Source of the DNA: Tenacibaculum dicentrarchi
Lineage (GTDB): Bacteria; Bacteroidota; Bacteroidia; Flavobacteriales; Flavobacteriaceae
Direction: 5' to 3'
NCBI RefSeq assembly: GCF_964036635.1
Contig: NZ_OZ038524.1
Span: forward strand, 2,237,001 to 2,301,000
Length of the DNA: 64,000 nt
Each line of letters starts with the position of its first letter. Within the stretch, counting starts at the first letter, position 1. The notes beneath the pieces were generated by a model. The model ran no database searches and had not been told where the DNA came from. It was given only the letters and a program-made list of their open reading frames with translations. Below are positions 1 to 64,000 of the stretch, piece by piece. A program made the translations under genes and the position numbers.

Positions 1-3
1 TAT

Positions 4-348
4 ATGAAGATTGAAAATACAAAAGCACAAATGCGAAAAGGGGTTTTAGAATATTGCATTTTATCGATTTTACAAAATGGTGATGCTTATACCTCTGAAA
101 TACTATCAACATTAAAAAGTGCAGAAATGATTGTCGTTGAAGGAACAATTTATCCACTATTAACTCGCTTAAAAAATGCAGGTTTATTAAGCTACAGATG
201 GGAAGAATCAACCTCTGGACCTCCAAGAAAATATTATGTTTTAACAGAAAATGGAGACTTATTTTTAAAAGAATTAAACAACACTTGGAGTAATTTAGTC
301 AACGCAGTAAACCTAGTAACTACTAAAAAATCAACTAATAATGAATAA
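4..348 (+). CDS. PadR-family transcriptional regulator
   Basis: A 114-residue winged-helix regulator of the PadR family. The N-terminal segment LEYCILSILQNGDAYTSEIL, the wing region VEGTIYPLLTRLKNAGLL and the SGPPRKYYVLTENG stretch are the usual PadR signature. The length suits the minimal PadR type with a short C-terminal dimerisation helix. It ends inside the next gene (8-nt overlap with the PspC-domain gene), so the two are almost certainly co-transcribed and the regulator probably controls the pair. In this family the ligand is rarely known, and none can be read here. The promoter lies outside the window. Confidence 0.9.
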   Translation: MKIENTKAQMRKGVLEYCILSILQNGDAYTSEILSTLKSAEMIVVEGTIYPLLTRLKNAGLLSYRWEESTSGPPRKYYVLTENGDLFLKELNNTWSNLVNAVNLVTTKKSTNNE

Positions 349-2029
349 GACAATAAACATAAACTTAGGCGGGTTCTTCTTCCATATAGATGAAATTGCT
401 TATCAGAAATTAAAACGTTATTTAGAAGCAATTGGGCGTTCTTTAAGCGATGACCCACAAGGAAAAGAGGAAATAATTTCAGATATTGAAGCGCGTATTA
501 GTGAGCTTTTATCTGAAAAAATAACAGATGTACGTCAGGTTATTAATGAAAATGATATTGAAGAAATCATTACAATTATGGGACAACCTGAAGATTATTC
601 CGACACACAAGACGATTATACCGATAATTATTCACCTAATTATAAAACAAAAAAAGGAACCGTTAAAAAATTATTTAGAGATGGTGATGACAAATTTTTA
701 GGTGGAGTTTGTTCAGGTATTGCTCATTATTTTAATATTGATGTTATTTGGATTAGAATTACTTTTATCATTTTAGTTGCCTCTGGGTTTTCGCCTTTAG
801 CCTATATTATTTTATGGGTTTTATTACCAGAAGCAAAAACAACTTCTGAAAAATTACAGATGCAAGGCGAACCAGTAAACATTGATAATATTGAAAAAAA
901 AATTAGAGACGAATTTGAATCTTTATCTGAAAAATTAAAAGACGGAGCTAATGATATTACCGATAAAATTTCAAGTGCCGATTATGAAAAAATACGCTCA
1001 CAAACAAACTCAAAATTACAAGATTTCATAGGTATTATAGGCGAAATTTTACGTACATTATTTAAAATATTTGGTAAATTTATAGGCGTATTTTTAATTT
1101 TCATTGCTGGTATTACTATTCTTTCGTTATTATTTGGAGCATTTTCAATCGGTAGTTTTGAAATTTTAAATGTTGACAATAACTTTGTACAATATCCTCC
1201 ATTTTTTTATGATGCTATGCTACCTAAATGGTTATTGACTATTTCATTATTTTTATTAATTGGAATTCCAATGATGGTATTATTTATCTTAGGATTAAGA
1301 ATACTTTCTCCTTCAATTAAAAAATTAAACACAACAACTGTTTTTACATTACTAGGAGTTTGGTTAATTTCATTGTTTACTATTAGTTTTTCAGGTATCG
1401 AATATGCTACGACTCATGCTTATAACGGTGTTAATGTGAGTAAACATAATATTACTTATACTAAAGAACAACCTTTAAAAATTCGAGTTGTTAATAATGA
1501 TAATATTTATTATAATCACAATTTAAGCAATAGAAATAACGCTGAAGACGTAGTTATTAATGATGTTAAAATGAAATATTCTAACGATGTAAATATCGAT
1601 GTTCGTAAAAGTGAAACAGGTAATGCTTATATCGAAATTAAAAGAACATCCGAAGGAAAAAAACGAAATAAAGCAAATGATAACGCCAAAGAAATTAACT
1701 ACAATTTTAACATAACAAACAATACAATTATTTTTGATGCCTTCTTTTTAAGTGCCTATAAAAATATTTGGAAAGACGAAGAAATTAAAGCAACTGTTTA
1801 TATTGCTGAAGGTACAACTATTTATTTTGAAAATTCTTCTCGTAAATTTATTGATGATATTAAAAATACTCAAGATATTTATGACCGTGATATGGCAAAT
1901 CATCATTTTAAAATGACCTCAAAAGGTTTTGAATGTACAGATTGTAAATCTCCTAATAACTATAATAATGATAATAATAATTACGATAATGATAATGATG
2001 ATAGCCTTCATTCTAACTCAGATTTATAG
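341..2029 (+). CDS. PspC-domain membrane protein
   Basis: 562 residues. A cytosolic N-terminal region (about 1-100) is followed by a PspC domain (about 106-166, with KFLGGVCSGIAHYF and one membrane helix). A charged helical stretch (170-230) leads to three more hydrophobic segments near 246-270, 297-319 and 333-352. The rest is an extracytoplasmic tail ending in an Asn/Asp-rich low-complexity stretch (about 535-562). PspC proteins take part in phage-shock-type envelope stress responses; no PspA or PspB is visible nearby. Overlap with the PadR gene upstream suggests a two-gene stress-response operon. The much enlarged C-terminal part beyond PspC is of unknown function. Confidence 0.88.
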   Translation: MNKTININLGGFFFHIDEIAYQKLKRYLEAIGRSLSDDPQGKEEIISDIEARISELLSEKITDVRQVINENDIEEIITIMGQPEDYSDTQDDYTDNYSPNYKTKKGTVKKLFRDGDDKFLGGVCSGIAHYFNIDVIWIRITFIILVASGFSPLAYIILWVLLPEAKTTSEKLQMQGEPVNIDNIEKKIRDEFESLSEKLKDGANDITDKISSADYEKIRSQTNSKLQDFIGIIGEILRTLFKIFGKFIGVFLIFIAGITILSLLFGAFSIGSFEILNVDNNFVQYPPFFYDAMLPKWLLTISLFLLIGIPMMVLFILGLRILSPSIKKLNTTTVFTLLGVWLISLFTISFSGIEYATTHAYNGVNVSKHNITYTKEQPLKIRVVNNDNIYYNHNLSNRNNAEDVVINDVKMKYSNDVNIDVRKSETGNAYIEIKRTSEGKKRNKANDNAKEINYNFNITNNTIIFDAFFLSAYKNIWKDEEIKATVYIAEGTTIYFENSSRKFIDDIKNTQDIYDRDMANHHFKMTSKGFECTDCKSPNNYNNDNNNYDNDNDDSLHSNSDL

Positions 2030-2060
2030 AATAACTCTATAACCAATATTTTTTTTACTA

Positions 2061-2089
2061 AGCCAAAGCAATAATGCTTTGGCTTTTTT
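2061..2089 (+). terminator. Intrinsic terminator after the PspC gene
   Basis: AGCCAAAGCA / TGCTTTGGCT hairpin with a four-base loop followed by a T run, 31 nt after the PspC-domain stop codon. Confidence 0.85.
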
Positions 2090-2118
2090 AGCTCTAAAAT
2101 TTTATATTTACATAAAAA

Positions 2119-3405
2119 ATGAAACTCCCAAAAAAAGGCGCTCTTTCTTTAATTATAGCAACTATTGGAATGCTATTGTTAATAATTGGTATTAAAACCG
2201 AATTTTTAACACATACCGCTTGGCACATAGCACTTGCAGGTTTTGAAGCGGCTGTTGTTGGTGGCTGTGCCGATTGGTTTGCTGTAAAAGCATTATTTGC
2301 CGAAATCCCAATACCTTTTATAAAAAAACATACTAATATTATTGTAAAATCAAGAACTAAAATTTCTAACGGAATTGTTGATTTAGTTTCTAATGAATGG
2401 TTATCAAAAGAAAGTTTATCTGAAAAAATAAATTCAGTTGCTATTGCTGATAAAATATTAGATACTTTAAAAGATGATAAAAATGTTTCAAAAATCATTC
2501 ATTTTTTACAAGATATACTTTTAAATATCTCAAAAAACACCAACTTTTCAGAACTTGCTCCTTATTTAGAAAAAATATTTAAAAAAGAATTAGACACTAT
2601 TGAAATTGGAAAACCTTTGGGGGTTTGGCTACAAAAAGCACTAAAAAATAAAGAACATTCAAAATTATGGACAGTTGCTTTATCTAGTATTTCTAAAACT
2701 ATTAATAATAATGAAACACGTGAAATGCTACTTAAAAATGTAACTAAACAATCTGAAAATATCAAAAAAGAAAGCACTTTTAAACTTTTAGCTGTAAATA
2801 CAGCTCAAAAATTAGGCGGATTAAATAATGAATCTATAACTGATAAATTGATAAAATCAATAAATGATTTATTAACAGAAATAACTAAAGATAAACAACA
2901 TCCGTTACGTAAAAAGTTAGATAATGAATTACTTCATTTTGCTAAAAAATTAGAAATTGGAAATCCAAATGCACTTGCTTCAATTAAAAATATACAAAAA
3001 AAATTAATCAGTAATATTGAATCAAAAAGTATTGTTGCTAAATTATTAAATTCAGCACAAAATAAATTTAAAAAAGATTTAAACAACAATGAAAGCGTTC
3101 TTATTGAATTTATCAAGAAAAAATCAATTCAAATTATAAGCGATATTTCTAATAATTCAGAAATTATTGAAAAAGCAAATCAAAATTTAAAATCAGGACT
3201 TATTTCGATAATTCATAAAAATCATCATTTAATAGCAAACACAGTTTCTGATAGTTTAGAAAAATTAAATAACGAAGATTTGGTTAAACAAATTGAAAAT
3301 AAAGTTGGTGATGATTTACAATATATTCGACTTAATGGTGCAATTGTTGGAGGTGTCGTTGGAATGATATTATATATCATAAAAACAACTGTTTTAAGCC
3401 TGTAA
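2119..3405 (+). CDS. DUF445 family membrane protein
   Basis: 428 residues. It has a membrane helix near 8-30, then the hallmark DUF445 motif GGCADWFAVKALF (about 47-59), a long helical amphipathic middle and a C-terminal membrane helix (about 406-426). The family (YjiN/YheB-like) is widespread and of unknown biochemical role; the two terminal helices suggest a membrane-tethered coiled protein. The start ATG sits just downstream of a near-consensus promoter element (TATATTTA, 2102-2109). It is separated from the PspC gene by a terminator and probably forms its own unit. Confidence 0.88.
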   Translation: MKLPKKGALSLIIATIGMLLLIIGIKTEFLTHTAWHIALAGFEAAVVGGCADWFAVKALFAEIPIPFIKKHTNIIVKSRTKISNGIVDLVSNEWLSKESLSEKINSVAIADKILDTLKDDKNVSKIIHFLQDILLNISKNTNFSELAPYLEKIFKKELDTIEIGKPLGVWLQKALKNKEHSKLWTVALSSISKTINNNETREMLLKNVTKQSENIKKESTFKLLAVNTAQKLGGLNNESITDKLIKSINDLLTEITKDKQHPLRKKLDNELLHFAKKLEIGNPNALASIKNIQKKLISNIESKSIVAKLLNSAQNKFKKDLNNNESVLIEFIKKKSIQIISDISNNSEIIEKANQNLKSGLISIIHKNHHLIANTVSDSLEKLNNEDLVKQIENKVGDDLQYIRLNGAIVGGVVGMILYIIKTTVLSL

Positions 3406-3428
3406 TTTTCACAACAAAACAAATTACT

Positions 3429-3436
3429 TATTTTTG
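3429..3436 (+). promoter_or_regulatory. Bacteroidetes -7 promoter element for the M15 peptidase gene
   Basis: TATTTTTG matches TAnnTTTG and ends only 4 nt before the ATG at 3441, so transcription would begin at or next to the start codon. No clear -33 TTTG is seen. Confidence 0.5.
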
Positions 3437-3440
3437 CTTA

Positions 3441-4133
3441 ATGAAACAACTATTTTATTTATTAGTATTTTGTTCTTTTATTGCTAACGCACAAAAAAAA
3501 ACACTTATAAAAGAACAGCAAAAACTTCCTGAAAATTTTTCGTATTTAAAAGATATTGCTCCTACTATTCAAAAAGAACTTCGATATTGTGCTGATAATA
3601 ATTTTTTAGGAGCATCTGTAAATGGTTATGATGAAAGCATTGTTATTTGCACCACAAAAACAGCAATAGCTTTAAAAAAAGTACAAGCAGAGTTATTAAA
3701 AAAAGAATTAAGTCTTAAAATATTTGATGCTTATCGTCCGCAAACTGCCGTAAATCATTTTGTAAAATGGGCACGTGTTATGAACGATACTTTAATGAAA
3801 GAAGAATATTATCCGAATATCAATAAAAGGCATTTGTTTAAAAAAGGATATATTTCTTCAAAATCGGGTCATTCTCGTGGTAGTACAGTCGATTTAACAA
3901 TTATCGATTTAAAAACTGGAAACGAATTAGATATGGGAAGTCCTTTTGATTTCTTCGGAATTTCTTCGCATATTTCTTATCAAAAATTAACAAAAAAACA
4001 AAAACAAAATAGGCAGTTATTACAAACTGTAATGCGCAAATATAATTTTAGACCCTACTCTAAAGAATGGTGGCATTTTACTTTAAGATTTGAACCTTTT
4101 CCTAAAACTTATTTTAGTTTCCCTGTTAAATAA
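3441..4133 (+). CDS. D-Ala-D-Ala dipeptidase-type M15 peptidase
   Basis: 230 residues with a signal peptide (cleavage near ...FIANAQ), so periplasmic. The M15D (VanX/DdpX) zinc-peptidase layout is present: IFDAYRPQTA, the zinc-binding segment SGHSRGSTVDL supplying His and Asp, and EWWHF carrying the third zinc ligand. Family members split D-alanyl-D-alanine dipeptides. Without VanR/S/H/A nearby, a role in cell-wall dipeptide salvage is more likely than vancomycin resistance. It follows the DUF445 gene by 35 nt but appears to have its own promoter. A dispersed repeat lies 66 nt after its stop. Confidence 0.88.
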   Translation: MKQLFYLLVFCSFIANAQKKTLIKEQQKLPENFSYLKDIAPTIQKELRYCADNNFLGASVNGYDESIVICTTKTAIALKKVQAELLKKELSLKIFDAYRPQTAVNHFVKWARVMNDTLMKEEYYPNINKRHLFKKGYISSKSGHSRGSTVDLTIIDLKTGNELDMGSPFDFFGISSHISYQKLTKKQKQNRQLLQTVMRKYNFRPYSKEWWHFTLRFEPFPKTYFSFPVK

Positions 4134-4199
4134 TGGATATTATTAAAAAGTAAAGAACTATTTTAATTTTAAATTAATTACAAAAAAAAGTAAAAATGC

Positions 4200-4291
4200 C
4201 TAGCCCCGATTGTAGCAATTGTTTGAGCTCTTTTTTATTTTTTTCTTTTGAAAAATAAAAAAAGCGAGTGCGAAAAGCGGGAAATTGCTTC
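4200..4291 (-). repeat. 92-nt dispersed repeat, copy 1
   Basis: This copy starts CTAGCCCCGATTG on the plus strand and ends near GAAATTGCTTC, so it reads opposite to the copies at 25675-25766 and 53340-53424. Conserved outer blocks flank an A/T inverted repeat of the type CTTTTTTATTTTT...AAAAATAAAAAAAG. It lies between the M15 gene and the next gene. No coding capacity was seen. Confidence 0.85.
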
Positions 4292-4341
4292 AAATAAATA
4301 TGTTTTAACGATTTATTCAGAAATACAAAAAACAACGGCAT

Positions 4342-4349
4342 TATATTTG
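4342..4349 (+). promoter_or_regulatory. Bacteroidetes -7 promoter element
   Basis: TATATTTG, 17 nt before the ATG at 4367, just downstream of repeat copy 1. This gives the secreted-protein gene its own promoter. Confidence 0.55.
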
Positions 4350-4366
4350 TTCAGATTTCTTTTGAT

Positions 4367-5047
4367 ATGATAAAACAAACAATACACTTTTTTATAGTAG
4401 TTTTTGCAGTAAGTATAAGCTCAAATAGTTTTGCACAACTTGATGCTTCTTTTGGAAACACAAAAAATAACTCAGGCTCGTTTAATAGTATTCCTAATGC
4501 TACTAAAGAAGTTCAAAAACCAACATCTTTAGATTTTAAAAATAATAACGGTTTTAAAAACGCACACAGCAAACAACAACGAAAGTATAAAAAAAAACAA
4601 GCCGAAAAAGATTTTGAAAGCAAAGGGATTTTAACAAAAGCTAAAATTGCGGAAGAACAATATTTAAAAGCTTTTAAAAAAATAAACGGACGATATGTAT
4701 ACCCTATTATTGATCAAGATTTAGGGAGTTTTACCACTAAAGATAAAAGTATTACGATTATTTGTAGAGATTTTCAATATCCTGATGGCGATAAAGTTAC
4801 TATTTTAGTAAACAATATTCCTGTGGTTACAAACTTAATTCTAAAAAAACGTTATCAATCTTTTAAAATATCTTTAAGTCAAGGCATTAACACCATAAAT
4901 ATTTTAGCCCTAAACCAAGGAACTTCAGGACCAAATACCGCCGGGTTTAAAATTTATAATAAAACAGGAACACTACTTTCTGCCAACCAATGGAACTTGG
5001 CTACAGGAGCAAAAGCAACTATTATTATTGCCAAAGAAAAACAATAA
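4367..5047 (+). CDS. Secreted protein of unknown function
   Basis: 226 residues with a clear signal peptide (cleavage near ...SNSFAQ). A Lys/Asn-rich low-complexity stretch follows (about 45-85). The C-terminal half (about 110-226) is predicted beta-rich, with the look of an Ig-like fold (KSITIICRDFQYPDGDKV, then GINTINILALNQGTSGPNTA). No catalytic motif is seen. I do not recognise a named family; similar secreted proteins occur in Flavobacteriaceae. It is monocistronic between a dispersed repeat and the pyruvate dehydrogenase promoter. Confidence 0.75.
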   Translation: MIKQTIHFFIVVFAVSISSNSFAQLDASFGNTKNNSGSFNSIPNATKEVQKPTSLDFKNNNGFKNAHSKQQRKYKKKQAEKDFESKGILTKAKIAEEQYLKAFKKINGRYVYPIIDQDLGSFTTKDKSITIICRDFQYPDGDKVTILVNNIPVVTNLILKKRYQSFKISLSQGINTINILALNQGTSGPNTAGFKIYNKTGTLLSANQWNLATGAKATIIIAKEKQ

Positions 5048-5123
5048 TTTAAGTCCTTTTAATAATAAAAAAAACTGTGTGTAAATTTTAACAAGAACTT
5101 TTTTAAAATTACTAAAAACTACT

Positions 5124-5131
5124 TACTTTTG
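5124..5131 (+). promoter_or_regulatory. Bacteroidetes -7 promoter element for pdhA
   Basis: TACTTTTG matches TAnnTTTG, 58 nt before the pdhA start, leaving a leader of about 50 nt. Confidence 0.55.
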
Positions 5132-5189
5132 TAGATGCGTTTTAAGACATACGCAACAAACAAACTTTTAAATAAACAACTAATATATA

Positions 5190-6185
5190 ATGAATAAAAT
5201 CACTAAAGAAACCTATATCAACTGGTATAGAGACATGCTTTTCTGGAGAAAGTTTGAAGATAAGTTAGCCGCTGTTTACATTCAACAGAAAGTAAGAGGG
5301 TTTTTACACTTATATAACGGTCAAGAGGCTGTTTTAGCAGGTGCATTACACGCAATGGACTTATCTAAAGATAAAATGATTACCGCTTACCGTAACCACG
5401 TACAACCTATCGGTATGGGCGAAGACCCTAAACGTGTAATGGCAGAATTATATGGTAAAGCTACTGGTACCTCTAAAGGTATGGGGGGATCTATGCACAT
5501 TTTTTCAAAAGAACACCGTTTTTATGGTGGACACGGAATTGTTGGTGGTCAAATTCCATTAGGAGCAGGGTTAGCTTTTGGTGATAAATATAAAGGAAAT
5601 GATGCCGTAACATTATGTTGTTTTGGTGATGGTGCTGCTCGTCAGGGTTCATTACACGAAACTTTTAATATGGCTATGAACTGGAAATTACCAGTAGTAT
5701 TTATTGTTGAAAACAATGGATACGCTATGGGAACTTCTGTTGAAAGAACTGCAAATCATACCGATGTTTGGAAACTTGGTTTAGGATACGAAATGCCTTG
5801 TGGACCTGTTGACGGAATGAATCCTATTAAAGTTGCCGAAGCGGTAGATGAAGCTATTCAAAGAGCTCGTCGTGGTGAAGGACCAACTTTCTTAGAGATG
5901 AAAACATACCGTTATAGAGGTCACTCAATGTCGGATGCTCAACATTATCGTACCAAAGATGAAGTTGCTGAATACCGTAAAATTGACCCTATTACCCAAG
6001 TATTAGATATCATTAAAGAAAATAAATATGCTTCTGATGATGAAATTGAAGCTATCAAAAAAGAAGTAAAAGAATCGGTAAGTGAATGTGAAAAATTTGC
6101 TGAAGATTCTCCATATCCTGAAGTAAGTCAATTACATGATATGGTATATGAACAAGAAGATTATCCATTTATAAAATCAAAATAA
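5190..6185 (+). CDS. pdhA: Pyruvate dehydrogenase E1 component, alpha subunit
   Basis: 331 residues, the normal length for a bacterial E1 alpha. The thiamine-diphosphate motif runs from GDGAARQGSLHETFNMA to VFIVENN (GDG...NN). RYRGHSMSDAQHYR is the conserved loop near the active site. It decarboxylates pyruvate and reductively acetylates E2. The E2 gene begins 3 nt after its stop, so the two are co-transcribed. No E1 beta gene is visible in the window, so the partner subunit must be encoded elsewhere, a split arrangement that I recall as common in Bacteroidetes. Confidence 0.96.
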   Translation: MNKITKETYINWYRDMLFWRKFEDKLAAVYIQQKVRGFLHLYNGQEAVLAGALHAMDLSKDKMITAYRNHVQPIGMGEDPKRVMAELYGKATGTSKGMGGSMHIFSKEHRFYGGHGIVGGQIPLGAGLAFGDKYKGNDAVTLCCFGDGAARQGSLHETFNMAMNWKLPVVFIVENNGYAMGTSVERTANHTDVWKLGLGYEMPCGPVDGMNPIKVAEAVDEAIQRARRGEGPTFLEMKTYRYRGHSMSDAQHYRTKDEVAEYRKIDPITQVLDIIKENKYASDDEIEAIKKEVKESVSECEKFAEDSPYPEVSQLHDMVYEQEDYPFIKSK

Positions 6186-6188
6186 ACC

Positions 6189-7826
6189 ATGGCTACAATT
6201 ATAAACATGCCTCGCTTAAGCGACACAATGGAAGAAGGAGTTGTTGCTTCTTGGTTAAAAAATGTAGGCGACAGAATTGAAGAAGGAGATATTTTAGCTG
6301 AAATTGAAACAGACAAAGCTACCATGGAATTTGAATCTTTTCACGAAGGTGTTTTATTACACATCGGGGTTCAGGAAGGTGAATCGGCTCCTGTTGATAC
6401 TTTATTAGCTATTATCGGTGAACAAGGCGAAGATATTACTGCTTTATTAAACGGCGGTGCTGCTGCTCCTCAAATTGAAGAAGCTCCTAAAGCTGAAACA
6501 ACTTCTAACGAAGAAGTGGCTGTAAAAAGTGAAGTAGTAGCAATGCCAGCAGGCGCTATTGTAATTAACATGCCACGTTTAAGTGATACCATGGAAGAAG
6601 GAACTGTTGCTTCTTGGTTAAAAAATGTAGGTGATAAAGTTGAAGAGGGTGATATTTTAGCTGAAATTGAAACAGATAAAGCTACAATGGAATTCGAATC
6701 TTTTAACGAAGGTGTTTTATTACACATTGGTGTACAAGAAGGAGAAGCTGCTCCTGTTGATACTTTACTTGCCATTATTGGTAAAGAAGGTACAGATGTT
6801 GCTACCGTACTTGATGCATTAAATTCAGGAAATACAGTTTCTACTGATACAAAATCAGAAGAAAAAATAGCTACTAAAAAAGAAGAAACTCCTAAAGAAG
6901 AAGTTAAAATAGCTACTACTGAAACAGTAACTACAATAACTTCTACTGGAAGAATATTTGCTTCTCCATTAGCTAAAAAAATAGCAAAAGATAAAGGAAT
7001 TAAATTAACAGCAATTAAAGGTTCTGGTGAAAACGGACGTATTGTTAAAAAGGATGTAGAAAACTATACTCCTGCTGCTGCAAAAGTTGAAGCGCCTGTA
7101 GCTGTTAAAACAGAAGCTATTGCTAATTTTGCAATCGCTGGTGAAGAAAACACATCAGAAGTTAAAAATTCTCAAATGCGTAAGGCAATTGCGAAAGCTT
7201 TAAAAAATTCTAAATTTGATGCGCCTCACTTCTACTTAAATATTGAAGTAGATATGGACAACGCAATGGCTTCTCGTAAAATAATTAATGCCGTTCCTGA
7301 TACAAAAGTATCATTTAACGACATGGTTGTAAAAGCCTGTGCGATGGCATTAAAAAAACATCCAAACGTAAATACTAGCTGGACTGATAATACGACATTA
7401 TTCCACAGTCATATTCATATTGGTGTTGCCGTGGCTGTTGATGAAGGTTTAGTAGTGCCTGTTGTAAAACATACAGATGCTTTAAGTTTAACTCAAATTG
7501 GTGCTTCGGTACGTGATTTAGCTGGTAAAGCTAGAAACAAGAAAATTGCTCCTGCTGAAATGCAAGGAAGTACTTTTACAGTTTCTAACTTAGGAATGTT
7601 TGGTATTGAAAGTTTTACTTCTATTATCAATCAGCCGAATTCTGCTATTTTATCTGTTGGTGCAATTGTACAAAAACCAGTTGTTAAAGACGGTCAAATT
7701 GTTGTTGGAAATACGATGAAATTAACTTTAGCCTGCGACCACAGAACGGTTGATGGTGCAGTTGGTGCTCAGTTCTTACAAACATTAAAAACTTTTGTTG
7801 AAAACCCTGTTACTATGTTAGCATAA
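6189..7826 (+). CDS. pdhC: Dihydrolipoamide acetyltransferase (PDH E2)
   Basis: 545 residues. There are two nearly identical lipoyl domains (about 1-80 and 125-205, with lipoyl lysines at K43 and K164 in ETDKATMEF). An Ala/Glu/Lys-rich linker, a peripheral-subunit-binding domain (about 256-293) and the catalytic acyltransferase domain follow. The active-site motif HRTVDG (His518, Asp522) is near the C-terminus. It transfers the acetyl group to CoA and forms the complex core. The gene lies immediately after pdhA and is closed by a strong terminator. The E3 subunit gene is at 51879-53279. Confidence 0.96.
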   Translation: MATIINMPRLSDTMEEGVVASWLKNVGDRIEEGDILAEIETDKATMEFESFHEGVLLHIGVQEGESAPVDTLLAIIGEQGEDITALLNGGAAAPQIEEAPKAETTSNEEVAVKSEVVAMPAGAIVINMPRLSDTMEEGTVASWLKNVGDKVEEGDILAEIETDKATMEFESFNEGVLLHIGVQEGEAAPVDTLLAIIGKEGTDVATVLDALNSGNTVSTDTKSEEKIATKKEETPKEEVKIATTETVTTITSTGRIFASPLAKKIAKDKGIKLTAIKGSGENGRIVKKDVENYTPAAAKVEAPVAVKTEAIANFAIAGEENTSEVKNSQMRKAIAKALKNSKFDAPHFYLNIEVDMDNAMASRKIINAVPDTKVSFNDMVVKACAMALKKHPNVNTSWTDNTTLFHSHIHIGVAVAVDEGLVVPVVKHTDALSLTQIGASVRDLAGKARNKKIAPAEMQGSTFTVSNLGMFGIESFTSIINQPNSAILSVGAIVQKPVVKDGQIVVGNTMKLTLACDHRTVDGAVGAQFLQTLKTFVENPVTMLA

Positions 7827-7850
7827 GTTTTTAACTTACATATTTTACTA

Positions 7851-7883
7851 AAAAAGCCCAAGCAATTTGCTCGGGCTTTTTTT
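7851..7883. terminator. Bidirectional terminator between pdhC and aroC
   Basis: AAAGCCCAAGCA / TGCTCGGGCTTT hairpin with A and T runs on both sides, serving the convergent pdhC and aroC genes. Confidence 0.85.
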
Positions 7884-7903
7884 ATTTACAACTATTTTAA
7901 AAT

Positions 7904-7934
7904 TCGTCATGCTGAATTTAGTTCAGCATCGCAT
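7904..7934 (+). repeat. 31-nt hairpin repeat, copy A
   Basis: Stem TGCTGAA / TTCAGCA with a short loop, flanked by CGTCA and TCGCAT. It is identical over 31 nt to the copy at 13428-13458; related copies lie at 25950-25980 and 53477-53507. It sits between the pdhC terminator and the aroC stop. Confidence 0.85.
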
Positions 7935-7965
7935 AACTGTGAAAATCAAGATTATAAAACAAATA

Positions 7966-9027
7966 TTAAACAGTTCTTGTTTTATTTATCAAATAGAAAT
8001 CAGCTAAAACCAAGGCAGATAAAGCTTCTACAATTGGTACAGCTCTTGGTACAACACAAGGGTCATGACGACCTTTTCCTTTAATTTCGGTTAGTTCACC
8101 ATCAGAATTTATAGTTTGCTGATTTGTCATAATCGTAGCTACGGGTTTAAAAGCTACACGAAAATACACATCCATTCCGTTTGAAATTCCTCCTTGAATT
8201 CCACCTGATAAATTAGATTGTGTTGTTCCATCTTCATTAAAAACATCATTGTGTTCAGAACCTTTCATTTTAGCACCACAAAATCCGCTACCAAATTCAA
8301 AACCTTTTACCGCATTTATTGAAAGCATTGCTTTTCCTAGTTCGGCGTGTAATTTATGAAAAATAGGCTCGCCTAATCCAACAGGCATATTTTGAATAAC
8401 ACAAGTTACCGTACCTCCAATAGTATCGCCAGCTTTTCGGATTTCATGAATTTTAGCAATCATTGTTTCTGCTGATTTTTCATCAGGACAACGAACAATA
8501 TTACTTTCAATTTTAGATAAATCTAACTCTTGATATGGTTTATCAATAAAAATATCGCCTACCGATGAGGTAAAAGCATTAATATTTATGTGTTTTATGA
8601 GTTGTTTTGCCAATGCACCTGCAACCACCCAATTTGCAGTTTCACGAGCCGAGGTACGTCCTCCACCTCTATAATCTCTAATTCCGTATTTTTTATCGTA
8701 GGTATAATCGGCGTGAGATGGGCGATATACATTAGTATTATGATTGTAATCTTTACTTTTCTGATTGGTATTTTTAATTACAAAACCAATAGAAGCTCCT
8801 GTTGTTTTACCTTCAAAAATTCCAGATAAAAACTCAACGGTATCAGGTTCTTTACGCTGAGTTACAATTTTAGATTGCCCCGGTTTACGACGGTCTAACT
8901 CTTGTTGAATAGCCTCAAAATCTACGTCCATTCCTGCTGGAAAACCATCAATAACGCCACCTATTGCCGTTCCGTGTGATTCACCAAAAGTTGTTACTTT
9001 TAATATATTTCCAAATGAATTAAACAT
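7966..9027 (-). CDS. aroC: Chorismate synthase
   Basis: 353 residues, full length. [14 protein letters not shown] (from residue 16), [14 protein letters not shown] and [10 protein letters not shown] are the three classical signatures binding EPSP and reduced FMN. It catalyses the last shikimate-pathway step (EPSP to chorismate), feeding aromatic amino-acid and menaquinone synthesis. It is monocistronic on the minus strand, convergent with pdhC. A near-consensus promoter element (TACTTTCG) lies just upstream of the start. Confidence 0.97.
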
Positions 9028-9253
9028 GCTTCTTAATTTTAAAACGAAAGTAATTTAAAAATTATAATTCTCTTAATGAAAACAGTAAAAACTAGTGAAA
9101 TATGTATAAATATAACACTGATAGTCTCTTTTGTATATTATATCTATCTATTTTTTTTAAAACATTTTCACCCACATAACCTACTCATAAACAAAAACAT
9201 AAAACACACAATAGTAAGTAATAATTTTTTTTAATTAAAAAAAACATTTTTTA

Positions 9254-9285
9254 TTTTCTAGAACTAAAAAAAGATTGTATATTTG
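9254..9285 (+). promoter_or_regulatory. Promoter of tRNA-Ser copy 1
   Basis: A TTTTC element, a 19-nt spacer and TATATTTG (9278-9285). The leader then reads GCAACCGCTAAAAGG, nearly shared with the other tRNA leaders in this window. Confidence 0.7.
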
Positions 9286-9318
9286 CAACCGCTAAAAGGA
9301 TTTATTTTTAGTATGCCT

Positions 9319-9403
9319 GGAGAAATGGCAGAGTGGTCGAATGCGGCGGTCTTGAAAACCGTTGTCTGTTACAGGACCGGGGGTTCGAATCCCTCTTTCT
9401 CCG
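9319..9403 (+). tRNA. tRNA-Ser (anticodon UGA), copy 1
   Basis: An 85-nt class II tRNA. Acceptor GGAGAAA pairs with TTTCTCC, the anticodon loop CTTGAAA carries TGA, there is a long variable arm, the T-loop is GTTCGAATC and the discriminator is G. CCA is not encoded. The two serine tRNA copies differ only by one base in the variable-arm loop. Confidence 0.96.
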
Positions 9404-9407
9404 CAAA

Positions 9408-9439
9408 AACCGAAACAAATAATTGTTTCGGTTTTTTTT
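9408..9439 (+). terminator. Terminator of tRNA-Ser copy 1
   Basis: AACCGAAACAA / TTGTTTCGGTT hairpin followed by a run of T. Confidence 0.88.
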
Positions 9440-9466
9440 ATGCTAAAAAAATAAAAACAATAAATG

Positions 9467-9498
9467 TTTTTGTAATTTAAAAAAAGGTTATATATTTG
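9467..9498 (+). promoter_or_regulatory. Promoter of tRNA-Ser copy 2
   Basis: TTTTTG (9467-9472), an 18-nt spacer and TATATTTG (9491-9498): a close match to the Bacteroidetes -33/-7 consensus. Confidence 0.8.
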
Positions 9499-9531
9499 CA
9501 ACCGCTAAAAGGAATTATTTTTAGCTTGTCT

Positions 9532-9616
9532 GGAGAAATGGCAGAGTGGTCGAATGCGGCGGTCTTGAAAACCGTTGTCTGTAACAGGACCGGGGGTTCG
9601 AATCCCTCTTTCTCCG
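9532..9616 (+). tRNA. tRNA-Ser (anticodon UGA), copy 2
   Basis: An 85-nt tRNA identical to copy 1 except for one variable-loop base. Its promoter, leader and tRNA (9491-9616) align without gaps to 9278-9403, with five differences in 126 nt. This indicates a tandem duplication of the whole transcription unit. Confidence 0.96.
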
Positions 9617-9618
9617 CA

Positions 9619-9653
9619 AATCCTCATAATCTTTGATTGTGAGGATTTTTTTT
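9619..9653 (+). terminator. Terminator of tRNA-Ser copy 2
   Basis: AATCCTCA / TGAGGATT hairpin followed by eight T; its sequence is unrelated to the terminator of copy 1. Confidence 0.85.
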
Positions 9654-9691
9654 GTGCCTATGTTATATAATAAGCTTTCATTTTTTAAGCC

Positions 9692-9726
9692 AAAAAAAAA
9701 ACGCTATCAATATAATTGACAACGTT
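9692..9726 (-). terminator. Terminator of the six-gene minus-strand cassette
   Basis: Imperfect 12-bp stem (9700-9711 with 9715-9726), followed on the minus strand by a ten-base T run (plus-strand A run at 9692-9701). Confidence 0.65.
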
Positions 9727-9791
9727 TTGTTTCTTTTTCAACTTCTTCTCTTTTTCAGAAATATTGCAAATTCCCCCCTTTTATTATTGGT

Positions 9792-10136
9792 TTATTCTTG
9801 TTCGTCCATTCCGTATAATCTTTTATACAGAAAAATATTCATTTTAATTCTCTTATTTTCTAATGCAAAATAATGAACAAGTGGTTTCAACAAAATAATT
9901 AAATAAGCTATAAAAATTCCTATTGTTAATCCTCCTTCTGAAATACTCACCAAAACAAATAACGTAAAGAATATTGCTAAAAAATAATTTATTCGATATA
10001 ACATACGTCTTGGTTTTTTATTTTCCCAATCGTCAGGATTTTCTATAAATAATCGGTCTTCTTTACCTAAAAGATATGCCTTTAAAACTTGGCTTTTTGT
10101 TAAAAAATTCTCTTTTATAAATTTTTGTGTAAACAT
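9792..10136 (-). CDS. Small two-helix membrane protein of unknown function
   Basis: 114 residues with two predicted membrane segments (about 49-66 and 70-92) between charged ends. I recognise no family. It is the last gene of a minus-strand group: it begins 3 nt after the stop of the 174-residue protein, implying translational coupling. By position it could anchor the two soluble coiled-coil proteins encoded just upstream at the membrane; that is inference only. Confidence 0.7.
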   Translation of the reverse strand: MFTQKFIKENFLTKSQVLKAYLLGKEDRLFIENPDDWENKKPRRMLYRINYFLAIFFTLFVLVSISEGGLTIGIFIAYLIILLKPLVHYFALENKRIKMNIFLYKRLYGMDEQE

Positions 10137-10139
10137 ATT

Positions 10140-10664
10140 TTAAAATTCTAAAGTGCCTCCATTAAGTAAATCATCAACATCTTGATTGGTTACTTCTGTA
10201 ATAGCATTTGGGTTATGAAATTCATTTATTTGATTGGCTAATTGCCCTAAAGACATATTATCAGCATTATTTTTTAAGGCTAAAAAATCTTCTTTATTTT
10301 TCTTGATTTCTTGCTTTAAATTTTCAAGTTTTTGGTCGTAATTTTTCAAAAACAAATCCATTACTTGTTTGTTTTGTTTTTGAAGAAAATTCTTTTTTCT
10401 AGTTAAATCGTATGTTTTGATAACATCCGACAAACAAGCCAATCCTGTTAAAGCAATTTTTTGTTTTATATGATCATCAACCTTGTTAAAACGCTTGTCT
10501 TTATCCATTTTACCGACAAGCGATTTAATTATTTTTTGATGATTATCAGCATTATTTAAGATTAATTCATCATAAATAGCGTGAATATTCTCTGTTAAAA
10601 AAACCTTATTTTCAACAGTACTCATTTGATTTACTGCTGTTTGTGTGATTAGTTGATTTTCCAT
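10140..10664 (-). CDS. Helical coiled-coil protein of unknown function
   Basis: 174 residues, almost entirely helical, no signal peptide. A coiled-coil region lies around 90-135 (KNFLQKQNKQVMDLFLKNYD and the Lys/Glu heptads after it). The C-terminus is acidic (NQDVDDLLNGGTLEF). It starts 2 nt after the stop of the 578-residue gene and is followed 3 nt later by the membrane-protein gene, so the three probably act as one complex. No catalytic motif and no recognised family. Confidence 0.7.
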   Translation of the reverse strand: MENQLITQTAVNQMSTVENKVFLTENIHAIYDELILNNADNHQKIIKSLVGKMDKDKRFNKVDDHIKQKIALTGLACLSDVIKTYDLTRKKNFLQKQNKQVMDLFLKNYDQKLENLKQEIKKNKEDFLALKNNADNMSLGQLANQINEFHNPNAITEVTNQDVDDLLNGGTLEF

Positions 10665-10666
10665 AT

Positions 10667-12403
10667 TTAAATAAGTTCTTTTGATATATTTACTTCAAGA
10701 ACTCCTTTTGATGAAATTGTAAAATCTCTAATTTGAGTTAATAAATCTTTTAAAACGCTTTTATTTCCTGCTTGTTCGAAAACGGTTTTTATTTTTTGAG
10801 AATTTTGTTTTAACTCTTGTTCAACAGTGTTTTGTCTGTTGATTAATTGTTCAACAATAGTAATTTTTTCTTCTTTTATATTCGTTTCTTCAACAAGATT
10901 TGCTTGTAAATTTTTAAAATTTTCGATAAACGGTTTACAAAAAGATGTCCAATTTTCTATTGTATGATTGTACAATTTTTTTGATTTACTAGGAGATATT
11001 ATTTTATAAAAAGGATTTGGTTCAACAGGCTGTAAAGACATTAAAAAATGACGTTCTCCTTGTTGATTTTTAATGGTTTCTTTTAAATATTCTTCTTCTT
11101 GTTCGTGAAGTTGAATTTGTTCATTTTGGTCGGCTAATTCTGCTTGAATCGTTCGACGTTCTGTCATTAAATTTTGGTTGCTGTCTCGTAATTTTTTTAT
11201 TTCTGAATTTGAAATAATTTGTTTGTATAAAGGAGCAATATCATTGGTTAATTTCTTAACCGTTACCTGGCTGAATAATTCTAATTGAGGAATTAATTTA
11301 TCTTTTAATTCTGAATAAAATCGCCCTAATTTTAGAATATCATCTAAAATTATTTGAACATCGCCTTGCATTCCTTCTTTTAGTTTTTCAATATCGAAAT
11401 CTATTTGAGCAATTGTTTTTTTGGCTTCAGTTCTTGCTTTTGCGATAGATAAACCACCTTCTATTAAAAACCCAACTGCGGCAACTCCAGCAGCAGCTTT
11501 TATATCTTGAGATTTTAAAGTTCCTTTATTTGATAATTTAGTAGTTTGATTCATAAAACTATTAAATTGATTTTTTCCTGATTGAGAAATATCCGCCATA
11601 TGTTGTTGATGAGAACCTTTAAAGGTTTCAACATTTTGGTCAATACAGGCAAAAAAAGTATCTAATTTGGCGTAGCTATCTTCAAAATTTTCCCAATTAA
11701 TACCAGAAACATCAAATAATTCAGGTTCTGTTACCTTTATTTGGTCTCCGAATAAATCGATTAAAAGATTTAATAAATCTTCTCGAACTAATTTTAATTT
11801 GTTTCTAGTTTTATCAAAATCATCGACTAAATTTAGGTTAATATCTTTTACAACCTCATGAGTTTGGATAATTTTAGCATATTCTTTTCGGATATTAAAA
11901 GCGTGTTCTCTTCTTGCTTCAACTTTAAATTTTCCTGTTAAAGAAATTGTTCCTTTAGGTTTTAATGTTTCAATATTCGATTGAATAGCCTGAATATCGG
12001 AAGTTCCATCAAATTGTTTTACAAGTTCGGTTCCGTGTTCAATTAGTTTAAAATCATTTAAATCTATTTCAGGATTTTGAATATCTAAAGCAGTTACACG
12101 TTGTGCGACACGGTTAGGATTAAAAACTTTATTTCGTCCATCGTTATCGTAAATATTATTTACAATCGCATTTTGAATACTAGACGAATATGCTCCTTTT
12201 ATATAAGCATCTTCTAAAAGTTGTTTAATATGAAGCCCTTCTTTTAAATTGATTTCTAATGTATAATTTAAATAATCAACAAGCATTCTTCTAGTAATAA
12301 CCTCTGAATCTACATGTAATTTCTGCGCTTTTTTTATAATTGCATCTACTAATTTAGCGTGTAGGTTATCGATATTTGGTTTTATAATTTCTTTATGTGT
12401 CAT
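10667..12403 (-). CDS. Large helical protein with one central hydrophobic segment
   Basis: 578 residues, no signal peptide, predicted almost all helical. A single Ala/Gly-rich hydrophobic segment (about 301-321, AAAGVAAVGFLIEGGLSIAKA) lies mid-chain and a strong coiled coil spans about 400-450. No nucleotide-binding or catalytic motif is seen. Long helices with one buried hydrophobic stretch resemble the design of alpha-helical pore-forming toxins (ClyA/XaxA-like) or membrane-remodelling proteins, but this is a resemblance in architecture only. It is the centre of a six-gene cassette with small hydrophobic and membrane partners. Confidence 0.72.
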   Translation of the reverse strand: MTHKEIIKPNIDNLHAKLVDAIIKKAQKLHVDSEVITRRMLVDYLNYTLEINLKEGLHIKQLLEDAYIKGAYSSSIQNAIVNNIYDNDGRNKVFNPNRVAQRVTALDIQNPEIDLNDFKLIEHGTELVKQFDGTSDIQAIQSNIETLKPKGTISLTGKFKVEARREHAFNIRKEYAKIIQTHEVVKDINLNLVDDFDKTRNKLKLVREDLLNLLIDLFGDQIKVTEPELFDVSGINWENFEDSYAKLDTFFACIDQNVETFKGSHQQHMADISQSGKNQFNSFMNQTTKLSNKGTLKSQDIKAAAGVAAVGFLIEGGLSIAKARTEAKKTIAQIDFDIEKLKEGMQGDVQIILDDILKLGRFYSELKDKLIPQLELFSQVTVKKLTNDIAPLYKQIISNSEIKKLRDSNQNLMTERRTIQAELADQNEQIQLHEQEEEYLKETIKNQQGERHFLMSLQPVEPNPFYKIISPSKSKKLYNHTIENWTSFCKPFIENFKNLQANLVEETNIKEEKITIVEQLINRQNTVEQELKQNSQKIKTVFEQAGNKSVLKDLLTQIRDFTISSKGVLEVNISKELI

Positions 12404-12437
12404 CTATATTATATGTGTTTTAACTTTAATTTCGATA

Positions 12438-12466
12438 AACGCCTATTTTGAACTAAAACAGGCGTT
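12438..12466 (-). promoter_or_regulatory. Intercistronic hairpin ahead of the 578-residue gene
   Basis: AACGCCTATTTT pairs with AAAACAGGCGTT (one mismatch in 12) around a 5-nt loop. It has no T run, so it is more likely a processing or attenuation hairpin than a terminator. Confidence 0.5.
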
Positions 12467-12488
12467 AAAATTGCTTTCATTTTAAAGA

Positions 12489-12695
12489 TTAACTGACGCT
12501 AAAAGTATTCATAGAAACATCGGCAAGTGAAATTGTAAGCCCATACATTCTACTAAAAGCGTTGATAATTTGTTGTTTTCCATCGGTTGTCCAAACGATT
12601 GTTCCAGGAGTTACCACGGTTACAGAAATTCCAGGTTCAACCCATTGTCGGTCGATGTATAATTTTTTCTTTAATGTAATTTGAAACGTTGCCAT
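12489..12695 (-). CDS. Small protein, possibly DUF6140-like
   Basis: 68 residues, predicted beta-rich then helical: MATFQITLKKKLYIDRQWVE, a Val/Thr strand region, then INAFSRMYGL. From memory the pattern resembles the small Bacteroidetes DUF6140 family (N-terminal ITxKK, then GxSVxVVTP), whose role is unknown; this match is weak evidence. It lies 21 nt after the 83-residue gene and upstream of the large helical protein, within the same cassette. Confidence 0.6.
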   Translation of the reverse strand: MATFQITLKKKLYIDRQWVEPGISVTVVTPGTIVWTTDGKQQIINAFSRMYGLTISLADVSMNTFSVS

Positions 12696-12716
12696 AATAT
12701 TTAGATTTAATTAATT

Positions 12717-12968
12717 TTACTTGTTTTTGGTTTGATATTTATATAATTCGGGCTTATAGGTTGCTAATATTAAATACGCACTTTTATAATCCTTTTTTCC
12801 CATGTAATAATTATACGCTTGCCTGATAATCGTATTAATAGCCAATCCGCCAACAGTAATTTCCATATCAGTATTTTGATTTAGGAAAATTGTCAATGCT
12901 ACTTTATCTGTTTTTTTCGATATCGTAAGAATTGAATGACGCAATACGGCTTGATATACTTTTATCAT
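12717..12968 (-). CDS. Small protein of unknown function
   Basis: 83 residues, mixed strand and helix, basic C-terminus (YKPELYKYQTKNK). No signal peptide, metal-binding or catalytic motif. Gene-like features are an ATG start, a short A-rich leader and placement 21 nt before the next cassette gene. I do not recognise it. Confidence 0.6.
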   Translation of the reverse strand: MIKVYQAVLRHSILTISKKTDKVALTIFLNQNTDMEITVGGLAINTIIRQAYNYYMGKKDYKSAYLILATYKPELYKYQTKNK

Positions 12969-13078
12969 CTTTTTTAATTTATTGGCTCACCAAATAAGTT
13001 TAACTTCACATTTGAGTAGAATTTCAGAAAAAGATATATTCAAAATTTTACACCGTTTTTCGGAATCTAACTCAACTT

Positions 13079-13252
13079 TTATTGTTTAGAACTTTTGAAT
13101 AATTCAACTGCTCCCCAAATAGCTAATCCAACACCAGCACTAATAGCTAGTGGTGCTGCTAAAGTTGTTCCTATCACAGCTGTTGCAACTGTTCCTACTG
13201 CTCCTACTACTCCCGTAACCGCTACTCCATTGTTCATTTTATTTTCTGCCAT
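13079..13252 (-). CDS. Small hydrophobic Gly/Ala/Val-rich peptide
   Basis: 57 residues from the ATG at 13252; a TTG three codons earlier is less likely because AAAAAG there serves as the ribosome-binding region. After a short polar N-terminus, most of the protein is one long hydrophobic stretch rich in Gly, Ala and Val (VVGAVGTVATAVIGTTLAAP, then ISAGVGLAIWGAVELF). It ends in a short basic tail. This could be a membrane helical hairpin, a holin-like or bacteriocin-like peptide; none can be decided. It is the first gene of the cassette. Confidence 0.62.
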   Translation of the reverse strand: MAENKMNNGVAVTGVVGAVGTVATAVIGTTLAAPLAISAGVGLAIWGAVELFKSSKQ

Positions 13253-13335
13253 CTTTTTCAATTTAATTGTTTAACTTAAATTCATTCCTTCTTAATAACA
13301 CAAAGATGCAACATACAAATACCTTGAAAACAATG

Positions 13336-13351
13336 TGTTCAGGGCTGAACA
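13336..13351. promoter_or_regulatory. Perfect palindrome upstream of the cassette
   Basis: TGTTCAG-GG-CTGAACA, a 7-bp inverted repeat with a 2-bp centre, 84 nt before the first cassette gene. It looks like a dimeric-regulator operator. Confidence 0.45.
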
Positions 13352-13380
13352 GAAAAAAATTGCACTTAAATTTGAGGTAT

Positions 13381-13415
13381 AAAAAAACTCCTAAGTGTAT
13401 TACTTAAGAGTTTTT
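13381..13415. terminator. Terminator downstream of the LRR gene
   Basis: AAACTCCTAAGT / ACTTAAGAGTTT hairpin with A and T runs on both sides. It lies after the minus-strand LRR gene and before the cassette promoter region. Confidence 0.75.
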
Positions 13416-13427
13416 CAAAATAGACAA

Positions 13428-13458
13428 TCGTCATGCTGAATTTAGTTCAGCATCGCAT
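13428..13458 (+). repeat. 31-nt hairpin repeat, copy B
   Basis: Identical over 31 nt to the copy at 7904-7934, and again located just after the 3' end of a minus-strand gene. Confidence 0.88.
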
Positions 13459-13479
13459 CAATAAGAGAACTATGGTAAA

Positions 13480-15342
13480 TTAATGACTATATTTAAGCTC
13501 AATAATAGCATTGTCAACAGTAAAATGACAATATTTATTACCCTCTATTTTTATTTTTTTCAGATGATTTTCAGCTAATTTAAAATCTTCTAAATTAGTG
13601 GCCGTTAATATATTGTCTTTCACCTTAAAATAATGCGGATTTACAAAACAAGATAATTTCTTTTTAACATTATTGTCTATAAAAATAGCTCCTTCAACTA
13701 AGCCATTTCTATTCAAGTATTTATTAGTAATACTTTTAATATAAAGTTCCTTGTCAAGTGCGGTTCTTAATGTTAAACAATAGTAATACTCTGAATTTTC
13801 AGTTAATTTTAAGGCATTTGTTATAACACCATTTTTGATAATAAAAGGATAGGCACTTTTACCCGAAATTAAAATAAAAGCAATATTTTGTATTTCTTGG
13901 TATTTATTTCCAGCAAATTTTCCGTCATCATTAACGCCTTCAATACTTCTATTATTGATTAATATATTAATGTTTTCGGTTTCTTTTTTAAGAATAACAT
14001 CCGATTTAATTTTGTAATCTACTTTATAAACTTTGTTACAAAAATCTTTTAGAAAATCACACGATTTACTACAACTAACTGACGGCAATATATCGATATG
14101 TGAATTTAAAGAAATAATCGTATTTATTTCTTTAAAATATTTATGAAAATAGAAGTCAACAATCGCTGAAGTATCGGCTTGTATTTTAAGGGTAATTTGT
14201 TTGGTTTCTTCTTCAAAATAGAGTAAAAACTCACAATTATCGTGTGCGATAAAACAATAAATTCCGTTTATATATTTGGTAAAAAAAGGCATTTTAAAAA
14301 AATACTTAGAAAATTCATATTGAAGATGTTCGAGTATTATTCTTAATGGAAATTTATTTTCTTGCCATTTAACTTCGATAAATTCGTTTAAATCACTTGA
14401 ATTATTTATTTTTTTTAATTTCGATACACTTAAAAATTCTTCATAATCATGATCAACAAGAAGATCAATACCTTCTAAAAAATACTGTACATTTTTCAAA
14501 CAATTTGGATGTTCATAATCGTCAAAAAGTTCGAATGGAACTCCTTTTTTTTCATTATCAAGTAATTCTAAACTTTCTAAATTCGGAAATATTTCTAAAA
14601 TTAAATGCAATATCGATGCTGTAATAATTAATTCATTATTACTTAATAGTAAGTATTTTAAATTTTCATGAATTGCCTTTTGATTAAAAAAATCGTTAGT
14701 AATTAAATTATTTGACAGCTCTAAATATTCTAAATCCTCAGGTAATTCATTAATATCAAAATATTTAATTAGATTATTACTTACATCTAAACCTTCAAGA
14801 GTGCTTGGAAAAGTATGTAAAGTATCTAATGTATTAAGTGCATTTCCGCTTACATTTAAGTCAATTAAGTTTGGAAGATTAAGGTTTATTTCAGATAATT
14901 TTTGAATTGTAGTTCCAAATATTTGTAGATCCTTCAAGTTTTTTGGCAAGTATTTTATGGCATCATTATAACAATATAAAATACTTAAACTTTCCAATTG
15001 GTTTAATTTTGAAAGTATTTTAAAATCCAATTCTGAAAAATACGCCCAACCAATTGTAAACTTGGTAATGTTGGATGCTTCTATTTTCTGAAATAATGTT
15101 GTCAGCCCAAAATCAGCAATATGTGAGGGAAGTTTTGTGTATAGTTTTCTGATTTCATTTTCCATCAAAATCCTTTCTGAAAAATTTTCATTAAAAGGAT
15201 ATAATCGGATATAATTCATTATCGTTTTCCACAAAGCATCTCCTTCGGGGGTTTTCCCCATTTGCAAAGGCATTAAATCTCCGCCTTCAAATATTAAAAC
15301 AGCAACTTTTTCAGGAAGTTTTATGTTCGCAATTAACTCCAT
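13480..15342 (-). CDS. Leucine-rich-repeat protein (main part of a frameshifted gene)
   Basis: 620 residues from the ATG at 15342. A leucine-rich-repeat block spans about 90-270, with units such as LNQLESLSILYCYNDAIKYL and LPEDLEYLELSNNLITNDFF. A C-terminal part of about 330 residues has no recognised domain. The same reading frame stays open above this ATG back to about 15427, where a ten-base T tract separates it from a 56-residue open frame beginning at 15584. One extra base in the tract would give a single 701-residue protein. The ATG used here is therefore probably internal. Its role is unknown; LRR proteins usually bind other proteins. Confidence 0.72.
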   Translation of the reverse strand: MELIANIKLPEKVAVLIFEGGDLMPLQMGKTPEGDALWKTIMNYIRLYPFNENFSERILMENEIRKLYTKLPSHIADFGLTTLFQKIEASNITKFTIGWAYFSELDFKILSKLNQLESLSILYCYNDAIKYLPKNLKDLQIFGTTIQKLSEINLNLPNLIDLNVSGNALNTLDTLHTFPSTLEGLDVSNNLIKYFDINELPEDLEYLELSNNLITNDFFNQKAIHENLKYLLLSNNELIITASILHLILEIFPNLESLELLDNEKKGVPFELFDDYEHPNCLKNVQYFLEGIDLLVDHDYEEFLSVSKLKKINNSSDLNEFIEVKWQENKFPLRIILEHLQYEFSKYFFKMPFFTKYINGIYCFIAHDNCEFLLYFEEETKQITLKIQADTSAIVDFYFHKYFKEINTIISLNSHIDILPSVSCSKSCDFLKDFCNKVYKVDYKIKSDVILKKETENINILINNRSIEGVNDDGKFAGNKYQEIQNIAFILISGKSAYPFIIKNGVITNALKLTENSEYYYCLTLRTALDKELYIKSITNKYLNRNGLVEGAIFIDNNVKKKLSCFVNPHYFKVKDNILTATNLEDFKLAENHLKKIKIEGNKYCHFTVDNAIIELKYSH

Positions 15343-15413
15343 AGGAACGCCTGTAAAACTAACAACTTCTGCGGTAGTATCTATTTTAAAATTTTCAGGA
15401 TTTAAGTTTTTAT

Positions 15414-15584
15414 CTAGTTTTTTTTTTCTGATACATCATATAAATAATAATGATCTTTATCTTTTAGCGGATATATAAATTTTTCAGTAGATAAAATATC
15501 TTCTAATACATCTTGATTTTCTTCAATATCCATCTGAAAAGCATAGTGAAATGTTGCTTTATGAATAGAAATATTTTTTAACAT
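15414..15584 (-). pseudogene. 5' fragment of the LRR gene, separated by a homopolymer frameshift
   Basis: A 56-residue open frame (starts MLKNISIHKATFHYAFQMD, ends YLYDVSEKKN) runs into a stop right after a T10 tract on the plus strand (15418-15427). Adding one base changes the end to SEKKKLDKN and joins it in frame to the LRR protein. A consensus promoter element lies 33 nt before this start and none was seen before 15342, supporting 15584 as the true start. The cause may be a sequencing error, a real mutation or slipped-strand phase variation. Confidence 0.7.
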
Positions 15585-15617
15585 GCAATGTTTTTTTTAT
15601 TGATAGCAATTATCCTT

Positions 15618-15625
15618 CAAATATA
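15618..15625 (-). promoter_or_regulatory. Bacteroidetes -7 promoter element of the LRR gene
   Basis: TATATTTG on the minus strand, 33 nt upstream of the ATG at 15584. Confidence 0.55.
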
Positions 15626-15756
15626 ACTAAATAAATTTTTGATAATTGAGTTTACTTTCTAACATCTTTTAAAACACTACGAACGTTAAATAAAAAACCA
15701 AAACTATTTATTAGCCCCTTATTTTCTTTACTTTAGATACTCTAAATATTTATATT

Positions 15757-16839
15757 ATGTCATTTTTACTAATTATTTTCTTATTATTTATAATATTTCT
15801 CTTTTTTGCTATTAAATTAAAAGCATCAGCAGGTAGTATTATTAGTGCTATCATTCATTTAATTGCTTTTATTCCTTTTTCGTTTTGCTTGCTAGTTAGT
15901 GCTGAACACAACATAGCCATAGACCCAATAGACCAAGGCTATACTCCACTGGGGCAAAAACATATGCTCACTGTTTTTGTTTTTTACATCTTATATGTTG
16001 TTTCTAAAATTTTAATTTGGAAAAAAAGCAACACACTACCACCACTTACATGGATTATTGCAACTATTTTTGTAGTTATTGGTGTTATTTTAAACGTTTT
16101 TATCATCCTTCAAACATCGTATTCAAATGATATGTTTGAATTCAATTCCGCCTCGCTTATTAATACCTCAACAAACAATAATGCAATAACATTTTTTTTA
16201 TTTTATCCGCTAATATCTAGTATTAGTGCTATTTACATATTGGCTAAAAGCTTTAATATTGTTGCTAATCATTTTAATGAGTATCAATACAAAAACTCCA
16301 CATTAAATTACTTACATAAAATACTTTTCAAAATAAAATCATACCCTTTACTAATACTATTATTAATTTTCCCTGTTTTTTGTGTGATAACTATCATTTT
16401 AATGCTATTTGGACAAGATGCTGACAGTATGATAAAAGTATTTACTGATACTACAACTTGGCGTTTTTCTCAACAATCACATCCACCAGCATTAGACCAT
16501 AAAGGACACTATTTATGTACTGTTGCAGCATGCGGAAATCCAACTATTGTAAAACCGATAAGAATAGGAAAAAGACATGGAAAACCAATTGTAATAAATA
16601 GGCAATTAATGATTGCAAATGCTTTTGAAGATGTTATTCAGGTTCACTATCCGAAAACACATCATTTTATTCGTAAAAATTATGACACTTATGGTTATAA
16701 CTTATCGAAAGTTATAAATACAACTTTCAAATCTGATATAACTTATATATTAATGAAACCACTAGAATGGTTATTTATTATTTTTCTATATCTATTTTGC
16801 ACAAAACCAGAAGAATTAATCAAAAGACAATACAGATAA
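15757..16839 (+). CDS. DUF6688-like multi-pass membrane protein
   Basis: 360 residues with about six to seven membrane segments, mostly in the first 220 residues. A conserved soluble part follows (about 225-330: DADSMIKVFTDTTTWRFSQQ, DHKGHYLCTVAACG, KRHGKPIVINRQLMIANAFE), then a last membrane segment near 335-352. The soluble block fits, from memory, the DUF6688 family; its function is unknown. Conserved His and Cys residues in HYLCTVAACG are notable. It stands alone on the plus strand next to the LRR gene and a lipoprotein gene. Confidence 0.7.
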   Translation: MSFLLIIFLLFIIFLFFAIKLKASAGSIISAIIHLIAFIPFSFCLLVSAEHNIAIDPIDQGYTPLGQKHMLTVFVFYILYVVSKILIWKKSNTLPPLTWIIATIFVVIGVILNVFIILQTSYSNDMFEFNSASLINTSTNNNAITFFLFYPLISSISAIYILAKSFNIVANHFNEYQYKNSTLNYLHKILFKIKSYPLLILLLIFPVFCVITIILMLFGQDADSMIKVFTDTTTWRFSQQSHPPALDHKGHYLCTVAACGNPTIVKPIRIGKRHGKPIVINRQLMIANAFEDVIQVHYPKTHHFIRKNYDTYGYNLSKVINTTFKSDITYILMKPLEWLFIIFLYLFCTKPEELIKRQYR

Positions 16840-16888
16840 ACTTTCTAAAAAATGAGTACTTTTACACACTAATTATCAATAACTTAAT

Positions 16889-17800
16889 ATGAAAACATAC
16901 ATAAAATTAACTTTTCACATATCATTAATAGCTATTTTATATAGTTGTAAAACCACAAAACCAATAGTAAAAGAAATACCAAAAAATGAATATATTGAAA
17001 CTAATATTACATTTAATAACTCATTAAATATTTCGCTTAAAAACTCAAAAAATCAATTAATAATAGAAAATTCTATTATTAATAAATTATCTGAAGAATT
17101 GATATTTAAAGATATTGCTCCAAGTTATTATATGAATATTGAAGGTATTTATACTATTCCTAAAAATATTAAGCAGATTACAAGTTCAACAACATATGAT
17201 TTATACGATTACTACTTTGATAAAAAAGGCAGATTAGACTCTTTATATTCTAAAAGAAATGGCTCGTATAAAATTAATTATAATCAGAATGGTTTAATTG
17301 ACTACATTAAAAATACTAAAGCCTACAAGAACTCTAAAAAGATAAAATCAACAAAATATTTAACATACTTTGCTACAGATAAAAATACGATTACAAAATA
17401 TGAAACTAATAATAAGAACTTAATAGTATCTAATAATACATTTAGTCATAAATTTATTTATAATAATCAAGGAGAAATTATTAAAACAAATTATAATAAA
17501 CCTATTGATAGTAACTTTATTGAATATTATACATTTAATAAAAATCTGTCAACTATAAAATTAATAAAAGCAATAGCTGGTACTTATTTTTTTATCAAAG
17601 GATATAAATTAGATAATAATGGTAAAATTATAAATACTTATTTTACAAATTATGGTATGGATTTAAATTCCAATTCGGTAAAACTAGATGAAATTTTATA
17701 CAAAGATGACACTCCTGCTTTACTAACTAAATACGATAAAAACAAACGTGTTGTAGTAATTGAAAATGACAAAATCAAACATTTATATAAATATTATTAA
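16889..17800 (+). CDS. Lipoprotein of unknown function
   Basis: 303 residues with a lipoprotein signal (AILYSCKTT, lipid-carrying Cys near residue 20). The rest is Asn/Lys/Tyr-rich and predicted to be beta strands, with repeated motifs such as YYFDKKGRLDSLY and FIYNNQGEIIKTNY. These resemble the short YD/RHS-like repeats of Bacteroidetes surface lipoproteins. No catalytic motif. It follows the DUF6688-like gene by 49 nt on the same strand and ends at a bidirectional terminator. Codon use is markedly A/T-rich. Confidence 0.7.
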   Translation: MKTYIKLTFHISLIAILYSCKTTKPIVKEIPKNEYIETNITFNNSLNISLKNSKNQLIIENSIINKLSEELIFKDIAPSYYMNIEGIYTIPKNIKQITSSTTYDLYDYYFDKKGRLDSLYSKRNGSYKINYNQNGLIDYIKNTKAYKNSKKIKSTKYLTYFATDKNTITKYETNNKNLIVSNNTFSHKFIYNNQGEIIKTNYNKPIDSNFIEYYTFNKNLSTIKLIKAIAGTYFFIKGYKLDNNGKIINTYFTNYGMDLNSNSVKLDEILYKDDTPALLTKYDKNKRVVVIENDKIKHLYKYY

Positions 17801-17828
17801 TCATTTATTCTTTCAAAAAACATAAAAT

Positions 17829-17863
17829 AAAAAAGCTACATTACCTAGGTAATATAGCTTTTA
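17829..17863. terminator. Bidirectional terminator
   Basis: AAAAGCTACATTAC / GTAATATAGCTTTT hairpin between convergent genes. Confidence 0.82.
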
Positions 17864-17890
17864 AAATAAATGATACTTTTGGGTCACTGC

Positions 17891-18718
17891 TTACTTCTTA
17901 AAAAGTTTAGCCGTCCCTTTAAAGCCTTTTAATTCTATTGTAGGTTCGCCATATATTGCTACTTCACTTTTACCTTGGGCATATAAAATTAACTTTTTTC
18001 CTGCATATATAGAAGCATCTGCACTCCCTGAAGTATATATATCTACCTCCGAAATTTTCATTTCCTTTGCTTTCATATCAGCAGCTTCTTTTAAACTGAA
18101 TGTTGCTTTTTTAGCTTCTCCTTCTAAATTTAAATCGGCTGAATTTATTAATTTAGCGGTAACATTATCGGCTAAAACATGAGCCTCTAACCTTGCTTTG
18201 TCCGACATTAAAAAAGTGGTGTTTGTTCCTTTTATTTTTAACGTTCCTTTTGATTTTCCAAGCATATTTACAATAACTTTTTCCGCTTTTAAATCTAATT
18301 CAAACTCACTTGAGTTATAGCAATCAATATGCATTACTTTTGAATTGAATATTCCGTCTCCTTTTATTTTAGCCCCATTTTTTAAGGTAATTTTTTCAAG
18401 TTTTACAAAATCTAATGCTATTTTAAGTTTTTTACTCCTTGCTATTTTATGCGTTGTTGCAATTTTAAGAACACTGTCTATTACCTCAAAATTAATAACT
18501 TCATGTAAATTTTTGTCGGTAGTTAATACATAACTGTTTTTATCAGCATGATTTATACTTAGCTCTAAAGCATCGTCAATTTCAATTTTATAAAACGCTT
18601 TATCAATAGATTTACTCGTTGTTATTACCTGTTTATTTCCTTTAATTTTCTGTTTATCCTGAGCAAGTATTACGCTACTAATCATTACTGAAAATACGAC
18701 TAAAATTATTTTTTTCAT
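17891..18718 (-). CDS. Secreted DUF2807 (GIN-domain) protein
   Basis: 275 residues with a signal peptide (cleavage near SVILAQ). The mature part is a repetitive right-handed beta structure typical of the putative auto-transporter adhesin head GIN domain (DUF2807). Turns such as LEKITLKNGAKIKGDGIF and EVDIYTSGSADASIYAGKK recur at about 20-residue spacing. Such proteins are exported in Bacteroidetes and often lie near PspC genes; here they are 16 kb apart. The specific role is unknown. The gene is monocistronic. Confidence 0.85.
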   Translation of the reverse strand: MKKIILVVFSVMISSVILAQDKQKIKGNKQVITTSKSIDKAFYKIEIDDALELSINHADKNSYVLTTDKNLHEVINFEVIDSVLKIATTHKIARSKKLKIALDFVKLEKITLKNGAKIKGDGIFNSKVMHIDCYNSSEFELDLKAEKVIVNMLGKSKGTLKIKGTNTTFLMSDKARLEAHVLADNVTAKLINSADLNLEGEAKKATFSLKEAADMKAKEMKISEVDIYTSGSADASIYAGKKLILYAQGKSEVAIYGEPTIELKGFKGTAKLFKK

Positions 18719-18812
18719 GGTATTAATTTTAAATTATAGTTAACGGTTATTAAACCATATTTAAGACCCCTAAACCATCATTAAGTCACTAGTTATATAT
18801 TTTAATCCTCAT

Positions 18813-18844
18813 AAAAAAACCTAGTGCTTTTACACACTAGGTTT
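18813..18844 (-). terminator. Terminator after the radical SAM gene
   Basis: AAACCTAGTG / CACTAGGTTT hairpin with an A run on the plus strand, i.e. a T run for the minus-strand gene ending at 18885. Confidence 0.8.
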
Positions 18845-18884
18845 ATATTGACTTTAAATATTTTTTACGCTTTCAAAAACAATT

Positions 18885-21020
18885 TTACCTTCTCCTTTTT
18901 TTATTTTTAGGTGTGCTATATTTTTTAGTTTCTTTCGCATCCGTTTTAGAACCACCCTTATTTTGGCTTTCTTTTGCGTTTACTCTAGGTGCTCTATAAT
19001 TTTTATTTTTTCGTTGATTAAAAGGTACTTTTTCATCCAATTGATTCTTAGCACTTTTTGTATCTCTTCTATTTTTTATAGCTGTTTTAGGCGATCGGTA
19101 ATTTTTACTTTTTCGCTTGTTAAAAGGAACCGCATCGTCAAAGGTATTTTTAGCATCTTTTGCTCCTGTATTCTTTTTCCACGAATTATTTTCAGGCAAT
19201 AATTTTTTAAGTAAATCTGTTCGCCCTACCTTATTTAGTGTGTTACGAATCCAATCTTTATTTTCTTTTTTATACCAAAAGAAAAATTTATGCTGATCTT
19301 CTTTTTCCTTCGCTGTTTTAGGTGTTTTTGTCGGTTTTAAAGTATAAGGATGATATCCACTATAATAAATTACCGTAGCCACTGTCATTGGCGTAGGTGT
19401 AAACCCTTGCACTTGCTCTAGTTGAAACCCCATGTCTTTTGTTTCGGCAGCCAAGTTTGCCATATCTTCTTTTTCACAGGCTGGGTGATTCGATATAAAA
19501 TAAGGAATTAACTGAAGCTTTAATTTCTTTTTAATGTTAATACGGTCAAACCTATCTTTAAACATATGAAAATATTTAAATGACGGCTTACGCATTAATT
19601 TTAAAACAGGGTCAGATGTATGTTCTGGTGCTACTTTTAATCGCCCAGAAACATGATTTGTCATCACCTCTTCTGTATAAGCATCTAACTCTTTTGGGTC
19701 GGCATTTTTATTAAATTCAGGTACTAACATATCATGCCTGATACCACTTCCAATAAATGATTTTTTTATCTTCGGATGCGCATCAACAGCTTTATAAAGG
19801 TCTGTTAATGGCTTGTGCGAAGTATCTAAATTACTACAAATTACAGGCGATATACAAGAAGGTGCAACACATTTATCACAAATAGATTGGATTTTTCCTT
19901 TCATCTGATACATATTCGCAGAAGGTCCACCAACATCAGATAAATACCCTTTAAAATCGTCCATTTTAGTAACGGTATCGACTTCTTTTAATACCGATTC
20001 TTGACTTCTACTAGCAATAAATTTTCCTTGATGTGCTGATATTGTACAAAAACTACATCCTCCAAAGCATCCACGGTGAATATTTATCGAAAATTTAATC
20101 ATTTCAAACGCAGGAATAGGTCCACGCTTGTCATATTTTGGATGCGGTAATCGTGTAAAAGGCAAATCAAAAGAAGCATCAATTTCTCCTTCGGTCATTG
20201 TTGCACAAGGCGGATTAATCATCAGTTTTTTATTACCAACCTTTTGAAAAATACGACGTGCATATAATTTATTCGACTCCTGCTCTATTACTTTAAAGTT
20301 CGATGCAAATGTTTTTTTATCCTTTAAACAAGCCTCGTGAGAATTAATTTCTACATCCTGCCAATTTTTATTCTTCGGAACATTTTCATTTTCATCAATA
20401 AGAACAGCGGTTTGTTTTATCGTTTTTAAACTCGAAAACGGCACACCTTTTTGCAACAACTCTACAATTTCTCGTAAAGGCTGCTCACCCATTCCATACA
20501 CCAACATATCTGCTTTAGATGTTTCTAAAATAGTTGGTAATAATTTATCAGACCAATAATCGTAATGGGTGACACGACGCAATGAAGCCTCGATACCTCC
20601 AATTAAAACTGGAGTGTCAGGAAATTTTTCTTTTAATATTTTTGAATATACCGATGTTGCGTAATCAGGTCTAAACCCTTTATCACCATTTGGTGTATAT
20701 GCGTCTTTATCACGACGACGTTTACTTGCCGTATAATTACTCACCATCGGATCCATACATCCGCCCGTTACTCCGAAGAATAAGCGGGGTTTTCCTAATT
20801 TCTCAAAATCTTGTAAATTATCATTTACACTAGGTTGTGGTACAATTGCTACTCGCAAACCATAACTTTCTAGTATTCGTCCTATTACTGCCGGACCAAA
20901 TGATGGGTGATCTACATATGCATCTCCACTGAAGAGAATTACATCTAATTCTTCCCATCCTCTTAACTTAACCTCCTTATTTGTAGTCGGTAACCAATCT
21001 GAAACTCGTCTTATTCCCAT
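18885..21020 (-). CDS. YgiQ-type radical SAM protein
   Basis: 711 residues from the ATG at 21020 (MGIRRVSDWLPTTNKE); an upstream TTG at 21059 lies above the promoter element and is unlikely. The radical SAM cluster motif CFGGCSFC (CxxxCxxC) is mid-protein, preceded by an N-terminal YgiQ domain (FFGVTGGCMDPMVSNYTASK). A second Cys group, CDKCVAPSC, follows. YgiQ proteins are conserved but their substrate is unknown. The C-terminal 100 residues form a basic low-complexity tail with two copies of a VPFN(K/Q)RK(S/N)KNYR unit. Monocistronic, divergent from the M61 peptidase. Confidence 0.9.
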   Translation of the reverse strand: MGIRRVSDWLPTTNKEVKLRGWEELDVILFSGDAYVDHPSFGPAVIGRILESYGLRVAIVPQPSVNDNLQDFEKLGKPRLFFGVTGGCMDPMVSNYTASKRRRDKDAYTPNGDKGFRPDYATSVYSKILKEKFPDTPVLIGGIEASLRRVTHYDYWSDKLLPTILETSKADMLVYGMGEQPLREIVELLQKGVPFSSLKTIKQTAVLIDENENVPKNKNWQDVEINSHEACLKDKKTFASNFKVIEQESNKLYARRIFQKVGNKKLMINPPCATMTEGEIDASFDLPFTRLPHPKYDKRGPIPAFEMIKFSINIHRGCFGGCSFCTISAHQGKFIASRSQESVLKEVDTVTKMDDFKGYLSDVGGPSANMYQMKGKIQSICDKCVAPSCISPVICSNLDTSHKPLTDLYKAVDAHPKIKKSFIGSGIRHDMLVPEFNKNADPKELDAYTEEVMTNHVSGRLKVAPEHTSDPVLKLMRKPSFKYFHMFKDRFDRINIKKKLKLQLIPYFISNHPACEKEDMANLAAETKDMGFQLEQVQGFTPTPMTVATVIYYSGYHPYTLKPTKTPKTAKEKEDQHKFFFWYKKENKDWIRNTLNKVGRTDLLKKLLPENNSWKKNTGAKDAKNTFDDAVPFNKRKSKNYRSPKTAIKNRRDTKSAKNQLDEKVPFNQRKNKNYRAPRVNAKESQNKGGSKTDAKETKKYSTPKNKKRRR

Positions 21021-21027
21021 GCCGCTG

Positions 21028-21035
21028 CAAAGGTA
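21028..21035 (-). promoter_or_regulatory. Bacteroidetes -7 promoter element of the ygiQ-type gene
   Basis: TACCTTTG on the minus strand ends 7 nt before the ATG at 21020. This decides the start codon and implies a leader of only a few bases. Confidence 0.65.
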
Positions 21036-21101
21036 CAACGTTTTAGTTGATATTACCAAGCTTAAAAAAAGATGTTAAATTTAGTAATAAAAAATGTAAC
21101 T

Positions 21102-21119
21102 TATCCTATTTTTAGGATA
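21102..21119. promoter_or_regulatory. Inverted repeat in the divergent ygiQ / M61 intergenic region
   Basis: TATCCTA-TTTT-TAGGATA, a perfect 7-bp inverted repeat located 27 nt before the M61 start. It may be an operator or a leader hairpin. Confidence 0.35.
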
Positions 21120-21145
21120 CTAATTATATATAACAAAACATTATC

Positions 21146-23005
21146 ATGAAAAAAATTATACTTGGAATCGTTTCCTTAGCTTTATTCGCTAGCTGTTCTA
21201 CCTATAAATCGGTGCAAAAAAACAACCAAACTATTGCTGTAAATATCGATTTAAATACGGTTGTTGATGATAAAATAATGGTCGCTATAAATCCACAGAA
21301 AATAAAAGAAGAAACTATAATTTATAATATTCCTGCAATTGTTCCAGGAACCTATACCATGAGTAATTATGGGAAGTTTGTTTCAAATTTTAAAGCTTTT
21401 GATTATAACGGAAAAGAATTAGCGATTAAAAAACTAAACGAAAACTCTTGGCAAATTAACAATGCTAAAAACATGGATAAAATATCGTATTGGGTTGATG
21501 ATACTTTCGATTCAAAAAAAGACCATAACATCTATGTAATGGCGGGTACGAATATTGAAGAAGACAAAAATTTCTTATTAAATTTACCTGGTTTTATCGG
21601 TTATTTTAATGATAAAAAAGAGTTGCCGTATCAAATTTCAATAACGCATCCTACCCATTTATACGAAACCTCATCATTAATCAATAAAAACACCTCAAAA
21701 ACTGATAACAGTAAAGATGTGTTTTTAGCACCTCGATATGATGAAATTTCAGACAATCCGATTATGTATGCGCCACTTAATAACGTGAGTTTTACGGTGA
21801 ACGGAATTGAAGTAAATTTAGCTATTTATTCGCCTAACAACGCACACAAAGCAACCGATTTAAAGGACGCTTTAAAAACAATGATGACCGCTCAAACCAA
21901 CTTTTTAAAAGGTTTTGAAACTACAAATGAATACAATGTTTTAGTCTATTTATTTGATCCTGAAATGTATAAATTTCAAGGATATGGCGCTTTAGAACAC
22001 AGGTCATCAACAACAGTAGTGTATCCTGAAACCATGAGCAAAAAACAATTTGCAAGTAATATGATTAACGGAACGGTATCCCACGAATTTTTCCATATTG
22101 TTTCTCCGTTATCTGTACATTCTGAAGAAATTCATTCTTTTGATTTTAACCAAGCAGAAATGTCAGAACATTTATGGATGTACGAAGGAATGACAGAATA
22201 TTTTGCAAATCTTTTTCAGGTGAATCAAGGTTTAATTTCTGAAGATGAATTTATCAATGAAATGAATTCAAAAATTGCTGGATCATTAAATTATAACGAT
22301 GCCATCTCTTTTACCAAAATGAGTAAAAACATTTTAGAACCTAAATATGCTAAAAACTACAATAATGTATATCAGAAAGGCGCATTAATTGGTATGTGTT
22401 TAGATATTATTTTAAGAGAAGAAAGCAACGGAACCTACGGAGTTCGAAACTTAATGCTTGATTTATCTAAAAAATACGGAAAAAACAAGGCTTTTAAAGA
22501 TGAAAATATTATTGCTGAAATCGTAAAAATGACTTATCCTTCGGTTGGCGAATTTTTCAAAAATCATGTAGAAGGAGCTACGCCTATTAACTACGGTACT
22601 TATTTTGAAAAAGTGGGGGTTAAAAACCAAACAAAAACAGAAAATTCAGCCTATTTTATCGATTCAAAAGGACAGCCTTTTATTTCTGTAAATAGTAATA
22701 AAAAAGTATTTTTTACCATCAGAACAAACTCAGCATTAACTGCTTTAGGTATTAAAGCTGGCGATATTTTAGAAAGTGTTAATAATGAAAAAATATCATT
22801 AGAAAACATCCGTCCTATTTTAGGAAAAACAATGCAATGGAAACAAGGCGATATTATAAAAATGGACGTTACTAGAAACGGAAAACTTTTAAAATTATCA
22901 GCAAATTACACACAGCCAACTACTAAAAGTACTGGTTTGGTTCTTGAAAAATTATCTGCAGATAACAAAAAAGTAGTTTTAAGAAACGCTTGGTTAAAAA
23001 ACTAA
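21146..23005 (+). CDS. M61-family metallopeptidase lipoprotein with PDZ domain
   Basis: 619 residues with a lipoprotein signal (ALFASCSTY, Cys near 17). An N-terminal beta domain precedes a gluzincin catalytic domain with the zinc motif HEFFH (313-317) and a downstream Glu-containing helix (EHLWMYEGMTEYFANLF). A C-terminal PDZ domain (about 515-590) contains LTALGIKAGDILESVNNEKI. M61 enzymes are glycyl aminopeptidase-like; in Bacteroidetes they are membrane-anchored peptide-degrading enzymes. The gene is closed by a strong terminator and followed by another secreted zinc protease. Confidence 0.9.
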   Translation: MKKIILGIVSLALFASCSTYKSVQKNNQTIAVNIDLNTVVDDKIMVAINPQKIKEETIIYNIPAIVPGTYTMSNYGKFVSNFKAFDYNGKELAIKKLNENSWQINNAKNMDKISYWVDDTFDSKKDHNIYVMAGTNIEEDKNFLLNLPGFIGYFNDKKELPYQISITHPTHLYETSSLINKNTSKTDNSKDVFLAPRYDEISDNPIMYAPLNNVSFTVNGIEVNLAIYSPNNAHKATDLKDALKTMMTAQTNFLKGFETTNEYNVLVYLFDPEMYKFQGYGALEHRSSTTVVYPETMSKKQFASNMINGTVSHEFFHIVSPLSVHSEEIHSFDFNQAEMSEHLWMYEGMTEYFANLFQVNQGLISEDEFINEMNSKIAGSLNYNDAISFTKMSKNILEPKYAKNYNNVYQKGALIGMCLDIILREESNGTYGVRNLMLDLSKKYGKNKAFKDENIIAEIVKMTYPSVGEFFKNHVEGATPINYGTYFEKVGVKNQTKTENSAYFIDSKGQPFISVNSNKKVFFTIRTNSALTALGIKAGDILESVNNEKISLENIRPILGKTMQWKQGDIIKMDVTRNGKLLKLSANYTQPTTKSTGLVLEKLSADNKKVVLRNAWLKN

Positions 23006-23035
23006 CAAAAGCGATTTCACTATTCTATAATTCAC

Positions 23036-23066
23036 AAAAAAGACAGCTAATTAGCTGTCTTTTTTA
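23036..23066 (+). terminator. Terminator after the M61 gene
   Basis: AAAAGACAGCTAATTAGCTGTCTTTT, a near-continuous palindrome followed by T. Confidence 0.82.
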
Positions 23067-23155
23067 TTTAAAATACCATTTACTTTAACATTTAATTAAT
23101 ATTTTACAAACAGCAATTTAATAATTTCGATAAATTTTTTTAAAACCCTTTATTT

Positions 23156-25648
23156 ATGATAAAAAAAATATTCTTCCAGCTACTTCTTGTAGTTTTTTGC
23201 ATCAGCTTTTCATCCAAAGCAAATGCACAATGGTTCAAAAAGAAAAAAAACAAGAAAGAAATAAGCAAGGCAAAACCGAAGCCCGATAAAAATACTATAA
23301 AACCCTATAACAAAGTGGTTACTGAAAAATTCAGTACCGACAACGGGCTATTTAAAGTACATCAAAAAGAACAGCAATTTTTATTTGAAATCCCTGATTC
23401 GTTACTTAATCGTGAAATGCTAATGGTTACTAGAATTGCTAAAACAGCCAGCGGTGTTGGTTTTGGTGGTGGAAAACAAAACACACAAGTATTACGTTGG
23501 CAAAAAAAGCAAAAAAATATTTTACTAAAAGTAGTTTCTTATAATGTGGTTGCCGACAGCCTGCTTCCTGTTCATAAAGCTGTGGTAAACTCTAACTTTG
23601 AGCCAATTTTATACTCTTTTCCTATAAAAGCATTTAGCAAAGATTCAACCGCTACGGTAATCGATGTTTCTTCTTTATTTAAAACCGATGTAAAAGCGAT
23701 TGGCTTCCCTCAAAGAAGCAGAAAAGAATACAAAATTTCTAAAATGGATGCAAAGCGCTCTTATATTGAACGCATTAGCAGTTATCCTAAAAACATTGAA
23801 GTTCGACACGTAAAAACCTATGTTTCTAGCGCAGCACCTGCTAATAAAAGTGTTGGTGCTATTTCAATGGAATTGAGTAATTCAATGATTTTATTACCTA
23901 AAAAACCAATGAAACGCCGTTATTTTGATCAGCGTGTAGGATGGTTTGCCAGGTCGCAAACTGATTACGGTTTAGACGCTCAAAAAAGTAAATCTGTAAA
24001 ATATCTTGACAGATGGCGCTTAGAAGTTAAAGAACAAGACCTTGAAAAATTCAACAACGGAGAATTGGTTGAACCTAAAAAACAAATTGTTTATTATATT
24101 GATGATGCCACTCCAAAACAATGGCGAAAATACATCAAACAAGGAATTAATGATTGGCAAGTAGCCTTTGAAGCCGCTGGTTTTAAAAATGCAATTATCG
24201 CAAAAGATGCGCCTACAAAGCAAGAAAACCCTGATTGGAGCCCTGAAGATGTACGTTATTCTGTGGTGCGTTATTTAGCATCGCCAATTCCGAATGCCAA
24301 CGGTCCTCATGTAAGCGACCCTCGTTCTGGTGAAATTTTAGAATCGGATATTAACTGGTATCATAATGTAATGACTTTATTGCACGATTGGTATTTTATT
24401 CAAACTGCCGCTATAAATCCTGATGCTAGAAGCATGGAATTTAAAGAAGAAACTATGGGGCGTTTAATTCGTTTTGTTTCGTCTCACGAAGTTGGGCACA
24501 CCCTTGGATTGCCTCATAATATGGGAAGTTCAGTAGCCTATCCTGTTGATTCTTTGCGTTCGGCAAGCTTTACCAAAAAATACGGAACAGCGCCATCAAT
24601 TATGGATTATGCTCGTTTTAATTACATCGCGCAGCCTGAAGATAAAGGCGTTGCTTTAATGCCAAATATTGGGCTTTACGATAAATATGCCATCAGTTGG
24701 GGATATCGTCCAATATTAAATACATCAGCAAAAGACGAAAAGAAAACCTTAAATAAATGGATTCTTGACAAAGCAGATAATCCTATTTATAGATTCGGAC
24801 ATCAGCAAGTTGTAAATGTTATCGACCCGAGTTCACAAACGGAAGATTTAGGTGATAATGCTATAAAAGCAAGTGCGTACGGAATTAAAAACCTACAGCG
24901 TATTTTACCAAATTTAGAAAAATGGACGACTAAAGATGGCGAAAATTACGACGAATTAAAAACCATGTATGGGCAATTACTAGGGCAATTTAATCGCTAT
25001 ATGGGACATGTAAGTTCTAATATTGGTGGTGTTTACGAAAATTACAAAACCGCAAATCAAAATGGCGCTGTATATACACATGTTTCTAAAAATCATCAGA
25101 AAAATGCCTTGAAATTTGTAAACGAGCAATTATTTAACACGCCAAACTGGTTATTAGATAAAAATATTTTTGATAAAATACAATTTTCAGGTGCTGATCA
25201 ACGTATTAGAAAATTACAAACAAGAACCTTAAATCGTATTTTAAAAACTGGTAGAATGACGCGTTTAATTGAAAACGAAACCTTAAACGGTGCAAAAGCC
25301 TACACCCTTGTAAATATGATGCAAGATTTGCGTAAAGGAATTTGGAGCGAATTATACAGCCGTAAAACCATTGATGCGTACCGCAGAAATTTACAACGTG
25401 CCCATTTAGATCGTTTAGATTTTTTATTAAACAAAGCTAAAAATCAAAAAGGACATAATAACGGCGGATATTTTAAGCAAACCGCAGTAAATATTAGCCA
25501 ATCGGATATTAAATCGGTTGTTAGAGGCGAATTAAAACGTTTAAAAACAGATAGTAAAAGAGCGTTAAGTATTGCTAAAAACAATATTTCTCGTTATCAT
25601 TTACAAGATGTTTTAGATAGAATAAATACTATTTTAGATCCTAAATAA
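23156..25648 (+). CDS. Secreted zinc metalloprotease (DUF5117/DUF5118 type)
   Basis: 830 residues with a signal peptide (cleavage near KANAQ) and a very basic region after it. The N-terminal DUF5118/DUF5117-type region has KFSTDNGLFKVHQKEQQFLF and PDSLLNREMLMVTRIAKTA. The extended metzincin zinc motif HEVGHTLGLPHN begins at residue 444, followed by a Met-turn-like segment (SIMDYARFNYIAQPED). This architecture is the common Bacteroidetes zinc-dependent metalloprotease of about 830 residues; the physiological substrate is unknown. Monocistronic, followed by a cluster of three repeat elements. Confidence 0.9.
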   Translation: MIKKIFFQLLLVVFCISFSSKANAQWFKKKKNKKEISKAKPKPDKNTIKPYNKVVTEKFSTDNGLFKVHQKEQQFLFEIPDSLLNREMLMVTRIAKTASGVGFGGGKQNTQVLRWQKKQKNILLKVVSYNVVADSLLPVHKAVVNSNFEPILYSFPIKAFSKDSTATVIDVSSLFKTDVKAIGFPQRSRKEYKISKMDAKRSYIERISSYPKNIEVRHVKTYVSSAAPANKSVGAISMELSNSMILLPKKPMKRRYFDQRVGWFARSQTDYGLDAQKSKSVKYLDRWRLEVKEQDLEKFNNGELVEPKKQIVYYIDDATPKQWRKYIKQGINDWQVAFEAAGFKNAIIAKDAPTKQENPDWSPEDVRYSVVRYLASPIPNANGPHVSDPRSGEILESDINWYHNVMTLLHDWYFIQTAAINPDARSMEFKEETMGRLIRFVSSHEVGHTLGLPHNMGSSVAYPVDSLRSASFTKKYGTAPSIMDYARFNYIAQPEDKGVALMPNIGLYDKYAISWGYRPILNTSAKDEKKTLNKWILDKADNPIYRFGHQQVVNVIDPSSQTEDLGDNAIKASAYGIKNLQRILPNLEKWTTKDGENYDELKTMYGQLLGQFNRYMGHVSSNIGGVYENYKTANQNGAVYTHVSKNHQKNALKFVNEQLFNTPNWLLDKNIFDKIQFSGADQRIRKLQTRTLNRILKTGRMTRLIENETLNGAKAYTLVNMMQDLRKGIWSELYSRKTIDAYRRNLQRAHLDRLDFLLNKAKNQKGHNNGGYFKQTAVNISQSDIKSVVRGELKRLKTDSKRALSIAKNNISRYHLQDVLDRINTILDPK

Positions 25649-25674
25649 GCTGTTTTTATCTTTTAAAATTATTT

Positions 25675-25766
25675 GAAGCTATTTCCCGCTTTCCGCACTC
25701 GCTTTTTTTGTTTTTTTAAAAAGAAAAAACAAAAAAGAGCTCAAACAATTGCTCAATCGGGGCTAG
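25675..25766 (+). repeat. 92-nt dispersed repeat, copy 2
   Basis: Reads from GAAGCTATTTCCCGC to CAATCGGGGCTAG, with the central A/T inverted repeat CTTTTTTTGTTTTT...AAAAACAAAAAAG. Copies of the same family lie at 4200-4291 (reverse) and 53340-53424. It begins 26 nt after the metalloprotease stop. Confidence 0.85.
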
Positions 25767-25855
25767 GAATTTTTAGATATTTTTAAAATATAAAAGATAA
25801 TATATAAAGTTTTTAGAGCCTATTTTAATTTTATTGCAAAAATCAATAAAGACAC

Positions 25856-25909
25856 TGTCAGTTCGAGTGATTTTTTTCCTTTTAGTTATTAAAATCACTC
25901 GAATTGACA
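25856..25909. repeat. 19-bp inverted repeat
   Basis: Left arm TGTCAGTTCGAGTGATTTT (25856-25874) pairs with 25891-25909 with one mismatch in 19 and a 16-nt T-rich loop. It may form a strong hairpin; its function is unknown. Confidence 0.7.
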
Positions 25910-25949
25910 ATAATCATCAAAAAAAAGCTAAAAAACACGGCAAATCAGG

Positions 25950-25980
25950 ATGCGAACCTGAACTAAATTCAGGTTGACAA
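25950..25980 (-). repeat. 31-nt hairpin repeat, copy C (compensated stem)
   Basis: It matches the reverse complement of copies A and B except in the stem, where TG...CA is replaced by AC...GT (ACCTGAA / TTCAGGT), plus one end base. Both stem changes keep the pairing. Confidence 0.75.
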
Positions 25981-26130
25981 ATGCGATTCCTTATTTTTCT
26001 GTGATATTTTTTTCAGATGAATTAAACAGGTTCTAAAACCTTTCCTAGAAGTTGTATCGAAACTGATTTTTAATATCGGTTTCAATACAACTTCTTTTAT
26101 TTATATTTACTCCCTAAATAATTAAACCGC

Positions 26131-28074
26131 ATGAAATTACTTCTTAAATTTTCACTATTTCTTCTACTTGTAATAAGTAGTTGTACACCAAAAAGTACCA
26201 CTAAAATATCCGAAGAAAAAAAAGCTGTAAAAAGCACTTATGTAAAAGATAACTTCACTAAAAAAGAAGTAAAAATAACTATGAGAGATGGTGCAAAACT
26301 ACACACTACTATTTACTCACCAAAAGACACATCAAAAACATATCCTATTTTATTACAACGAACTCCGTATAGTTGTCGACCTTACGGAAAAGATGCTTTC
26401 AAAACTAAAATAGCTCCTAACCCTATTTTAATGAAAGAAGGAAATATTATTGTGTATCAAGATGTTCGTGGTCGTTGGATGAGCGAAGGTGTTTACGACA
26501 ATATGCGTGCTTACATCCCTAATAAAACAGCTAAACAAACCGATGAAACAAGCGATACTTTTGATACGATTGATTGGTTAGTTAAAAACACGCCAAACAA
26601 TAATGGAAATGTTGGAACTTGGGGAACTTCATACCCTGGACATTATGCAACTATTTCAGCAATTGATGCACATCCTGCTTTAAAGGCTGCATCTCCACAA
26701 GCTTGTATTGGCGATTTCTTTTTTGATGATTTTCATCATAATGGTGCATTTTTACTAAGTTATTTTAACGCAATTCCATTATTCGGAACTTATAAAGACC
26801 AACCTACAGATTCTTCTTGGTATTCTTTTCCGAAGATGAAAACAAAAGACCAATATCAGTTTTTTTTAGACAAAGGTCCTTTAAAAAACTTAAACGAATA
26901 TTTTCAATATGATAAATTAGATACTAAAATCGCTTCTGATAAAAACAAGAATACCGATAAAATTGATGATTTTTTCTGGAAAGAAATCGTTGAACATCCT
27001 AATTACGATAGCGTTTGGCAAAGCAAAGGAATTATTCAACATTTAAACAAAGTTCCTTCAACAGTAGCAACTATGATTGTTGGTGGATGGTTTGATGCCG
27101 AAGATTTATACGGTCCTTTAGAAACGTATAAAAACATCGAAAAGCATCAACCAAATAATTATAATACGTTGGTTTTTGGTCCTTGGGACCACGGTGGATG
27201 GTCTAGAAGTAAAGTAGCTAGTACAGTTGGAAATTATTATTTTGGAGATTCTATTTCATTAAATTTTCAAAAAAATATTGAAACTAAATTCTTCAATCAT
27301 TTCTTAAAAGAAAACGGTTCAAAAAATAGCGGATTACCAGAAGCTTATGTTTTCGATACAGGAAAAAAAGAATGGAAATCATACGATGTTTGGCCTCCTA
27401 AAAGCGTAAAAAAACAATCTTTTTTCTTATCAGAAAATCAAGAATTAACTACGGATAAAAAAGGAACTTCAAAAGTACAATTTGTAAGTGATGTTAAACA
27501 TCCTGTTCCTTATTCTGAAGATATAAAAACTGTTTTCACACCAAGAAAATACATGACTGATGACCAGCGTTTTGCTGCCCGAAGACCTGATGTTTTGGTT
27601 TATCAAACAGAAATTTTATCCGAAGATTTTACTTTAGCAGGAGATATTTTAGCAAAATTAAACGTAGCAACAACAGGTTCATCTGCCGATTGGATTGTAA
27701 AAGTTATTGATGTACATCCTTCTGATATCAAAAATGATAATAAAGATATGCAAACGCACTTAAAATTAAGTAATTATCATATGATGGTTCGTAGTGAAGT
27801 GATGCGTGGGCGTTTTAGAAACAGTTTTTCAAAACCTGAACCGTTTACGCCAAACAAGAAAACAGCTGTAAATATTAAATTACAAGATGTTTTTCACACC
27901 TTTAAAAAAGGACATAAATTACAAATTCAAGTGCAAAGTACGTGGTTTCCTTTAATTGATTTGAATCCTCAAACGTATGTTGACAACATTTTTAAAGCCG
28001 ATGAAAAAGATTTCAAAAACCAAACACATACTGTTTTTTCAGATTCTAGTATTGAGTTTTCTGTTTTGGAATAA
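26131..28074 (+). CDS. CocE/NonD-type S15 hydrolase lipoprotein
   Basis: 647 residues with a lipoprotein signal (LLVISSCTPK, Cys near 18). The N-terminal alpha/beta-hydrolase domain carries the nucleophile motif GTSYPG with flanking WG, and PWDHGGW as the catalytic-His region. A C-terminal jelly-roll (X-Pro dipeptidyl-peptidase type) ends with IQVQSTWFPLIDLNPQTYVD. Members are acyl-peptide hydrolases or esterases of the S15/CocE group. With the lipid anchor it is probably exposed to the periplasm or cell surface. It belongs to a run of exported hydrolases and is closed by a terminator. Confidence 0.9.
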   Translation: MKLLLKFSLFLLLVISSCTPKSTTKISEEKKAVKSTYVKDNFTKKEVKITMRDGAKLHTTIYSPKDTSKTYPILLQRTPYSCRPYGKDAFKTKIAPNPILMKEGNIIVYQDVRGRWMSEGVYDNMRAYIPNKTAKQTDETSDTFDTIDWLVKNTPNNNGNVGTWGTSYPGHYATISAIDAHPALKAASPQACIGDFFFDDFHHNGAFLLSYFNAIPLFGTYKDQPTDSSWYSFPKMKTKDQYQFFLDKGPLKNLNEYFQYDKLDTKIASDKNKNTDKIDDFFWKEIVEHPNYDSVWQSKGIIQHLNKVPSTVATMIVGGWFDAEDLYGPLETYKNIEKHQPNNYNTLVFGPWDHGGWSRSKVASTVGNYYFGDSISLNFQKNIETKFFNHFLKENGSKNSGLPEAYVFDTGKKEWKSYDVWPPKSVKKQSFFLSENQELTTDKKGTSKVQFVSDVKHPVPYSEDIKTVFTPRKYMTDDQRFAARRPDVLVYQTEILSEDFTLAGDILAKLNVATTGSSADWIVKVIDVHPSDIKNDNKDMQTHLKLSNYHMMVRSEVMRGRFRNSFSKPEPFTPNKKTAVNIKLQDVFHTFKKGHKLQIQVQSTWFPLIDLNPQTYVDNIFKADEKDFKNQTHTVFSDSSIEFSVLE

Positions 28075-28101
28075 TAACTTTTTTTGATATAATTTTAATA
28101 T

Positions 28102-28136
28102 AAAAAAACCTCGTGATTTTTATTGCGAGGTTTTTT
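28102..28136 (+). terminator. Terminator after the S15 hydrolase gene
   Basis: AAAACCTCG / CGAGGTTTT hairpin followed by T. Confidence 0.82.
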
Positions 28137-28218
28137 AATTCAAGCTAAATTTATCCGCTCAAAAAATACTAGATTCACTATAAATAACATTATTTAAAAT
28201 AAAAAATGCTTTGAAAAA

Positions 28219-29814
28219 ATGAAATATCTACCTTTATTAATCTTATTATTTACATGTAAAATAACCTTGTATGGGCAAGTTAAAGTTAAGTATAAAAATA
28301 AAAAATCAAATATAAATATATCTTCAATAGATATTGCTAAATTTAAAGCTAATAGATTTGTACATTATAGCGACTTTGGTGCTATAGGAGATGGTAAAAC
28401 AGATGATATAAATAATATTTCAGCAACTCATAAATTTGCTAATAAGCATAATCTTACAGTTAAAGCTGATGATGGAGCAACATATTATATTTCAGGAAAA
28501 AAACAGCCTATAAATATTTTAACTGATACTGATTTTGGAACAGCTAATTTTATTATTGATGATACAGAAGTTAAAGATATTAAATCATCTATTTTTCTAG
28601 TTAGTTCTAAACAAAAACGTTTTAAAATTGAAGGAATATCTTCACTTAAAAAAAATCAGAAAAAAATTAAGGCTAACCTACCTAAAAACTGTTTAGTTAC
28701 TATTAAAAATTCAAATATAAAACGCTACATCAGATATGGAGCCAATAAAAACAATGGAGCTTCTCAAACAGATATTCTTCTTGTAGATAAAAATGGAAAT
28801 ATAGATACTCCCGTAATATGGAATTTTGATAAAATAACAAAAATAACCGCTTTACCTATAGATGAAAAACCTTTAAAAATAACAGGAGGTTGTTTTACAA
28901 CAATTGCAAATAAAGCTCCATCTAAATACACTTACTATAGTAGAAACATTATAATTAAACGGTCTAATGTTATTGTAGATGGTCTTGAACATAAAATTAT
29001 AGGTGAAGGAAGTCATGGTGCGCCTTATGCAGGCTTTATTAGTATTCGTGACTGTGCTAATGTAACTGTAAAAAACACAGTTCTATCTGGACACAAAAAA
29101 TATGTAACTATTAACTCAAATGGAAAACATAGTTCAATGGGCTCTTATGATATTTTAATAACACGTGCTGTTAATATATCATTTATAAATTGTACCCAAA
29201 CAAATGATATTAATGATAAAAAGTACTGGGGAATTATGGGAGCTAACTATTGTAAAAATATTATTTATGATAATTGTACTCTTTCTCGATTTGATGCTCA
29301 TATGGGAGTTGCTAATGCCACTATACAAAACTCAACACTCGGACATATGGGAATTAGTGTTATTGGTACTGGAATTTTAACTATTAAAAATTCTACTATT
29401 TACGGAAACAACCTTGTAAATTTACGTTCTGACTACGGTAGTACATGGCAAGGTGATATCATTATTAATGATGTAATTTTCTCACCTAGTAAAAGAAAAT
29501 CTAATAATATTAATTTAATTGGAGGGGAAAATTATGGAAGACACAATTTTGGTTATACCTGCTATATGCCTAAGCGAATCACTATAGAAAATCTTTATAT
29601 TGATGATTCAAAATACCCAAAAAATTATGAAGGCATTAATATTTTTTCAGATTTCAATCCAAAAATATCTAACCTTTTTTTCGATGAAGAATTTCACTAT
29701 ATCACAACAAAAAAGGTATTTCTAAAAAATGTAACTACAGCATCAGGAAAACCTCTAAACGTTAGTGATAACAAAACGATGTTCAAAAAAGTAAAAATAA
29801 AATATAGGAAATAA
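28219..29814 (+). CDS. Secreted right-handed beta-helix protein
   Basis: 531 residues with a signal peptide (cleavage near LYGQ). The early motif DFGAIGDGKTDDINN is the entry of the pectate-lyase-3 / tailspike-type beta-helix fold. It is followed by repeated coils such as ISIRDCANVTVKNTVLSGHK, NISFINCTQTND and TIQNSTLGHMGISVIGTGIL. Proteins of this fold often cleave polysaccharides or bind glycans at the surface. No catalytic residues can be assigned, so enzyme versus binding protein is open. No SusC/SusD pair is nearby. It ends 3 nt from the convergent aat gene. Confidence 0.8.
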   Translation: MKYLPLLILLFTCKITLYGQVKVKYKNKKSNINISSIDIAKFKANRFVHYSDFGAIGDGKTDDINNISATHKFANKHNLTVKADDGATYYISGKKQPINILTDTDFGTANFIIDDTEVKDIKSSIFLVSSKQKRFKIEGISSLKKNQKKIKANLPKNCLVTIKNSNIKRYIRYGANKNNGASQTDILLVDKNGNIDTPVIWNFDKITKITALPIDEKPLKITGGCFTTIANKAPSKYTYYSRNIIIKRSNVIVDGLEHKIIGEGSHGAPYAGFISIRDCANVTVKNTVLSGHKKYVTINSNGKHSSMGSYDILITRAVNISFINCTQTNDINDKKYWGIMGANYCKNIIYDNCTLSRFDAHMGVANATIQNSTLGHMGISVIGTGILTIKNSTIYGNNLVNLRSDYGSTWQGDIIINDVIFSPSKRKSNNINLIGGENYGRHNFGYTCYMPKRITIENLYIDDSKYPKNYEGINIFSDFNPKISNLFFDEEFHYITTKKVFLKNVTTASGKPLNVSDNKTMFKKVKIKYRK

Positions 29815-29817
29815 TAA

Positions 29818-30441
29818 CTATAACAACTCCAAAAAATCATTCCTATCAATTTCACGAGCACCTAAACTCTCTAGGTGTTCGTTATAAACTTGGCAATCTA
29901 TTAATTTATATCCACAGTTTTTAGCCAAATGAATAAACGCCACTTTACTCATATTACTAGCCTTGCTAAACATACTTTCGCCACAAAAAACACCATTTTT
30001 TAAATCGATACCATACAAGCCAGCTACTAATTTATCATCTTGCCAAACTTCTATCGATTTTGCAATTCCTTTATCGTGTAAATTAATATAAGCATCTTCC
30101 ATATCATCAGTAATCCAAGTTCCTAACTGGTCATTTCTGTTAATATGTCTACAATTAAAAATAACATCATTAAAAGCTTTATTCTCTGTAATTACAAAAT
30201 TATCTTTTCGCAAAACCTGTTTCATAGATTTTGAAACTTTTACCTCATCAGGAAATAAAACCATACGCTGTGGTGGCGCATACCAAACAATTGGCTCTCC
30301 CTCATTAAACCACGGAAAAATTCCATTTTTATAAGCAAACTCTAAACGTTCTGCCGATAAATCGCCGCCAAATGCCAAAACTCCTTCTTCATTTGCAAAT
30401 TCATGTGGTGGAAATACTATTTCTTCAGGTAACCAAATCAT
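29818..30441 (-). CDS. aat: Leucyl/phenylalanyl-tRNA-protein transferase
   Basis: 207 residues, the usual length. Characteristic stretches are FPPHEFANEEGVLAFGGDLS, the hydrophobic NGIFPWFNEGEPIVWYAPPQ and GTWITDDMEDAYINLH. It transfers Leu or Phe from charged tRNA to N-terminal Arg/Lys of proteins, creating N-degrons for ClpAP. The gene is monocistronic on the minus strand with a consensus promoter element just upstream. Confidence 0.95.
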   Translation of the reverse strand: MIWLPEEIVFPPHEFANEEGVLAFGGDLSAERLEFAYKNGIFPWFNEGEPIVWYAPPQRMVLFPDEVKVSKSMKQVLRKDNFVITENKAFNDVIFNCRHINRNDQLGTWITDDMEDAYINLHDKGIAKSIEVWQDDKLVAGLYGIDLKNGVFCGESMFSKASNMSKVAFIHLAKNCGYKLIDCQVYNEHLESLGAREIDRNDFLELL

Positions 30442-30474
30442 CTAAAAAACACTTATAAATATTAATAAATATCA

Positions 30475-30482
30475 CAAATATA
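30475..30482 (-). promoter_or_regulatory. Bacteroidetes -7 promoter element of aat
   Basis: TATATTTG on the minus strand, 33 nt before the aat start. Confidence 0.55.
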
Positions 30483-30553
30483 ATCACAAAAAAATACATC
30501 AATAATTCTTATCAAAATAAAGAGCTATCTAATCAAATCTATATTATTTTGCA

Positions 30554-30561
30554 TAATTTTG
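30554..30561 (+). promoter_or_regulatory. Bacteroidetes -7 promoter element of the FAD oxidoreductase gene
   Basis: TAATTTTG ends 4 nt before the ATG at 30566, predicting a leaderless or nearly leaderless transcript. Confidence 0.5.
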
Positions 30562-30565
30562 CAAA

Positions 30566-32122
30566 ATGGTAAAAGAACTTCAACTACGCGTTAATTTAAT
30601 AGAAGAAAAGAAAGCTGATATTTTAAAAAAGAAAGCTTCTATAAAATTAGGAATCGCTATTTCAGACATAACTACGGTAAAAGTATTACGTAAATCGATT
30701 GATGCACGTAAAAAAGATGTGATTTTTAATTATAAAGTAGCTGTTTATATAAATGAACCTTTGCCTGATACACCTGATTATATCTTTAATTATCAAGATG
30801 TTTCAAATGCAAAAGAAATTCATATTATTGGGTTTGGCCCTGCGGGAATGTACGCTGCACTTCGTTGTATTGAACTAGGTTATAAACCGATTGTTTTAGA
30901 ACGTGGAAAAAATGTACAAGACCGTCGTAGAGATTTACGTGCTATTAATCAAGAGCATTTTGTAAATGAAGATTCTAACTACTGTTTTGGTGAAGGTGGT
31001 GCAGGAACGTATTCTGATGGAAAATTATATACTCGAAGTTTAAAACGTGGTGATGTTCGTCGAATATTTGAAAATTTAGTATATCATGGAGCTACAGAAG
31101 ATATTTTAATTGATGCACATCCACATATTGGAACTAATAAATTACCTAAAATTATTCAGAATATCCGTGAGAATATTATAAAATATGGTGGAGAAGTTCA
31201 TTTTGATACTCGTGTTACCGATTTTGTTATAAAAAGTAGCAAAATACAAGCATTACGATTAAATAATGGTAACGAAATGACTGTTAATTCTGTAATTTTA
31301 GCAACTGGTCATTCTGCTAGAGATATTTACGAATTATTAAACCGAAAAAATATTTTATTAAAAGCAAAATCATTTGCAATGGGAGTTCGTGTAGAACATC
31401 CTCAAGAAATTATTGACCAAATTCAATATAGTTGTGATGGTCAAAGAGATGAATTATTACCTGCCGCAGCTTATAGTTTAGTACAACAAGTAAATAACAG
31501 AGGAGTTTATTCATTTTGTATGTGTCCTGGTGGATTTATTGTACCAGCTGCAACTGCGAATGGTGAAGTTGTTGTAAATGGAATGTCTCCATCTCGAAGA
31601 AATAATAAATTTGCAAACTCAGGAATTGTTGTTGAATTAAATATTGATAAAGATTTTAGAAAATACGAACATTTTGGTGCTTTAAAAGGATTAGAATTTC
31701 AAAAAGATTTAGAAAAATTAGCTTTTAATGCAGGAGGTAAAAGCCAAGTTGCACCAGCACAACGTTTAACTGATTTTGTGGAAGGTAATTTATCATCATC
31801 ATTAAATGAAACTTCTTATCAACCTGGATTAAAATCATCGCCATTACACTCATTACTTCCAAAAATAATTGGCGGTAGATTACGTAAAGGTTTTGATGCT
31901 TTTGGTAAAAAAATGCACGGATATTATACATCCGAAGCAAATATTATAGGGGTTGAATCTCGTACCTCATCACCTGTAAATATCCCTAGAAAAGAAAACC
32001 TAGAACACCCACAATTAGAAGGTTTATACCCTTGTGGTGAAGGTGGTGGTTATGCTGGTGGAATTATCTCAGCAGCTATGGATGGCGAGCGTTGTGCTGA
32101 AGCTGCTATCGCTAACTTATAA
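30566..32122 (+). CDS. FAD-dependent oxidoreductase (COG2509 type)
   Basis: 518 residues. A small N-terminal alpha/beta domain (about 1-85, with KLGIAISDITTVKVLRKSID) precedes a FAD-binding Rossmann fold with IIGFGPAGMYAA and ERG at the end of the second strand. Conserved NYCFGEGGAGTYSDGKLYTR and the C-terminal CGEGGGYAGGIISAAMDG match a widespread family of FAD-dependent dehydrogenases with unknown substrate. The gene is a single transcription unit between aat and the VTT-domain gene. Confidence 0.88.
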   Translation: MVKELQLRVNLIEEKKADILKKKASIKLGIAISDITTVKVLRKSIDARKKDVIFNYKVAVYINEPLPDTPDYIFNYQDVSNAKEIHIIGFGPAGMYAALRCIELGYKPIVLERGKNVQDRRRDLRAINQEHFVNEDSNYCFGEGGAGTYSDGKLYTRSLKRGDVRRIFENLVYHGATEDILIDAHPHIGTNKLPKIIQNIRENIIKYGGEVHFDTRVTDFVIKSSKIQALRLNNGNEMTVNSVILATGHSARDIYELLNRKNILLKAKSFAMGVRVEHPQEIIDQIQYSCDGQRDELLPAAAYSLVQQVNNRGVYSFCMCPGGFIVPAATANGEVVVNGMSPSRRNNKFANSGIVVELNIDKDFRKYEHFGALKGLEFQKDLEKLAFNAGGKSQVAPAQRLTDFVEGNLSSSLNETSYQPGLKSSPLHSLLPKIIGGRLRKGFDAFGKKMHGYYTSEANIIGVESRTSSPVNIPRKENLEHPQLEGLYPCGEGGGYAGGIISAAMDGERCAEAAIANL

Positions 32123-32205
32123 TTAACAATATTTGTGTTGATTTATCTGTAATTACCTCGTATTTTTGTAATCTAAAAAGGCTTAGATAATTAAGTAACT
32201 ATAAA

Positions 32206-32829
32206 GTGAAGAAAAAAAGAATCATAAAAAATAAAAAACCACACGTAAAGCGTTTGCATATTTATTATCAACGCACTGGTTTTTACATGTTTATTTGGGA
32301 AAGTTTAAAAGCAGCTTTTTTACCAATAGTACTTGCTGTTGTAGGTGTATTTTTATTTAATAGATATGTTTATAATATTAACGATGGCTTACAAATAGTA
32401 ACAGAAACATTTTCTAGACTTGGTATTTTAGCTACTTTTTTTATCTCTGAAACAATTTTAGGGTTAATTCCGCCTGAAATTTTTATTGCTTGGTCAAAGA
32501 AAACAGCCGACCCACTATTAAACTTATCACTTTTAGCAACCTTATCATATCTAGGAGGATTAACGGCGTATTTTATAGGAAGATCTGCTTTAAAAATTAA
32601 GTCAATAAAAAATTATCTGGAAGTTAAAATGGCTAAAAACCTTAAAAATACCAGTAAATGGGGAGGTATTTTAATTTTAGTAGGCGCATTATTACCATTG
32701 CCGTTTGCTATTAGCTGTTTAACAGCAGGTATGATTAAGTATCCGTTTAAAAAAGTGGTCTTTTTTGGACTATTTCGTTTTTTACGTTTTGCTATTTATG
32801 CTTGGGCTATTTTCAGTATGGTTAATTAA
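32206..32829 (+). CDS. VTT-domain (YqaA/DedA-like) membrane protein
   Basis: 207 residues starting at GTG (32206), with no in-frame ATG before the conserved region. The N-terminus is highly basic (KKKRIIKNKKPHVKR), followed by several membrane helices. The conserved segment GALLPLPFAISCLTAGMIKY with a following Arg-rich helix (FFGLFRFLRFAIYAWAIF) is characteristic of VTT proteins, which are linked to lipid scrambling or transport. A DUF1456 gene follows 24 nt later. Confidence 0.82.
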   Translation: MKKKRIIKNKKPHVKRLHIYYQRTGFYMFIWESLKAAFLPIVLAVVGVFLFNRYVYNINDGLQIVTETFSRLGILATFFISETILGLIPPEIFIAWSKKTADPLLNLSLLATLSYLGGLTAYFIGRSALKIKSIKNYLEVKMAKNLKNTSKWGGILILVGALLPLPFAISCLTAGMIKYPFKKVVFFGLFRFLRFAIYAWAIFSMVN

Positions 32830-32853
32830 ATTAATATTATTAAAAACAAAATT

Positions 32854-33111
32854 ATGGGAGGCTTATCAAACAACGATATATTTAAAAAATTAAGAGTAGC
32901 ACACAAATTACGTGATACTGATATTGTTGACATTTGTGCTTTAGTAGATTTTAAAGTTTCTAAAGGAGAATTGGGAGCATTTTTTAGAAATGAGGAACAT
33001 CCTAAATACATGGAATGTGGTGACCAAATTCTTAGAAATTTTTTAAATGGATTAGTCATTCATTTAAGAGGCCCAATGCCACCTAAGAAAAAAGTTGAAC
33101 CAAAAAAATAA
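32854..33111 (+). CDS. DUF1456 (YehS-like) single-domain protein
   Basis: 85 residues. The sequence NNDIFKKLRVAHKLRDTDIV followed by KGELGAFFRNEEHPKYMECG is the DUF1456 repeat unit. Enterobacterial YehS carries two such units in about 156 residues; this protein has one plus a basic tail (PPKKKVEPKK). The function is unknown in all cases. It follows the VTT gene closely and is closed by a terminator. Confidence 0.85.
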   Translation: MGGLSNNDIFKKLRVAHKLRDTDIVDICALVDFKVSKGELGAFFRNEEHPKYMECGDQILRNFLNGLVIHLRGPMPPKKKVEPKK

Positions 33112-33120
33112 TTTATAATA

Positions 33121-33150
33121 AAAACCTTCTAATAATTTAGAAGGTTTTTT
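33121..33150 (+). terminator. Terminator between DUF1456 and NYN genes
   Basis: AAAACCTTCTAA / TTAGAAGGTTTT hairpin followed by T. Confidence 0.82.
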
Positions 33151-33160
33151 ATTATATAAG

Positions 33161-33952
33161 TTAAGCAACTTTTTTATCTCTTATAGAAATGGTAGAATTA
33201 TCATCATGATAAATCATTTCAAAATCAGAAGTTAAAGCACTAAACATTTTATTAAAATTTTTATATCCATATGTTTTTGAATCAAAATTAGCATCTAATC
33301 GATTAATTGATTCTGCTAACTGACTTAGTAAAACCTCCTCATTTTCTTGCTTAACTGCCAATAAAGCACGTCTAAGAAAAGAAATATCAATTTTCAGTAT
33401 GTTTTTTAATTTCTTCTTCTTTGACTTTTTTTTGTTCTTTTTTGATTTTGATTCTATTATTTTTTCTTCGGATGCTTTTACCTGTTTTTTTTCAGATACT
33501 TCTTCGGATACTTTTACTTTAAATTTTTCGGTAAACATAAAAATATCACAAGCGTTTACAAATGATTTTGGCGTTTGTTCTTTACCAATTCCCATTACAC
33601 TTAAACCACTTTCTCGTATTCTATTAGCTATTCCTGTAAAATCACTATCGCTTGAAACAAGACAAAAAACATCTATTTTTTCTCGATATAAAATATCCAT
33701 TGCATCAATAACAAGTGCAATATCAGTAGCATTTTTACCCGTTGTATATGCAAATTCTTGAATTGGTTTAATGGCGTAAGTACCCAATTGTTCTTTCCAT
33801 TTTTTCATACGATTTCCCGACCAATCACCATAAATTCTTTTAATTGTTATTCTACCATATTTTGATACTTCTTCTAGTATATTTTGTAAATATTTAGCCT
33901 GTGCATTGTCACCATCTATTAATATGGCTATGTTCTTATTTTTCTTTTTCAT
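33161..33952 (-). CDS. NYN-domain RNase-like protein with LOTUS (OST-HTH) domain
   Basis: 263 residues. The N-terminal NYN/PIN-like domain (about 5-140) shows the acidic metal-binding positions in AILIDGDNAQ, DIALVIDAMDILY and VSSDSDFTGIANRIRESG. A Lys/Glu-rich linker (about 145-190) leads to a C-terminal winged-helix OST-HTH/LOTUS domain (about 190-263, with NRLDANFDSKTYGYKNFNKM). This layout matches the LabA/MARF1-like proteins, in which NYN cuts RNA and LOTUS binds RNA. It is monocistronic; the natural target is unknown. Confidence 0.85.
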   Translation of the reverse strand: MKKKNKNIAILIDGDNAQAKYLQNILEEVSKYGRITIKRIYGDWSGNRMKKWKEQLGTYAIKPIQEFAYTTGKNATDIALVIDAMDILYREKIDVFCLVSSDSDFTGIANRIRESGLSVMGIGKEQTPKSFVNACDIFMFTEKFKVKVSEEVSEKKQVKASEEKIIESKSKKNKKKSKKKKLKNILKIDISFLRRALLAVKQENEEVLLSQLAESINRLDANFDSKTYGYKNFNKMFSALTSDFEMIYHDDNSTISIRDKKVA

Positions 33953-34044
33953 AAACTTATTTCATCATATTTGTATTGATTTTTTTAAATTACAATACTT
34001 ATTTAAAAATAAAAAAGAAATAATTAAAAAAGATCTTATTAGCA

Positions 34045-34073
34045 CAAAAAAAGAGCGCATATAGCGCTCTTTT
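34045..34073 (-). terminator. Terminator of the flavin reductase / DUF3127 operon
   Basis: AAAGAGCGC / GCGCTCTTT hairpin with an A run on its plus-strand left side, i.e. a minus-strand T run. Confidence 0.8.
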
Positions 34074-34094
34074 ATCCTATTTATAAACCTTTAA

Positions 34095-34460
34095 TTAAAA
34101 AGGTAAATCATCTGGCTCATTTGCCGATAAGTCTGGTGCTTGCTGAAAACTATCAACAGGTGGTACATTTTGAGGTGCCGCTTGTGCTAAGCTTTCAATT
34201 CTCCATCCTTGAATAGCATTGAAGTATTTTGCAACACCTTCTGGATTAATCCACTCTCGACCTCTTAAATTAATAGATACTTTTACCTCTTGTCCTACTG
34301 AATAATTGTTTAAAAGATCACATTTATCTTGTACAAATTCAATCAAAATCATTTGAGGATACTGCTCATCTGTAGTTACCACTAATTCACGTTTTCTAAA
34401 TCCGCTAGCTCCAAATGTTTGCGCTTCGTTAATTAATTTAATCTTTCCAATAACTTCCAT
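34095..34460 (-). CDS. DUF3127 (OB-fold-like) protein
   Basis: 121 residues. MEVIGKIKLINEAQTFGASG, KRELVVTTDEQYPQMILIEF and NLRGREWINPEGVAKYFNAI are typical of DUF3127, a small Bacteroidetes family with an SSB-like beta-barrel look. The C-terminal tail ends in acidic ANEPDDLPF, similar to the SSB C-terminal tip, which supports a single-stranded-DNA or replisome-related role by inference. It lies 8 nt downstream of the flavin reductase gene. Confidence 0.85.
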   Translation of the reverse strand: MEVIGKIKLINEAQTFGASGFRKRELVVTTDEQYPQMILIEFVQDKCDLLNNYSVGQEVKVSINLRGREWINPEGVAKYFNAIQGWRIESLAQAAPQNVPPVDSFQQAPDLSANEPDDLPF

Positions 34461-34468
34461 ATTCTTAT

Positions 34469-35329
34469 CTATTTAATTAAAAGTACTTTCCAAGCACTTT
34501 CTACATCATTATTCTTTAAATACTGCTGTGCAAATGTATGTTTTTTTTCAATTGTAAGCGAAAAATATTTGGGATGTTCTTGCGCAAAGTTATTAACAGC
34601 TTCCTGATTAGGCAATTGTACTACGTTGGCTAACATTCCTAAATTATTTCCTGTTAAAACAGTGCTATTTCTAATTTCTGTAGGTATTTTATCAACTCCA
34701 ATTCCTACTTCCGAAATTGGCTTAGGTATTTCAAAAAAGCCATCTCTAGCACGGGTATAATAGCTTCCTCCTGCCCTAGCTACCACATCTATTTTATGCT
34801 GATCGATACTTCCATCATCGGCTAATACATTTTCATTAATATGTAATTTAACAACTTCACAAATAATTAAATTTCCTGCGCCACCTTGCGTTCCTGTTTC
34901 AATAATATCGGTTACTTTACACTCAAATTGCACGGGTGATTCGGCAACCCTAAAAGGTGCTATTTTATCCGAAGATAACATTGTAAAACCTGCTTTTTCA
35001 AACTCATTAACACCTTTAGGATACATGGCACTACTTAACGACATTTGTTGTACAATATCATAATTAACCACATTTATAACCACTTCTTTTGTTTGTTCGG
35101 CATTTTCTAAGGTATGTTTTTTCGTATTATCTCTTACACTTCTTGCTGGAGAAAAAATTAACATCGGCGGATTTGCTCCAAAAACATTAAAAAAACTAAA
35201 AGGCGATAAGTTAGGCTTTCCATCGGCATCTACAGTACTTGCAAAAGCAATTGGTCGGGGCGCTATGGCTCCTAATAAATAACTATGTAATTTTGCTACG
35301 GGCAATTCTTTAGGATCTAATGACAACAT
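34469..35329 (-). CDS. Flavin reductase-like domain protein
   Basis: 286 residues. GAIAPRPIAFASTVDADG and LSPFSFFNVFGANPPMLIFS are the FMN-binding split-barrel signature of the flavin reductase family. GSYYTRARDGFFEIPKP near residue 190 is common in the longer members. It probably reduces or binds FMN; the partner oxygenase is not evident. It is transcribed with the DUF3127 gene downstream. Confidence 0.88.
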   Translation of the reverse strand: MLSLDPKELPVAKLHSYLLGAIAPRPIAFASTVDADGKPNLSPFSFFNVFGANPPMLIFSPARSVRDNTKKHTLENAEQTKEVVINVVNYDIVQQMSLSSAMYPKGVNEFEKAGFTMLSSDKIAPFRVAESPVQFECKVTDIIETGTQGGAGNLIICEVVKLHINENVLADDGSIDQHKIDVVARAGGSYYTRARDGFFEIPKPISEVGIGVDKIPTEIRNSTVLTGNNLGMLANVVQLPNQEAVNNFAQEHPKYFSLTIEKKHTFAQQYLKNNDVESAWKVLLIK

Positions 35330-35419
35330 ATTTGATTTATTTTTTACTGTAAATATACTACGCTTTCACAAATGAAGTTATTCTCTTATAATATTTTATG
35401 AATAGTTTATATTTTAACC

Positions 35420-36568
35420 ATGATTTTTTTTAAAAACACCTATTGGGCAAAACGAATTAGCGTTTTTATATCTTTATTAATTGTCTCTTTTATCCTATGG
35501 AATACCTACATTTTTTTCCAAAAATTTAAAGAAGAAGAACGTGGTAAAATTGAAATATTTGCGGCTGCTTTTAAAGAACTAACAGCAAATCCTGATTTAA
35601 ACGAAAACACCAATTTAATTAATAAAATATACCAAACTATTGATGATATTCCTACTATTTTGGTCAATAAAAATGGTGATATTGATTTGTATCGAAATTT
35701 AGATACACTAAAATCTAAAAAACCCGAATATCTAAAAGCTCAATTAGCAATTATGAAAGGACAAAACTCCCCTATTATGATTGAATATTTTGGAATTACA
35801 CAATATCTTTATTATCGAAATTCAGATTTATTATACAAACTAAAATACTATCCTTTAGCCTTATTATTAATTTTAGGATTATTTTTAACCATTGTATTTA
35901 TGGTTTATAAATCTAGTAAAGTTGCCGAACAAAATAAACTTTGGACAGGTATGGCAAAGGAAACTGCACATCAAATAGGTACGCCTTTATCTTCATTATT
36001 AGGTTGGATAGCTATTTTAAGGTCTGAAAATGTTAATGAAGAATATATTGTTGAAATTGAAAAAGATGTTGACCGATTAAATACGATTGCAAATCGTTTT
36101 TCTAAAATTGGTTCTTTACCTAAATTAAAAAAATACAATATTGTTTCAGAAACAGAAAAAGCCTTTAATTACTTAAAATCAAGAAGTTCTAAACAAATTA
36201 ATTTTTCTTTTTCTTCGGATAAAAAAGAACTTTTCGCACAATTAAATATAGAATTATATGGTTGGGTTATAGAAAACTTAATTAAAAATGCTATTGATGC
36301 TATGCAAGGAAAAGGTAGTATATCTTTAAAAATTAAAGACACTCCTAAATATATAAAAATTACAGTTACAGATTCTGGTAAAGGAATTCAAAAATCAGAA
36401 TTTAAACAAATATTCACCCCAGGTTTTACAACAAAAAAACGTGGTTGGGGCTTAGGTTTATCGCTCTCAAAACGTATTATTGAAGATTATCACAAAGGGA
36501 GAATAGCTGTTCAAAATTCAGAAATAAATAAAGGTACAACCTTTAAAATTTCATTAATTAAGGTTTAA
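35420..36568 (+). CDS. Membrane sensor histidine kinase (orphan)
   Basis: 382 residues. A membrane helix near 12-32, a short periplasmic sensor (about 33-140), a second helix (about 143-163), then HisKA with the phospho-accepting H184 in KETAHQIGTPLSSLLGW. The HATPase domain has N-box NLIKNAIDAM, G1 DSGKGI and G2 GWGLGLSLSKRI. There is no HAMP domain between the second helix and HisKA. No response regulator gene is adjacent, so the partner is elsewhere. It is divergent from the flavin reductase gene and convergent with the HIT gene. Confidence 0.92.
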   Translation: MIFFKNTYWAKRISVFISLLIVSFILWNTYIFFQKFKEEERGKIEIFAAAFKELTANPDLNENTNLINKIYQTIDDIPTILVNKNGDIDLYRNLDTLKSKKPEYLKAQLAIMKGQNSPIMIEYFGITQYLYYRNSDLLYKLKYYPLALLLILGLFLTIVFMVYKSSKVAEQNKLWTGMAKETAHQIGTPLSSLLGWIAILRSENVNEEYIVEIEKDVDRLNTIANRFSKIGSLPKLKKYNIVSETEKAFNYLKSRSSKQINFSFSSDKKELFAQLNIELYGWVIENLIKNAIDAMQGKGSISLKIKDTPKYIKITVTDSGKGIQKSEFKQIFTPGFTTKKRGWGLGLSLSKRIIEDYHKGRIAVQNSEINKGTTFKISLIKV

Positions 36569-36582
36569 TAATCCTTTATTTT

Positions 36583-36975
36583 TTACTCAAAATTACTAGC
36601 GATACTTTCAGATAATGCTAAAAATTCTTGTTCAGATAATTTTACTTTTTCAATAAATTGAATATCTGACATAGCATTTAAAGGAATTAAATGTACATGA
36701 ACATGTGGTACTTCTAAACCAATTACACTCATTCCTACACGTTTACAAGGAATCGATTTTTCAATCGCTTTTGCTACACGGTAAGAGAAATCCATTAAAT
36801 TAGTATATTCTTCTTTCGATAAATCAAAAAGCTTGTTTTCTTCTTTTTTAGGTACAACTAAAGTGTGTCCTTTTGCATTCGGATTGATATCTAAAAAAGC
36901 AATAAAATTTTCATCCTCTGCAATTTTATATGAAGGAATTTCTCCTGAAATTATTTTGGTAAAAATACTTGCCAT
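36583..36975 (-). CDS. HIT-family nucleotide hydrolase
   Basis: 130 residues. IFTKIISGEIPSYKIAEDEN opens the HIT fold, and HVHVHLIP is the histidine-triad motif with the active-site His. HINT-type enzymes hydrolyse adenosine phosphoramidates. It lies 92 nt downstream of greA on the same strand, separated by a terminator, in a conserved housekeeping neighbourhood. Confidence 0.93.
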   Translation of the reverse strand: MASIFTKIISGEIPSYKIAEDENFIAFLDINPNAKGHTLVVPKKEENKLFDLSKEEYTNLMDFSYRVAKAIEKSIPCKRVGMSVIGLEVPHVHVHLIPLNAMSDIQFIEKVKLSEQEFLALSESIASNFE

Positions 36976-37011
36976 CTGTTATATTATTTTAATGTTTAGT
37001 GTTTTGTAAAA

Positions 37012-37041
37012 ATAAAAAAAGCATTGCAGATGCAATACTTT
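37012..37041 (-). terminator. Terminator of greA
   Basis: GCATTGCA / TGCAATAC hairpin; the plus-strand A run at 37014-37020 gives the minus-strand T run. Confidence 0.75.
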
Positions 37042-37067
37042 TATTAAAAAATATTATGTATGTATTA

Positions 37068-37541
37068 TTATCTAGAAATTTCCATAATCTCAAATTTCAT
37101 AATACCACTAGGTACTTTAATTTCGGCAATATCGCCTAATTTTTTCCCTAACAATCCTTTTCCTATAGGTGAATTTACTGATAATTTACCTTTCTTAATA
37201 TCAGTTTCAGAATCTGCAACTAAAGTGTATGTAAACTCCATACCGTTAGTTGTATTTTTTAATTTTACGATAGAATGAATCAATATTTTAGATAAATCTA
37301 ACTGACTCTCATCAATAATACGAGCATTCGCAACTACATTTTTAAGCTTCGCAATTTTAGTTTCTAATAAAGACTGCTCTTCTTTTGCAGCATGATACTC
37401 TGCATTTTCACTTAAATCTCCTTTATCTATGGCATCACCAATTTCTTGAGAAACTCTTGGTCTTTCAACATGCTCTAGTTGTGATAACTCGTCTTTTAAT
37501 TTTTTTAATCCTTCTGCACTATAATATGATACTTCACTCAT
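37068..37541 (-). CDS. greA: Transcription elongation factor GreA
   Basis: 157 residues from the ATG at 37541 (MSEVSYYSAEGLKKLKDEL); an upstream TTG that lengthens the frame lies above the promoter and inside a leader hairpin, so it is rejected. The N-terminal antiparallel coiled coil with the acidic tip (GDLSENAEYHAAKEEQ) and the C-terminal FKBP-like domain (NSPIGKGLLGKKLGD) are complete. It rescues backtracked RNA polymerase by stimulating transcript cleavage. The 5' leader contains a conspicuous hairpin. Confidence 0.96.
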   Translation of the reverse strand: MSEVSYYSAEGLKKLKDELSQLEHVERPRVSQEIGDAIDKGDLSENAEYHAAKEEQSLLETKIAKLKNVVANARIIDESQLDLSKILIHSIVKLKNTTNGMEFTYTLVADSETDIKKGKLSVNSPIGKGLLGKKLGDIAEIKVPSGIMKFEIMEISR

Positions 37542-37556
37542 AATTTTTAATTTAAA

Positions 37557-37582
37557 AATCTCATACCGATAGGAATGAGATT
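37557..37582 (-). promoter_or_regulatory. Hairpin in the greA 5' leader
   Basis: AATCTCAT / ATGAGATT stem (8 bp); the 10-nt loop can close further by CC/GG pairs around GATA. On the minus strand it is followed by a short T run, 15 nt before the greA ATG, suggesting attenuation or a leader RNA. Confidence 0.55.
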
Positions 37583-37588
37583 GCTTTA

Positions 37589-37596
37589 CAAATATA
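37589..37596 (-). promoter_or_regulatory. Bacteroidetes -7 promoter element of greA
   Basis: TATATTTG on the minus strand, 47 nt before the greA ATG. Confidence 0.65.
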
Positions 37597-37647
37597 CAAA
37601 ATATTTGTAAATTCGTAACTTTCCTTAATAAACTCAATTTTTAAATA

Positions 37648-38058
37648 ATGAAAAAAATATTTTACCTTTTTATTTTAATAATTACCATCAGCTGTTCTGA
37701 TAATGTACCTGTTAATAATTGTTTTACAAGTATAGAAATGAATACAATTATCGATTTAACATTACCAGAATTTCAAGGATTATTAGTTCCTAATGGTAGC
37801 TCTCAAAATAAAATTCAAGGTCGTAATATTTTTATTTTTAGAACAGGAACTAACGGTTATAAAGCTTTTGACCAACAATGTCCTGAAAATAATTGTGCTG
37901 ATTTAATGTCTTTTGATGGAGTTCATATTAAATGTCCTTGTGATAATAAAAAATACAATTATTTAACTAACGGAGCACCTATTGATAACCAAGGATGTAG
38001 TGCTTTAATGTATTTTGTAACACCTATTAATAGCTCACAATTAAGATTATCTCGTTAA
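37648..38058 (+). CDS. Rieske-like lipoprotein lacking the iron-sulfur histidines
   Basis: 136 residues with a lipoprotein signal (ITISCSDN). The fold-level pattern of a Rieske ferredoxin can be traced: FDQQCPENNC, then IKCPCDNKKYNYLTNGAPID, then a final beta part. But the CxH...CxxH ligand pairs are replaced by CPENNC and CPC, so the two histidines are absent and five cysteines remain. A [2Fe-2S] Rieske centre is therefore unlikely. The protein may bind another metal or keep only the fold. It is divergent from greA and upstream of purK. Confidence 0.75.
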   Translation: MKKIFYLFILIITISCSDNVPVNNCFTSIEMNTIIDLTLPEFQGLLVPNGSSQNKIQGRNIFIFRTGTNGYKAFDQQCPENNCADLMSFDGVHIKCPCDNKKYNYLTNGAPIDNQGCSALMYFVTPINSSQLRLSR

Positions 38059-38085
38059 TTTTATTTATACTAGACTTAAGATTCT

Positions 38086-38093
38086 TATTTTTG
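38086..38093 (+). promoter_or_regulatory. Bacteroidetes -7 promoter element of purK
   Basis: TATTTTTG, 31 nt before the TTG start of purK. Confidence 0.5.
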
Positions 38094-38124
38094 CGGTAAC
38101 AACAACATATTAAAATATTTATCC

Positions 38125-39282
38125 TTGAAAAATTATTTTTCTTCAGACTTTAAACTGGGTGTTCTCGGTGGCGGTCAATTAGGTAGAATGCTACTTACCG
38201 AAACACAAAAATTTGATATTTACACCGTTATTTTAGGTGATAACAACGAAGCGCCTTGTGCACAAATTTGTAATGAATTTCATCAAGGTGACTTATTTGA
38301 TTTTGATACCGTTTACAATTTCGGTAAAAAAGTAGATGTATTAACTATTGAAATAGAAAATGTTAATATTGATGCACTTGATAAGTTAGAAGCTGAAGGT
38401 TTAACTATTTTTCCAAAACCTGCTAACTTAAGAATTATTCAAAATAAAGCACGTCAGAAAACTTTTTATAAAGAAAACCAAATTCCTACGGCTGATTTTT
38501 CTCGTTTTGCTTTTGTTGATGAATTAAAAAAAGCATACGAAAACAAACTTATTGAATTTCCTTTTGTTTGGAAAGCAGCACAATTTGGTTATGATGGTAC
38601 AGGTGTAAAAGTTGTTCGTAATTCTGATGATTTACAATCTTTACCTGAAGGTGAATGTATTGCTGAAAAATTAGTCCCTTTTAAAAACGAATTAGCTGTT
38701 ATAGTTGCTAGAAATTCTGATGGCGATATCAAAACATATCCTGTCGTTGAAATGGAATTTCATCCAGAAGCAAATCAGGTTGAATATGTTATTTGTCCTG
38801 CTAGAATAGATGAATCAGTAGCTAAAAAAGCACAAGAAGTTGCTTTAAAAGTTGCTAAAACTTTAGACTTCGTCGGATTATTAGCTGTTGAAATGTTTCA
38901 AACTTCAACTGATGAAATTTTAGTAAATGAAGTAGCTCCACGTACTCATAATTCTGGACATTATTCAATTGAAGCAAGTTATACCAATCAATTTGAACAA
39001 CATTTACGTAGTATTTTAAACCTTCCTTTAGGAAATACCGATAGTAAAGTTGCCGGAATTATGGTAAATTTAGTTGGTGAAGAAGGATATACAGGTGATG
39101 TTGTGTATGAAAACATGAGTACAATTTTAAAAATTGATGGTGTTACTCCACATATTTACGGAAAAAAGACTACAAAACCTTTCCGAAAAATGGGACACGT
39201 AACAATTGTTAATGAAGATATTGATATCGCAAGACAAGTTGCACAACAAGTAAAAGAAACAATTAGAGTTATTAGTAAATAA
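38125..39282 (+). CDS. purK: N5-carboxyaminoimidazole ribonucleotide synthase
   Basis: 385 residues beginning at TTG (38125); KNYFSSDFKLGVLGGGQLGRML follows at once, so no better start exists. ATP-grasp enzyme: GGGQLGRM (nucleotide-binding N-domain), FVWKAAQFGYDGTGVKV and NEVAPRTHNSGHYSIEA (metal site). It carboxylates AIR with ATP and bicarbonate in purine synthesis, upstream of PurE. purK and purE are here separated by two unrelated genes in the same direction (21-nt gap to the first). Confidence 0.96.
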   Translation: MKNYFSSDFKLGVLGGGQLGRMLLTETQKFDIYTVILGDNNEAPCAQICNEFHQGDLFDFDTVYNFGKKVDVLTIEIENVNIDALDKLEAEGLTIFPKPANLRIIQNKARQKTFYKENQIPTADFSRFAFVDELKKAYENKLIEFPFVWKAAQFGYDGTGVKVVRNSDDLQSLPEGECIAEKLVPFKNELAVIVARNSDGDIKTYPVVEMEFHPEANQVEYVICPARIDESVAKKAQEVALKVAKTLDFVGLLAVEMFQTSTDEILVNEVAPRTHNSGHYSIEASYTNQFEQHLRSILNLPLGNTDSKVAGIMVNLVGEEGYTGDVVYENMSTILKIDGVTPHIYGKKTTKPFRKMGHVTIVNEDIDIARQVAQQVKETIRVISK

Positions 39283-39303
39283 TATTTTTATTCAACTCCA
39301 AAA

Positions 39304-40578
39304 ATGAAGATTTCAAAATTAAAAATAGCACAGTATAAACACCTAGAAAATCTAGATTTTGATTTTACCTATCAAAGTGGAGAACGAAAAGGTGAGCCTT
39401 TAGATAAAATTTGTTTTATTGGGCAAAGTGCTACTGGAAAAACTAATTTACTGGAGTTGTTATTTTCGAAAATAGAACAAGCTTTAAATCAAGAGGTAAT
39501 TGATGAAACTCTTTATTCTATAAATAATTTTACAAAACAATTAAAAGGTGAATTGATTATAAATTTCAAAAATGATATTTATAAAATTAAAAATGAAGTA
39601 ACTACTTATAAAGAGCTTGAATATAAACAGATGATGGGAAATGGAGGTGGAATGGTAGGTCATTTAATTCCTTATAGCCATAAATCAAATCTCTTATTTT
39701 TCAAAGCAAATATTATTTCAGATGAAAATATTGAAGTATTTACAGAAAACCCTATAAATTTAATTGAAAAATATCCTAGTATAACCAATGATGATGCCGA
39801 TAAATTAATTCACATTTTTGATAATAAGGTTTCAAAAGAAATATTGTTATCACTTATAAAAGACATTCTTGAGTACAGGAAAAAGTTTACTCAAAAAATG
39901 TCGGAACTGATTCATAAAGGTTTATTAAATGACCAAAAAAAATTAAGTATTGAGTTTTCAAAATGGCAAAAAGAAAACCCTAATAAATTAATGGAATTTG
40001 CTGATAAATTTAATCCGTTATTAGAAAAATTAAATTTAGAAGTTGACTTAGTTAATACCGAATATTCCATTCCTATCATCAATAAAAGAAATGAAGAAAT
40101 AATTCCGATACAACACACAAGTACTGGAACTAAAGGATTATTACTTTCTTTTTTGCCGTTATTCAAATTAAATACCAAAGATGCAATTATATTAATGGAT
40201 GAACCTGAGCGTTCTTTATATCCTGATATGCAAATGTCTTTGATGGAAAATTATCAAAACCTTGCTCCAGATGCGCAGTTTATTGTAGCCACACATTCTC
40301 CTTTTATTGCTGCTTCTTTTGAACCTGAAGAACGCTTTATTTTATATTTTGATACCGATGGAAAAGTTGCTGTTAAAAGAGGAAGTTCTCCTATTGGCGA
40401 TGACCCAAACGATATGTTAAAAAATGATTTTGGAATTAATTATTACAATAAACACGGGCAAAATGCTTACAAAAAATACCTGAATTTAAAACAGGCTATT
40501 CCAAAGGAAAAAGATACTGAAAAGAAGAAAAAGATGCTTTTTGAATTTATGAAACTAGGAGATACTTATAATTTTTAG
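39304..40578 (+). CDS. AAA/ABC-type ATPase, PtuA-like (putative Septu-type defence)
   Basis: 424 residues, no signal peptide. SMC/OLD-type ABC ATPase: Walker A GQSATGKT (40-47), ABC signature-like STGTKGLLLS before Walker B AIILMDEP (294-301), and H-loop ATHSP (His331). The region between holds long helices (coiled-coil arm). A short C-terminal helical tail follows. It has no TOPRIM domain, so it is not an OLD nuclease. It lies 2 nt upstream of an HNH-type gene, the pairing of PtuA with PtuB in Septu-type anti-phage systems. Both sit between purK and purE. The defence role is inferred from family and pairing. Confidence 0.78.
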   Translation: MKISKLKIAQYKHLENLDFDFTYQSGERKGEPLDKICFIGQSATGKTNLLELLFSKIEQALNQEVIDETLYSINNFTKQLKGELIINFKNDIYKIKNEVTTYKELEYKQMMGNGGGMVGHLIPYSHKSNLLFFKANIISDENIEVFTENPINLIEKYPSITNDDADKLIHIFDNKVSKEILLSLIKDILEYRKKFTQKMSELIHKGLLNDQKKLSIEFSKWQKENPNKLMEFADKFNPLLEKLNLEVDLVNTEYSIPIINKRNEEIIPIQHTSTGTKGLLLSFLPLFKLNTKDAIILMDEPERSLYPDMQMSLMENYQNLAPDAQFIVATHSPFIAASFEPEERFILYFDTDGKVAVKRGSSPIGDDPNDMLKNDFGINYYNKHGQNAYKKYLNLKQAIPKEKDTEKKKKMLFEFMKLGDTYNF

Positions 40579-40580
40579 GT

Positions 40581-41177
40581 ATGAAAAGAAGCATAAAAAA
40601 AGAGGATTCTAAAATTCTAAAAGAAAACTTAAATTATATTGTTGGAAATTCTGCAAATAATAAAAAAATTTCTAATATTTTATACAAAGAGCAAAAAGGA
40701 TTTTGTGCTTATACAGAAAAATATATTGGCAGAACAGATGCGAAAGATATCGAGCATTTTAACCCAACATTAAAAGGAAAAGAAGCTGATTCTTATCAAA
40801 ATTGGTTTTTAGTAAAACATCAATGGAATAAAGAAAAATCTTCTAAATGGGAGAAATTTCAACCTATTTTACATCCAACAGATGCCACTTTTGAAGATAG
40901 AATTTTATACCAAGATGGTCATTATTTTTTAGCAGATGCAAACGATATTGAAGCTAAAAATCTTATTGATTTACTTCAATTAGATGACCTTCTTTTAGCA
41001 GAGGAAAGAAAAAAATATATAAAGAGAAAAGAAGTATATATTAAACTTTCTGGTAAATCTGCAACTATTTTCTTTGAAACATTAATTAATGACGATATTA
41101 ATGCTGTTAATTATTTAAGAGCTATCAACGAAGAATTTAATATCAATATTTGGGAATTACTTCCTGAAATTCAATAA
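40581..41177 (+). CDS. HNH-like nuclease, PtuB-like (zinc ligands altered)
   Basis: 198 residues. The N-terminal part follows the retron-associated/PtuB HNH pattern: KGFCAYTEKYI, then DIEHFNPTLKG with the catalytic His59, then YQNWFLVKHQWNKEKS supplying Asn74 and Asn83. The usual zinc-binding CxxC pairs are changed: C42 pairs with T45, and the second pair is H80 with W82. The rest is helical and uncharacterised. It starts 2 nt after the ATPase stop and ends 25 nt before purE, so all are probably one transcript. Likely the effector of the pair, by inference. Confidence 0.75.
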   Translation: MKRSIKKEDSKILKENLNYIVGNSANNKKISNILYKEQKGFCAYTEKYIGRTDAKDIEHFNPTLKGKEADSYQNWFLVKHQWNKEKSSKWEKFQPILHPTDATFEDRILYQDGHYFLADANDIEAKNLIDLLQLDDLLLAEERKKYIKRKEVYIKLSGKSATIFFETLINDDINAVNYLRAINEEFNINIWELLPEIQ

Positions 41178-41202
41178 AAAAACAACACAAAAACATAAAA
41201 TT

Positions 41203-41682
41203 ATGGTAGGTATTATAATGGGAAGCGATTCAGATCTTCCAATCATGCAAGAAGCAATCGATATTTTAGAAAGCTTTGATATCAAAATAGAAGTAGATAT
41301 TGTTTCTGCTCACAGAACTCCTGAAAAATTAGTTGATTATTCTAAAAATGCCCACAAACGTGGAATTCAAGTAATTATTGCAGGTGCAGGTGGAGCGGCT
41401 CATTTACCAGGAATGGTAGCATCTATGAGTCCGTTACCAATTATTGGAGTTCCTGTAAAAAGCAGAAATTCTATTGATGGATGGGATTCTGTTTTATCAA
41501 TATTACAAATGCCAGGAGGCGTACCAGTTGCAACTGTTGCTTTAGATGGTGCTAAAAATGCAGGTATTTTAGCAGCTCAAATTATTGGTGCTTCGGATGC
41601 TACAATTTTAGATAAAATTATCGCTTATAAAGAAGAATTAAAACTAAAGGTTGAAAAAGCGTCTGAAAGAGTACGTAAATAA
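41203..41682 (+). CDS. purE: N5-carboxyaminoimidazole ribonucleotide mutase
   Basis: 159 residues. GIIMGSDSDLPIMQEA, SAHRTPEKLVDY and AGAGGAAHLPGMVASMSPLP are the substrate-binding signatures of class I PurE. It moves the carboxyl group of N5-CAIR to form CAIR. Last gene of the purK operon, followed by a strong terminator. Confidence 0.97.
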   Translation: MVGIIMGSDSDLPIMQEAIDILESFDIKIEVDIVSAHRTPEKLVDYSKNAHKRGIQVIIAGAGGAAHLPGMVASMSPLPIIGVPVKSRNSIDGWDSVLSILQMPGGVPVATVALDGAKNAGILAAQIIGASDATILDKIIAYKEELKLKVEKASERVRK

Positions 41683-41704
41683 AAAGTAAATCTTTATAAA
41701 TATC

Positions 41705-41740
41705 AAACCTCATCAATTTTAAAAATTGGTGAGGTTTTTT
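41705..41740. terminator. Terminator between purE and yoeB
   Basis: AACCTCATCAATTTT / AAAATTGGTGAGGTT hairpin followed by six T; it lies directly before the convergent toxin stop codon. Confidence 0.85.
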
Positions 41741-41742
41741 AC

Positions 41743-42000
41743 TTAGCGGTAATGATAACGACAAGCTGCTATTAATAGTTGTTCATTTTCGTATTTATAA
41801 ACCAATCGATGTTCTGATGTTATACGCCTTGACCAGTAACCTTGTAAATCACCTTTTAAAGCTTCAGGTTTTCCGATACCTTCAAAAGGTGTTCGCATAC
41901 AGTTTTTAATAAGTTCATTAATTCGCTTTACTATTTTCTTATCGACTTTCTGCCAAAATAAATAATCTTCCCAAGAAGAAGTAGACCACGTTAATTTCAT
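41743..42000 (-). CDS. yoeB: YoeB-type ribosome-dependent mRNA interferase toxin
   Basis: 85 residues, the YoeB length. SWEDYLFWQKVDKKIVKRIN, IGKPEALKGDLQGYWSRRIT and SEHRLVYKYE are the family blocks, and the C-terminal CRYHYR supplies the catalytic His/Tyr end. YoeB cleaves mRNA at the ribosomal A site. It directly follows the antitoxin gene with no gap and is convergent with purE. Confidence 0.94.
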   Translation of the reverse strand: MKLTWSTSSWEDYLFWQKVDKKIVKRINELIKNCMRTPFEGIGKPEALKGDLQGYWSRRITSEHRLVYKYENEQLLIAACRYHYR

Positions 42001-42249
42001 CTACTCGATTAAGTTTTTTTGAACACCTTTGTATTGCTCAAGTTCTTTGATAGAATTTAACAAAATATCTCTGTTTTTTCCTGTTAACAAATAGGTCGTT
42101 TCCTTTAATGAGTTATATTCATCCAATGATATTAAAACTAAATCTTTACCGTTTTTACGCTTGATAATGATATCACTTACATCATTGACTACTTTATCAA
42201 ACCAAAATTTTAAATTTGAACGAAAGTCTGTATAATTTACTATTTCCAT
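42001..42249 (-). CDS. yefM: YefM/Phd-type antitoxin
   Basis: 82 residues from the ATG at 42249 (MEIVNYTDFRSNLKFWFDKV). A TTG further up lies inside the promoter and is rejected. The N-terminal Phd/YefM DNA-binding fold includes IIIKRKNGKDLVLISLDEYNSL; the C-terminal part wraps the toxin. It neutralises YoeB and normally represses its own promoter with it. The promoter here carries GTAC-core inverted repeats. Confidence 0.92.
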   Translation of the reverse strand: MEIVNYTDFRSNLKFWFDKVVNDVSDIIIKRKNGKDLVLISLDEYNSLKETTYLLTGKNRDILLNSIKELEQYKGVQKNLIE

Positions 42250-42250
42250 A

Positions 42251-42290
42251 GTACAAATATACAAAAAAGTACTTAAAAAGGTACTTTTTT
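42251..42290 (-). promoter_or_regulatory. yefM-yoeB promoter and GTAC-core operator
   Basis: A minus-strand TATATTTG element (42254-42261) ends 4 nt before the ATG. A perfect 10-bp inverted repeat AAAAAAGTAC / GTACTTTTTT with an 8-nt spacer (42263-42290) and a third GTAC (42251-42254) overlap it. E. coli YefM-YoeB recognises palindromes with a TGTACA core, so these are likely autoregulation sites. Confidence 0.68.
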
Positions 42291-42376
42291 AAAAAACTTA
42301 CGCAACAATACATTATTTACTACAAGTAAATTTCATTATTTTTACTTTTTTATTCATTTTAAAACGCACTTATTTA

Positions 42377-44398
42377 ATGAATCCTTTATTACAAGATTTT
42401 AAAACACCTCCTTTTTCTCAAATAGAAGAAAAACACTATAAACCAGCTATTGAAAAAGCAATCGAATTAGCAAAAGAAGAAATTAACACAATTGTTAAAA
42501 ATTCTGATGTTCCATCATTTGAAAATACAACTGTTGCTTTAGATTTTACAGGGGAAAAATTAAATAAAATTACATCAATTTTTTTCAATTTAAATTCTGC
42601 TGAAACTAATGATGAAATTCAAAAAATAGCAAAAGATATTTCACCTTTATTAAGTGAGTTTAGAAATGACATTACTTTAAATCAAGCTCTTTTTAATAGA
42701 GTTAAAAGTGTTTATCAAACTAAAGATTCTTTAAATTTAACACCAGAGCAACAAACGTTATTAGACAAGCAATACAAGAGTTTTGCTAGAAATGGTGCTA
42801 ATTTAAACGATGCTGATAAAACAGAATTACGTAAAATTGATGCAGAATTATCTAAATTATCATTACAATTTGGTGAAAATGTTTTAGCAGAAACCAATGC
42901 TTTTCAAATGCATTTAACTGATGAAAATGATTTATCAGGATTACCAGAAAGTGTAAAAGAAGCAGCTGCAGAAATTGCAAAATCAAAAGAAAAAGAAGGT
43001 TGGATTTTTACCTTAGATTATCCAAGTTATATTCCTTTTATGACTTATGCTGATAACCGAGAATTACGTAAAAAATTCGCTATTTCAGCTGGTAAAAAAG
43101 CTTTTCAAGATAATAAATACAATAATGAACAAGTCGTTTTAGATATTGTAAATCTTCGTTATAAAAGAGCTAATTTATTAGGTTATAAAACCCATGCTCA
43201 TTTTGTTTTAGAAGAAAGAATGGCGGAAAATCCTGAAAAAGTTTTATCATTTTCTAATGACTTATTGAAAAAAGCAAAACCTGCTGCAAAACGTGAATTT
43301 GATAATTTAGAAGCCTACGCTAAAAAATTAGACGGTATCGATGAGCTTCAAAAATGGGATGGCGCTTATTATTCTGAAAAATTAAAGAAAGAACTTTTTT
43401 CTTTAGATCAAGAATTATTGAAGCCTTATTTCAAATTAGAAAATGTAATTGATGGTGCTTTTGAAATAGCAAATAGATTATTCGATTTAAAATTTGAAGA
43501 AATTACATCAATAGATAAATATCACGAAGACGTAAAAACATACAATGTTACCGATACTAACGGAAATTTTGTATCACATTTTTATGCTGATTTTCACCCA
43601 AGAAAAGGAAAAAGAAACGGTGCTTGGATGACTTCTTATAAATCGCAACAAATTAAAAATGATATTAACGAGCGTCCGCAAGTTTCTATTGTTTGTAATT
43701 TTACCAAACCAACCGAAACAAAACCTTCTTTATTAACTTTTAACGAAGTCACTACCCTATTCCATGAATTTGGACACGCACTTCATGGAATGCTTGCTAA
43801 TACAACGTACACAAGTTTATCAGGAACTTCGGTTTCTTGGGATTTTGTAGAATTGCCAAGTCAGGTTTTAGAAAATTGGTGTTACGAAAAAGATGCTTTA
43901 GAATTATTTGCAAAGCATTATGAAACTGGAGAAACAATTCCGATGGAATATGTTGATAAAATTAAAGAATCGGCTAGTTTTCATGAAGGAATGCAAACTT
44001 TACGTCAATTAAGTTTCGGATTATTAGATATGCAATGGCACGGTAACGAATCACCAGAAACAATTAAATCAGTTAAAGAATTTGAAAATAATGCTTTTGC
44101 TGATACTAAATTATATCCTGAAGTTGCCGAAAATTGTATGAGTACCGCTTTTTCTCATATTTTTCAAGGAGGATATTCTGCTGGATATTACTCGTATAAA
44201 TGGGCGGAAGTTTTAGATGCTGATGCTTTTGAGTATTTCCTAGAAAAAGGAATTTTCAACAAAGAAGTTGCTACTAAATTTAAAGAAAATGTACTTTCAA
44301 AAGGTGGAACTGAAAAACCAATGGAATTATACAAACGCTTTAGAGGAAAAGAACCAAAACCAGATGCACTTTTAAAACGTGCTGGATTAATTTCATAA
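42377..44398 (+). CDS. M3-family metallopeptidase (oligopeptidase / dipeptidyl carboxypeptidase)
   Basis: 673 residues, no signal peptide, so cytosolic. The zinc motif HEFGHALHGML begins at residue 463, followed by the conserved SGTSVSWDFVELPSQVLENW. The helical N-terminal lid starts NPLLQDFKTPPFSQIEEKHY. It degrades oligopeptides; length and motif suit both Dcp and oligopeptidase A. Monocistronic, followed by an exceptionally long hairpin. Confidence 0.94.
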   Translation: MNPLLQDFKTPPFSQIEEKHYKPAIEKAIELAKEEINTIVKNSDVPSFENTTVALDFTGEKLNKITSIFFNLNSAETNDEIQKIAKDISPLLSEFRNDITLNQALFNRVKSVYQTKDSLNLTPEQQTLLDKQYKSFARNGANLNDADKTELRKIDAELSKLSLQFGENVLAETNAFQMHLTDENDLSGLPESVKEAAAEIAKSKEKEGWIFTLDYPSYIPFMTYADNRELRKKFAISAGKKAFQDNKYNNEQVVLDIVNLRYKRANLLGYKTHAHFVLEERMAENPEKVLSFSNDLLKKAKPAAKREFDNLEAYAKKLDGIDELQKWDGAYYSEKLKKELFSLDQELLKPYFKLENVIDGAFEIANRLFDLKFEEITSIDKYHEDVKTYNVTDTNGNFVSHFYADFHPRKGKRNGAWMTSYKSQQIKNDINERPQVSIVCNFTKPTETKPSLLTFNEVTTLFHEFGHALHGMLANTTYTSLSGTSVSWDFVELPSQVLENWCYEKDALELFAKHYETGETIPMEYVDKIKESASFHEGMQTLRQLSFGLLDMQWHGNESPETIKSVKEFENNAFADTKLYPEVAENCMSTAFSHIFQGGYSAGYYSYKWAEVLDADAFEYFLEKGIFNKEVATKFKENVLSKGGTEKPMELYKRFRGKEPKPDALLKRAGLIS

Positions 44399-44407
44399 AA
44401 AATAAAC

Positions 44408-44453
44408 AATCAATAATTACGGATTATAAAATTATAATCCGTAATTATTGATT
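44408..44453. terminator. Long hairpin after the M3 peptidase gene
   Basis: A nearly perfect 46-nt palindrome starting AATCAATAATTACGGATTAT and ending in its complement, with 20 or more paired bases and no long T run. Either a terminator or an mRNA-stabilising hairpin. Confidence 0.6.
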
Positions 44454-44518
44454 TTACATATCTCGTAAAAAAACACAAATTTTAACAGAACTATTTACTC
44501 CTTATTTAATTTATAACT

Positions 44519-44526
44519 TACCTTTG
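44519..44526 (+). promoter_or_regulatory. Bacteroidetes -7 promoter element of the metal-uptake locus
   Basis: TACCTTTG, 17 nt before the ATG of the His/Cys-rich protein. Confidence 0.55.
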
Positions 44527-44543
44527 CTTTTTTTAATAAATAA

Positions 44544-44879
44544 ATGGTCGTAAAACAAAATAGTTTCTTAAGTAAAATCACCGCTATATTTTTGGTGTTT
44601 CTTCTTATGCTTCCTAGTATTGTTAAAGCAAGCCATCATCATGAAAATGATGAGCACCATAATTGTAAAGAAAAATTAACACACTTACACGAGTCTGTAA
44701 ACGATCATTGTGATGTATGTTACTTTGCGTTTTCTTCGTTTAATTTTTCATCGAATATTTTTACCGAAGCAGTAACTTTTACTGCTAATAAAATTGTTAT
44801 TGAAAATTATAAATCAATAACCTTATCTTTTTGTTATTCTTCCATTAAAAGATTAAGAGCACCGCCTACTATTGCTTAA
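44544..44879 (+). CDS. Small exported His/Cys-rich protein
   Basis: 111 residues with an N-terminal signal or anchor helix (about 10-28). A strikingly metal-binding-like segment follows: ASHHHENDEHHNCKEKLTHL, then a second short cluster (DHCDVCYF). The C-terminal half is hydrophobic and ends LRAPPTIA. No enzyme motif. Its position 186 nt ahead of a TonB receptor and three DUF4625 lipoproteins suggests a periplasmic metal carrier or sensor. It shows some similarity in layout to small DUF2946-like proteins. Function inferred only. Confidence 0.7.
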   Translation: MVVKQNSFLSKITAIFLVFLLMLPSIVKASHHHENDEHHNCKEKLTHLHESVNDHCDVCYFAFSSFNFSSNIFTEAVTFTANKIVIENYKSITLSFCYSSIKRLRAPPTIA

Positions 44880-45065
44880 ATATTTATGCTTTTTATTTAG
44901 CTATTATACAATAATCAACCTAAATTAGTTGATGATGTTTTTGTGTGATTTATTTATCGGTATAAATATCTATTCTTCAATCTGTTTCAGCATTAAATAC
45001 CCGTTTAAAAAACCTCTATTCAACTGTAAAACAACCACTTACTTTTTATTATTTTTTAGATCATT

Positions 45066-47483
45066 ATGACAAAACAAAGCTTCAGCGCTTTATTTTGTGT
45101 ATTGTTTCATCTTTTATTTTTTAGTCAAAAAATGCTTTCTCAAAAAAAGCAGGATCTTACTATAACTATAATTGATAAAACAACACATAAAGTGCTACCT
45201 AATGCTCATGTGAGCATCGGGAGGAAACACACCTATACAAACCTTAACGGAAATGCTATATTTCATCAAATATCTGATGAAATATCCGAAGAAAAAAGCC
45301 CTAAAAAACTGCTAAGAATTACGCACGTAGGCTATGTTAATTATCAAAAAACAGTTGGTTTTTCTAAAAAAAATGCCCTACTAATCATTCCGCTTACACC
45401 AGATAACGCCATATTAAACGAGGTTACTATTACACAAAAACCTGTGAAAAGTTTTATTAAATACAGTGGCAATAAGCAAAAAATTAACACGGAATTTTTA
45501 GCTCAAAATAGGGATAATAGCCTAATGCAAACACTTCAAAATATACCAGGAGTTAGTGCGATAACTATTGGTTCGGGGCAGTCAAAACCTACTATAAGAG
45601 GGCTTGGTTTTAACAGGGTTGTGGTGGTTGAAAATGGTATAAAACATGAAGCGCAACAATGGGGTGCCGATCATGGTTTAGAAATTGATCAATACAATGT
45701 TGAAAGTATTGAAATTACCAAAGGAGCAGCTTCGTTAACGTACGGTTCTGATGCTATTGCGGGGGTCATTAATATCAAAAATAATACCCTACCCGATGTA
45801 AATTCTTTAGCAGGAGAAGTGAATATCACTCATAAAAATAACAATAATTTATACGGAATTTCATTCGGTGTAAAGCAACGCTACAAACATTGGTATTATA
45901 AAACTCGAATTACGCATCAGCAATATGGCGATTACAAAGTGCCTGTTGATAAAATAACGTATGACAATTATATTTTTGATTTACATCAAAATTATTTGCG
46001 AAATACCGCAGGGAAAAATCATAATATCGGTTTTAGTTTAGGATATACCGATGATGCCCTGAACTCCACCACTTACATTAGCAATGTTGATGCTAAAAAC
46101 GGTTTTTTTGCCAATGCTCACGGGCTAGAAGTGCGAACTTCTAAAATTGATTACGATAAAAGTAGCAACGATATTGATTTACCACTTCATAAAGTAAATC
46201 ATTTTAAAATAAATAACAATACCCATTTTACGTTTAAAAACAACATGCTAGATATCGAAATTGGTTTTCAAAAAAATGATAGAGAAGAACATTCTGAGCC
46301 TATTGCACACGGATATATGTCAAAACCGACAAGCACTATGGAACGCCGTTTTAATAAAAATACCTATAATTTTAATATCAAAAATGAGAATTATTATTTT
46401 GATAATTATAAAATAGCAATAGGAATTAATGTAGAATATCAGCATAATAAAATTGCTGGTTGGGGCTTTCTTATTCCTGAATATACCCGTTTTACTATGG
46501 GAGCTTTTGTATATAATCAACTAAAAATTAATACCAATTTACATATTGATGCTGGTATTCGTTACGATTACGGAAACCTAAAAACACAACCCTATTACGA
46601 ATCATTTGTATCTCCTGTTAATAAAAATGGTGTTATTTCGATGCAAAAACTACAGCGTTCCACAAAAAACAACTTGCATTTTGATAATTTTAGTGCATCC
46701 GCAGGAATTAGTTATTTGTTAAAAAATACGCTTTATAAAATAAATATTGGTAAAAGTTTTCGAATTCCGCTAGCCAATGAGCTTGCTTCTAATGGCGTAA
46801 ATTATCATATGTATCGATATGAGCAAGGAAAAATTGATTTAAAACCCGAAAGCTCGTATCAAATAGATACAGAATTTAAAGCTGATTTTTCTAAATTTAA
46901 TAATTTTAAAAAAGCAAGTATTCAACTAACGCCTTTTGCTAATTATTTTGATAATTATATTTATTTAACCCCAACTTCTGGCTATTATGAAACGCTTCAG
47001 AAATATAAATATACTCAAAATAAGGTTTTTAGATATGGTGGCGAAATTACCTTAGAATATACTCCTATTAAAAAAATAGCCTTTACTGCTTCTTTAGAAT
47101 ACGTAAAATCGAGACAATTAAACGGTGAAAAGAAGAATTTTGCACTGCCGTTTTCGCCGCCATTAACAGGTGTTTTTTCTTTTGAATACACCTTTAAGGA
47201 TTGGGCATTTTTTGAAAAAACTAAATTTTTCTCGAATCTAAGAAGCACAGTAAATCAACATGATATTGTTCCTCCTGAAAAACCAACCAATGGAGCTACC
47301 GTAATTAATGCAGGATTACACTCTAATATTTCAGTTTTTTCGAAAAAAAATCCGCTAAAAATTCAAGGGAAATTAAATAATATTTTCAATAAAACAGTTT
47401 TTAACCACACCAGTTTTTATCGATTAATTGAAGTTCCTGAACCTAATAGAAATTTTTCAATAAGTATTATACAAACATTTTAA
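45066..47483 (+). CDS. TonB-dependent outer-membrane receptor (metal-type, possibly zinc)
   Basis: 805 residues with a signal peptide. A carboxypeptidase-regulatory-like domain (about 30-105) is followed by the plug (about 115-235; LQNIPGVSAITIGSGQSKPT, IKHEAQQWGADHGLEID, EITKGAASLTYGSDAIAGVI). The 22-strand barrel ends in the terminal Phe of IIQTF. His-rich loops (EEHSEPIAHGYMSKP) resemble those of ZnuD-like zinc receptors, supporting a metal substrate. No SusD gene adjoins it; instead DUF4625-type lipoproteins follow, so a glycan system is unlikely. Confidence 0.88.
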   Translation: MTKQSFSALFCVLFHLLFFSQKMLSQKKQDLTITIIDKTTHKVLPNAHVSIGRKHTYTNLNGNAIFHQISDEISEEKSPKKLLRITHVGYVNYQKTVGFSKKNALLIIPLTPDNAILNEVTITQKPVKSFIKYSGNKQKINTEFLAQNRDNSLMQTLQNIPGVSAITIGSGQSKPTIRGLGFNRVVVVENGIKHEAQQWGADHGLEIDQYNVESIEITKGAASLTYGSDAIAGVINIKNNTLPDVNSLAGEVNITHKNNNNLYGISFGVKQRYKHWYYKTRITHQQYGDYKVPVDKITYDNYIFDLHQNYLRNTAGKNHNIGFSLGYTDDALNSTTYISNVDAKNGFFANAHGLEVRTSKIDYDKSSNDIDLPLHKVNHFKINNNTHFTFKNNMLDIEIGFQKNDREEHSEPIAHGYMSKPTSTMERRFNKNTYNFNIKNENYYFDNYKIAIGINVEYQHNKIAGWGFLIPEYTRFTMGAFVYNQLKINTNLHIDAGIRYDYGNLKTQPYYESFVSPVNKNGVISMQKLQRSTKNNLHFDNFSASAGISYLLKNTLYKINIGKSFRIPLANELASNGVNYHMYRYEQGKIDLKPESSYQIDTEFKADFSKFNNFKKASIQLTPFANYFDNYIYLTPTSGYYETLQKYKYTQNKVFRYGGEITLEYTPIKKIAFTASLEYVKSRQLNGEKKNFALPFSPPLTGVFSFEYTFKDWAFFEKTKFFSNLRSTVNQHDIVPPEKPTNGATVINAGLHSNISVFSKKNPLKIQGKLNNIFNKTVFNHTSFYRLIEVPEPNRNFSISIIQTF

Positions 47484-47533
47484 ACAACTTAATTATAATC
47501 ACTTTTTTATTCAAACATTTTAATTTTTACACC

Positions 47534-48358
47534 ATGAAAAACACATTTAAAACATTGTTTTTACTAGTAACTTCTTTTTTTATTATATCGTGTAATAACG
47601 AAGATCCAACGCCTGATAGTTTTGAAGAAAATATCAATCAAGAGAGATTTAAAGGCTTAGAAATTGGTAATTCTGATTTTATTTTGCCACAATCAAACGT
47701 AGATATTCATATTGAATTTGACTATTTAGGAACAAGTAAAGTAACTAAAATTTATTTCGATGTTGAAGATTATAACACATCCAAAGCCAATAAAGGCGAA
47801 GTAATTTGGGGCTTGAAAAATCATGTAGTTCCTGTTAAAAATTATGAAAATCAATTAAATCCACACATTCATTATCATTTATATTTTGATGAAGAAAACA
47901 AGCAAAACCCTTCATTTAAAGCTGCTACAGGCATTTATAACTTTAAAATTACCGTTGAACATGAAGACGGAACAAAAAGTGTTATCACTAAAAAATTAAG
48001 TATTCTTCAAAAATTTAAACACTTAGAAATTGGCGAAAATAATACTGTAAATTTTGGTGAAGATGAACTACATACTGAATTTGAATATATTTCTGAACCA
48101 AATACGGTAACACAAATTAAGTATGAATTATGGTTTAAAGAATGGAGAGCTAACCAAAAAGTAGCCATCGGAAAATGGAATAGCGTAGTAACCATACTTC
48201 CTAAAAATTTATATGAAGGAATTAAAAATCCGCACATACATTATCATTATGATTTATTAGCAGAATCACCAAAACAAGAATATTGGCTAAACATTTATGT
48301 ACAAGAAAAAGGTGAAAAAGAAATGGTAAAACTATCTGTTCTTTTTAACATAAAATAA
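47534..48358 (+). CDS. Duplicated-domain His-motif lipoprotein (DUF4625-related)
   Basis: 274 residues with a lipoprotein signal (FIISCNNED). Two homologous beta domains (about 42-155 and 157-274) each begin F-K-G/H-L-E-I-G and each carry the motif NPHIHYH (HIHYHLYFDEE and HIHYHYDLLAE). The paired histidines suggest metal binding on both domains. It begins 50 nt after the TonB receptor. I place it near DUF4625 by architecture and neighbours, not by a firm match. Confidence 0.7.
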   Translation: MKNTFKTLFLLVTSFFIISCNNEDPTPDSFEENINQERFKGLEIGNSDFILPQSNVDIHIEFDYLGTSKVTKIYFDVEDYNTSKANKGEVIWGLKNHVVPVKNYENQLNPHIHYHLYFDEENKQNPSFKAATGIYNFKITVEHEDGTKSVITKKLSILQKFKHLEIGENNTVNFGEDELHTEFEYISEPNTVTQIKYELWFKEWRANQKVAIGKWNSVVTILPKNLYEGIKNPHIHYHYDLLAESPKQEYWLNIYVQEKGEKEMVKLSVLFNIK

Positions 48359-48410
48359 TCGCAATAATCAAAATTAATAATAACCAAAATCAATAATAAA
48401 ACCAATTAAA

Positions 48411-49181
48411 ATGAATTACAAAAAAATTTTAAACATCTTTATTTTAGCAACTGTATTTGCAATAACCATGATTTCTTGTACAAAAGAAGAAATTATAGTA
48501 GCACCCGCTTTAGGAATTATTAATTTAGAATTTGGCGCTGGGCATAGTAGCGATAAAACCATAAAACAAGGAGGAAATATCCATATCGGAGCAGGAATTT
48601 TTGCAGATGAAAAAATTAAAAATATTCTTGTTGAAATTTATTTAAAAGATAGCGTAAAGGGCGATTGGAAACTAAAAGAACTATTTACAGAAGGTTATCA
48701 AGGCGCTAAAGAAGTAAATTTTCATAAACATGTCGATATTTCTTACGATGCCAAAGCTACCGATTATATTTTTTCAATAACTGTGGAAGATGAAAAAGGG
48801 AAAAAGAAAACAAGAGAAGATGTTTTAAAAGTAATGCCTTATGATATTTTACTAAAAGATATTACATACGGAACTGCTAGTAACAATGATAAAACAGCTA
48901 TTATTGGTGAAAATTTAAACATTCAAGGGCTTATAAAATCAAGAGAATCTATAAAAAATGTAGTGGTATCAGTTTCAGAATTTATAGAAGGAGAAGGTTG
49001 GAAATATCATATCGAAAAAGAATTTAATTATTCTGATAAAAATATTAAAGAAATCAACCTAAACGAAAAATTAATGATTACCAATGCTTTAAAATCAAAT
49101 AAAACATACGATTTAGATATTATTGTTCAAGATAAAAACAAGGAACGAGTAATTAAATCGTACGCATTAACAGTAAAATAA
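48411..49181 (+). CDS. DUF4625-type lipoprotein with two domains
   Basis: 256 residues with a lipoprotein signal (ITMISCTKEE). Two beta-sandwich domains: the first (about 35-140) has LEFGAGHSSDKTIKQGGNIH and NFHKHVDISY, matching DUF4625 features; the second (about 145-256) lacks the His pairs. It is the second lipoprotein of a tandem of three after the TonB receptor. Likely surface or periplasmic face, substrate unknown. Confidence 0.75.
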   Translation: MNYKKILNIFILATVFAITMISCTKEEIIVAPALGIINLEFGAGHSSDKTIKQGGNIHIGAGIFADEKIKNILVEIYLKDSVKGDWKLKELFTEGYQGAKEVNFHKHVDISYDAKATDYIFSITVEDEKGKKKTREDVLKVMPYDILLKDITYGTASNNDKTAIIGENLNIQGLIKSRESIKNVVVSVSEFIEGEGWKYHIEKEFNYSDKNIKEINLNEKLMITNALKSNKTYDLDIIVQDKNKERVIKSYALTVK

Positions 49182-49200
49182 GCAGCAAGTAATAAACATT

Positions 49201-49236
49201 AAAAAAGCCTACTTGAATTTCTTTCTTGTAGGCTTT
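49201..49236 (+). terminator. Terminator inside the DUF4625 gene group
   Basis: AAAGCCTAC / GTAGGCTTT hairpin between the second and third lipoprotein genes; the T run is short, so partial termination is possible. Confidence 0.6.
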
Positions 49237-49255
49237 ATTATAATAATTATATAAA

Positions 49256-49741
49256 ATGACGTTATTAAAATCAACCATCAAATCAACAGGAATTTTATTA
49301 TTTTTAAGCTTATTTCTGATAAGTTGTAACGATACATCTGAAGAAATTGACAAAGAAAAACCAAGTATTAGCATTAATTATACTGGTGGATTTCCACAAT
49401 CCTGTACCGTATTAAAAAAAGGTAAAAAATACACGATAAAAGTAAAAGTTGCCGATAATATCGGTTTGGCTTCCTATGCCATTGATATTCATAATAATTT
49501 TGACCATCATACACACGATGACCAAGGAAGTTTGTGCGATTTAAGCCCTATAAAAACGCCTGTTTCTCCGCTTATTTTTATGGAAAATTATGATATTACA
49601 AACAATCCTAAAACTTATGAAATTTCACAAGAAATTTCAATTCCTACAAATATTGATTCAGGTGATTATCATTGTCAAATTTCAGTAATTGATATTACGG
49701 GTTGGCAAAGTAGAACATCGGTTGATATTAAAATTCAGTAA
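49256..49741 (+). CDS. DUF4625 domain lipoprotein
   Basis: 161 residues with a lipoprotein signal (LFLISCNDTSEE). A single DUF4625 domain: VADNIGLASYAIDIHNNFDH, the adjoining HTHDDQGS and GDYHCQISVIDITGWQSRTS. The His cluster DHHTHDD is a probable metal site. Third lipoprotein of the locus, and the clearest family match of the three. Confidence 0.82.
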   Translation: MTLLKSTIKSTGILLFLSLFLISCNDTSEEIDKEKPSISINYTGGFPQSCTVLKKGKKYTIKVKVADNIGLASYAIDIHNNFDHHTHDDQGSLCDLSPIKTPVSPLIFMENYDITNNPKTYEISQEISIPTNIDSGDYHCQISVIDITGWQSRTSVDIKIQ

Positions 49742-49753
49742 TTACGAAAGCCT

Positions 49754-49792
49754 AAAAATCTGATATATTTAAAAATATATTAGATTTTTTTT
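49754..49792 (+). terminator. Terminator at the end of the DUF4625 locus
   Basis: AAAATCTGATATATT / AATATATTAGATTTT hairpin followed by T. Confidence 0.75.
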
Positions 49793-49825
49793 GATTTTTA
49801 AATTACAAACCATGATGATAAAAAA

Positions 49826-50428
49826 TTAATAAATAGATTTTTTTTCAATTCGCTTAAGCCCTTTTGTCAATATTTTATACATCATATCGGGTATCACATT
49901 AACCTTAAAATCACCCCCAATATCTGTTCCATTTTCTTTATCTAAAAAACCAATTACTTCTTGGCTCAACATCATTTTTTGACTCCCTAAATCATAAATA
50001 TTTATAACTACTTTTATTTCTCTATTTTTAGATTTTTGGGTATCTTCTAGCAAAAAAATATTGATTAAATAATTATAATTTGTTGTTTTTTTAAAATTTA
50101 TTAAATCTTCTTTTGTAGGGTTTTCTGAAATTTCAAAAGGATATTGCTTCCCTTGATTATCTTTAAAATTTTCTTTTTTAACCACTTTTCCTTTCGTCCA
50201 AATCATAAATTTATCAAAAACAATAGTGTTTAAATTATCATCAACAGTTCCCCTAATTCCACGAATATTTAACATATTTAATGCCCATTTTCCGTTGGTA
50301 CTGTTGGTGTTTTTAAAATCAATTCCGTGGGCAACCGTGTTATAATTATACGTACAAACAACTCTTTTAAAAGAACATGAAATTATTAAAGTTAATACAA
50401 TAAAAGCAAAAAGTATTTTTTTAAACAT
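49826..50428 (-). CDS. Lipoprotein of unknown function
   Basis: 200 residues from the ATG at 50428 (MFKKILFAFIVLTLIISCSF), chosen over a GTG at 50461 because it gives a clean lipoprotein signal. The mature part has FDKFMIWTKGKVVKKENF and a predicted beta/alpha fold. No motif was recognised. It lies just downstream of the glycosyltransferase gene on the same strand and is probably co-transcribed. Confidence 0.65.
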   Translation of the reverse strand: MFKKILFAFIVLTLIISCSFKRVVCTYNYNTVAHGIDFKNTNSTNGKWALNMLNIRGIRGTVDDNLNTIVFDKFMIWTKGKVVKKENFKDNQGKQYPFEISENPTKEDLINFKKTTNYNYLINIFLLEDTQKSKNREIKVVINIYDLGSQKMMLSQEVIGFLDKENGTDIGGDFKVNVIPDMMYKILTKGLKRIEKKSIY

Positions 50429-50457
50429 CTGATTTTTTTGATAGGTTACATCAAAAA

Positions 50458-51693
50458 TCACACCTTATTTTTAGCTTCAATCCATTTGCTCATGTATTTT
50501 GTGGCTTGCATGGTTTGATGCTGTAATAAACTTCCAAGGAAATTTTGTGTGCGATGTTCGCTTAAATTTTCTTGGATTTTTTTTAGCTGATTTATAAAAG
50601 GAACTTCAATTTTTTCTTTGTCATAAATAGTATTGATAATTTCAATGCCGTTTTCTTGGTGTTTTTTCCACTGATTTTCATCAGAATAAATTACTACCGC
50701 TTTATTGGCAAATTCTTCAAAATCATCTTCAATAAAACCATTCCAAGGCAAAGTATCGTGCATTCCTTCTGCTCCAATATTTGTAGTAACACTTGGCGTT
50801 CCGCAAATCATCGCTTCTGTTAATTTCCCTTTGATGCCTGCTCCAAAACGTATTGAAGCTAAAACAATTTTTGCATTTTTTACAACTTCTATAGCATCCG
50901 AAGCAAAACCTTTTACTAAAAATCCTTCTTTTTTATTATGTAATTGATTTATTTGCTGAGTTGCATACGCTCCATAAATATGAATTTCGGCTTTTGGAAG
51001 TTGCTTCCGAATTTCTTTCCAAATATAATTTTTCAACGTTAAAACGGCATCCACATTTGGAGCGTGAAAAAAATTTCCGATAAATATAAAATTTTCTCGC
51101 TCTTTAAAAGATTTCCAATTATTGATGATTTTATCATCAATTTCATCTAATAAAAAAGGCAAATGATACAGTAAATTTTCATCAATTTTAAAAACATTTT
51201 TAAGCAATGTCATTTCATACGTAGAAATTATCAAACTCAAATCACATCTTAAAATAGACGCAATTTCTCGTTTTGCATCCACAGATTTTAACAACGCATC
51301 CGTAGAAAAATTTTGACCTTTTTTTAATTGCTGATGACGGGTTTTACGTAAAAAATGTAAATCTTCGGTATCTAAAATACGTATCGCATCAGGGCAATTT
51401 TCGGCAACACGCCAACCAAATTGCTCTTCCATCATAAAACGGTCAAAAAGCACAATTGACGGATTTAGGTTTTTGATAAAATCATCAAAAGAAGCCGAAT
51501 TTAATGCAATTGACGCTTCATTTACATCAATTTCTGATAAATTAAACGCCTTTTCGCCCTTTTGTGCTGGCGATGCAAAGGTTATTTTATAATCATTTTT
51601 TTTAAATAATTCAATTAATTGTAACATTCTGCTTCCTGCCGCAGAAGAGTTTGGTTCTACCCAAACATATCCGATAATTAATAATTGCTTCAT
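50458..51693 (-). CDS. GT4-like glycosyltransferase
   Basis: 411 residues, GT-B fold. The N-terminal domain has YVWVEPNSSAAGSRMLQLIE. The C-terminal nucleotide-sugar-binding domain has FIGNFFHAPNVDAVLTLKNY, VKGFASDAIEVVKNAKIVLA and the family motif GAGIKGKLTEAMICGTPSVT with its conserved Glu. The sugar donor and acceptor cannot be read from the sequence. A promoter element lies 7 nt before its ATG, and there is no other sugar gene nearby. Confidence 0.85.
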   Translation of the reverse strand: MKQLLIIGYVWVEPNSSAAGSRMLQLIELFKKNDYKITFASPAQKGEKAFNLSEIDVNEASIALNSASFDDFIKNLNPSIVLFDRFMMEEQFGWRVAENCPDAIRILDTEDLHFLRKTRHQQLKKGQNFSTDALLKSVDAKREIASILRCDLSLIISTYEMTLLKNVFKIDENLLYHLPFLLDEIDDKIINNWKSFKERENFIFIGNFFHAPNVDAVLTLKNYIWKEIRKQLPKAEIHIYGAYATQQINQLHNKKEGFLVKGFASDAIEVVKNAKIVLASIRFGAGIKGKLTEAMICGTPSVTTNIGAEGMHDTLPWNGFIEDDFEEFANKAVVIYSDENQWKKHQENGIEIINTIYDKEKIEVPFINQLKKIQENLSEHRTQNFLGSLLQHQTMQATKYMSKWIEAKNKV

Positions 51694-51700
51694 AAGGCTT

Positions 51701-51708
51701 CAAAGTTA
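51701..51708 (-). promoter_or_regulatory. Bacteroidetes -7 promoter element of the glycosyltransferase gene
   Basis: TAACTTTG on the minus strand ends 7 nt before the ATG at 51693, implying a leader of only a few bases. Confidence 0.5.
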
Positions 51709-51776
51709 GGATATTTAATGTTATTTTTTGGTAAAAACTAATCGAATACATACTTCAGCAAATCAACTATTATATG

Positions 51777-51784
51777 TAATTTTG
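51777..51784 (+). promoter_or_regulatory. Bacteroidetes -7 promoter element of lpdA
   Basis: TAATTTTG, 94 nt before the lpdA start. Confidence 0.45.
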
Positions 51785-51878
51785 CAAGTATTATTCTTGA
51801 TTTTCAACTTAAAAACTAAACATAAAACTGATAATTTGTAACTTTATCAGCAAAACATAAATATTAAAAATACGACTT

Positions 51879-53279
51879 ATGAAATATGATTTAATCGTTA
51901 TTGGTTCTGGTCCTGGTGGATATATTGCAGCTATTAGAGCGGCACAATTAGGGTCTAATGTAGCTATTATCGAAAAATACTCGACTTTAGGAGGAACTTG
52001 TTTAAATGTTGGATGTATTCCTTCAAAAGCATTGTTAGATTCTTCACATCATTATCACGATGCTGTAAATCATTTTGATGCACACGGAATTACCGTTGAA
52101 AAGCCTTCTTTCGATTTCAACAAAATGGTAGGAAGAAAAGATAATATTGTAGAAACTACTACTGCTGGAATTAAATATTTAATGGACAAAAATAAAATTA
52201 CTGTTCATGAAGGTTTGGGTTCTTTTGAAGATGCTACACACGTAAAAGTTACTAAAAATGATGGAACTTCAGAAGTAATTGAAGGTACAAATATCATTAT
52301 TGCTACAGGTTCTAAACCGTCAACTTTACCTTTTATTGAATTAGATAAAGAGCGTGTTATCACTTCTACAGAAGCTTTAAATTTAAAAGAAGTTCCTAAG
52401 CATTTATTAGTTATTGGTGGTGGAGTTATTGGACTGGAATTAGGTTCTGTTTACAAGCGTTTAGGTGCTGATGTAACGGTAATTGAATACGCTCCAAAAA
52501 TTACACCTACTATGGATGCTGATGTTTCTAAAGAACTTACTAAAGTTTTAAAGAAACAAGGAATGAAAATTAACGCCAATCACGGTGTTACTTCTGTTCA
52601 AAGAAATGGCGATGAAGTTATCGTAAAAGCGACTAACAAAAAAGGCGAAGAAGTTACTTTTACTGGTGATTATTGTTTAGTTGCTGTTGGTCGTAAGGCA
52701 TTTACAAAAGGCTTAGATTTAGAAAAAGCGGGTGTAAAACTTACCGACAGAGGAATGGTTGATGTAAATGACCATTTACAAACAAGTGTTTCTAATATTT
52801 ATGCAATTGGTGATGTTGTTCGTGGAGCAATGTTAGCGCATAAAGCCGAAGAAGAAGGTGTTGTTGTAGCTGAATTTTTAGCAGGGCAAAAACCTCATAT
52901 TGATTATAATTTAATTCCTGGAATTGTTTATACTTGGCCAGAAGTTGCGGCTGTTGGTAAAACAGAGCAAGAATTAAAAGATGCTGATGTTGCTTATAAA
53001 GTGGGTAAATTTTCAATGCGTGCTTTAGGTCGTTCTAGAGCTAGTGGCGATTTAGACGGTTTTGTAAAGGTTTTAGCCGATAAAAATACCGATGAAATTT
53101 TAGGAGTTCACATGGTTGGTGCACGTGTTGCCGATTTAATTATGGAAGCTGCCGTTGCCATGGAATTTAGAGCATCTGCCGAAGATTTGGCAAGAATTTG
53201 TCATGGTCACCCAACTTATTCAGAGGCTGTAAAAGAAGCTGCAAAAGGTGCCTGGGATGGTCAGCCTTTGAATGCTTAG
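51879..53279 (+). CDS. lpdA: Dihydrolipoyl dehydrogenase (E3)
   Basis: 466 residues. FAD site VIGSGPGGYIAAIRAAQLG, redox-active disulfide GGTCLNVGCIPSK, NAD site VIGGGVIGLELGSVYKRLGA and the C-terminal dimer motif HGHPTYSEAVKEAA with the catalytic His-Glu pair. It reoxidises the lipoyl groups of E2 enzymes, including the PdhC encoded at 6189. Monocistronic, closed by a terminator directly followed by dispersed repeat copy 3. Confidence 0.96.
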   Translation: MKYDLIVIGSGPGGYIAAIRAAQLGSNVAIIEKYSTLGGTCLNVGCIPSKALLDSSHHYHDAVNHFDAHGITVEKPSFDFNKMVGRKDNIVETTTAGIKYLMDKNKITVHEGLGSFEDATHVKVTKNDGTSEVIEGTNIIIATGSKPSTLPFIELDKERVITSTEALNLKEVPKHLLVIGGGVIGLELGSVYKRLGADVTVIEYAPKITPTMDADVSKELTKVLKKQGMKINANHGVTSVQRNGDEVIVKATNKKGEEVTFTGDYCLVAVGRKAFTKGLDLEKAGVKLTDRGMVDVNDHLQTSVSNIYAIGDVVRGAMLAHKAEEEGVVVAEFLAGQKPHIDYNLIPGIVYTWPEVAAVGKTEQELKDADVAYKVGKFSMRALGRSRASGDLDGFVKVLADKNTDEILGVHMVGARVADLIMEAAVAMEFRASAEDLARICHGHPTYSEAVKEAAKGAWDGQPLNA

Positions 53280-53302
53280 AATATTTTAAAATACATTTTT
53301 TT

Positions 53303-53339
53303 AAAAGGCAATCTCGTTTTGAGATTGTCTTTTTTTTTT
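53303..53339 (+). terminator. Terminator of lpdA
   Basis: GGCAATCTC / GAGATTGTC hairpin followed by a ten-base T run. Confidence 0.85.
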
Positions 53340-53424
53340 GGAGCTATTTCCCGCTTTCCGCACTCGCTTTTTTTGTTTGAAAAAAACAAAAAAGAGCTCA
53401 AACAATTGCTTCAATCGGGGCTAG
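53340..53424 (+). repeat. 85-nt dispersed repeat, copy 3
   Basis: The same family as 25675-25766, with a shortened central A/T loop. It abuts the lpdA terminator. Confidence 0.85.
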
Positions 53425-53476
53425 AATTCGAGTCCGTCAACTTTAATTTAGCTAATTTGCCAAAATTCTCCTTTTG

Positions 53477-53507
53477 ATGTGATGCTGAAATAAATTCAGC
53501 ATGACGT
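53477..53507 (-). repeat. 31-nt hairpin repeat, copy D
   Basis: ATGTGATGCTGAAATAAATT followed by CAGCATGACGT: the TGCTGAA / TTCAGCA stem is kept and differences lie in the loop and flanks. Confidence 0.8.
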
Positions 53508-53531
53508 TTATCTCTTTTAAAAAATAATTAG

Positions 53532-53565
53532 AAAAAAAAAGCAACCTCATTTTGAGATTGCTTTT
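53532..53565 (-). terminator. Terminator of the Ig-repeat lipoprotein gene
   Basis: AGCAACCTC / GAGATTGCT hairpin; the plus-strand A run at 53532-53540 gives a minus-strand T run. Confidence 0.78.
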
Positions 53566-53603
53566 TGTATATATAAATTTTAATTTTATCTAAAACAATT
53601 TAA

Positions 53604-55346
53604 TTATTGAATTCTAACAGTTATTAAAAGTACTTGTTCTTTATTTTTATCATCAGGATTTCCTTTTACTATCGACAAATAATAATTACCCGATTTTAGT
53701 GTTTTTACACTAAATTTAGTAGCATCGCCAGTAATTTCTCCACGGTCTGAACCATAACCTGAAGCATCTACGGTACAATTATCAATAGTATTATTAAAAA
53801 TTTCAAAATCAATAGTAGCACCTAATGCTACATAAACATCATAACTTTTTTCTTGATTTGCTGTAAAATAAGGTGTCGCCATTCCGTATTCTGAACTATC
53901 TTTCTGAATAACATCCACACCATTTATTTTAATTGAAGCTGATATTAATGTTTTATATTTTACTGTAAAACTTTTTGAATCAGTAGCATCATCTTTTCTT
54001 GATACCGTAACAACTACCTCACCTCCTTTTCTAACAGAAAAATTACGATTTAATTTTAAATAATACTTGCTATCATCTAAAGGTGATTGTTGTATTTCAT
54101 CAAAAGTTAAAATATTTTCTTTACTAAAAGTAACATCATATTCACCAATTCCTCCTTGAAGAGTTAAATCTAAATAGCTTAAATCATAAAGAGTTGTAGC
54201 GTTTACCTCAATATCATCATTAAAAATAGCTAATGGATTTGGTGCAACAACTATTACGGTTACTTTTTCTGTGGTAACTCCATCGGTAAAGGTTAATTCT
54301 GCCGAACCAACTTGAGTTGTTTTTATAACTACTGTACGGCTACTTGAGCCATATTCATCTTTTATTTCAGCAGTTGCAACACTTGAATTTGTTGAACTTA
54401 CTGATATCGCATCTATTTTACCCTCCACAGTTATTTCAACCGATTTTCCCATTGGAATTTCTAATTCAGTTTCCGATACACTTAATGCCTTAAATACCTT
54501 TACATCTAAATCTATTTCTTTTGATTTAGCATCGGTAATAACATAACTATCTGAAGCTGTTTTGGCACTATCAAAAACAATAATATTTCCATTAACATCT
54601 TCTTGCCCCTCTTTATTTACAATTTTATAAGTTGATTCTGATTTACTCCAAGTATATTTATCTGTTAAAACATAAGGAGCTGTTCCTGTTAAAATAGTTA
54701 CTGTTCCTGTTTGTGTTAAAATAAACTCCACTTTTTCTTTATCAAGAGTTAATTCAGGTGCTGGTGTAATTTTAACGGTTATTACAGCGGTTTTTTTAGT
54801 TTTAACATCAGTTAAAGTTACTTCAGATTCTCCTAATACTTTCCCTGTAATTTTAATATCCATGCCTACTATTTCGGCAGTTACATTGCTATTATTTACA
54901 CTTATTTCATACTGGCTAGAACCTGCTAAAATTTTAACGGTAGCAATTTCATCTACTAAAATATTTACTAATGATTTTTCAATAGCCACATCAGGTGTTT
55001 TTACCAATACAGTAATTTCCGATTTTTTATCGGCAGCATCAACAAGCGTAATGGTGGCTGTTCCTGCGCTTACAGGTGTTACTGAAATTGTTGTTTTTTG
55101 AGTTTCTTTATCAATAATTATACTAGCTGTCGCTATTTTTTTATCTGATGAAGTTACACTATAAGCTCCATTCCCTTTTAAAACATTGATAATTCCTGCT
55201 GTTCCTTTTTCGGTAAGCGTTAATTCTTTACTGTTTAATTCGATATCTACTATAGGGATTGGCTCATCTTCAGAACAAGAAACCATAGTTAATAGGGTTA
55301 AAAACCCTAATAGTAGTACACTAAAAATTAAATTACTTTTTTTCAT
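53604..55346 (-). CDS. Lipoprotein with tandem Ig-like (BIG2-type) domains
   Basis: 580 residues with a lipoprotein signal (LTMVSCSEDEP). About five tandem beta domains of roughly 80 residues, each opening like IELNSKELTLTEKGTAGIIN or LTLDKEKVEFILTQTGTVTI and closing with AVITV-type strands. The C-terminal domain (about 470-580) differs (VYVALGATIDFEIFNNTIDN) and may be a beta-sandwich of pre-peptidase type. Probably surface-exposed and adhesive or scaffolding. Monocistronic, with its own promoter (55393-55400). Confidence 0.75.
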   Translation of the reverse strand: MKKSNLIFSVLLLGFLTLLTMVSCSEDEPIPIVDIELNSKELTLTEKGTAGIINVLKGNGAYSVTSSDKKIATASIIIDKETQKTTISVTPVSAGTATITLVDAADKKSEITVLVKTPDVAIEKSLVNILVDEIATVKILAGSSQYEISVNNSNVTAEIVGMDIKITGKVLGESEVTLTDVKTKKTAVITVKITPAPELTLDKEKVEFILTQTGTVTILTGTAPYVLTDKYTWSKSESTYKIVNKEGQEDVNGNIIVFDSAKTASDSYVITDAKSKEIDLDVKVFKALSVSETELEIPMGKSVEITVEGKIDAISVSSTNSSVATAEIKDEYGSSSRTVVIKTTQVGSAELTFTDGVTTEKVTVIVVAPNPLAIFNDDIEVNATTLYDLSYLDLTLQGGIGEYDVTFSKENILTFDEIQQSPLDDSKYYLKLNRNFSVRKGGEVVVTVSRKDDATDSKSFTVKYKTLISASIKINGVDVIQKDSSEYGMATPYFTANQEKSYDVYVALGATIDFEIFNNTIDNCTVDASGYGSDRGEITGDATKFSVKTLKSGNYYLSIVKGNPDDKNKEQVLLITVRIQ

Positions 55347-55392
55347 TTTCTTTGATTTTTTCTACTTATTTTTATTCAATCTTAATAAAATA

Positions 55393-55400
55393 CAAAATTA
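55393..55400 (-). promoter_or_regulatory. Promoter of the Ig-repeat lipoprotein gene
   Basis: Minus-strand TAATTTTG with a TTG 19 nt further upstream; a 46-nt leader precedes the ATG. Confidence 0.6.
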
Positions 55401-55453
55401 ATCTTTTAATTATAATCAGCAATAGTAAATCCTTTTAAATTTAAAAAAAGCAC

Positions 55454-55487
55454 AAAAAAAAAGCCAAACAAATTTGTTTGGCTTTTT
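55454..55487 (-). terminator. Terminator of the SurA/PpiD-type gene
   Basis: AAGCCAAACA / TGTTTGGCTT hairpin with flanking A and T runs, 18 nt beyond the stop codon. Confidence 0.82.
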
Positions 55488-55504
55488 AATATTTTATTTA
55501 GTTT

Positions 55505-57622
55505 TTAGATTCCGTAAAAAGAAGTCATATTGTCTTCAATGTTTGATGCTTTTTTAATCGCTTCATACATTTGGAATGTTTTATTTTTTCTTTCGTTTAC
55601 TAAACGCTTTCTAAAAGAATCGTAATTTGGTAATGCTGTTGGTAATTTTTTAGCTGTTACTTGAAAAGCAAAAACACCTTTATCACCTACTACATTTTTA
55701 ATTACAGTATTTTCTTTAGCGTTAAGCATTGCACCTATTATTTTTGGTTCATACCCTACACCAGAAATTGTTGGTGACTGTAAATTTACATCTGTAGCAT
55801 TTTTAACAGTTAGTGAAACTGATTTAGCTATTTCATCTAAAGTAGCTCCATTAATTTTAGCTTCAATTAATTTAGCTTTTTTTAAGTTTGTTAAAATAGG
55901 ACGCACTTTTGAAGTTGCTTTTTCAGCCGACATTAAACCTTTTGCTGTTTTACCAGTTAAAGTTGCTACTACATAACCACCTTCAATATCAAAACGTTTA
56001 GAAGCGCCTTTTTTGGTTTCTTTGTTAAAAGACCAGGTAATAATTTCTCTTTCTTTTCCAATACCTGCTACTGTTTCATCTAAAGGTTTTAAACCAATTG
56101 CTGGCTGAGAAGTTAATTTTTTATCTTTTACCACTTCGTCAAAACTTTTACCGTTTGATAATGCTAAAGCAAATGTTTCGGCATTTTTAAAAACAGCATC
56201 TTCAGTTGCTTCAGAAGCTTCAATTTTACGAGAAAATGTTGCTAATTTAACCACTGGCTGAAAATTCTTTTGACCATCAATTTTAATTACATGGAATCCA
56301 AATTGAGATTTTACAACCCCTACAGCATCTTTTTTTCCTTCAAAAACAAAATCTCTAAAAGAAGGAACCATTCTGTTATAACCAAACCAATCATAAAAAC
56401 CACCTTTTTCAGCAGAACCTTTATCCGAAGAAAACTCTTTTGCTAAAGCAGCAAATTTAGCACTACTTCCTTTTACAATTGCCAATAAACTATCAGCAGT
56501 TTGTTTTGCTTGTTCTTCTGTTTGGGTAACCGTAGCATCTGCGCTTGCAGCTCCAACAAAAGGGATTAAAATATGACTTGCCTTAGCAGAGTCTGGTAAT
56601 TGAGTTACCGTTGTTATTTTTGATAATTTAAAATAATTTGCATCTTTATAAGGACCAAAAACATCGCCTTGTTTACCTTCAAAAATAGCTTCTGCTACCA
56701 CTTGTGGTACTTGAGATTTGAATTTGTAATTGTTATCAAGTGTTGTATCAGAATTATTTTCTGATAAAAACACTGCATAATCAGTCGTATTTTTTAATCC
56801 TTTTACAGGAACATTTCCTTTAGTTACAGAATCTTCAATTAAAGTAGCAACTTGTGCTTTAATAGCCGTTTCATCTTGAGTTGTTGCTTTAATATCAAAC
56901 TTTACAAAGTTGATATCTCTTGAAGCAGCCACTTGAAATTCTGCAGAATGCTTACTAATATAATTTTGGATATCGTTTGTTGTTATTTTTACCTCATCAT
57001 CTTTAATTGACGTGTAAGGAACATATACATATTTACCAGAAATTTTTGTGTTTGCATTTAAATATTGTGCCTCACCTTCTTTTAAAGATGCACCTAAACC
57101 AGCCGAAACCAGATTATCGTATGCTGTTTTTTCAAGGTTATTTTTTAAAGAAGCCATATAATTTTGCCAATTTCTCCAATCAGCACCATTTTCTTCTTTA
57201 ATTGTAACTAAATAACTTTTTAGTTTATTTTTATCTAAAATATTTGAAGTTTGAAACCTTGGATCATTTTGTATAAACTCTGTTTCATATAAACTATTCA
57301 TAATATCAGCATCACCAATAGTAATTCCTGCTTCTTCTAGCTGAGTTTTATAAATTTTTTGTCTAACAATATTTCCCCAAACAGTTTTTGCTGCCTGCAT
57401 TTCAGAAACACGGTTACCTGTTTGTGTTTTATATGCTTCTAAAGCTTCCGCAAATTCTTGACGAGAGATGGTTTCTCCATTTACTTCGCCAATTTCATTT
57501 ACTTTACTTGCATTAAAAAAGTCTGATATTGTAGAAGGGTCTAATACAAAAGCAAAAAGTGCTAAACCAATTACAAGAATTAAGAACATTGAACGTTCTC
57601 TAATTTTCGATAAAATTGCCAT
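55505..57622 (-). CDS. SurA/PpiD-type peptidyl-prolyl isomerase
   Basis: 705 residues. MAILSKIRERSMFLILVIGL starts a single N-terminal membrane helix (about 12-30), followed by a SurA_N-like chaperone region (ETISRQEFAEALEAYKTQTG). A parvulin rotamase domain (about 345-450) contains ASHILIPFVGAA and SSDKGSAEKGGFYDWFGYNR. A long C-terminal region with a second degenerate rotamase-like part ends the protein. It folds exported outer-membrane proteins at the inner membrane. Last of the envelope gene string; a near-consensus promoter element (TATTTTCG) lies upstream. Confidence 0.9.
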   Translation of the reverse strand: MAILSKIRERSMFLILVIGLALFAFVLDPSTISDFFNASKVNEIGEVNGETISRQEFAEALEAYKTQTGNRVSEMQAAKTVWGNIVRQKIYKTQLEEAGITIGDADIMNSLYETEFIQNDPRFQTSNILDKNKLKSYLVTIKEENGADWRNWQNYMASLKNNLEKTAYDNLVSAGLGASLKEGEAQYLNANTKISGKYVYVPYTSIKDDEVKITTNDIQNYISKHSAEFQVAASRDINFVKFDIKATTQDETAIKAQVATLIEDSVTKGNVPVKGLKNTTDYAVFLSENNSDTTLDNNYKFKSQVPQVVAEAIFEGKQGDVFGPYKDANYFKLSKITTVTQLPDSAKASHILIPFVGAASADATVTQTEEQAKQTADSLLAIVKGSSAKFAALAKEFSSDKGSAEKGGFYDWFGYNRMVPSFRDFVFEGKKDAVGVVKSQFGFHVIKIDGQKNFQPVVKLATFSRKIEASEATEDAVFKNAETFALALSNGKSFDEVVKDKKLTSQPAIGLKPLDETVAGIGKEREIITWSFNKETKKGASKRFDIEGGYVVATLTGKTAKGLMSAEKATSKVRPILTNLKKAKLIEAKINGATLDEIAKSVSLTVKNATDVNLQSPTISGVGYEPKIIGAMLNAKENTVIKNVVGDKGVFAFQVTAKKLPTALPNYDSFRKRLVNERKNKTFQMYEAIKKASNIEDNMTSFYGI

Positions 57623-57700
57623 ACGTTATTTATTTTATTAACAGTGAGCGAAAATACAATTTCGCTTTAAATAAAACAATGTTTTTTAAAGCTGTTTTTT

Positions 57701-58990
57701 TTAAGCTTCTTTATCGGTAATTTTTAAATACAAATCGTCAATTTTTGTGGCACTTACTTTTAGTATTTTTATATAGAGTTTATCTAACTGTAAAATAGCA
57801 CCTTGCTCGGGTATTGTTTCAGTATAATTTATAATAAACCCCCCTAAGGTTTCATAAGCTTCTTCTTTGGGAATGTTTAAATCGTATTCTTCATTTAAAT
57901 AATCAACCTCTAAACGTGCTGAAAAATTAAATTCAAAATCGTTTATTTTTTCTTCTAACAATTCTTGGCTATCGTGTTCATCTTCAATTTCACCAAACAA
58001 TTCTTCTACCACGTCTTCTACAGTAATAATACCCGAAGTACCTCCATATTCATCAACAACAACAGCAATACTTTTTCTTTTTTTCATTAAACTGTTTAAA
58101 ACATCGTTAATTATCATTGATTCTGGCACAAATTCAACTGGCAATAGTATTGATTTAATAGACATAGGATTTTTAAATAATTCAAAAGCATTTATATATC
58201 CTAAAATATCGTCTAACGAATTTTTATACACCAATATTTTAGATAAACCTGTTGTTATAAATATGTTTTTTAGGTTTTCTACTGATTCGTGCATATCAAT
58301 AGCCACTATTTCGGTACGAGGTACCATTATTTCACGAGCTTTTACCTTGTGAAATTCTAAGGCATTTTGAAAAATTTGAATTTCTGAATCAATATCATCA
58401 TCATTTCCCCTATCTAGTTGTTCTACAATATAATTTCCTAGTTCTTCTTTACTAAATTCAGTTTTAGTTTCGTTTTCTTTTATTCTGAAGATAAGGAAGA
58501 GAAAAAAATCAGAAATTTTAGTAATAACCCATGTAATTCCATAAAATAACAAGTAAAAAAAATAGGCAGGAACTACAAAAAACTTAAGCATTTCATTTGC
58601 ATAAATTCGAAACATTGTTTTTGGTAAAAACTCTGCTGTTATTAGAATAACAATGGTAGATATTACTGTTTGAGTTAACAAACTTAAATCATCTAATAAA
58701 TAGTTTATAAAAATAATATTACTTGGTAAGAGCAAGTGAAACCAGTGTATTAGCAATCGCCCCATAAAATAACTATATATAACCAAAGCTACATTATTAC
58801 CAACTAGCATTGTAGTGATAAATTTTGAAGATTTTTCGGTTAATATTGCTAAAATTTTAGGTAAAAATCCTACTCTATTTTTCTCTAATTCAATATGTAA
58901 TTTATTGGCTGAGATAAAAGCGATTTCCATTCCTGAAAAAAAGGCTGAAAATAATATTGATACAAAAATTACAATGATTTCAAATTCCAT
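57701..58990 (-). CDS. CNNM/CorC-type membrane protein (hemolysin family)
   Basis: 429 residues. DUF21/CNNM membrane domain with four helices (about 1-170), two CBS domains (about 205-330; MVPRTEIVAIDMHESVENLK, VVDEYGGTSGIITVEDVVEE) and a C-terminal CorC/HlyC domain (about 345-425). Members are implicated in Mg2+ or Co2+ export rather than hemolysis. Its ATG overlaps the stop codon of the small membrane-protein gene upstream by one base (TAATG), showing translational coupling. Confidence 0.92.
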   Translation of the reverse strand: MEFEIIVIFVSILFSAFFSGMEIAFISANKLHIELEKNRVGFLPKILAILTEKSSKFITTMLVGNNVALVIYSYFMGRLLIHWFHLLLPSNIIFINYLLDDLSLLTQTVISTIVILITAEFLPKTMFRIYANEMLKFFVVPAYFFYLLFYGITWVITKISDFFLFLIFRIKENETKTEFSKEELGNYIVEQLDRGNDDDIDSEIQIFQNALEFHKVKAREIMVPRTEIVAIDMHESVENLKNIFITTGLSKILVYKNSLDDILGYINAFELFKNPMSIKSILLPVEFVPESMIINDVLNSLMKKRKSIAVVVDEYGGTSGIITVEDVVEELFGEIEDEHDSQELLEEKINDFEFNFSARLEVDYLNEEYDLNIPKEEAYETLGGFIINYTETIPEQGAILQLDKLYIKILKVSATKIDDLYLKITDKEA

Positions 58991-59187
58991 TATTTTTGTT
59001 GATTTCTCTTGGCTAGTTTTCTTCTAAAATGACGTTTAAAAAAGAAAATTAAAGTAATAAAGATACCAAAACCAAACATAATAAATGCTTCTTCTTTATC
59101 TGAATTAAATTTTAAAATCCCTTCAATAAAAAAAAGTACGCCAATAACTAAGTAGCCGTATTGTAAATATTTCCAAAAAGTGTTCAT
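58990..59187 (-). CDS. Small membrane protein of unknown function
   Basis: 65 residues with two hydrophobic stretches (about 8-26 and 33-52) and a strongly basic C-terminus (KRHFRRKLAKRNQQK). Its stop codon shares a base with the start of the CNNM/CorC gene. Gene order is conserved enough in appearance to suggest a role beside CorC. No family recognised. Confidence 0.75.
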   Translation of the reverse strand: MNTFWKYLQYGYLVIGVLFFIEGILKFNSDKEEAFIMFGFGIFITLIFFFKRHFRRKLAKRNQQK

Positions 59188-59220
59188 ATATTTTATCTAT
59201 GCTTGTATTTAGCCTGTGTT

Positions 59221-59787
59221 TTATTTTTGGTTAGCTTGTAAATTTCCTGTTATATCTTTGGCAATCCATTTGGTTAAGTTTTCTTTCGATTCAAAACCAA
59301 AACCATTGATAGTATCATTTAATGTTGTTAATCTAAAACCATCTTCGGTAAAGAAATAATGTTCTTTTTGATCCCAAAATAACTGATTGGTTTCTAACTT
59401 GGTATTTTCTTTATAATTTAAAATAACCACATTTCCTTTAATTTCAGAAATAGCCGTTTTAGTATATGTTATGGCATAATTCCCCGAAATACTTGTTGAA
59501 TCACGTTGGGTTTTATCAATAGAAACAATTTTAATTCCTTTTGGGAATTCCATATAAGGATGGTCTTTACGGTTAGAAAAATCATGAAAAATAGGCGCTT
59601 TTGTTTTAGAGGTTATTTTCCCTGAATCTTTTTTAACATGATACATATTTTTAGCCGTTCCTACGGGCATATTTTTATCGGCTAAAAAATCTCGTACTTC
59701 TTTTTTAGAATTTACGCATGAAAAAAGCATTGTTACCATAAAAATGGCAACAATGCTTTTACATTTATTTGTGATATTTTGCTTCAT
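59221..59787 (-). CDS. lptC: LPS export periplasmic protein LptC
   Basis: 188 residues from the ATG at 59787; a TTG one codon earlier is less likely. N-terminal anchor with lipoprotein-like end (VTMLFSCVNSK). The mature beta-rich LptC/OstA-like domain has APIFHDFSNRKDHPYMEFPK and a final KLETNQLFWDQKEHYFFTED strand pair. It would pass LPS from LptBFG to LptA. The family match rests on layout and position in the envelope operon. Confidence 0.8.
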   Translation of the reverse strand: MKQNITNKCKSIVAIFMVTMLFSCVNSKKEVRDFLADKNMPVGTAKNMYHVKKDSGKITSKTKAPIFHDFSNRKDHPYMEFPKGIKIVSIDKTQRDSTSISGNYAITYTKTAISEIKGNVVILNYKENTKLETNQLFWDQKEHYFFTEDGFRLTTLNDTINGFGFESKENLTKWIAKDITGNLQANQK

Positions 59788-59796
59788 CAATATTTA

Positions 59797-61107
59797 TTAT
59801 GGAATACGAACAGTTTCACCAATCCAACATCCAATTTTATGCGTTGCTCCTGAAGCAACTCCTTTTTGGAATACTAATTTTTTTGATGGCATATTTTTTC
59901 TATAGCTAGCAATATATCTATTAGCACCACATCCTGGATCTACTTTACTCGCTTTTAAAGCTTTGTTTAAAGCAGCTACATATACCATTCTTTTTTCAAA
60001 TTCATCAGCACCACAAGAATTGGCACTTCTTTGATATAAACTTGCGATAAATAAATATGCTTTCCCCATGTTTGGGTTATATTTTAACGCTTCATACGCT
60101 AAAGCTCTTCCTCTATTTCCTCCTGCACTTTGTGCTTCTCTTAATTTATATTTTGCCTTTTTAAATGGGTCTGTTTCTAAATCAAAAGCTTTCTTTTTCA
60201 TTTGAGTAGCTCCATTTTTATCACCATTTTTAGCTAAAACTCCTGCTAAGAAATTGTAAGCATCAGCCGATTGTGTTGTTTCAGCATATGAATTTGCTAA
60301 CTTTTCAAATAAAGGGTCTGTTTGACATCCTTTATTATACATTCTTGAAACAGCTCTTTTTAACCAAACTCCATCGGTTTTATTTTCTTCATAATCTCTA
60401 GTATAAATAGGGATTAATCGTTCACAAGTTGCTATTTTAGAAATCATAGCATCTAAACCTCCTTCTACTTGTCCTAAAGCAGTAGAATTAATTGTAAAAG
60501 CTTTTAAATTTCTTTTTTCTCTAGCTCCAATAGTTCCTAAAGAATCTTTCAATTGTAATTTTGATACTTTTTTATTGTAATCTTCTAATTTTTCATTAAC
60601 AGACTCCATTACATCATCATAAGTATCAAAAACTTTTTGAGGATTTGTATCTTTGTTTGCTTCTGCTGTTGATTTAAAGTATCTAAAAATATTTTTTACT
60701 CCCATATCTTTAGGAGAAATATCGTATGCTTTTTTCAGATACACAAAAACCTCTTGGTCTGTAGCTAATTTATTTTTCACTAAATAAGTTGCGTAATCAC
60801 TATGTGCTTTTGCAGCACCTTTTACAGGAAAATTTAGTAACCTCGCTTCATAAATTCTTTTAGCTAAGACAGGATCTTTTGTTTTACTTGCTATTTTAGA
60901 TCCGTATTTATAAATATTAACAGATAATTTTGGGCAATTTGTTAATAAGTATTCTAAACTTATTTTGGCAGCATCATACTTACCTGTTTTTGTGTCTCCT
61001 TTAAAAAGGTTGTACTTCATGTTACACTCTTGACTTGCTTGCGCCTTGACACCGTTTACTGCCACAAACAAAAATAATCCTGTTAGCAAATACGTAATTT
61101 TCTTCAT
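59797..61107 (-). CDS. Periplasmic TPR-like repeat protein
   Basis: 436 residues with a signal peptide (cleavage near NGVKAQ). Repeated helical pairs of tetratricopeptide type, such as YDAAKISLEYLLTNCPKLSV, YAETTQSADAYNFLAGVLAK and MGKAYLFIASLYQRSANSCG. A C-terminal non-repeat part has four Cys-containing or conserved stretches (MVYVAALNKALKASKVDPGC). Probably a scaffold for envelope assembly. It lies 9 nt upstream of lptC and 21 nt downstream of the outer-membrane protein gene. Confidence 0.82.
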   Translation of the reverse strand: MKKITYLLTGLFLFVAVNGVKAQASQECNMKYNLFKGDTKTGKYDAAKISLEYLLTNCPKLSVNIYKYGSKIASKTKDPVLAKRIYEARLLNFPVKGAAKAHSDYATYLVKNKLATDQEVFVYLKKAYDISPKDMGVKNIFRYFKSTAEANKDTNPQKVFDTYDDVMESVNEKLEDYNKKVSKLQLKDSLGTIGAREKRNLKAFTINSTALGQVEGGLDAMISKIATCERLIPIYTRDYEENKTDGVWLKRAVSRMYNKGCQTDPLFEKLANSYAETTQSADAYNFLAGVLAKNGDKNGATQMKKKAFDLETDPFKKAKYKLREAQSAGGNRGRALAYEALKYNPNMGKAYLFIASLYQRSANSCGADEFEKRMVYVAALNKALKASKVDPGCGANRYIASYRKNMPSKKLVFQKGVASGATHKIGCWIGETVRIP

Positions 61108-61128
61108 CCTATTAATCGTTTTGTTTTG

Positions 61129-62397
61129 TTAATCTATTTTTCTTTTATGAAACCACTTAGTACTATTCAAAGATAAACTTAATCGAACATTAAAATATTT
61201 TTCTTTTATTAAGTTATTACTAACTGTTCCTTTTTGCCCGTACTCTAAGCCAATATTTACATTCGATAATTGTCTTGGCAATGGCAATCCTAATCCAACA
61301 TTTATGCCAAAGTCTTTTATTTCTGTAAAATCAGTACCTGTTTGCATTAATAACCCTGTATCTTCAAAACGCAAACCAGCCCTATAAGTAACTCTTTTCC
61401 AGTAGCTTGATATTGAATTGATTTTAGGAATATAATATCCTCCTATTGACAACCTACTTGAATCATCATATTTATATTGGCTACCATCAGCGGCTAAATT
61501 ATTATCGGTATTTAGAGCACTTTTAAATTCTTGATTAACTCCTACATACCACTTATTTTCTTTTCCTAAACCAAAACCAAAAATACTTTTCATAGGAGTT
61601 GTTACGTTTCCGTTAACAGATTTATCAAAAAACTGCTTTTTTTCTGATTCTTTCCCTGAAACATTTAAAATAATTGAAGACATCTTTTTGTTTCCATCAG
61701 TCGATAAATCACTTTTAACAACAAAAGAAGCACCTGTATATAGGTTTATTTTATCATTCAAAAGAGTTTTATATTGTGCTCCAAATTTAAAAACACCACC
61801 TCTTACATCTATTTTATCTTGATATTTTGTAGCTAAAGGAAGTCCGTTTTTTTGATAGATTACGTTATTTTCTAGGTTTCCAAAAACATAACCTGCTTCA
61901 ACTCCAACAGAAAGTCCTTTAATTATATAAGTACCAAAACTAGCATATATTTTGTTTGTTCCCCCTTCGCCTTTAAAAGAAGTTATTTCATCTTTATTTT
62001 CCGTATTTAATAATGAATATCCTACAGATGTAAATGGCTGTAAACCTACCGATAACCCTGCTTTTTTACCTACAGGAAACCCTAAAGAAACATATCGTAA
62101 ACTTGTTGAACTCCCCGAACTTGAAGTATTTTCTTTTTGTAGTGTTAAAAAATTTGAACTAGCTCCAATGCCATAAGTAGCAACTCTTAAAGATGCATTT
62201 GCTGCTGGATTTACAAAGTTTAAATGATGCATATCATTTAAAGCAACTCCAATTCTTCCCATAGAAACATTTTCTACAGTTGCTCCTTCAAAAGTTTCAC
62301 CAATTCCAAAATAAGAATAAGGCGAAGCACTATTTCTTTGTGCAAATGTTGTTATTGCACTTAATACAAGTAATACTGATATAAGTTTCTTAATCAT
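61129..62397 (-). CDS. Outer-membrane beta-barrel protein
   Basis: 422 residues with a signal peptide (cleavage near TTFAQ). Begins like FadL/PorV-type barrels: NSASPYSYFGIGETFEGATV, then amphipathic strands throughout, ending in NVRLSLSLNSTKWFHKRKID. The ATG overlaps the end of coaX by 8 nt. The substrate is unknown. Such proteins next to coaX and lptC recur in Flavobacteriaceae and may take part in envelope biogenesis. Confidence 0.8.
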   Translation of the reverse strand: MIKKLISVLLVLSAITTFAQRNSASPYSYFGIGETFEGATVENVSMGRIGVALNDMHHLNFVNPAANASLRVATYGIGASSNFLTLQKENTSSSGSSTSLRYVSLGFPVGKKAGLSVGLQPFTSVGYSLLNTENKDEITSFKGEGGTNKIYASFGTYIIKGLSVGVEAGYVFGNLENNVIYQKNGLPLATKYQDKIDVRGGVFKFGAQYKTLLNDKINLYTGASFVVKSDLSTDGNKKMSSIILNVSGKESEKKQFFDKSVNGNVTTPMKSIFGFGLGKENKWYVGVNQEFKSALNTDNNLAADGSQYKYDDSSRLSIGGYYIPKINSISSYWKRVTYRAGLRFEDTGLLMQTGTDFTEIKDFGINVGLGLPLPRQLSNVNIGLEYGQKGTVSNNLIKEKYFNVRLSLSLNSTKWFHKRKID

Positions 62398-63121
62398 TTG
62401 TTAAATTATATGTCAAAACGGTATGTAATCCTTCCAAAACAAAATTTGGATGGGCAAATATGCCACTTTTTAATTGTTTAGCCAAGAAAAAGGTGTCACC
62501 TCCTGTTAAAACAACTGTTAAATCGTTAAACTTTTTTTGATATTGCTCAATAATGCCATTTATTTCATTGCATACACCATTTACAATTCCCGAATGTATA
62601 GAAGTATTTGTGTTAAATCCTATAAAATTATCAACTTCTTTTGTTTCTAATAACGGTAATTTTGATGTAAAATGATGCAAAGCTTTATATCGCATAGCAA
62701 TACCTGGCGAAATTGCGCCTCCTAAATATTCTTTTTTATGATTGATAAAGTCAAAAGTAATACAAGTTCCGGCATCAATTACTAAAATATTTTTCTTCGG
62801 ATAAATTTTCACGGCGGCAGCTGCGAGTGCAATTCTATCTACTCCTAAAGTTTTTGGTGTTCCATAAAGGTTTTTAAAAGGCACTTTTGTTTGATTTGTC
62901 AAATAAATAGGATTTAATCTCTTTTTTATTTCTTCGGATGTTTTTTCTGAAATACTAGCTACTGAAGCTATAATACTTGCTGAAACAAAATATTTTGAAA
63001 TTATTTTTTCGATAATTTTTATAATTTCGGAAGTATCAAAAACAATAACCTCTACAATTATATCATTCTGAAAAACAGCTATTTTACCTCTTGTATTTCC
63101 AATATCAATACTCAAATTCAT
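62390..63121 (-). CDS. coaX: Type III pantothenate kinase
   Basis: 243 residues. ASKHA-fold kinase: NLSIDIGNTRGKIAVFQND (phosphate 1), GVDRIALAAAA and VIDAGTCITFDFINHKKEYL (phosphate 2 and substrate site), GGAISPGIAMRYKALHHFTS. It phosphorylates pantothenate, the first step of coenzyme A synthesis. First gene of the envelope string; it overlaps the outer-membrane protein gene by 8 nt. A consensus promoter element (63142-63149) lies 20 nt upstream. Confidence 0.94.
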   Translation of the reverse strand: MNLSIDIGNTRGKIAVFQNDIIVEVIVFDTSEIIKIIEKIISKYFVSASIIASVASISEKTSEEIKKRLNPIYLTNQTKVPFKNLYGTPKTLGVDRIALAAAAVKIYPKKNILVIDAGTCITFDFINHKKEYLGGAISPGIAMRYKALHHFTSKLPLLETKEVDNFIGFNTNTSIHSGIVNGVCNEINGIIEQYQKKFNDLTVVLTGGDTFFLAKQLKSGIFAHPNFVLEGLHTVLTYNLTND

Positions 63122-63141
63122 GGTTGTATTTTTTTAGATTT

Positions 63142-63149
63142 CAAAGTTA
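63142..63149 (-). promoter_or_regulatory. Bacteroidetes -7 promoter element of coaX
   Basis: TAACTTTG on the minus strand, 20 nt before the coaX ATG; the likely start of the envelope transcript. Confidence 0.55.
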
Positions 63150-63184
63150 CATTACATTTTTTTAATAAAAATATCATCAAAAAG

Positions 63185-63215
63185 TTTGTGTAAGTAAAAA
63201 AGAGTTGTATATTTG
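63185..63215 (+). promoter_or_regulatory. Promoter of the tRNA-Phe pair
   Basis: TTTG (63185-63188), a 19-nt spacer and TATATTTG (63208-63215): an excellent match to the Bacteroidetes -33/-7 consensus. The leader continues CACCCGCTAAACG. Confidence 0.82.
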
Positions 63216-63241
63216 CACCCGCTAAACGAAAGTAGCAAACT

Positions 63242-63314
63242 GGTGCCTTAGCTCAGTTGGTAGAGCAAAGGACTGAAAATCCTTGTGTCCCTGGTTCGAT
63301 TCCTGGAGGCACCA
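63242..63314 (+). tRNA. tRNA-Phe (anticodon GAA), copy 1
   Basis: A 73-nt tRNA: acceptor GGTGCCT / AGGCACC, D-stem GCTC / GAGC, anticodon stem AAGGA / TCCTT with loop CTGAAAA (GAA), T-loop GTTCGATTC, discriminator A. CCA is not encoded. Confidence 0.97.
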
Positions 63315-63374
63315 CAATAATTTTTTCAATTGCAAAATTGCTAAACTTATTTGTTACTTTTATATAAGCACAAC

Positions 63375-63447
63375 GGTGCCTTAGCTCAGTTGGTAGAGCA
63401 AAGGACTGAAAATCCTTGTGTCCCTGGTTCGATTCCTGGAGGCACCA
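63375..63447 (+). tRNA. tRNA-Phe (anticodon GAA), copy 2
   Basis: Identical to copy 1 over 73 nt. Only 60 nt separate the two and no -7 element is seen in the gap, so they are probably cut from one transcript. Confidence 0.97.
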
Positions 63448-63452
63448 CCGCA

Positions 63453-63487
63453 AAAACCTGAACATTTATTTGTTCAGGTTTTTTATT
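63453..63487 (+). terminator. Terminator of the tRNA-Phe pair
   Basis: AAACCTGAACA / TGTTCAGGTTT hairpin followed by T. Confidence 0.88.
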
Positions 63488-63507
63488 TTAAAGCATTTAT
63501 CTGAAAA

Positions 63508-64000
63508 CTAACGCATCCTTAACCAACCTAAAATTTGACTATTTTCAATTTTCCAGGTATTATTTTCTTTTTTCAAATCAAATTCTACTCGTGATTTACC
63601 TAAAACACCTGGGTTTTGCTGTATGATTTCAATTTTACCATCCGTTACTTTTGAAACAATTGAAACATGCCCATACCGATTAAAAATAGTACCGCTATAA
63701 ACTAGTAAATCGTTCTTTTTAGGCTTCCATTTACTCGCATTGGTATATTGTATTAAATTTCGGTCTTTATTTAATTTACCATCTTTTAAACGCGTATTGA
63801 AAAAACTTTTTGCGTGTCCGTAACTATTAGGCATTTTATGTTTGAAATATTCATAATAATACCGTTTTACAAATTCTACACATTGATATTTTAACCCAAT
63901 ATTATAGCCGTCTTTAGCTCGATTTCGCCCTTTTATAGTTCCTACATGTCCGTTGTAATACACCATAACGCCGTTTAAACTATCTATTTTATCGCCAAAT
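63508..64000 (-). CDS. CHAP-domain amidase-like protein (truncated at the window edge)
   Basis: 152 residues are visible from the ATG at 63966, but the frame stays open to the window edge (GDKIDSLNGV precedes it), so the true N-terminus is outside. CHAP (NlpC/P60-like) papain fold: the nucleophile in NIGLKYQCVEFVKRYYYEYF and the catalytic His in YGHVSIVSK. Such proteins cut peptidoglycan peptides or glutathionylspermidine. An outlying N-terminal signal peptide is likely. Confidence 0.8.
   Translation of the reverse strand, partial: FGDKIDSLNGVMVYYNGHVGTIKGRNRAKDGYNIGLKYQCVEFVKRYYYEYFKHKMPNSYGHAKSFFNTRLKDGKLNKDRNLIQYTNASKWKPKKNDLLVYSGTIFNRYGHVSIVSKVTDGKIEIIQQNPGVLGKSRVEFDLKKENNTWKIENSQILGWLRMR

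Follow-up and report, generated by a model that had tools for sequence, protein, structure and literature searches.

A type I Septu pair between purK and purE in Tenacibaculum dicentrarchi and the recurrent occupation of the purK-purE spacer in Flavobacteriaceae

The window, a 64,000-nucleotide stretch of the Tenacibaculum dicentrarchi genome, carries two genes between purK and purE. purK (38125–39282), recognized in Pfam by its ATP-grasp and PurK_C domains, is followed by ptuA (39304–40578), which encodes a Septu ATPase of 424 aa, by ptuB (40581–41177), which encodes a Septu HNH endonuclease of 198 aa, and by the AIR carboxylase gene purE (41203–41682; Pfam AIRC). All four genes lie co-directionally on the + strand; purK and ptuA are 21 nt apart, ptuA and ptuB 2 nt, and ptuB and purE 25 nt. 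The G+C contents of ptuA and ptuB, 27.2 and 25.5%, are lower than those of the window (29.5%), purK (31.1%), and purE (35.2%). Directly 3′ of purE lies a YefM-YoeB toxin-antitoxin pair (41743–42264, − strand; Pfam YoeB_toxin and PhdYeFM_antitox). This pair is also present in G122, a genome of the same genus, but no copy was found there in the same-species genome G135, in G008, or in two strains of T. finnmarkense.

Profiles of PADLOC match both proteins over their full length, PtuA with 580 bits and PtuB (PDLC00347, PtuB1) with 262 bits, and chance resemblance is excluded because these family matches are full-length. In Pfam, PtuA is matched by AAA_15 and AAA_21, and PtuB by HNH_4 with 22.2 bits, just above the cut-off of 22, a match that is marginal on its own. 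PtuA contains a Walker A motif (GQSATGKT, residues 40–47), a Walker B motif (IILMDEP, residues 295–301), and His331. Its residues K46, D299, E300, and H331 are invariant in all 31 listed loci of its clade, the window included, and H59, N74, and N83 of PtuB are invariant in all 30 recovered PtuB ORFs, one of the 31 listed loci having no recovered ORF. Structures were predicted for single chains of PtuA and PtuB. The predicted fold of PtuA has solved PtuA proteins as its top structural matches, with only about 14% identity, and the best matches of the predicted PtuB fold are PtuB of the retrons Ec78 (E 5e-4) and Ec83 (E 0.02 and 0.05), followed by the HNH domain of NmeCas9. By profile and by predicted fold, the pair at 39304–41177 is a type I Septu module composed of a PtuA ATPase and a PtuB HNH nuclease. 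The first-pass annotation, made from the letters, had described an ATPase with Walker A, Walker B, and a histidine next to an HNH protein with H59, N74, and N83, and had proposed a Septu-like pair to be checked by profile search. Its coordinates are exact, the motifs are present, and both the PADLOC scores and the fold agree with the proposal.

In PtuB, the surroundings of the last catalytic Asn take several forms (HQWNKEKS, HKPNNLKR, HLPNQRKT, and others) in loci L148–L166 and L092–L097. In L152 (genome G581), ptuB is seemingly damaged, with a match to the C-terminal part only and no recovered ORF. A distant ATPase-HNH pair, whose ATPase is 32% identical, occupies another site in a Flavobacterium-type genome (L169, 7180–9192, genome G639).

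Several characterized systems resemble the pair. Type I Septu (PtuA1-PtuB1), represented by E. coli Septu (8eea) and Septu EcB88 (PMC13096335), shares with it the adjacent ATPase and HNH genes, the fold, and the Walker and HNH residues. The window pair differs in its low identity to solved PtuA, in belonging to a clade found almost only between purK and purE, in its hypervariable PtuA segment, and in the lack of an own promoter box in its genus. The PtuA and PtuB effectors of type I-A retrons (Ec78/Eco7, Ec83) have the same folds and are the best structural matches; the window pair differs from them in that both proteins fall far below the NCBIfam equivalog cut-offs (46.9 against 500 bits for PtuA, 33.4 against 150 bits for PtuB) of families named for retron Ec78. 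A type I-A retron was rejected, since the purK-purE interval holds ptuA and ptuB only, with no reverse transcriptase. The Rfam scan of 35000–45500 gave no match up to E 1, and thus no msr/msd RNA was found; PADLOC gave no retron match among 8 nearby genes. Gabija consists of an OLD-type ATPase with a TOPRIM nuclease domain (GajA) and the GajB helicase; it was rejected as Pfam finds no TOPRIM in the ATPase and the partner is an HNH_4 protein. PARIS, in which AriA stands beside the TOPRIM-like effector AriB, was also rejected, as the partner is an HNH protein and the ATPase reaches only about 75 bits with AriA profiles, compared with 580 for the PtuA profile. Septu has previously been listed in the genome of T. 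larymnensis (PMC10013915), in passages on Septu that mention neither purK nor purE.

In Septu EcB88, the ATPase and HNH residues are both required, and infection leads to the cutting of tRNA-Tyr in its variable loop (PMC13096335). For another Septu, an action on DNA has been reported (cited in PMC11555353). If the pair works like the Septu and retron PtuAB systems studied so far, PtuA would detect infection and then allow PtuB to cleave nucleic acid, and phage growth would thereby be stopped. The substrate of PtuB being tRNA-Tyr or DNA in the studied systems, the same two-part logic is expected for the window pair, and we infer from this analogy a function in antiphage defence.

PtuA residues 53–131, encoded at 39460–39696 (+ strand), form a hypervariable segment that takes in the last part of the Walker A helix and the beta strands after it, placed at 64–110 in the model. 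It was recognized among 10 alleles from T. dicentrarchi, T. finnmarkense, and T. piscium (names as in the source, that of the window by kinship to G135); P0022, whose N-terminal part is missing, was left out. The mean pairwise identity is 98.5% for residues 1–52, 46.8% (lowest 13%) for 53–131, 93.4% for 132–152, 64.6% for 153–180, and 95.6% for 181–424, in a set that favours unlike alleles because the allele database is clustered at 90% identity. The segment of the window is 21% identical to that of T. dicentrarchi P0010 and 81% identical to that of T. finnmarkense P0003, the latter value being higher than those of all 15 pairs among the six T. finnmarkense alleles (37–70%). At the DNA level, identity to the same-species G135 is 48% over 39475–39654, 83 and 78% in the two flanking 90-nt bins, 99–100% in the next bins on both sides, and 93–100% over the rest of purK and ptuA. 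Residues 61–120 and 161–180 are the least conserved among 78 wider PtuA homologs. The structural relative AriA has been solved with Ocr (8v45), and a sensing role for segment 53–131 is therefore a fair guess; if some part of PtuA meets a changing trigger, this segment is the foremost candidate.

Few of the sampled genomes carry the clade, and its location is nearly constant. In the genus of the window (146 genomes, with the NCBI names Tenacibaculum and Polaribacter), five genomes have a close PtuA, the next match being partial and 29% identical. In a family sample of 397 genomes, clade PtuA was found in two only, the window and G351. At an E threshold of 1e-20, 20 of 299 Flavobacterium-type genomes gave a match; 19 of these are clade members, 18 of them with the pair in the purK-purE gap. 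Among named genomes, at least 11 real loci were found, every listed one between purK and purE; L098, a match of 46 residues, was left out there. After duplicate removal (five named-genome duplicates included), with the G639 pair left out as lying outside the clade, 31 distinct loci were listed, the named-genome part comprising the matches listed, and 30 of these 31 lie between purK and purE. The sole exception among the listed loci is the G669 copy (L168, 8121–10024), located between ribBA-like and pepT-like genes named by eye. This copy has its own −7 box before ptuA, and the purK-purE gap of the same genome carries an AhpC/TSA-like gene (by eye). In L092, L097, and L165, a further small gene accompanies ptuA and ptuB in the same gap. 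In L064 (G119, Polaribacter sp. NJDZ03), purK contains one in-frame stop next to the Septu pair.

Comparison of purK-purE intervals places the window insert among a wider range of cargo. In the genus of the window, 113 of 136 purK-purE pairs are at most 130 nt apart, one is 162 nt apart, and 22 are separated by 321–3718 nt; 2 of 138 purE rows were dropped as having no purK on the same contig. The gap of G122 is empty, 43 nt long, and the ends of this empty spacer are still visible by eye on both sides of the window insert. The view that purK and purE are normally adjacent, and that ptuA and ptuB are cargo in their gap, thus stands as first stated. A single control pair (window 61132–62397 and 59800–61107), whose genes are more tightly spaced than purK and purE, gave 138 pairs in the same genomes with none above 300 nt (Fisher p 8e-8 against purK-purE); 137 are at 13–31 nt, and one, with a truncated upstream match, is at 256 nt. 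For the first control protein, secondary weaker matches and the G073 and G108 rows were left out, and 4 of 142 second-gene rows were unpaired.

The 22 long gaps contain Septu in five, RhuM-Fic in six and, truncated, in two more, a 59-aa ORF with Fic/Doc in two, and a restriction-modification set of an HTH protein, a D12 methyltransferase, and an AlwI-type endonuclease in one. The remaining gaps contain arginase (one), an approximately 205-aa protein without a Pfam match (four), and DUF4395 on the other strand (one). The slot is thus not restricted to defence, 16 of 22 cargoes being of the Septu, RhuM-Fic, Fic/Doc, or restriction-modification type and six being other genes. The RhuM-Fic protein is matched by PADLOC PDC-S23 with 415 bits, PDC presumably standing for phage defence candidate. 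On the opposite strand, the insert of G056 includes a 143-aa ORF, which by eye resembles an IS remnant and has no Pfam match. Among 139 Flavobacterium-type pairs (3 of 142 purE rows had no purK on the same contig), the match-to-match distance exceeds 300 nt in 33 and 600 nt in 16. Those 16 contain Septu (seven), ParE-type toxin-antitoxin (two), PemK/MazF-type toxin-antitoxin (two), AhpC/TSA-like genes (three), a 198-aa protein without a Pfam match (one), and a mixed content (one). Contents were determined for 24 of the 33 (18 plus six Septu), nine gaps of 301–376 nt being left out; eight shorter gaps (366–461 nt) hold single small ORFs, one resembling by eye the antitoxin of a ParE pair and seven without assignment. 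Pfam was run on one representative each of the RhuM-Fic, Fic/Doc, 205-aa, PemK, and AhpC/TSA-like cargoes and on two ParE cargoes, and PADLOC on the RhuM-Fic, Fic/Doc, and 205-aa representatives; other cargoes were assigned by eye from translations.

With conserved core genes on both sides and interchangeable, mostly defence cargo, the purK-purE slot has the properties of a core defence hotspot. Pseudomonas aeruginosa cDHS1 and cDHS2 are core-gene-flanked defence hotspots for which transfer through conserved flanks was suggested (PMC10250203), and E. coli hotspots likewise have conserved flanks and swapped defence cargo (PMC10121019). The purK-purE slot shares these features, but it is the spacer of two consecutive purine genes and takes only a few small genes (321–3718 nt in the genus of the window), whereas those hotspot regions have medians of 6 or 26 kb. 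No published description of a purK-purE cargo site was recognized in a literature search that was blurred by purE/"pure" and had most subscription papers outside its coverage.

The constancy of the site could be plain synteny: a single Septu entry into purK-purE in the family ancestor, followed by loss in most descendants. The 30 of 31 listed loci at one place fit this, as does the grouping of the ptuA rows from the genus of the window into one clade (95/90). Distances of the ptuA core (residues 1–52 and 181–424) also correlate with those of purK+purE (r 0.25, 35 of 2000 permutations as high; outside the genus of the window r 0.34, 36 of 2000), and some weak vertical signal therefore remains. 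Against vertical inheritance, the presence of the clade in 5 of 146, 2 of 397, and 19 of 299 genomes would need very many losses, and one copy, in G669, is at another site. Supported branches also conflict in trees of 28 of the 31 rows, from which G119 (broken frame of purK), G581 (without a recovered ptuB ORF), and G669 (ptuA not next to purK and purE) were left out. L163 and L165 are sisters in the ptuA tree (98/97) and fall into separate groups (100/100 and 97/98) in the purK+purE tree, and L159 joins L166 in the former (100/99) and L162 in the latter (100/99). Outside the genus of the window, ptuB distances are unrelated to those of purK+purE (r 0.05, 606 of 2000 permutations as high). The pair is thus not a gene set of all relatives with a housekeeping phylogeny, a possibility that the first-pass annotation had raised against its own proposal, and vertical inheritance is an unlikely account of the whole pattern. 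The tree conflict rather indicates a module that moves but keeps returning to the same slot.

A route for such movement is suggested by the one recombination tract examined, between the window and the empty-site genome G122. PurK of G122 is 99% identical to that of the window at the protein level, against 76% and 90% for two control proteins; for G018, the values are 92% for PurK and 91% and 94% for the controls. At the DNA level, G122 is 95.1–98.3% identical to the window in the covered bins of 36–44.4 kb and 81.3–94.7% identical in the other covered bins of 24–64 kb, and G018 is 84.6–89.1% identical over 36–39 kb. At 43–45 kb, G018 is as similar to the window as G122 is, and the tract is clear only over approximately 36–43 kb. 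The simplest reading of these identities is that the purK-purE neighbourhood was exchanged between the lineages of the window and G122 by homologous recombination. Elsewhere in the window, the region of a 531-aa ORF (28219–29814) is present in the same-species G135 and mostly missing in G018, G122, and G008 (10–19% of bins covered).

The sequence TAnnTTTG was reported as the sigma-A −7 box of F. psychrophilum (PMC9723704). On the + strand of 37600–42200, its only occurrence is TATTTTTG at 38086–38093, which starts 39 nt before purK and is a candidate −7 box of the purK promoter. After purE, a terminator-like hairpin lies at 41705–41737 (+ strand); two such sites were found in the region against 1.7 expected in shuffles, and this one is taken as a likely terminator because of its 15-pair stem and its position. 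With the sole box before purK and the hairpin after purE, the simplest inference is that ptuAB is read from the promoter of purK, and ptuAB in the window is probably co-transcribed with purK and purE. The number of sigma-70-type sites, 23, did not exceed the 28.4 expected by chance. The Bacteroidetes-type two-box pattern, with 7 matches in the whole window against 5.8 expected, carries no weight alone; the weight lies in the positional test before ptuA. In 23 of the 31 listed loci, G669 included, a −7 box starts 22–24 nt before ptuA, against at most 2 in shuffles. The eight loci without the box are six from the genus of the window (four Tenacibaculum and two Polaribacter), L096, and L097. An apparent version of the same leader reads TAAATTAG or TAATTTAG in the two Polaribacter copies; it is absent from the four Tenacibaculum copies. 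Since most loci have their own box, operon dependence looks derived in the genus of the window, where the box loss suggests capture of ptuAB by the purine operon. The earlier idea that the cargo uses the purine operon promoter is thus supported for the window and finds no support as a general rule. The first-pass annotation had also proposed that expression of the pair would follow purine demand.

This embedding could be thought to reflect functional coupling, in which the module is kept with purK and purE because its output or sensing gains from following purine supply, PtuA using ATP. The loss of the own promoter box in the genus of the window is consistent with this, and so is the close packing of other cargo in that genus. 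Among 16 co-directional inserts other than Septu (G057, on the opposite strand, left out), 12 begin no more than 25 nt from the purK stop codon, including four with a 4-nt overlap, and 3 are preceded by a −7 box in the 60 nt upstream. However, unrelated cargo occupies the same slot and the 35000–45500 scan found no Rfam element. The own box of most loci, together with the boxless L096 and L097 outside the genus of the window, also speaks against the view that the module is at this site because of purine coupling. This explanation is less probable still than vertical inheritance. Insertion by a site-specific mobile element, which the single preferred site across genera and the diverse cargo there might suggest, is the least probable, as the window insert consists of ptuA and ptuB without a recombinase, no common word of 8 nt or longer (direct repeat) occurs in the 150-nt stretches around the two insert ends, inverted words reach 10 nt at most, a length within the shuffle range, and cargo types and junctions differ.

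The reading preferred here, to which a probability of about 0.7 is given, is that a type I Septu clade moves between species, settles in purK-purE via recombination of the flanks, and has lost its promoter in the genus of the window. One PtuA clade of Flavobacteriaceae would spread across species, settling almost only in this spacer, and it would most likely be delivered by homologous recombination in the conserved flanking genes purK and purE. The core operon would serve as a small landing slot, also for toxin-antitoxin, RhuM-Fic, and restriction cargo. Most ptuA copies would bring their own promoter, which would have decayed in Polaribacter and been lost in Tenacibaculum, so that ptuAB in the genus of the window is most simply read with purK and purE. 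A broader reading is put forward only tentatively: the spacer may be an intra-operon defence socket of Flavobacteriaceae in which exchange by way of the universal housekeeping genes purK and purE swaps small immune modules with no mobile element. Septu would be its main long tenant, one genus would have passed from self-promoted to promoterless copies, and PtuA 53–131 would be an exchangeable recognition cassette for phage triggers, recombining within a species as well as across species boundaries.

Descriptions of defence genes usually place them in islands carried by mobile elements. Here, one Septu lineage prefers the spacer of two consecutive purine genes across several genera, beside other small defence and toxin-antitoxin cargo. 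The natural series of empty, self-promoted, decayed-promoter, and operon-embedded loci may serve as a test bed for the movement and domestication of an immune module, and the hypervariable PtuA segment would make the question of the Septu trigger directly testable through natural alleles.
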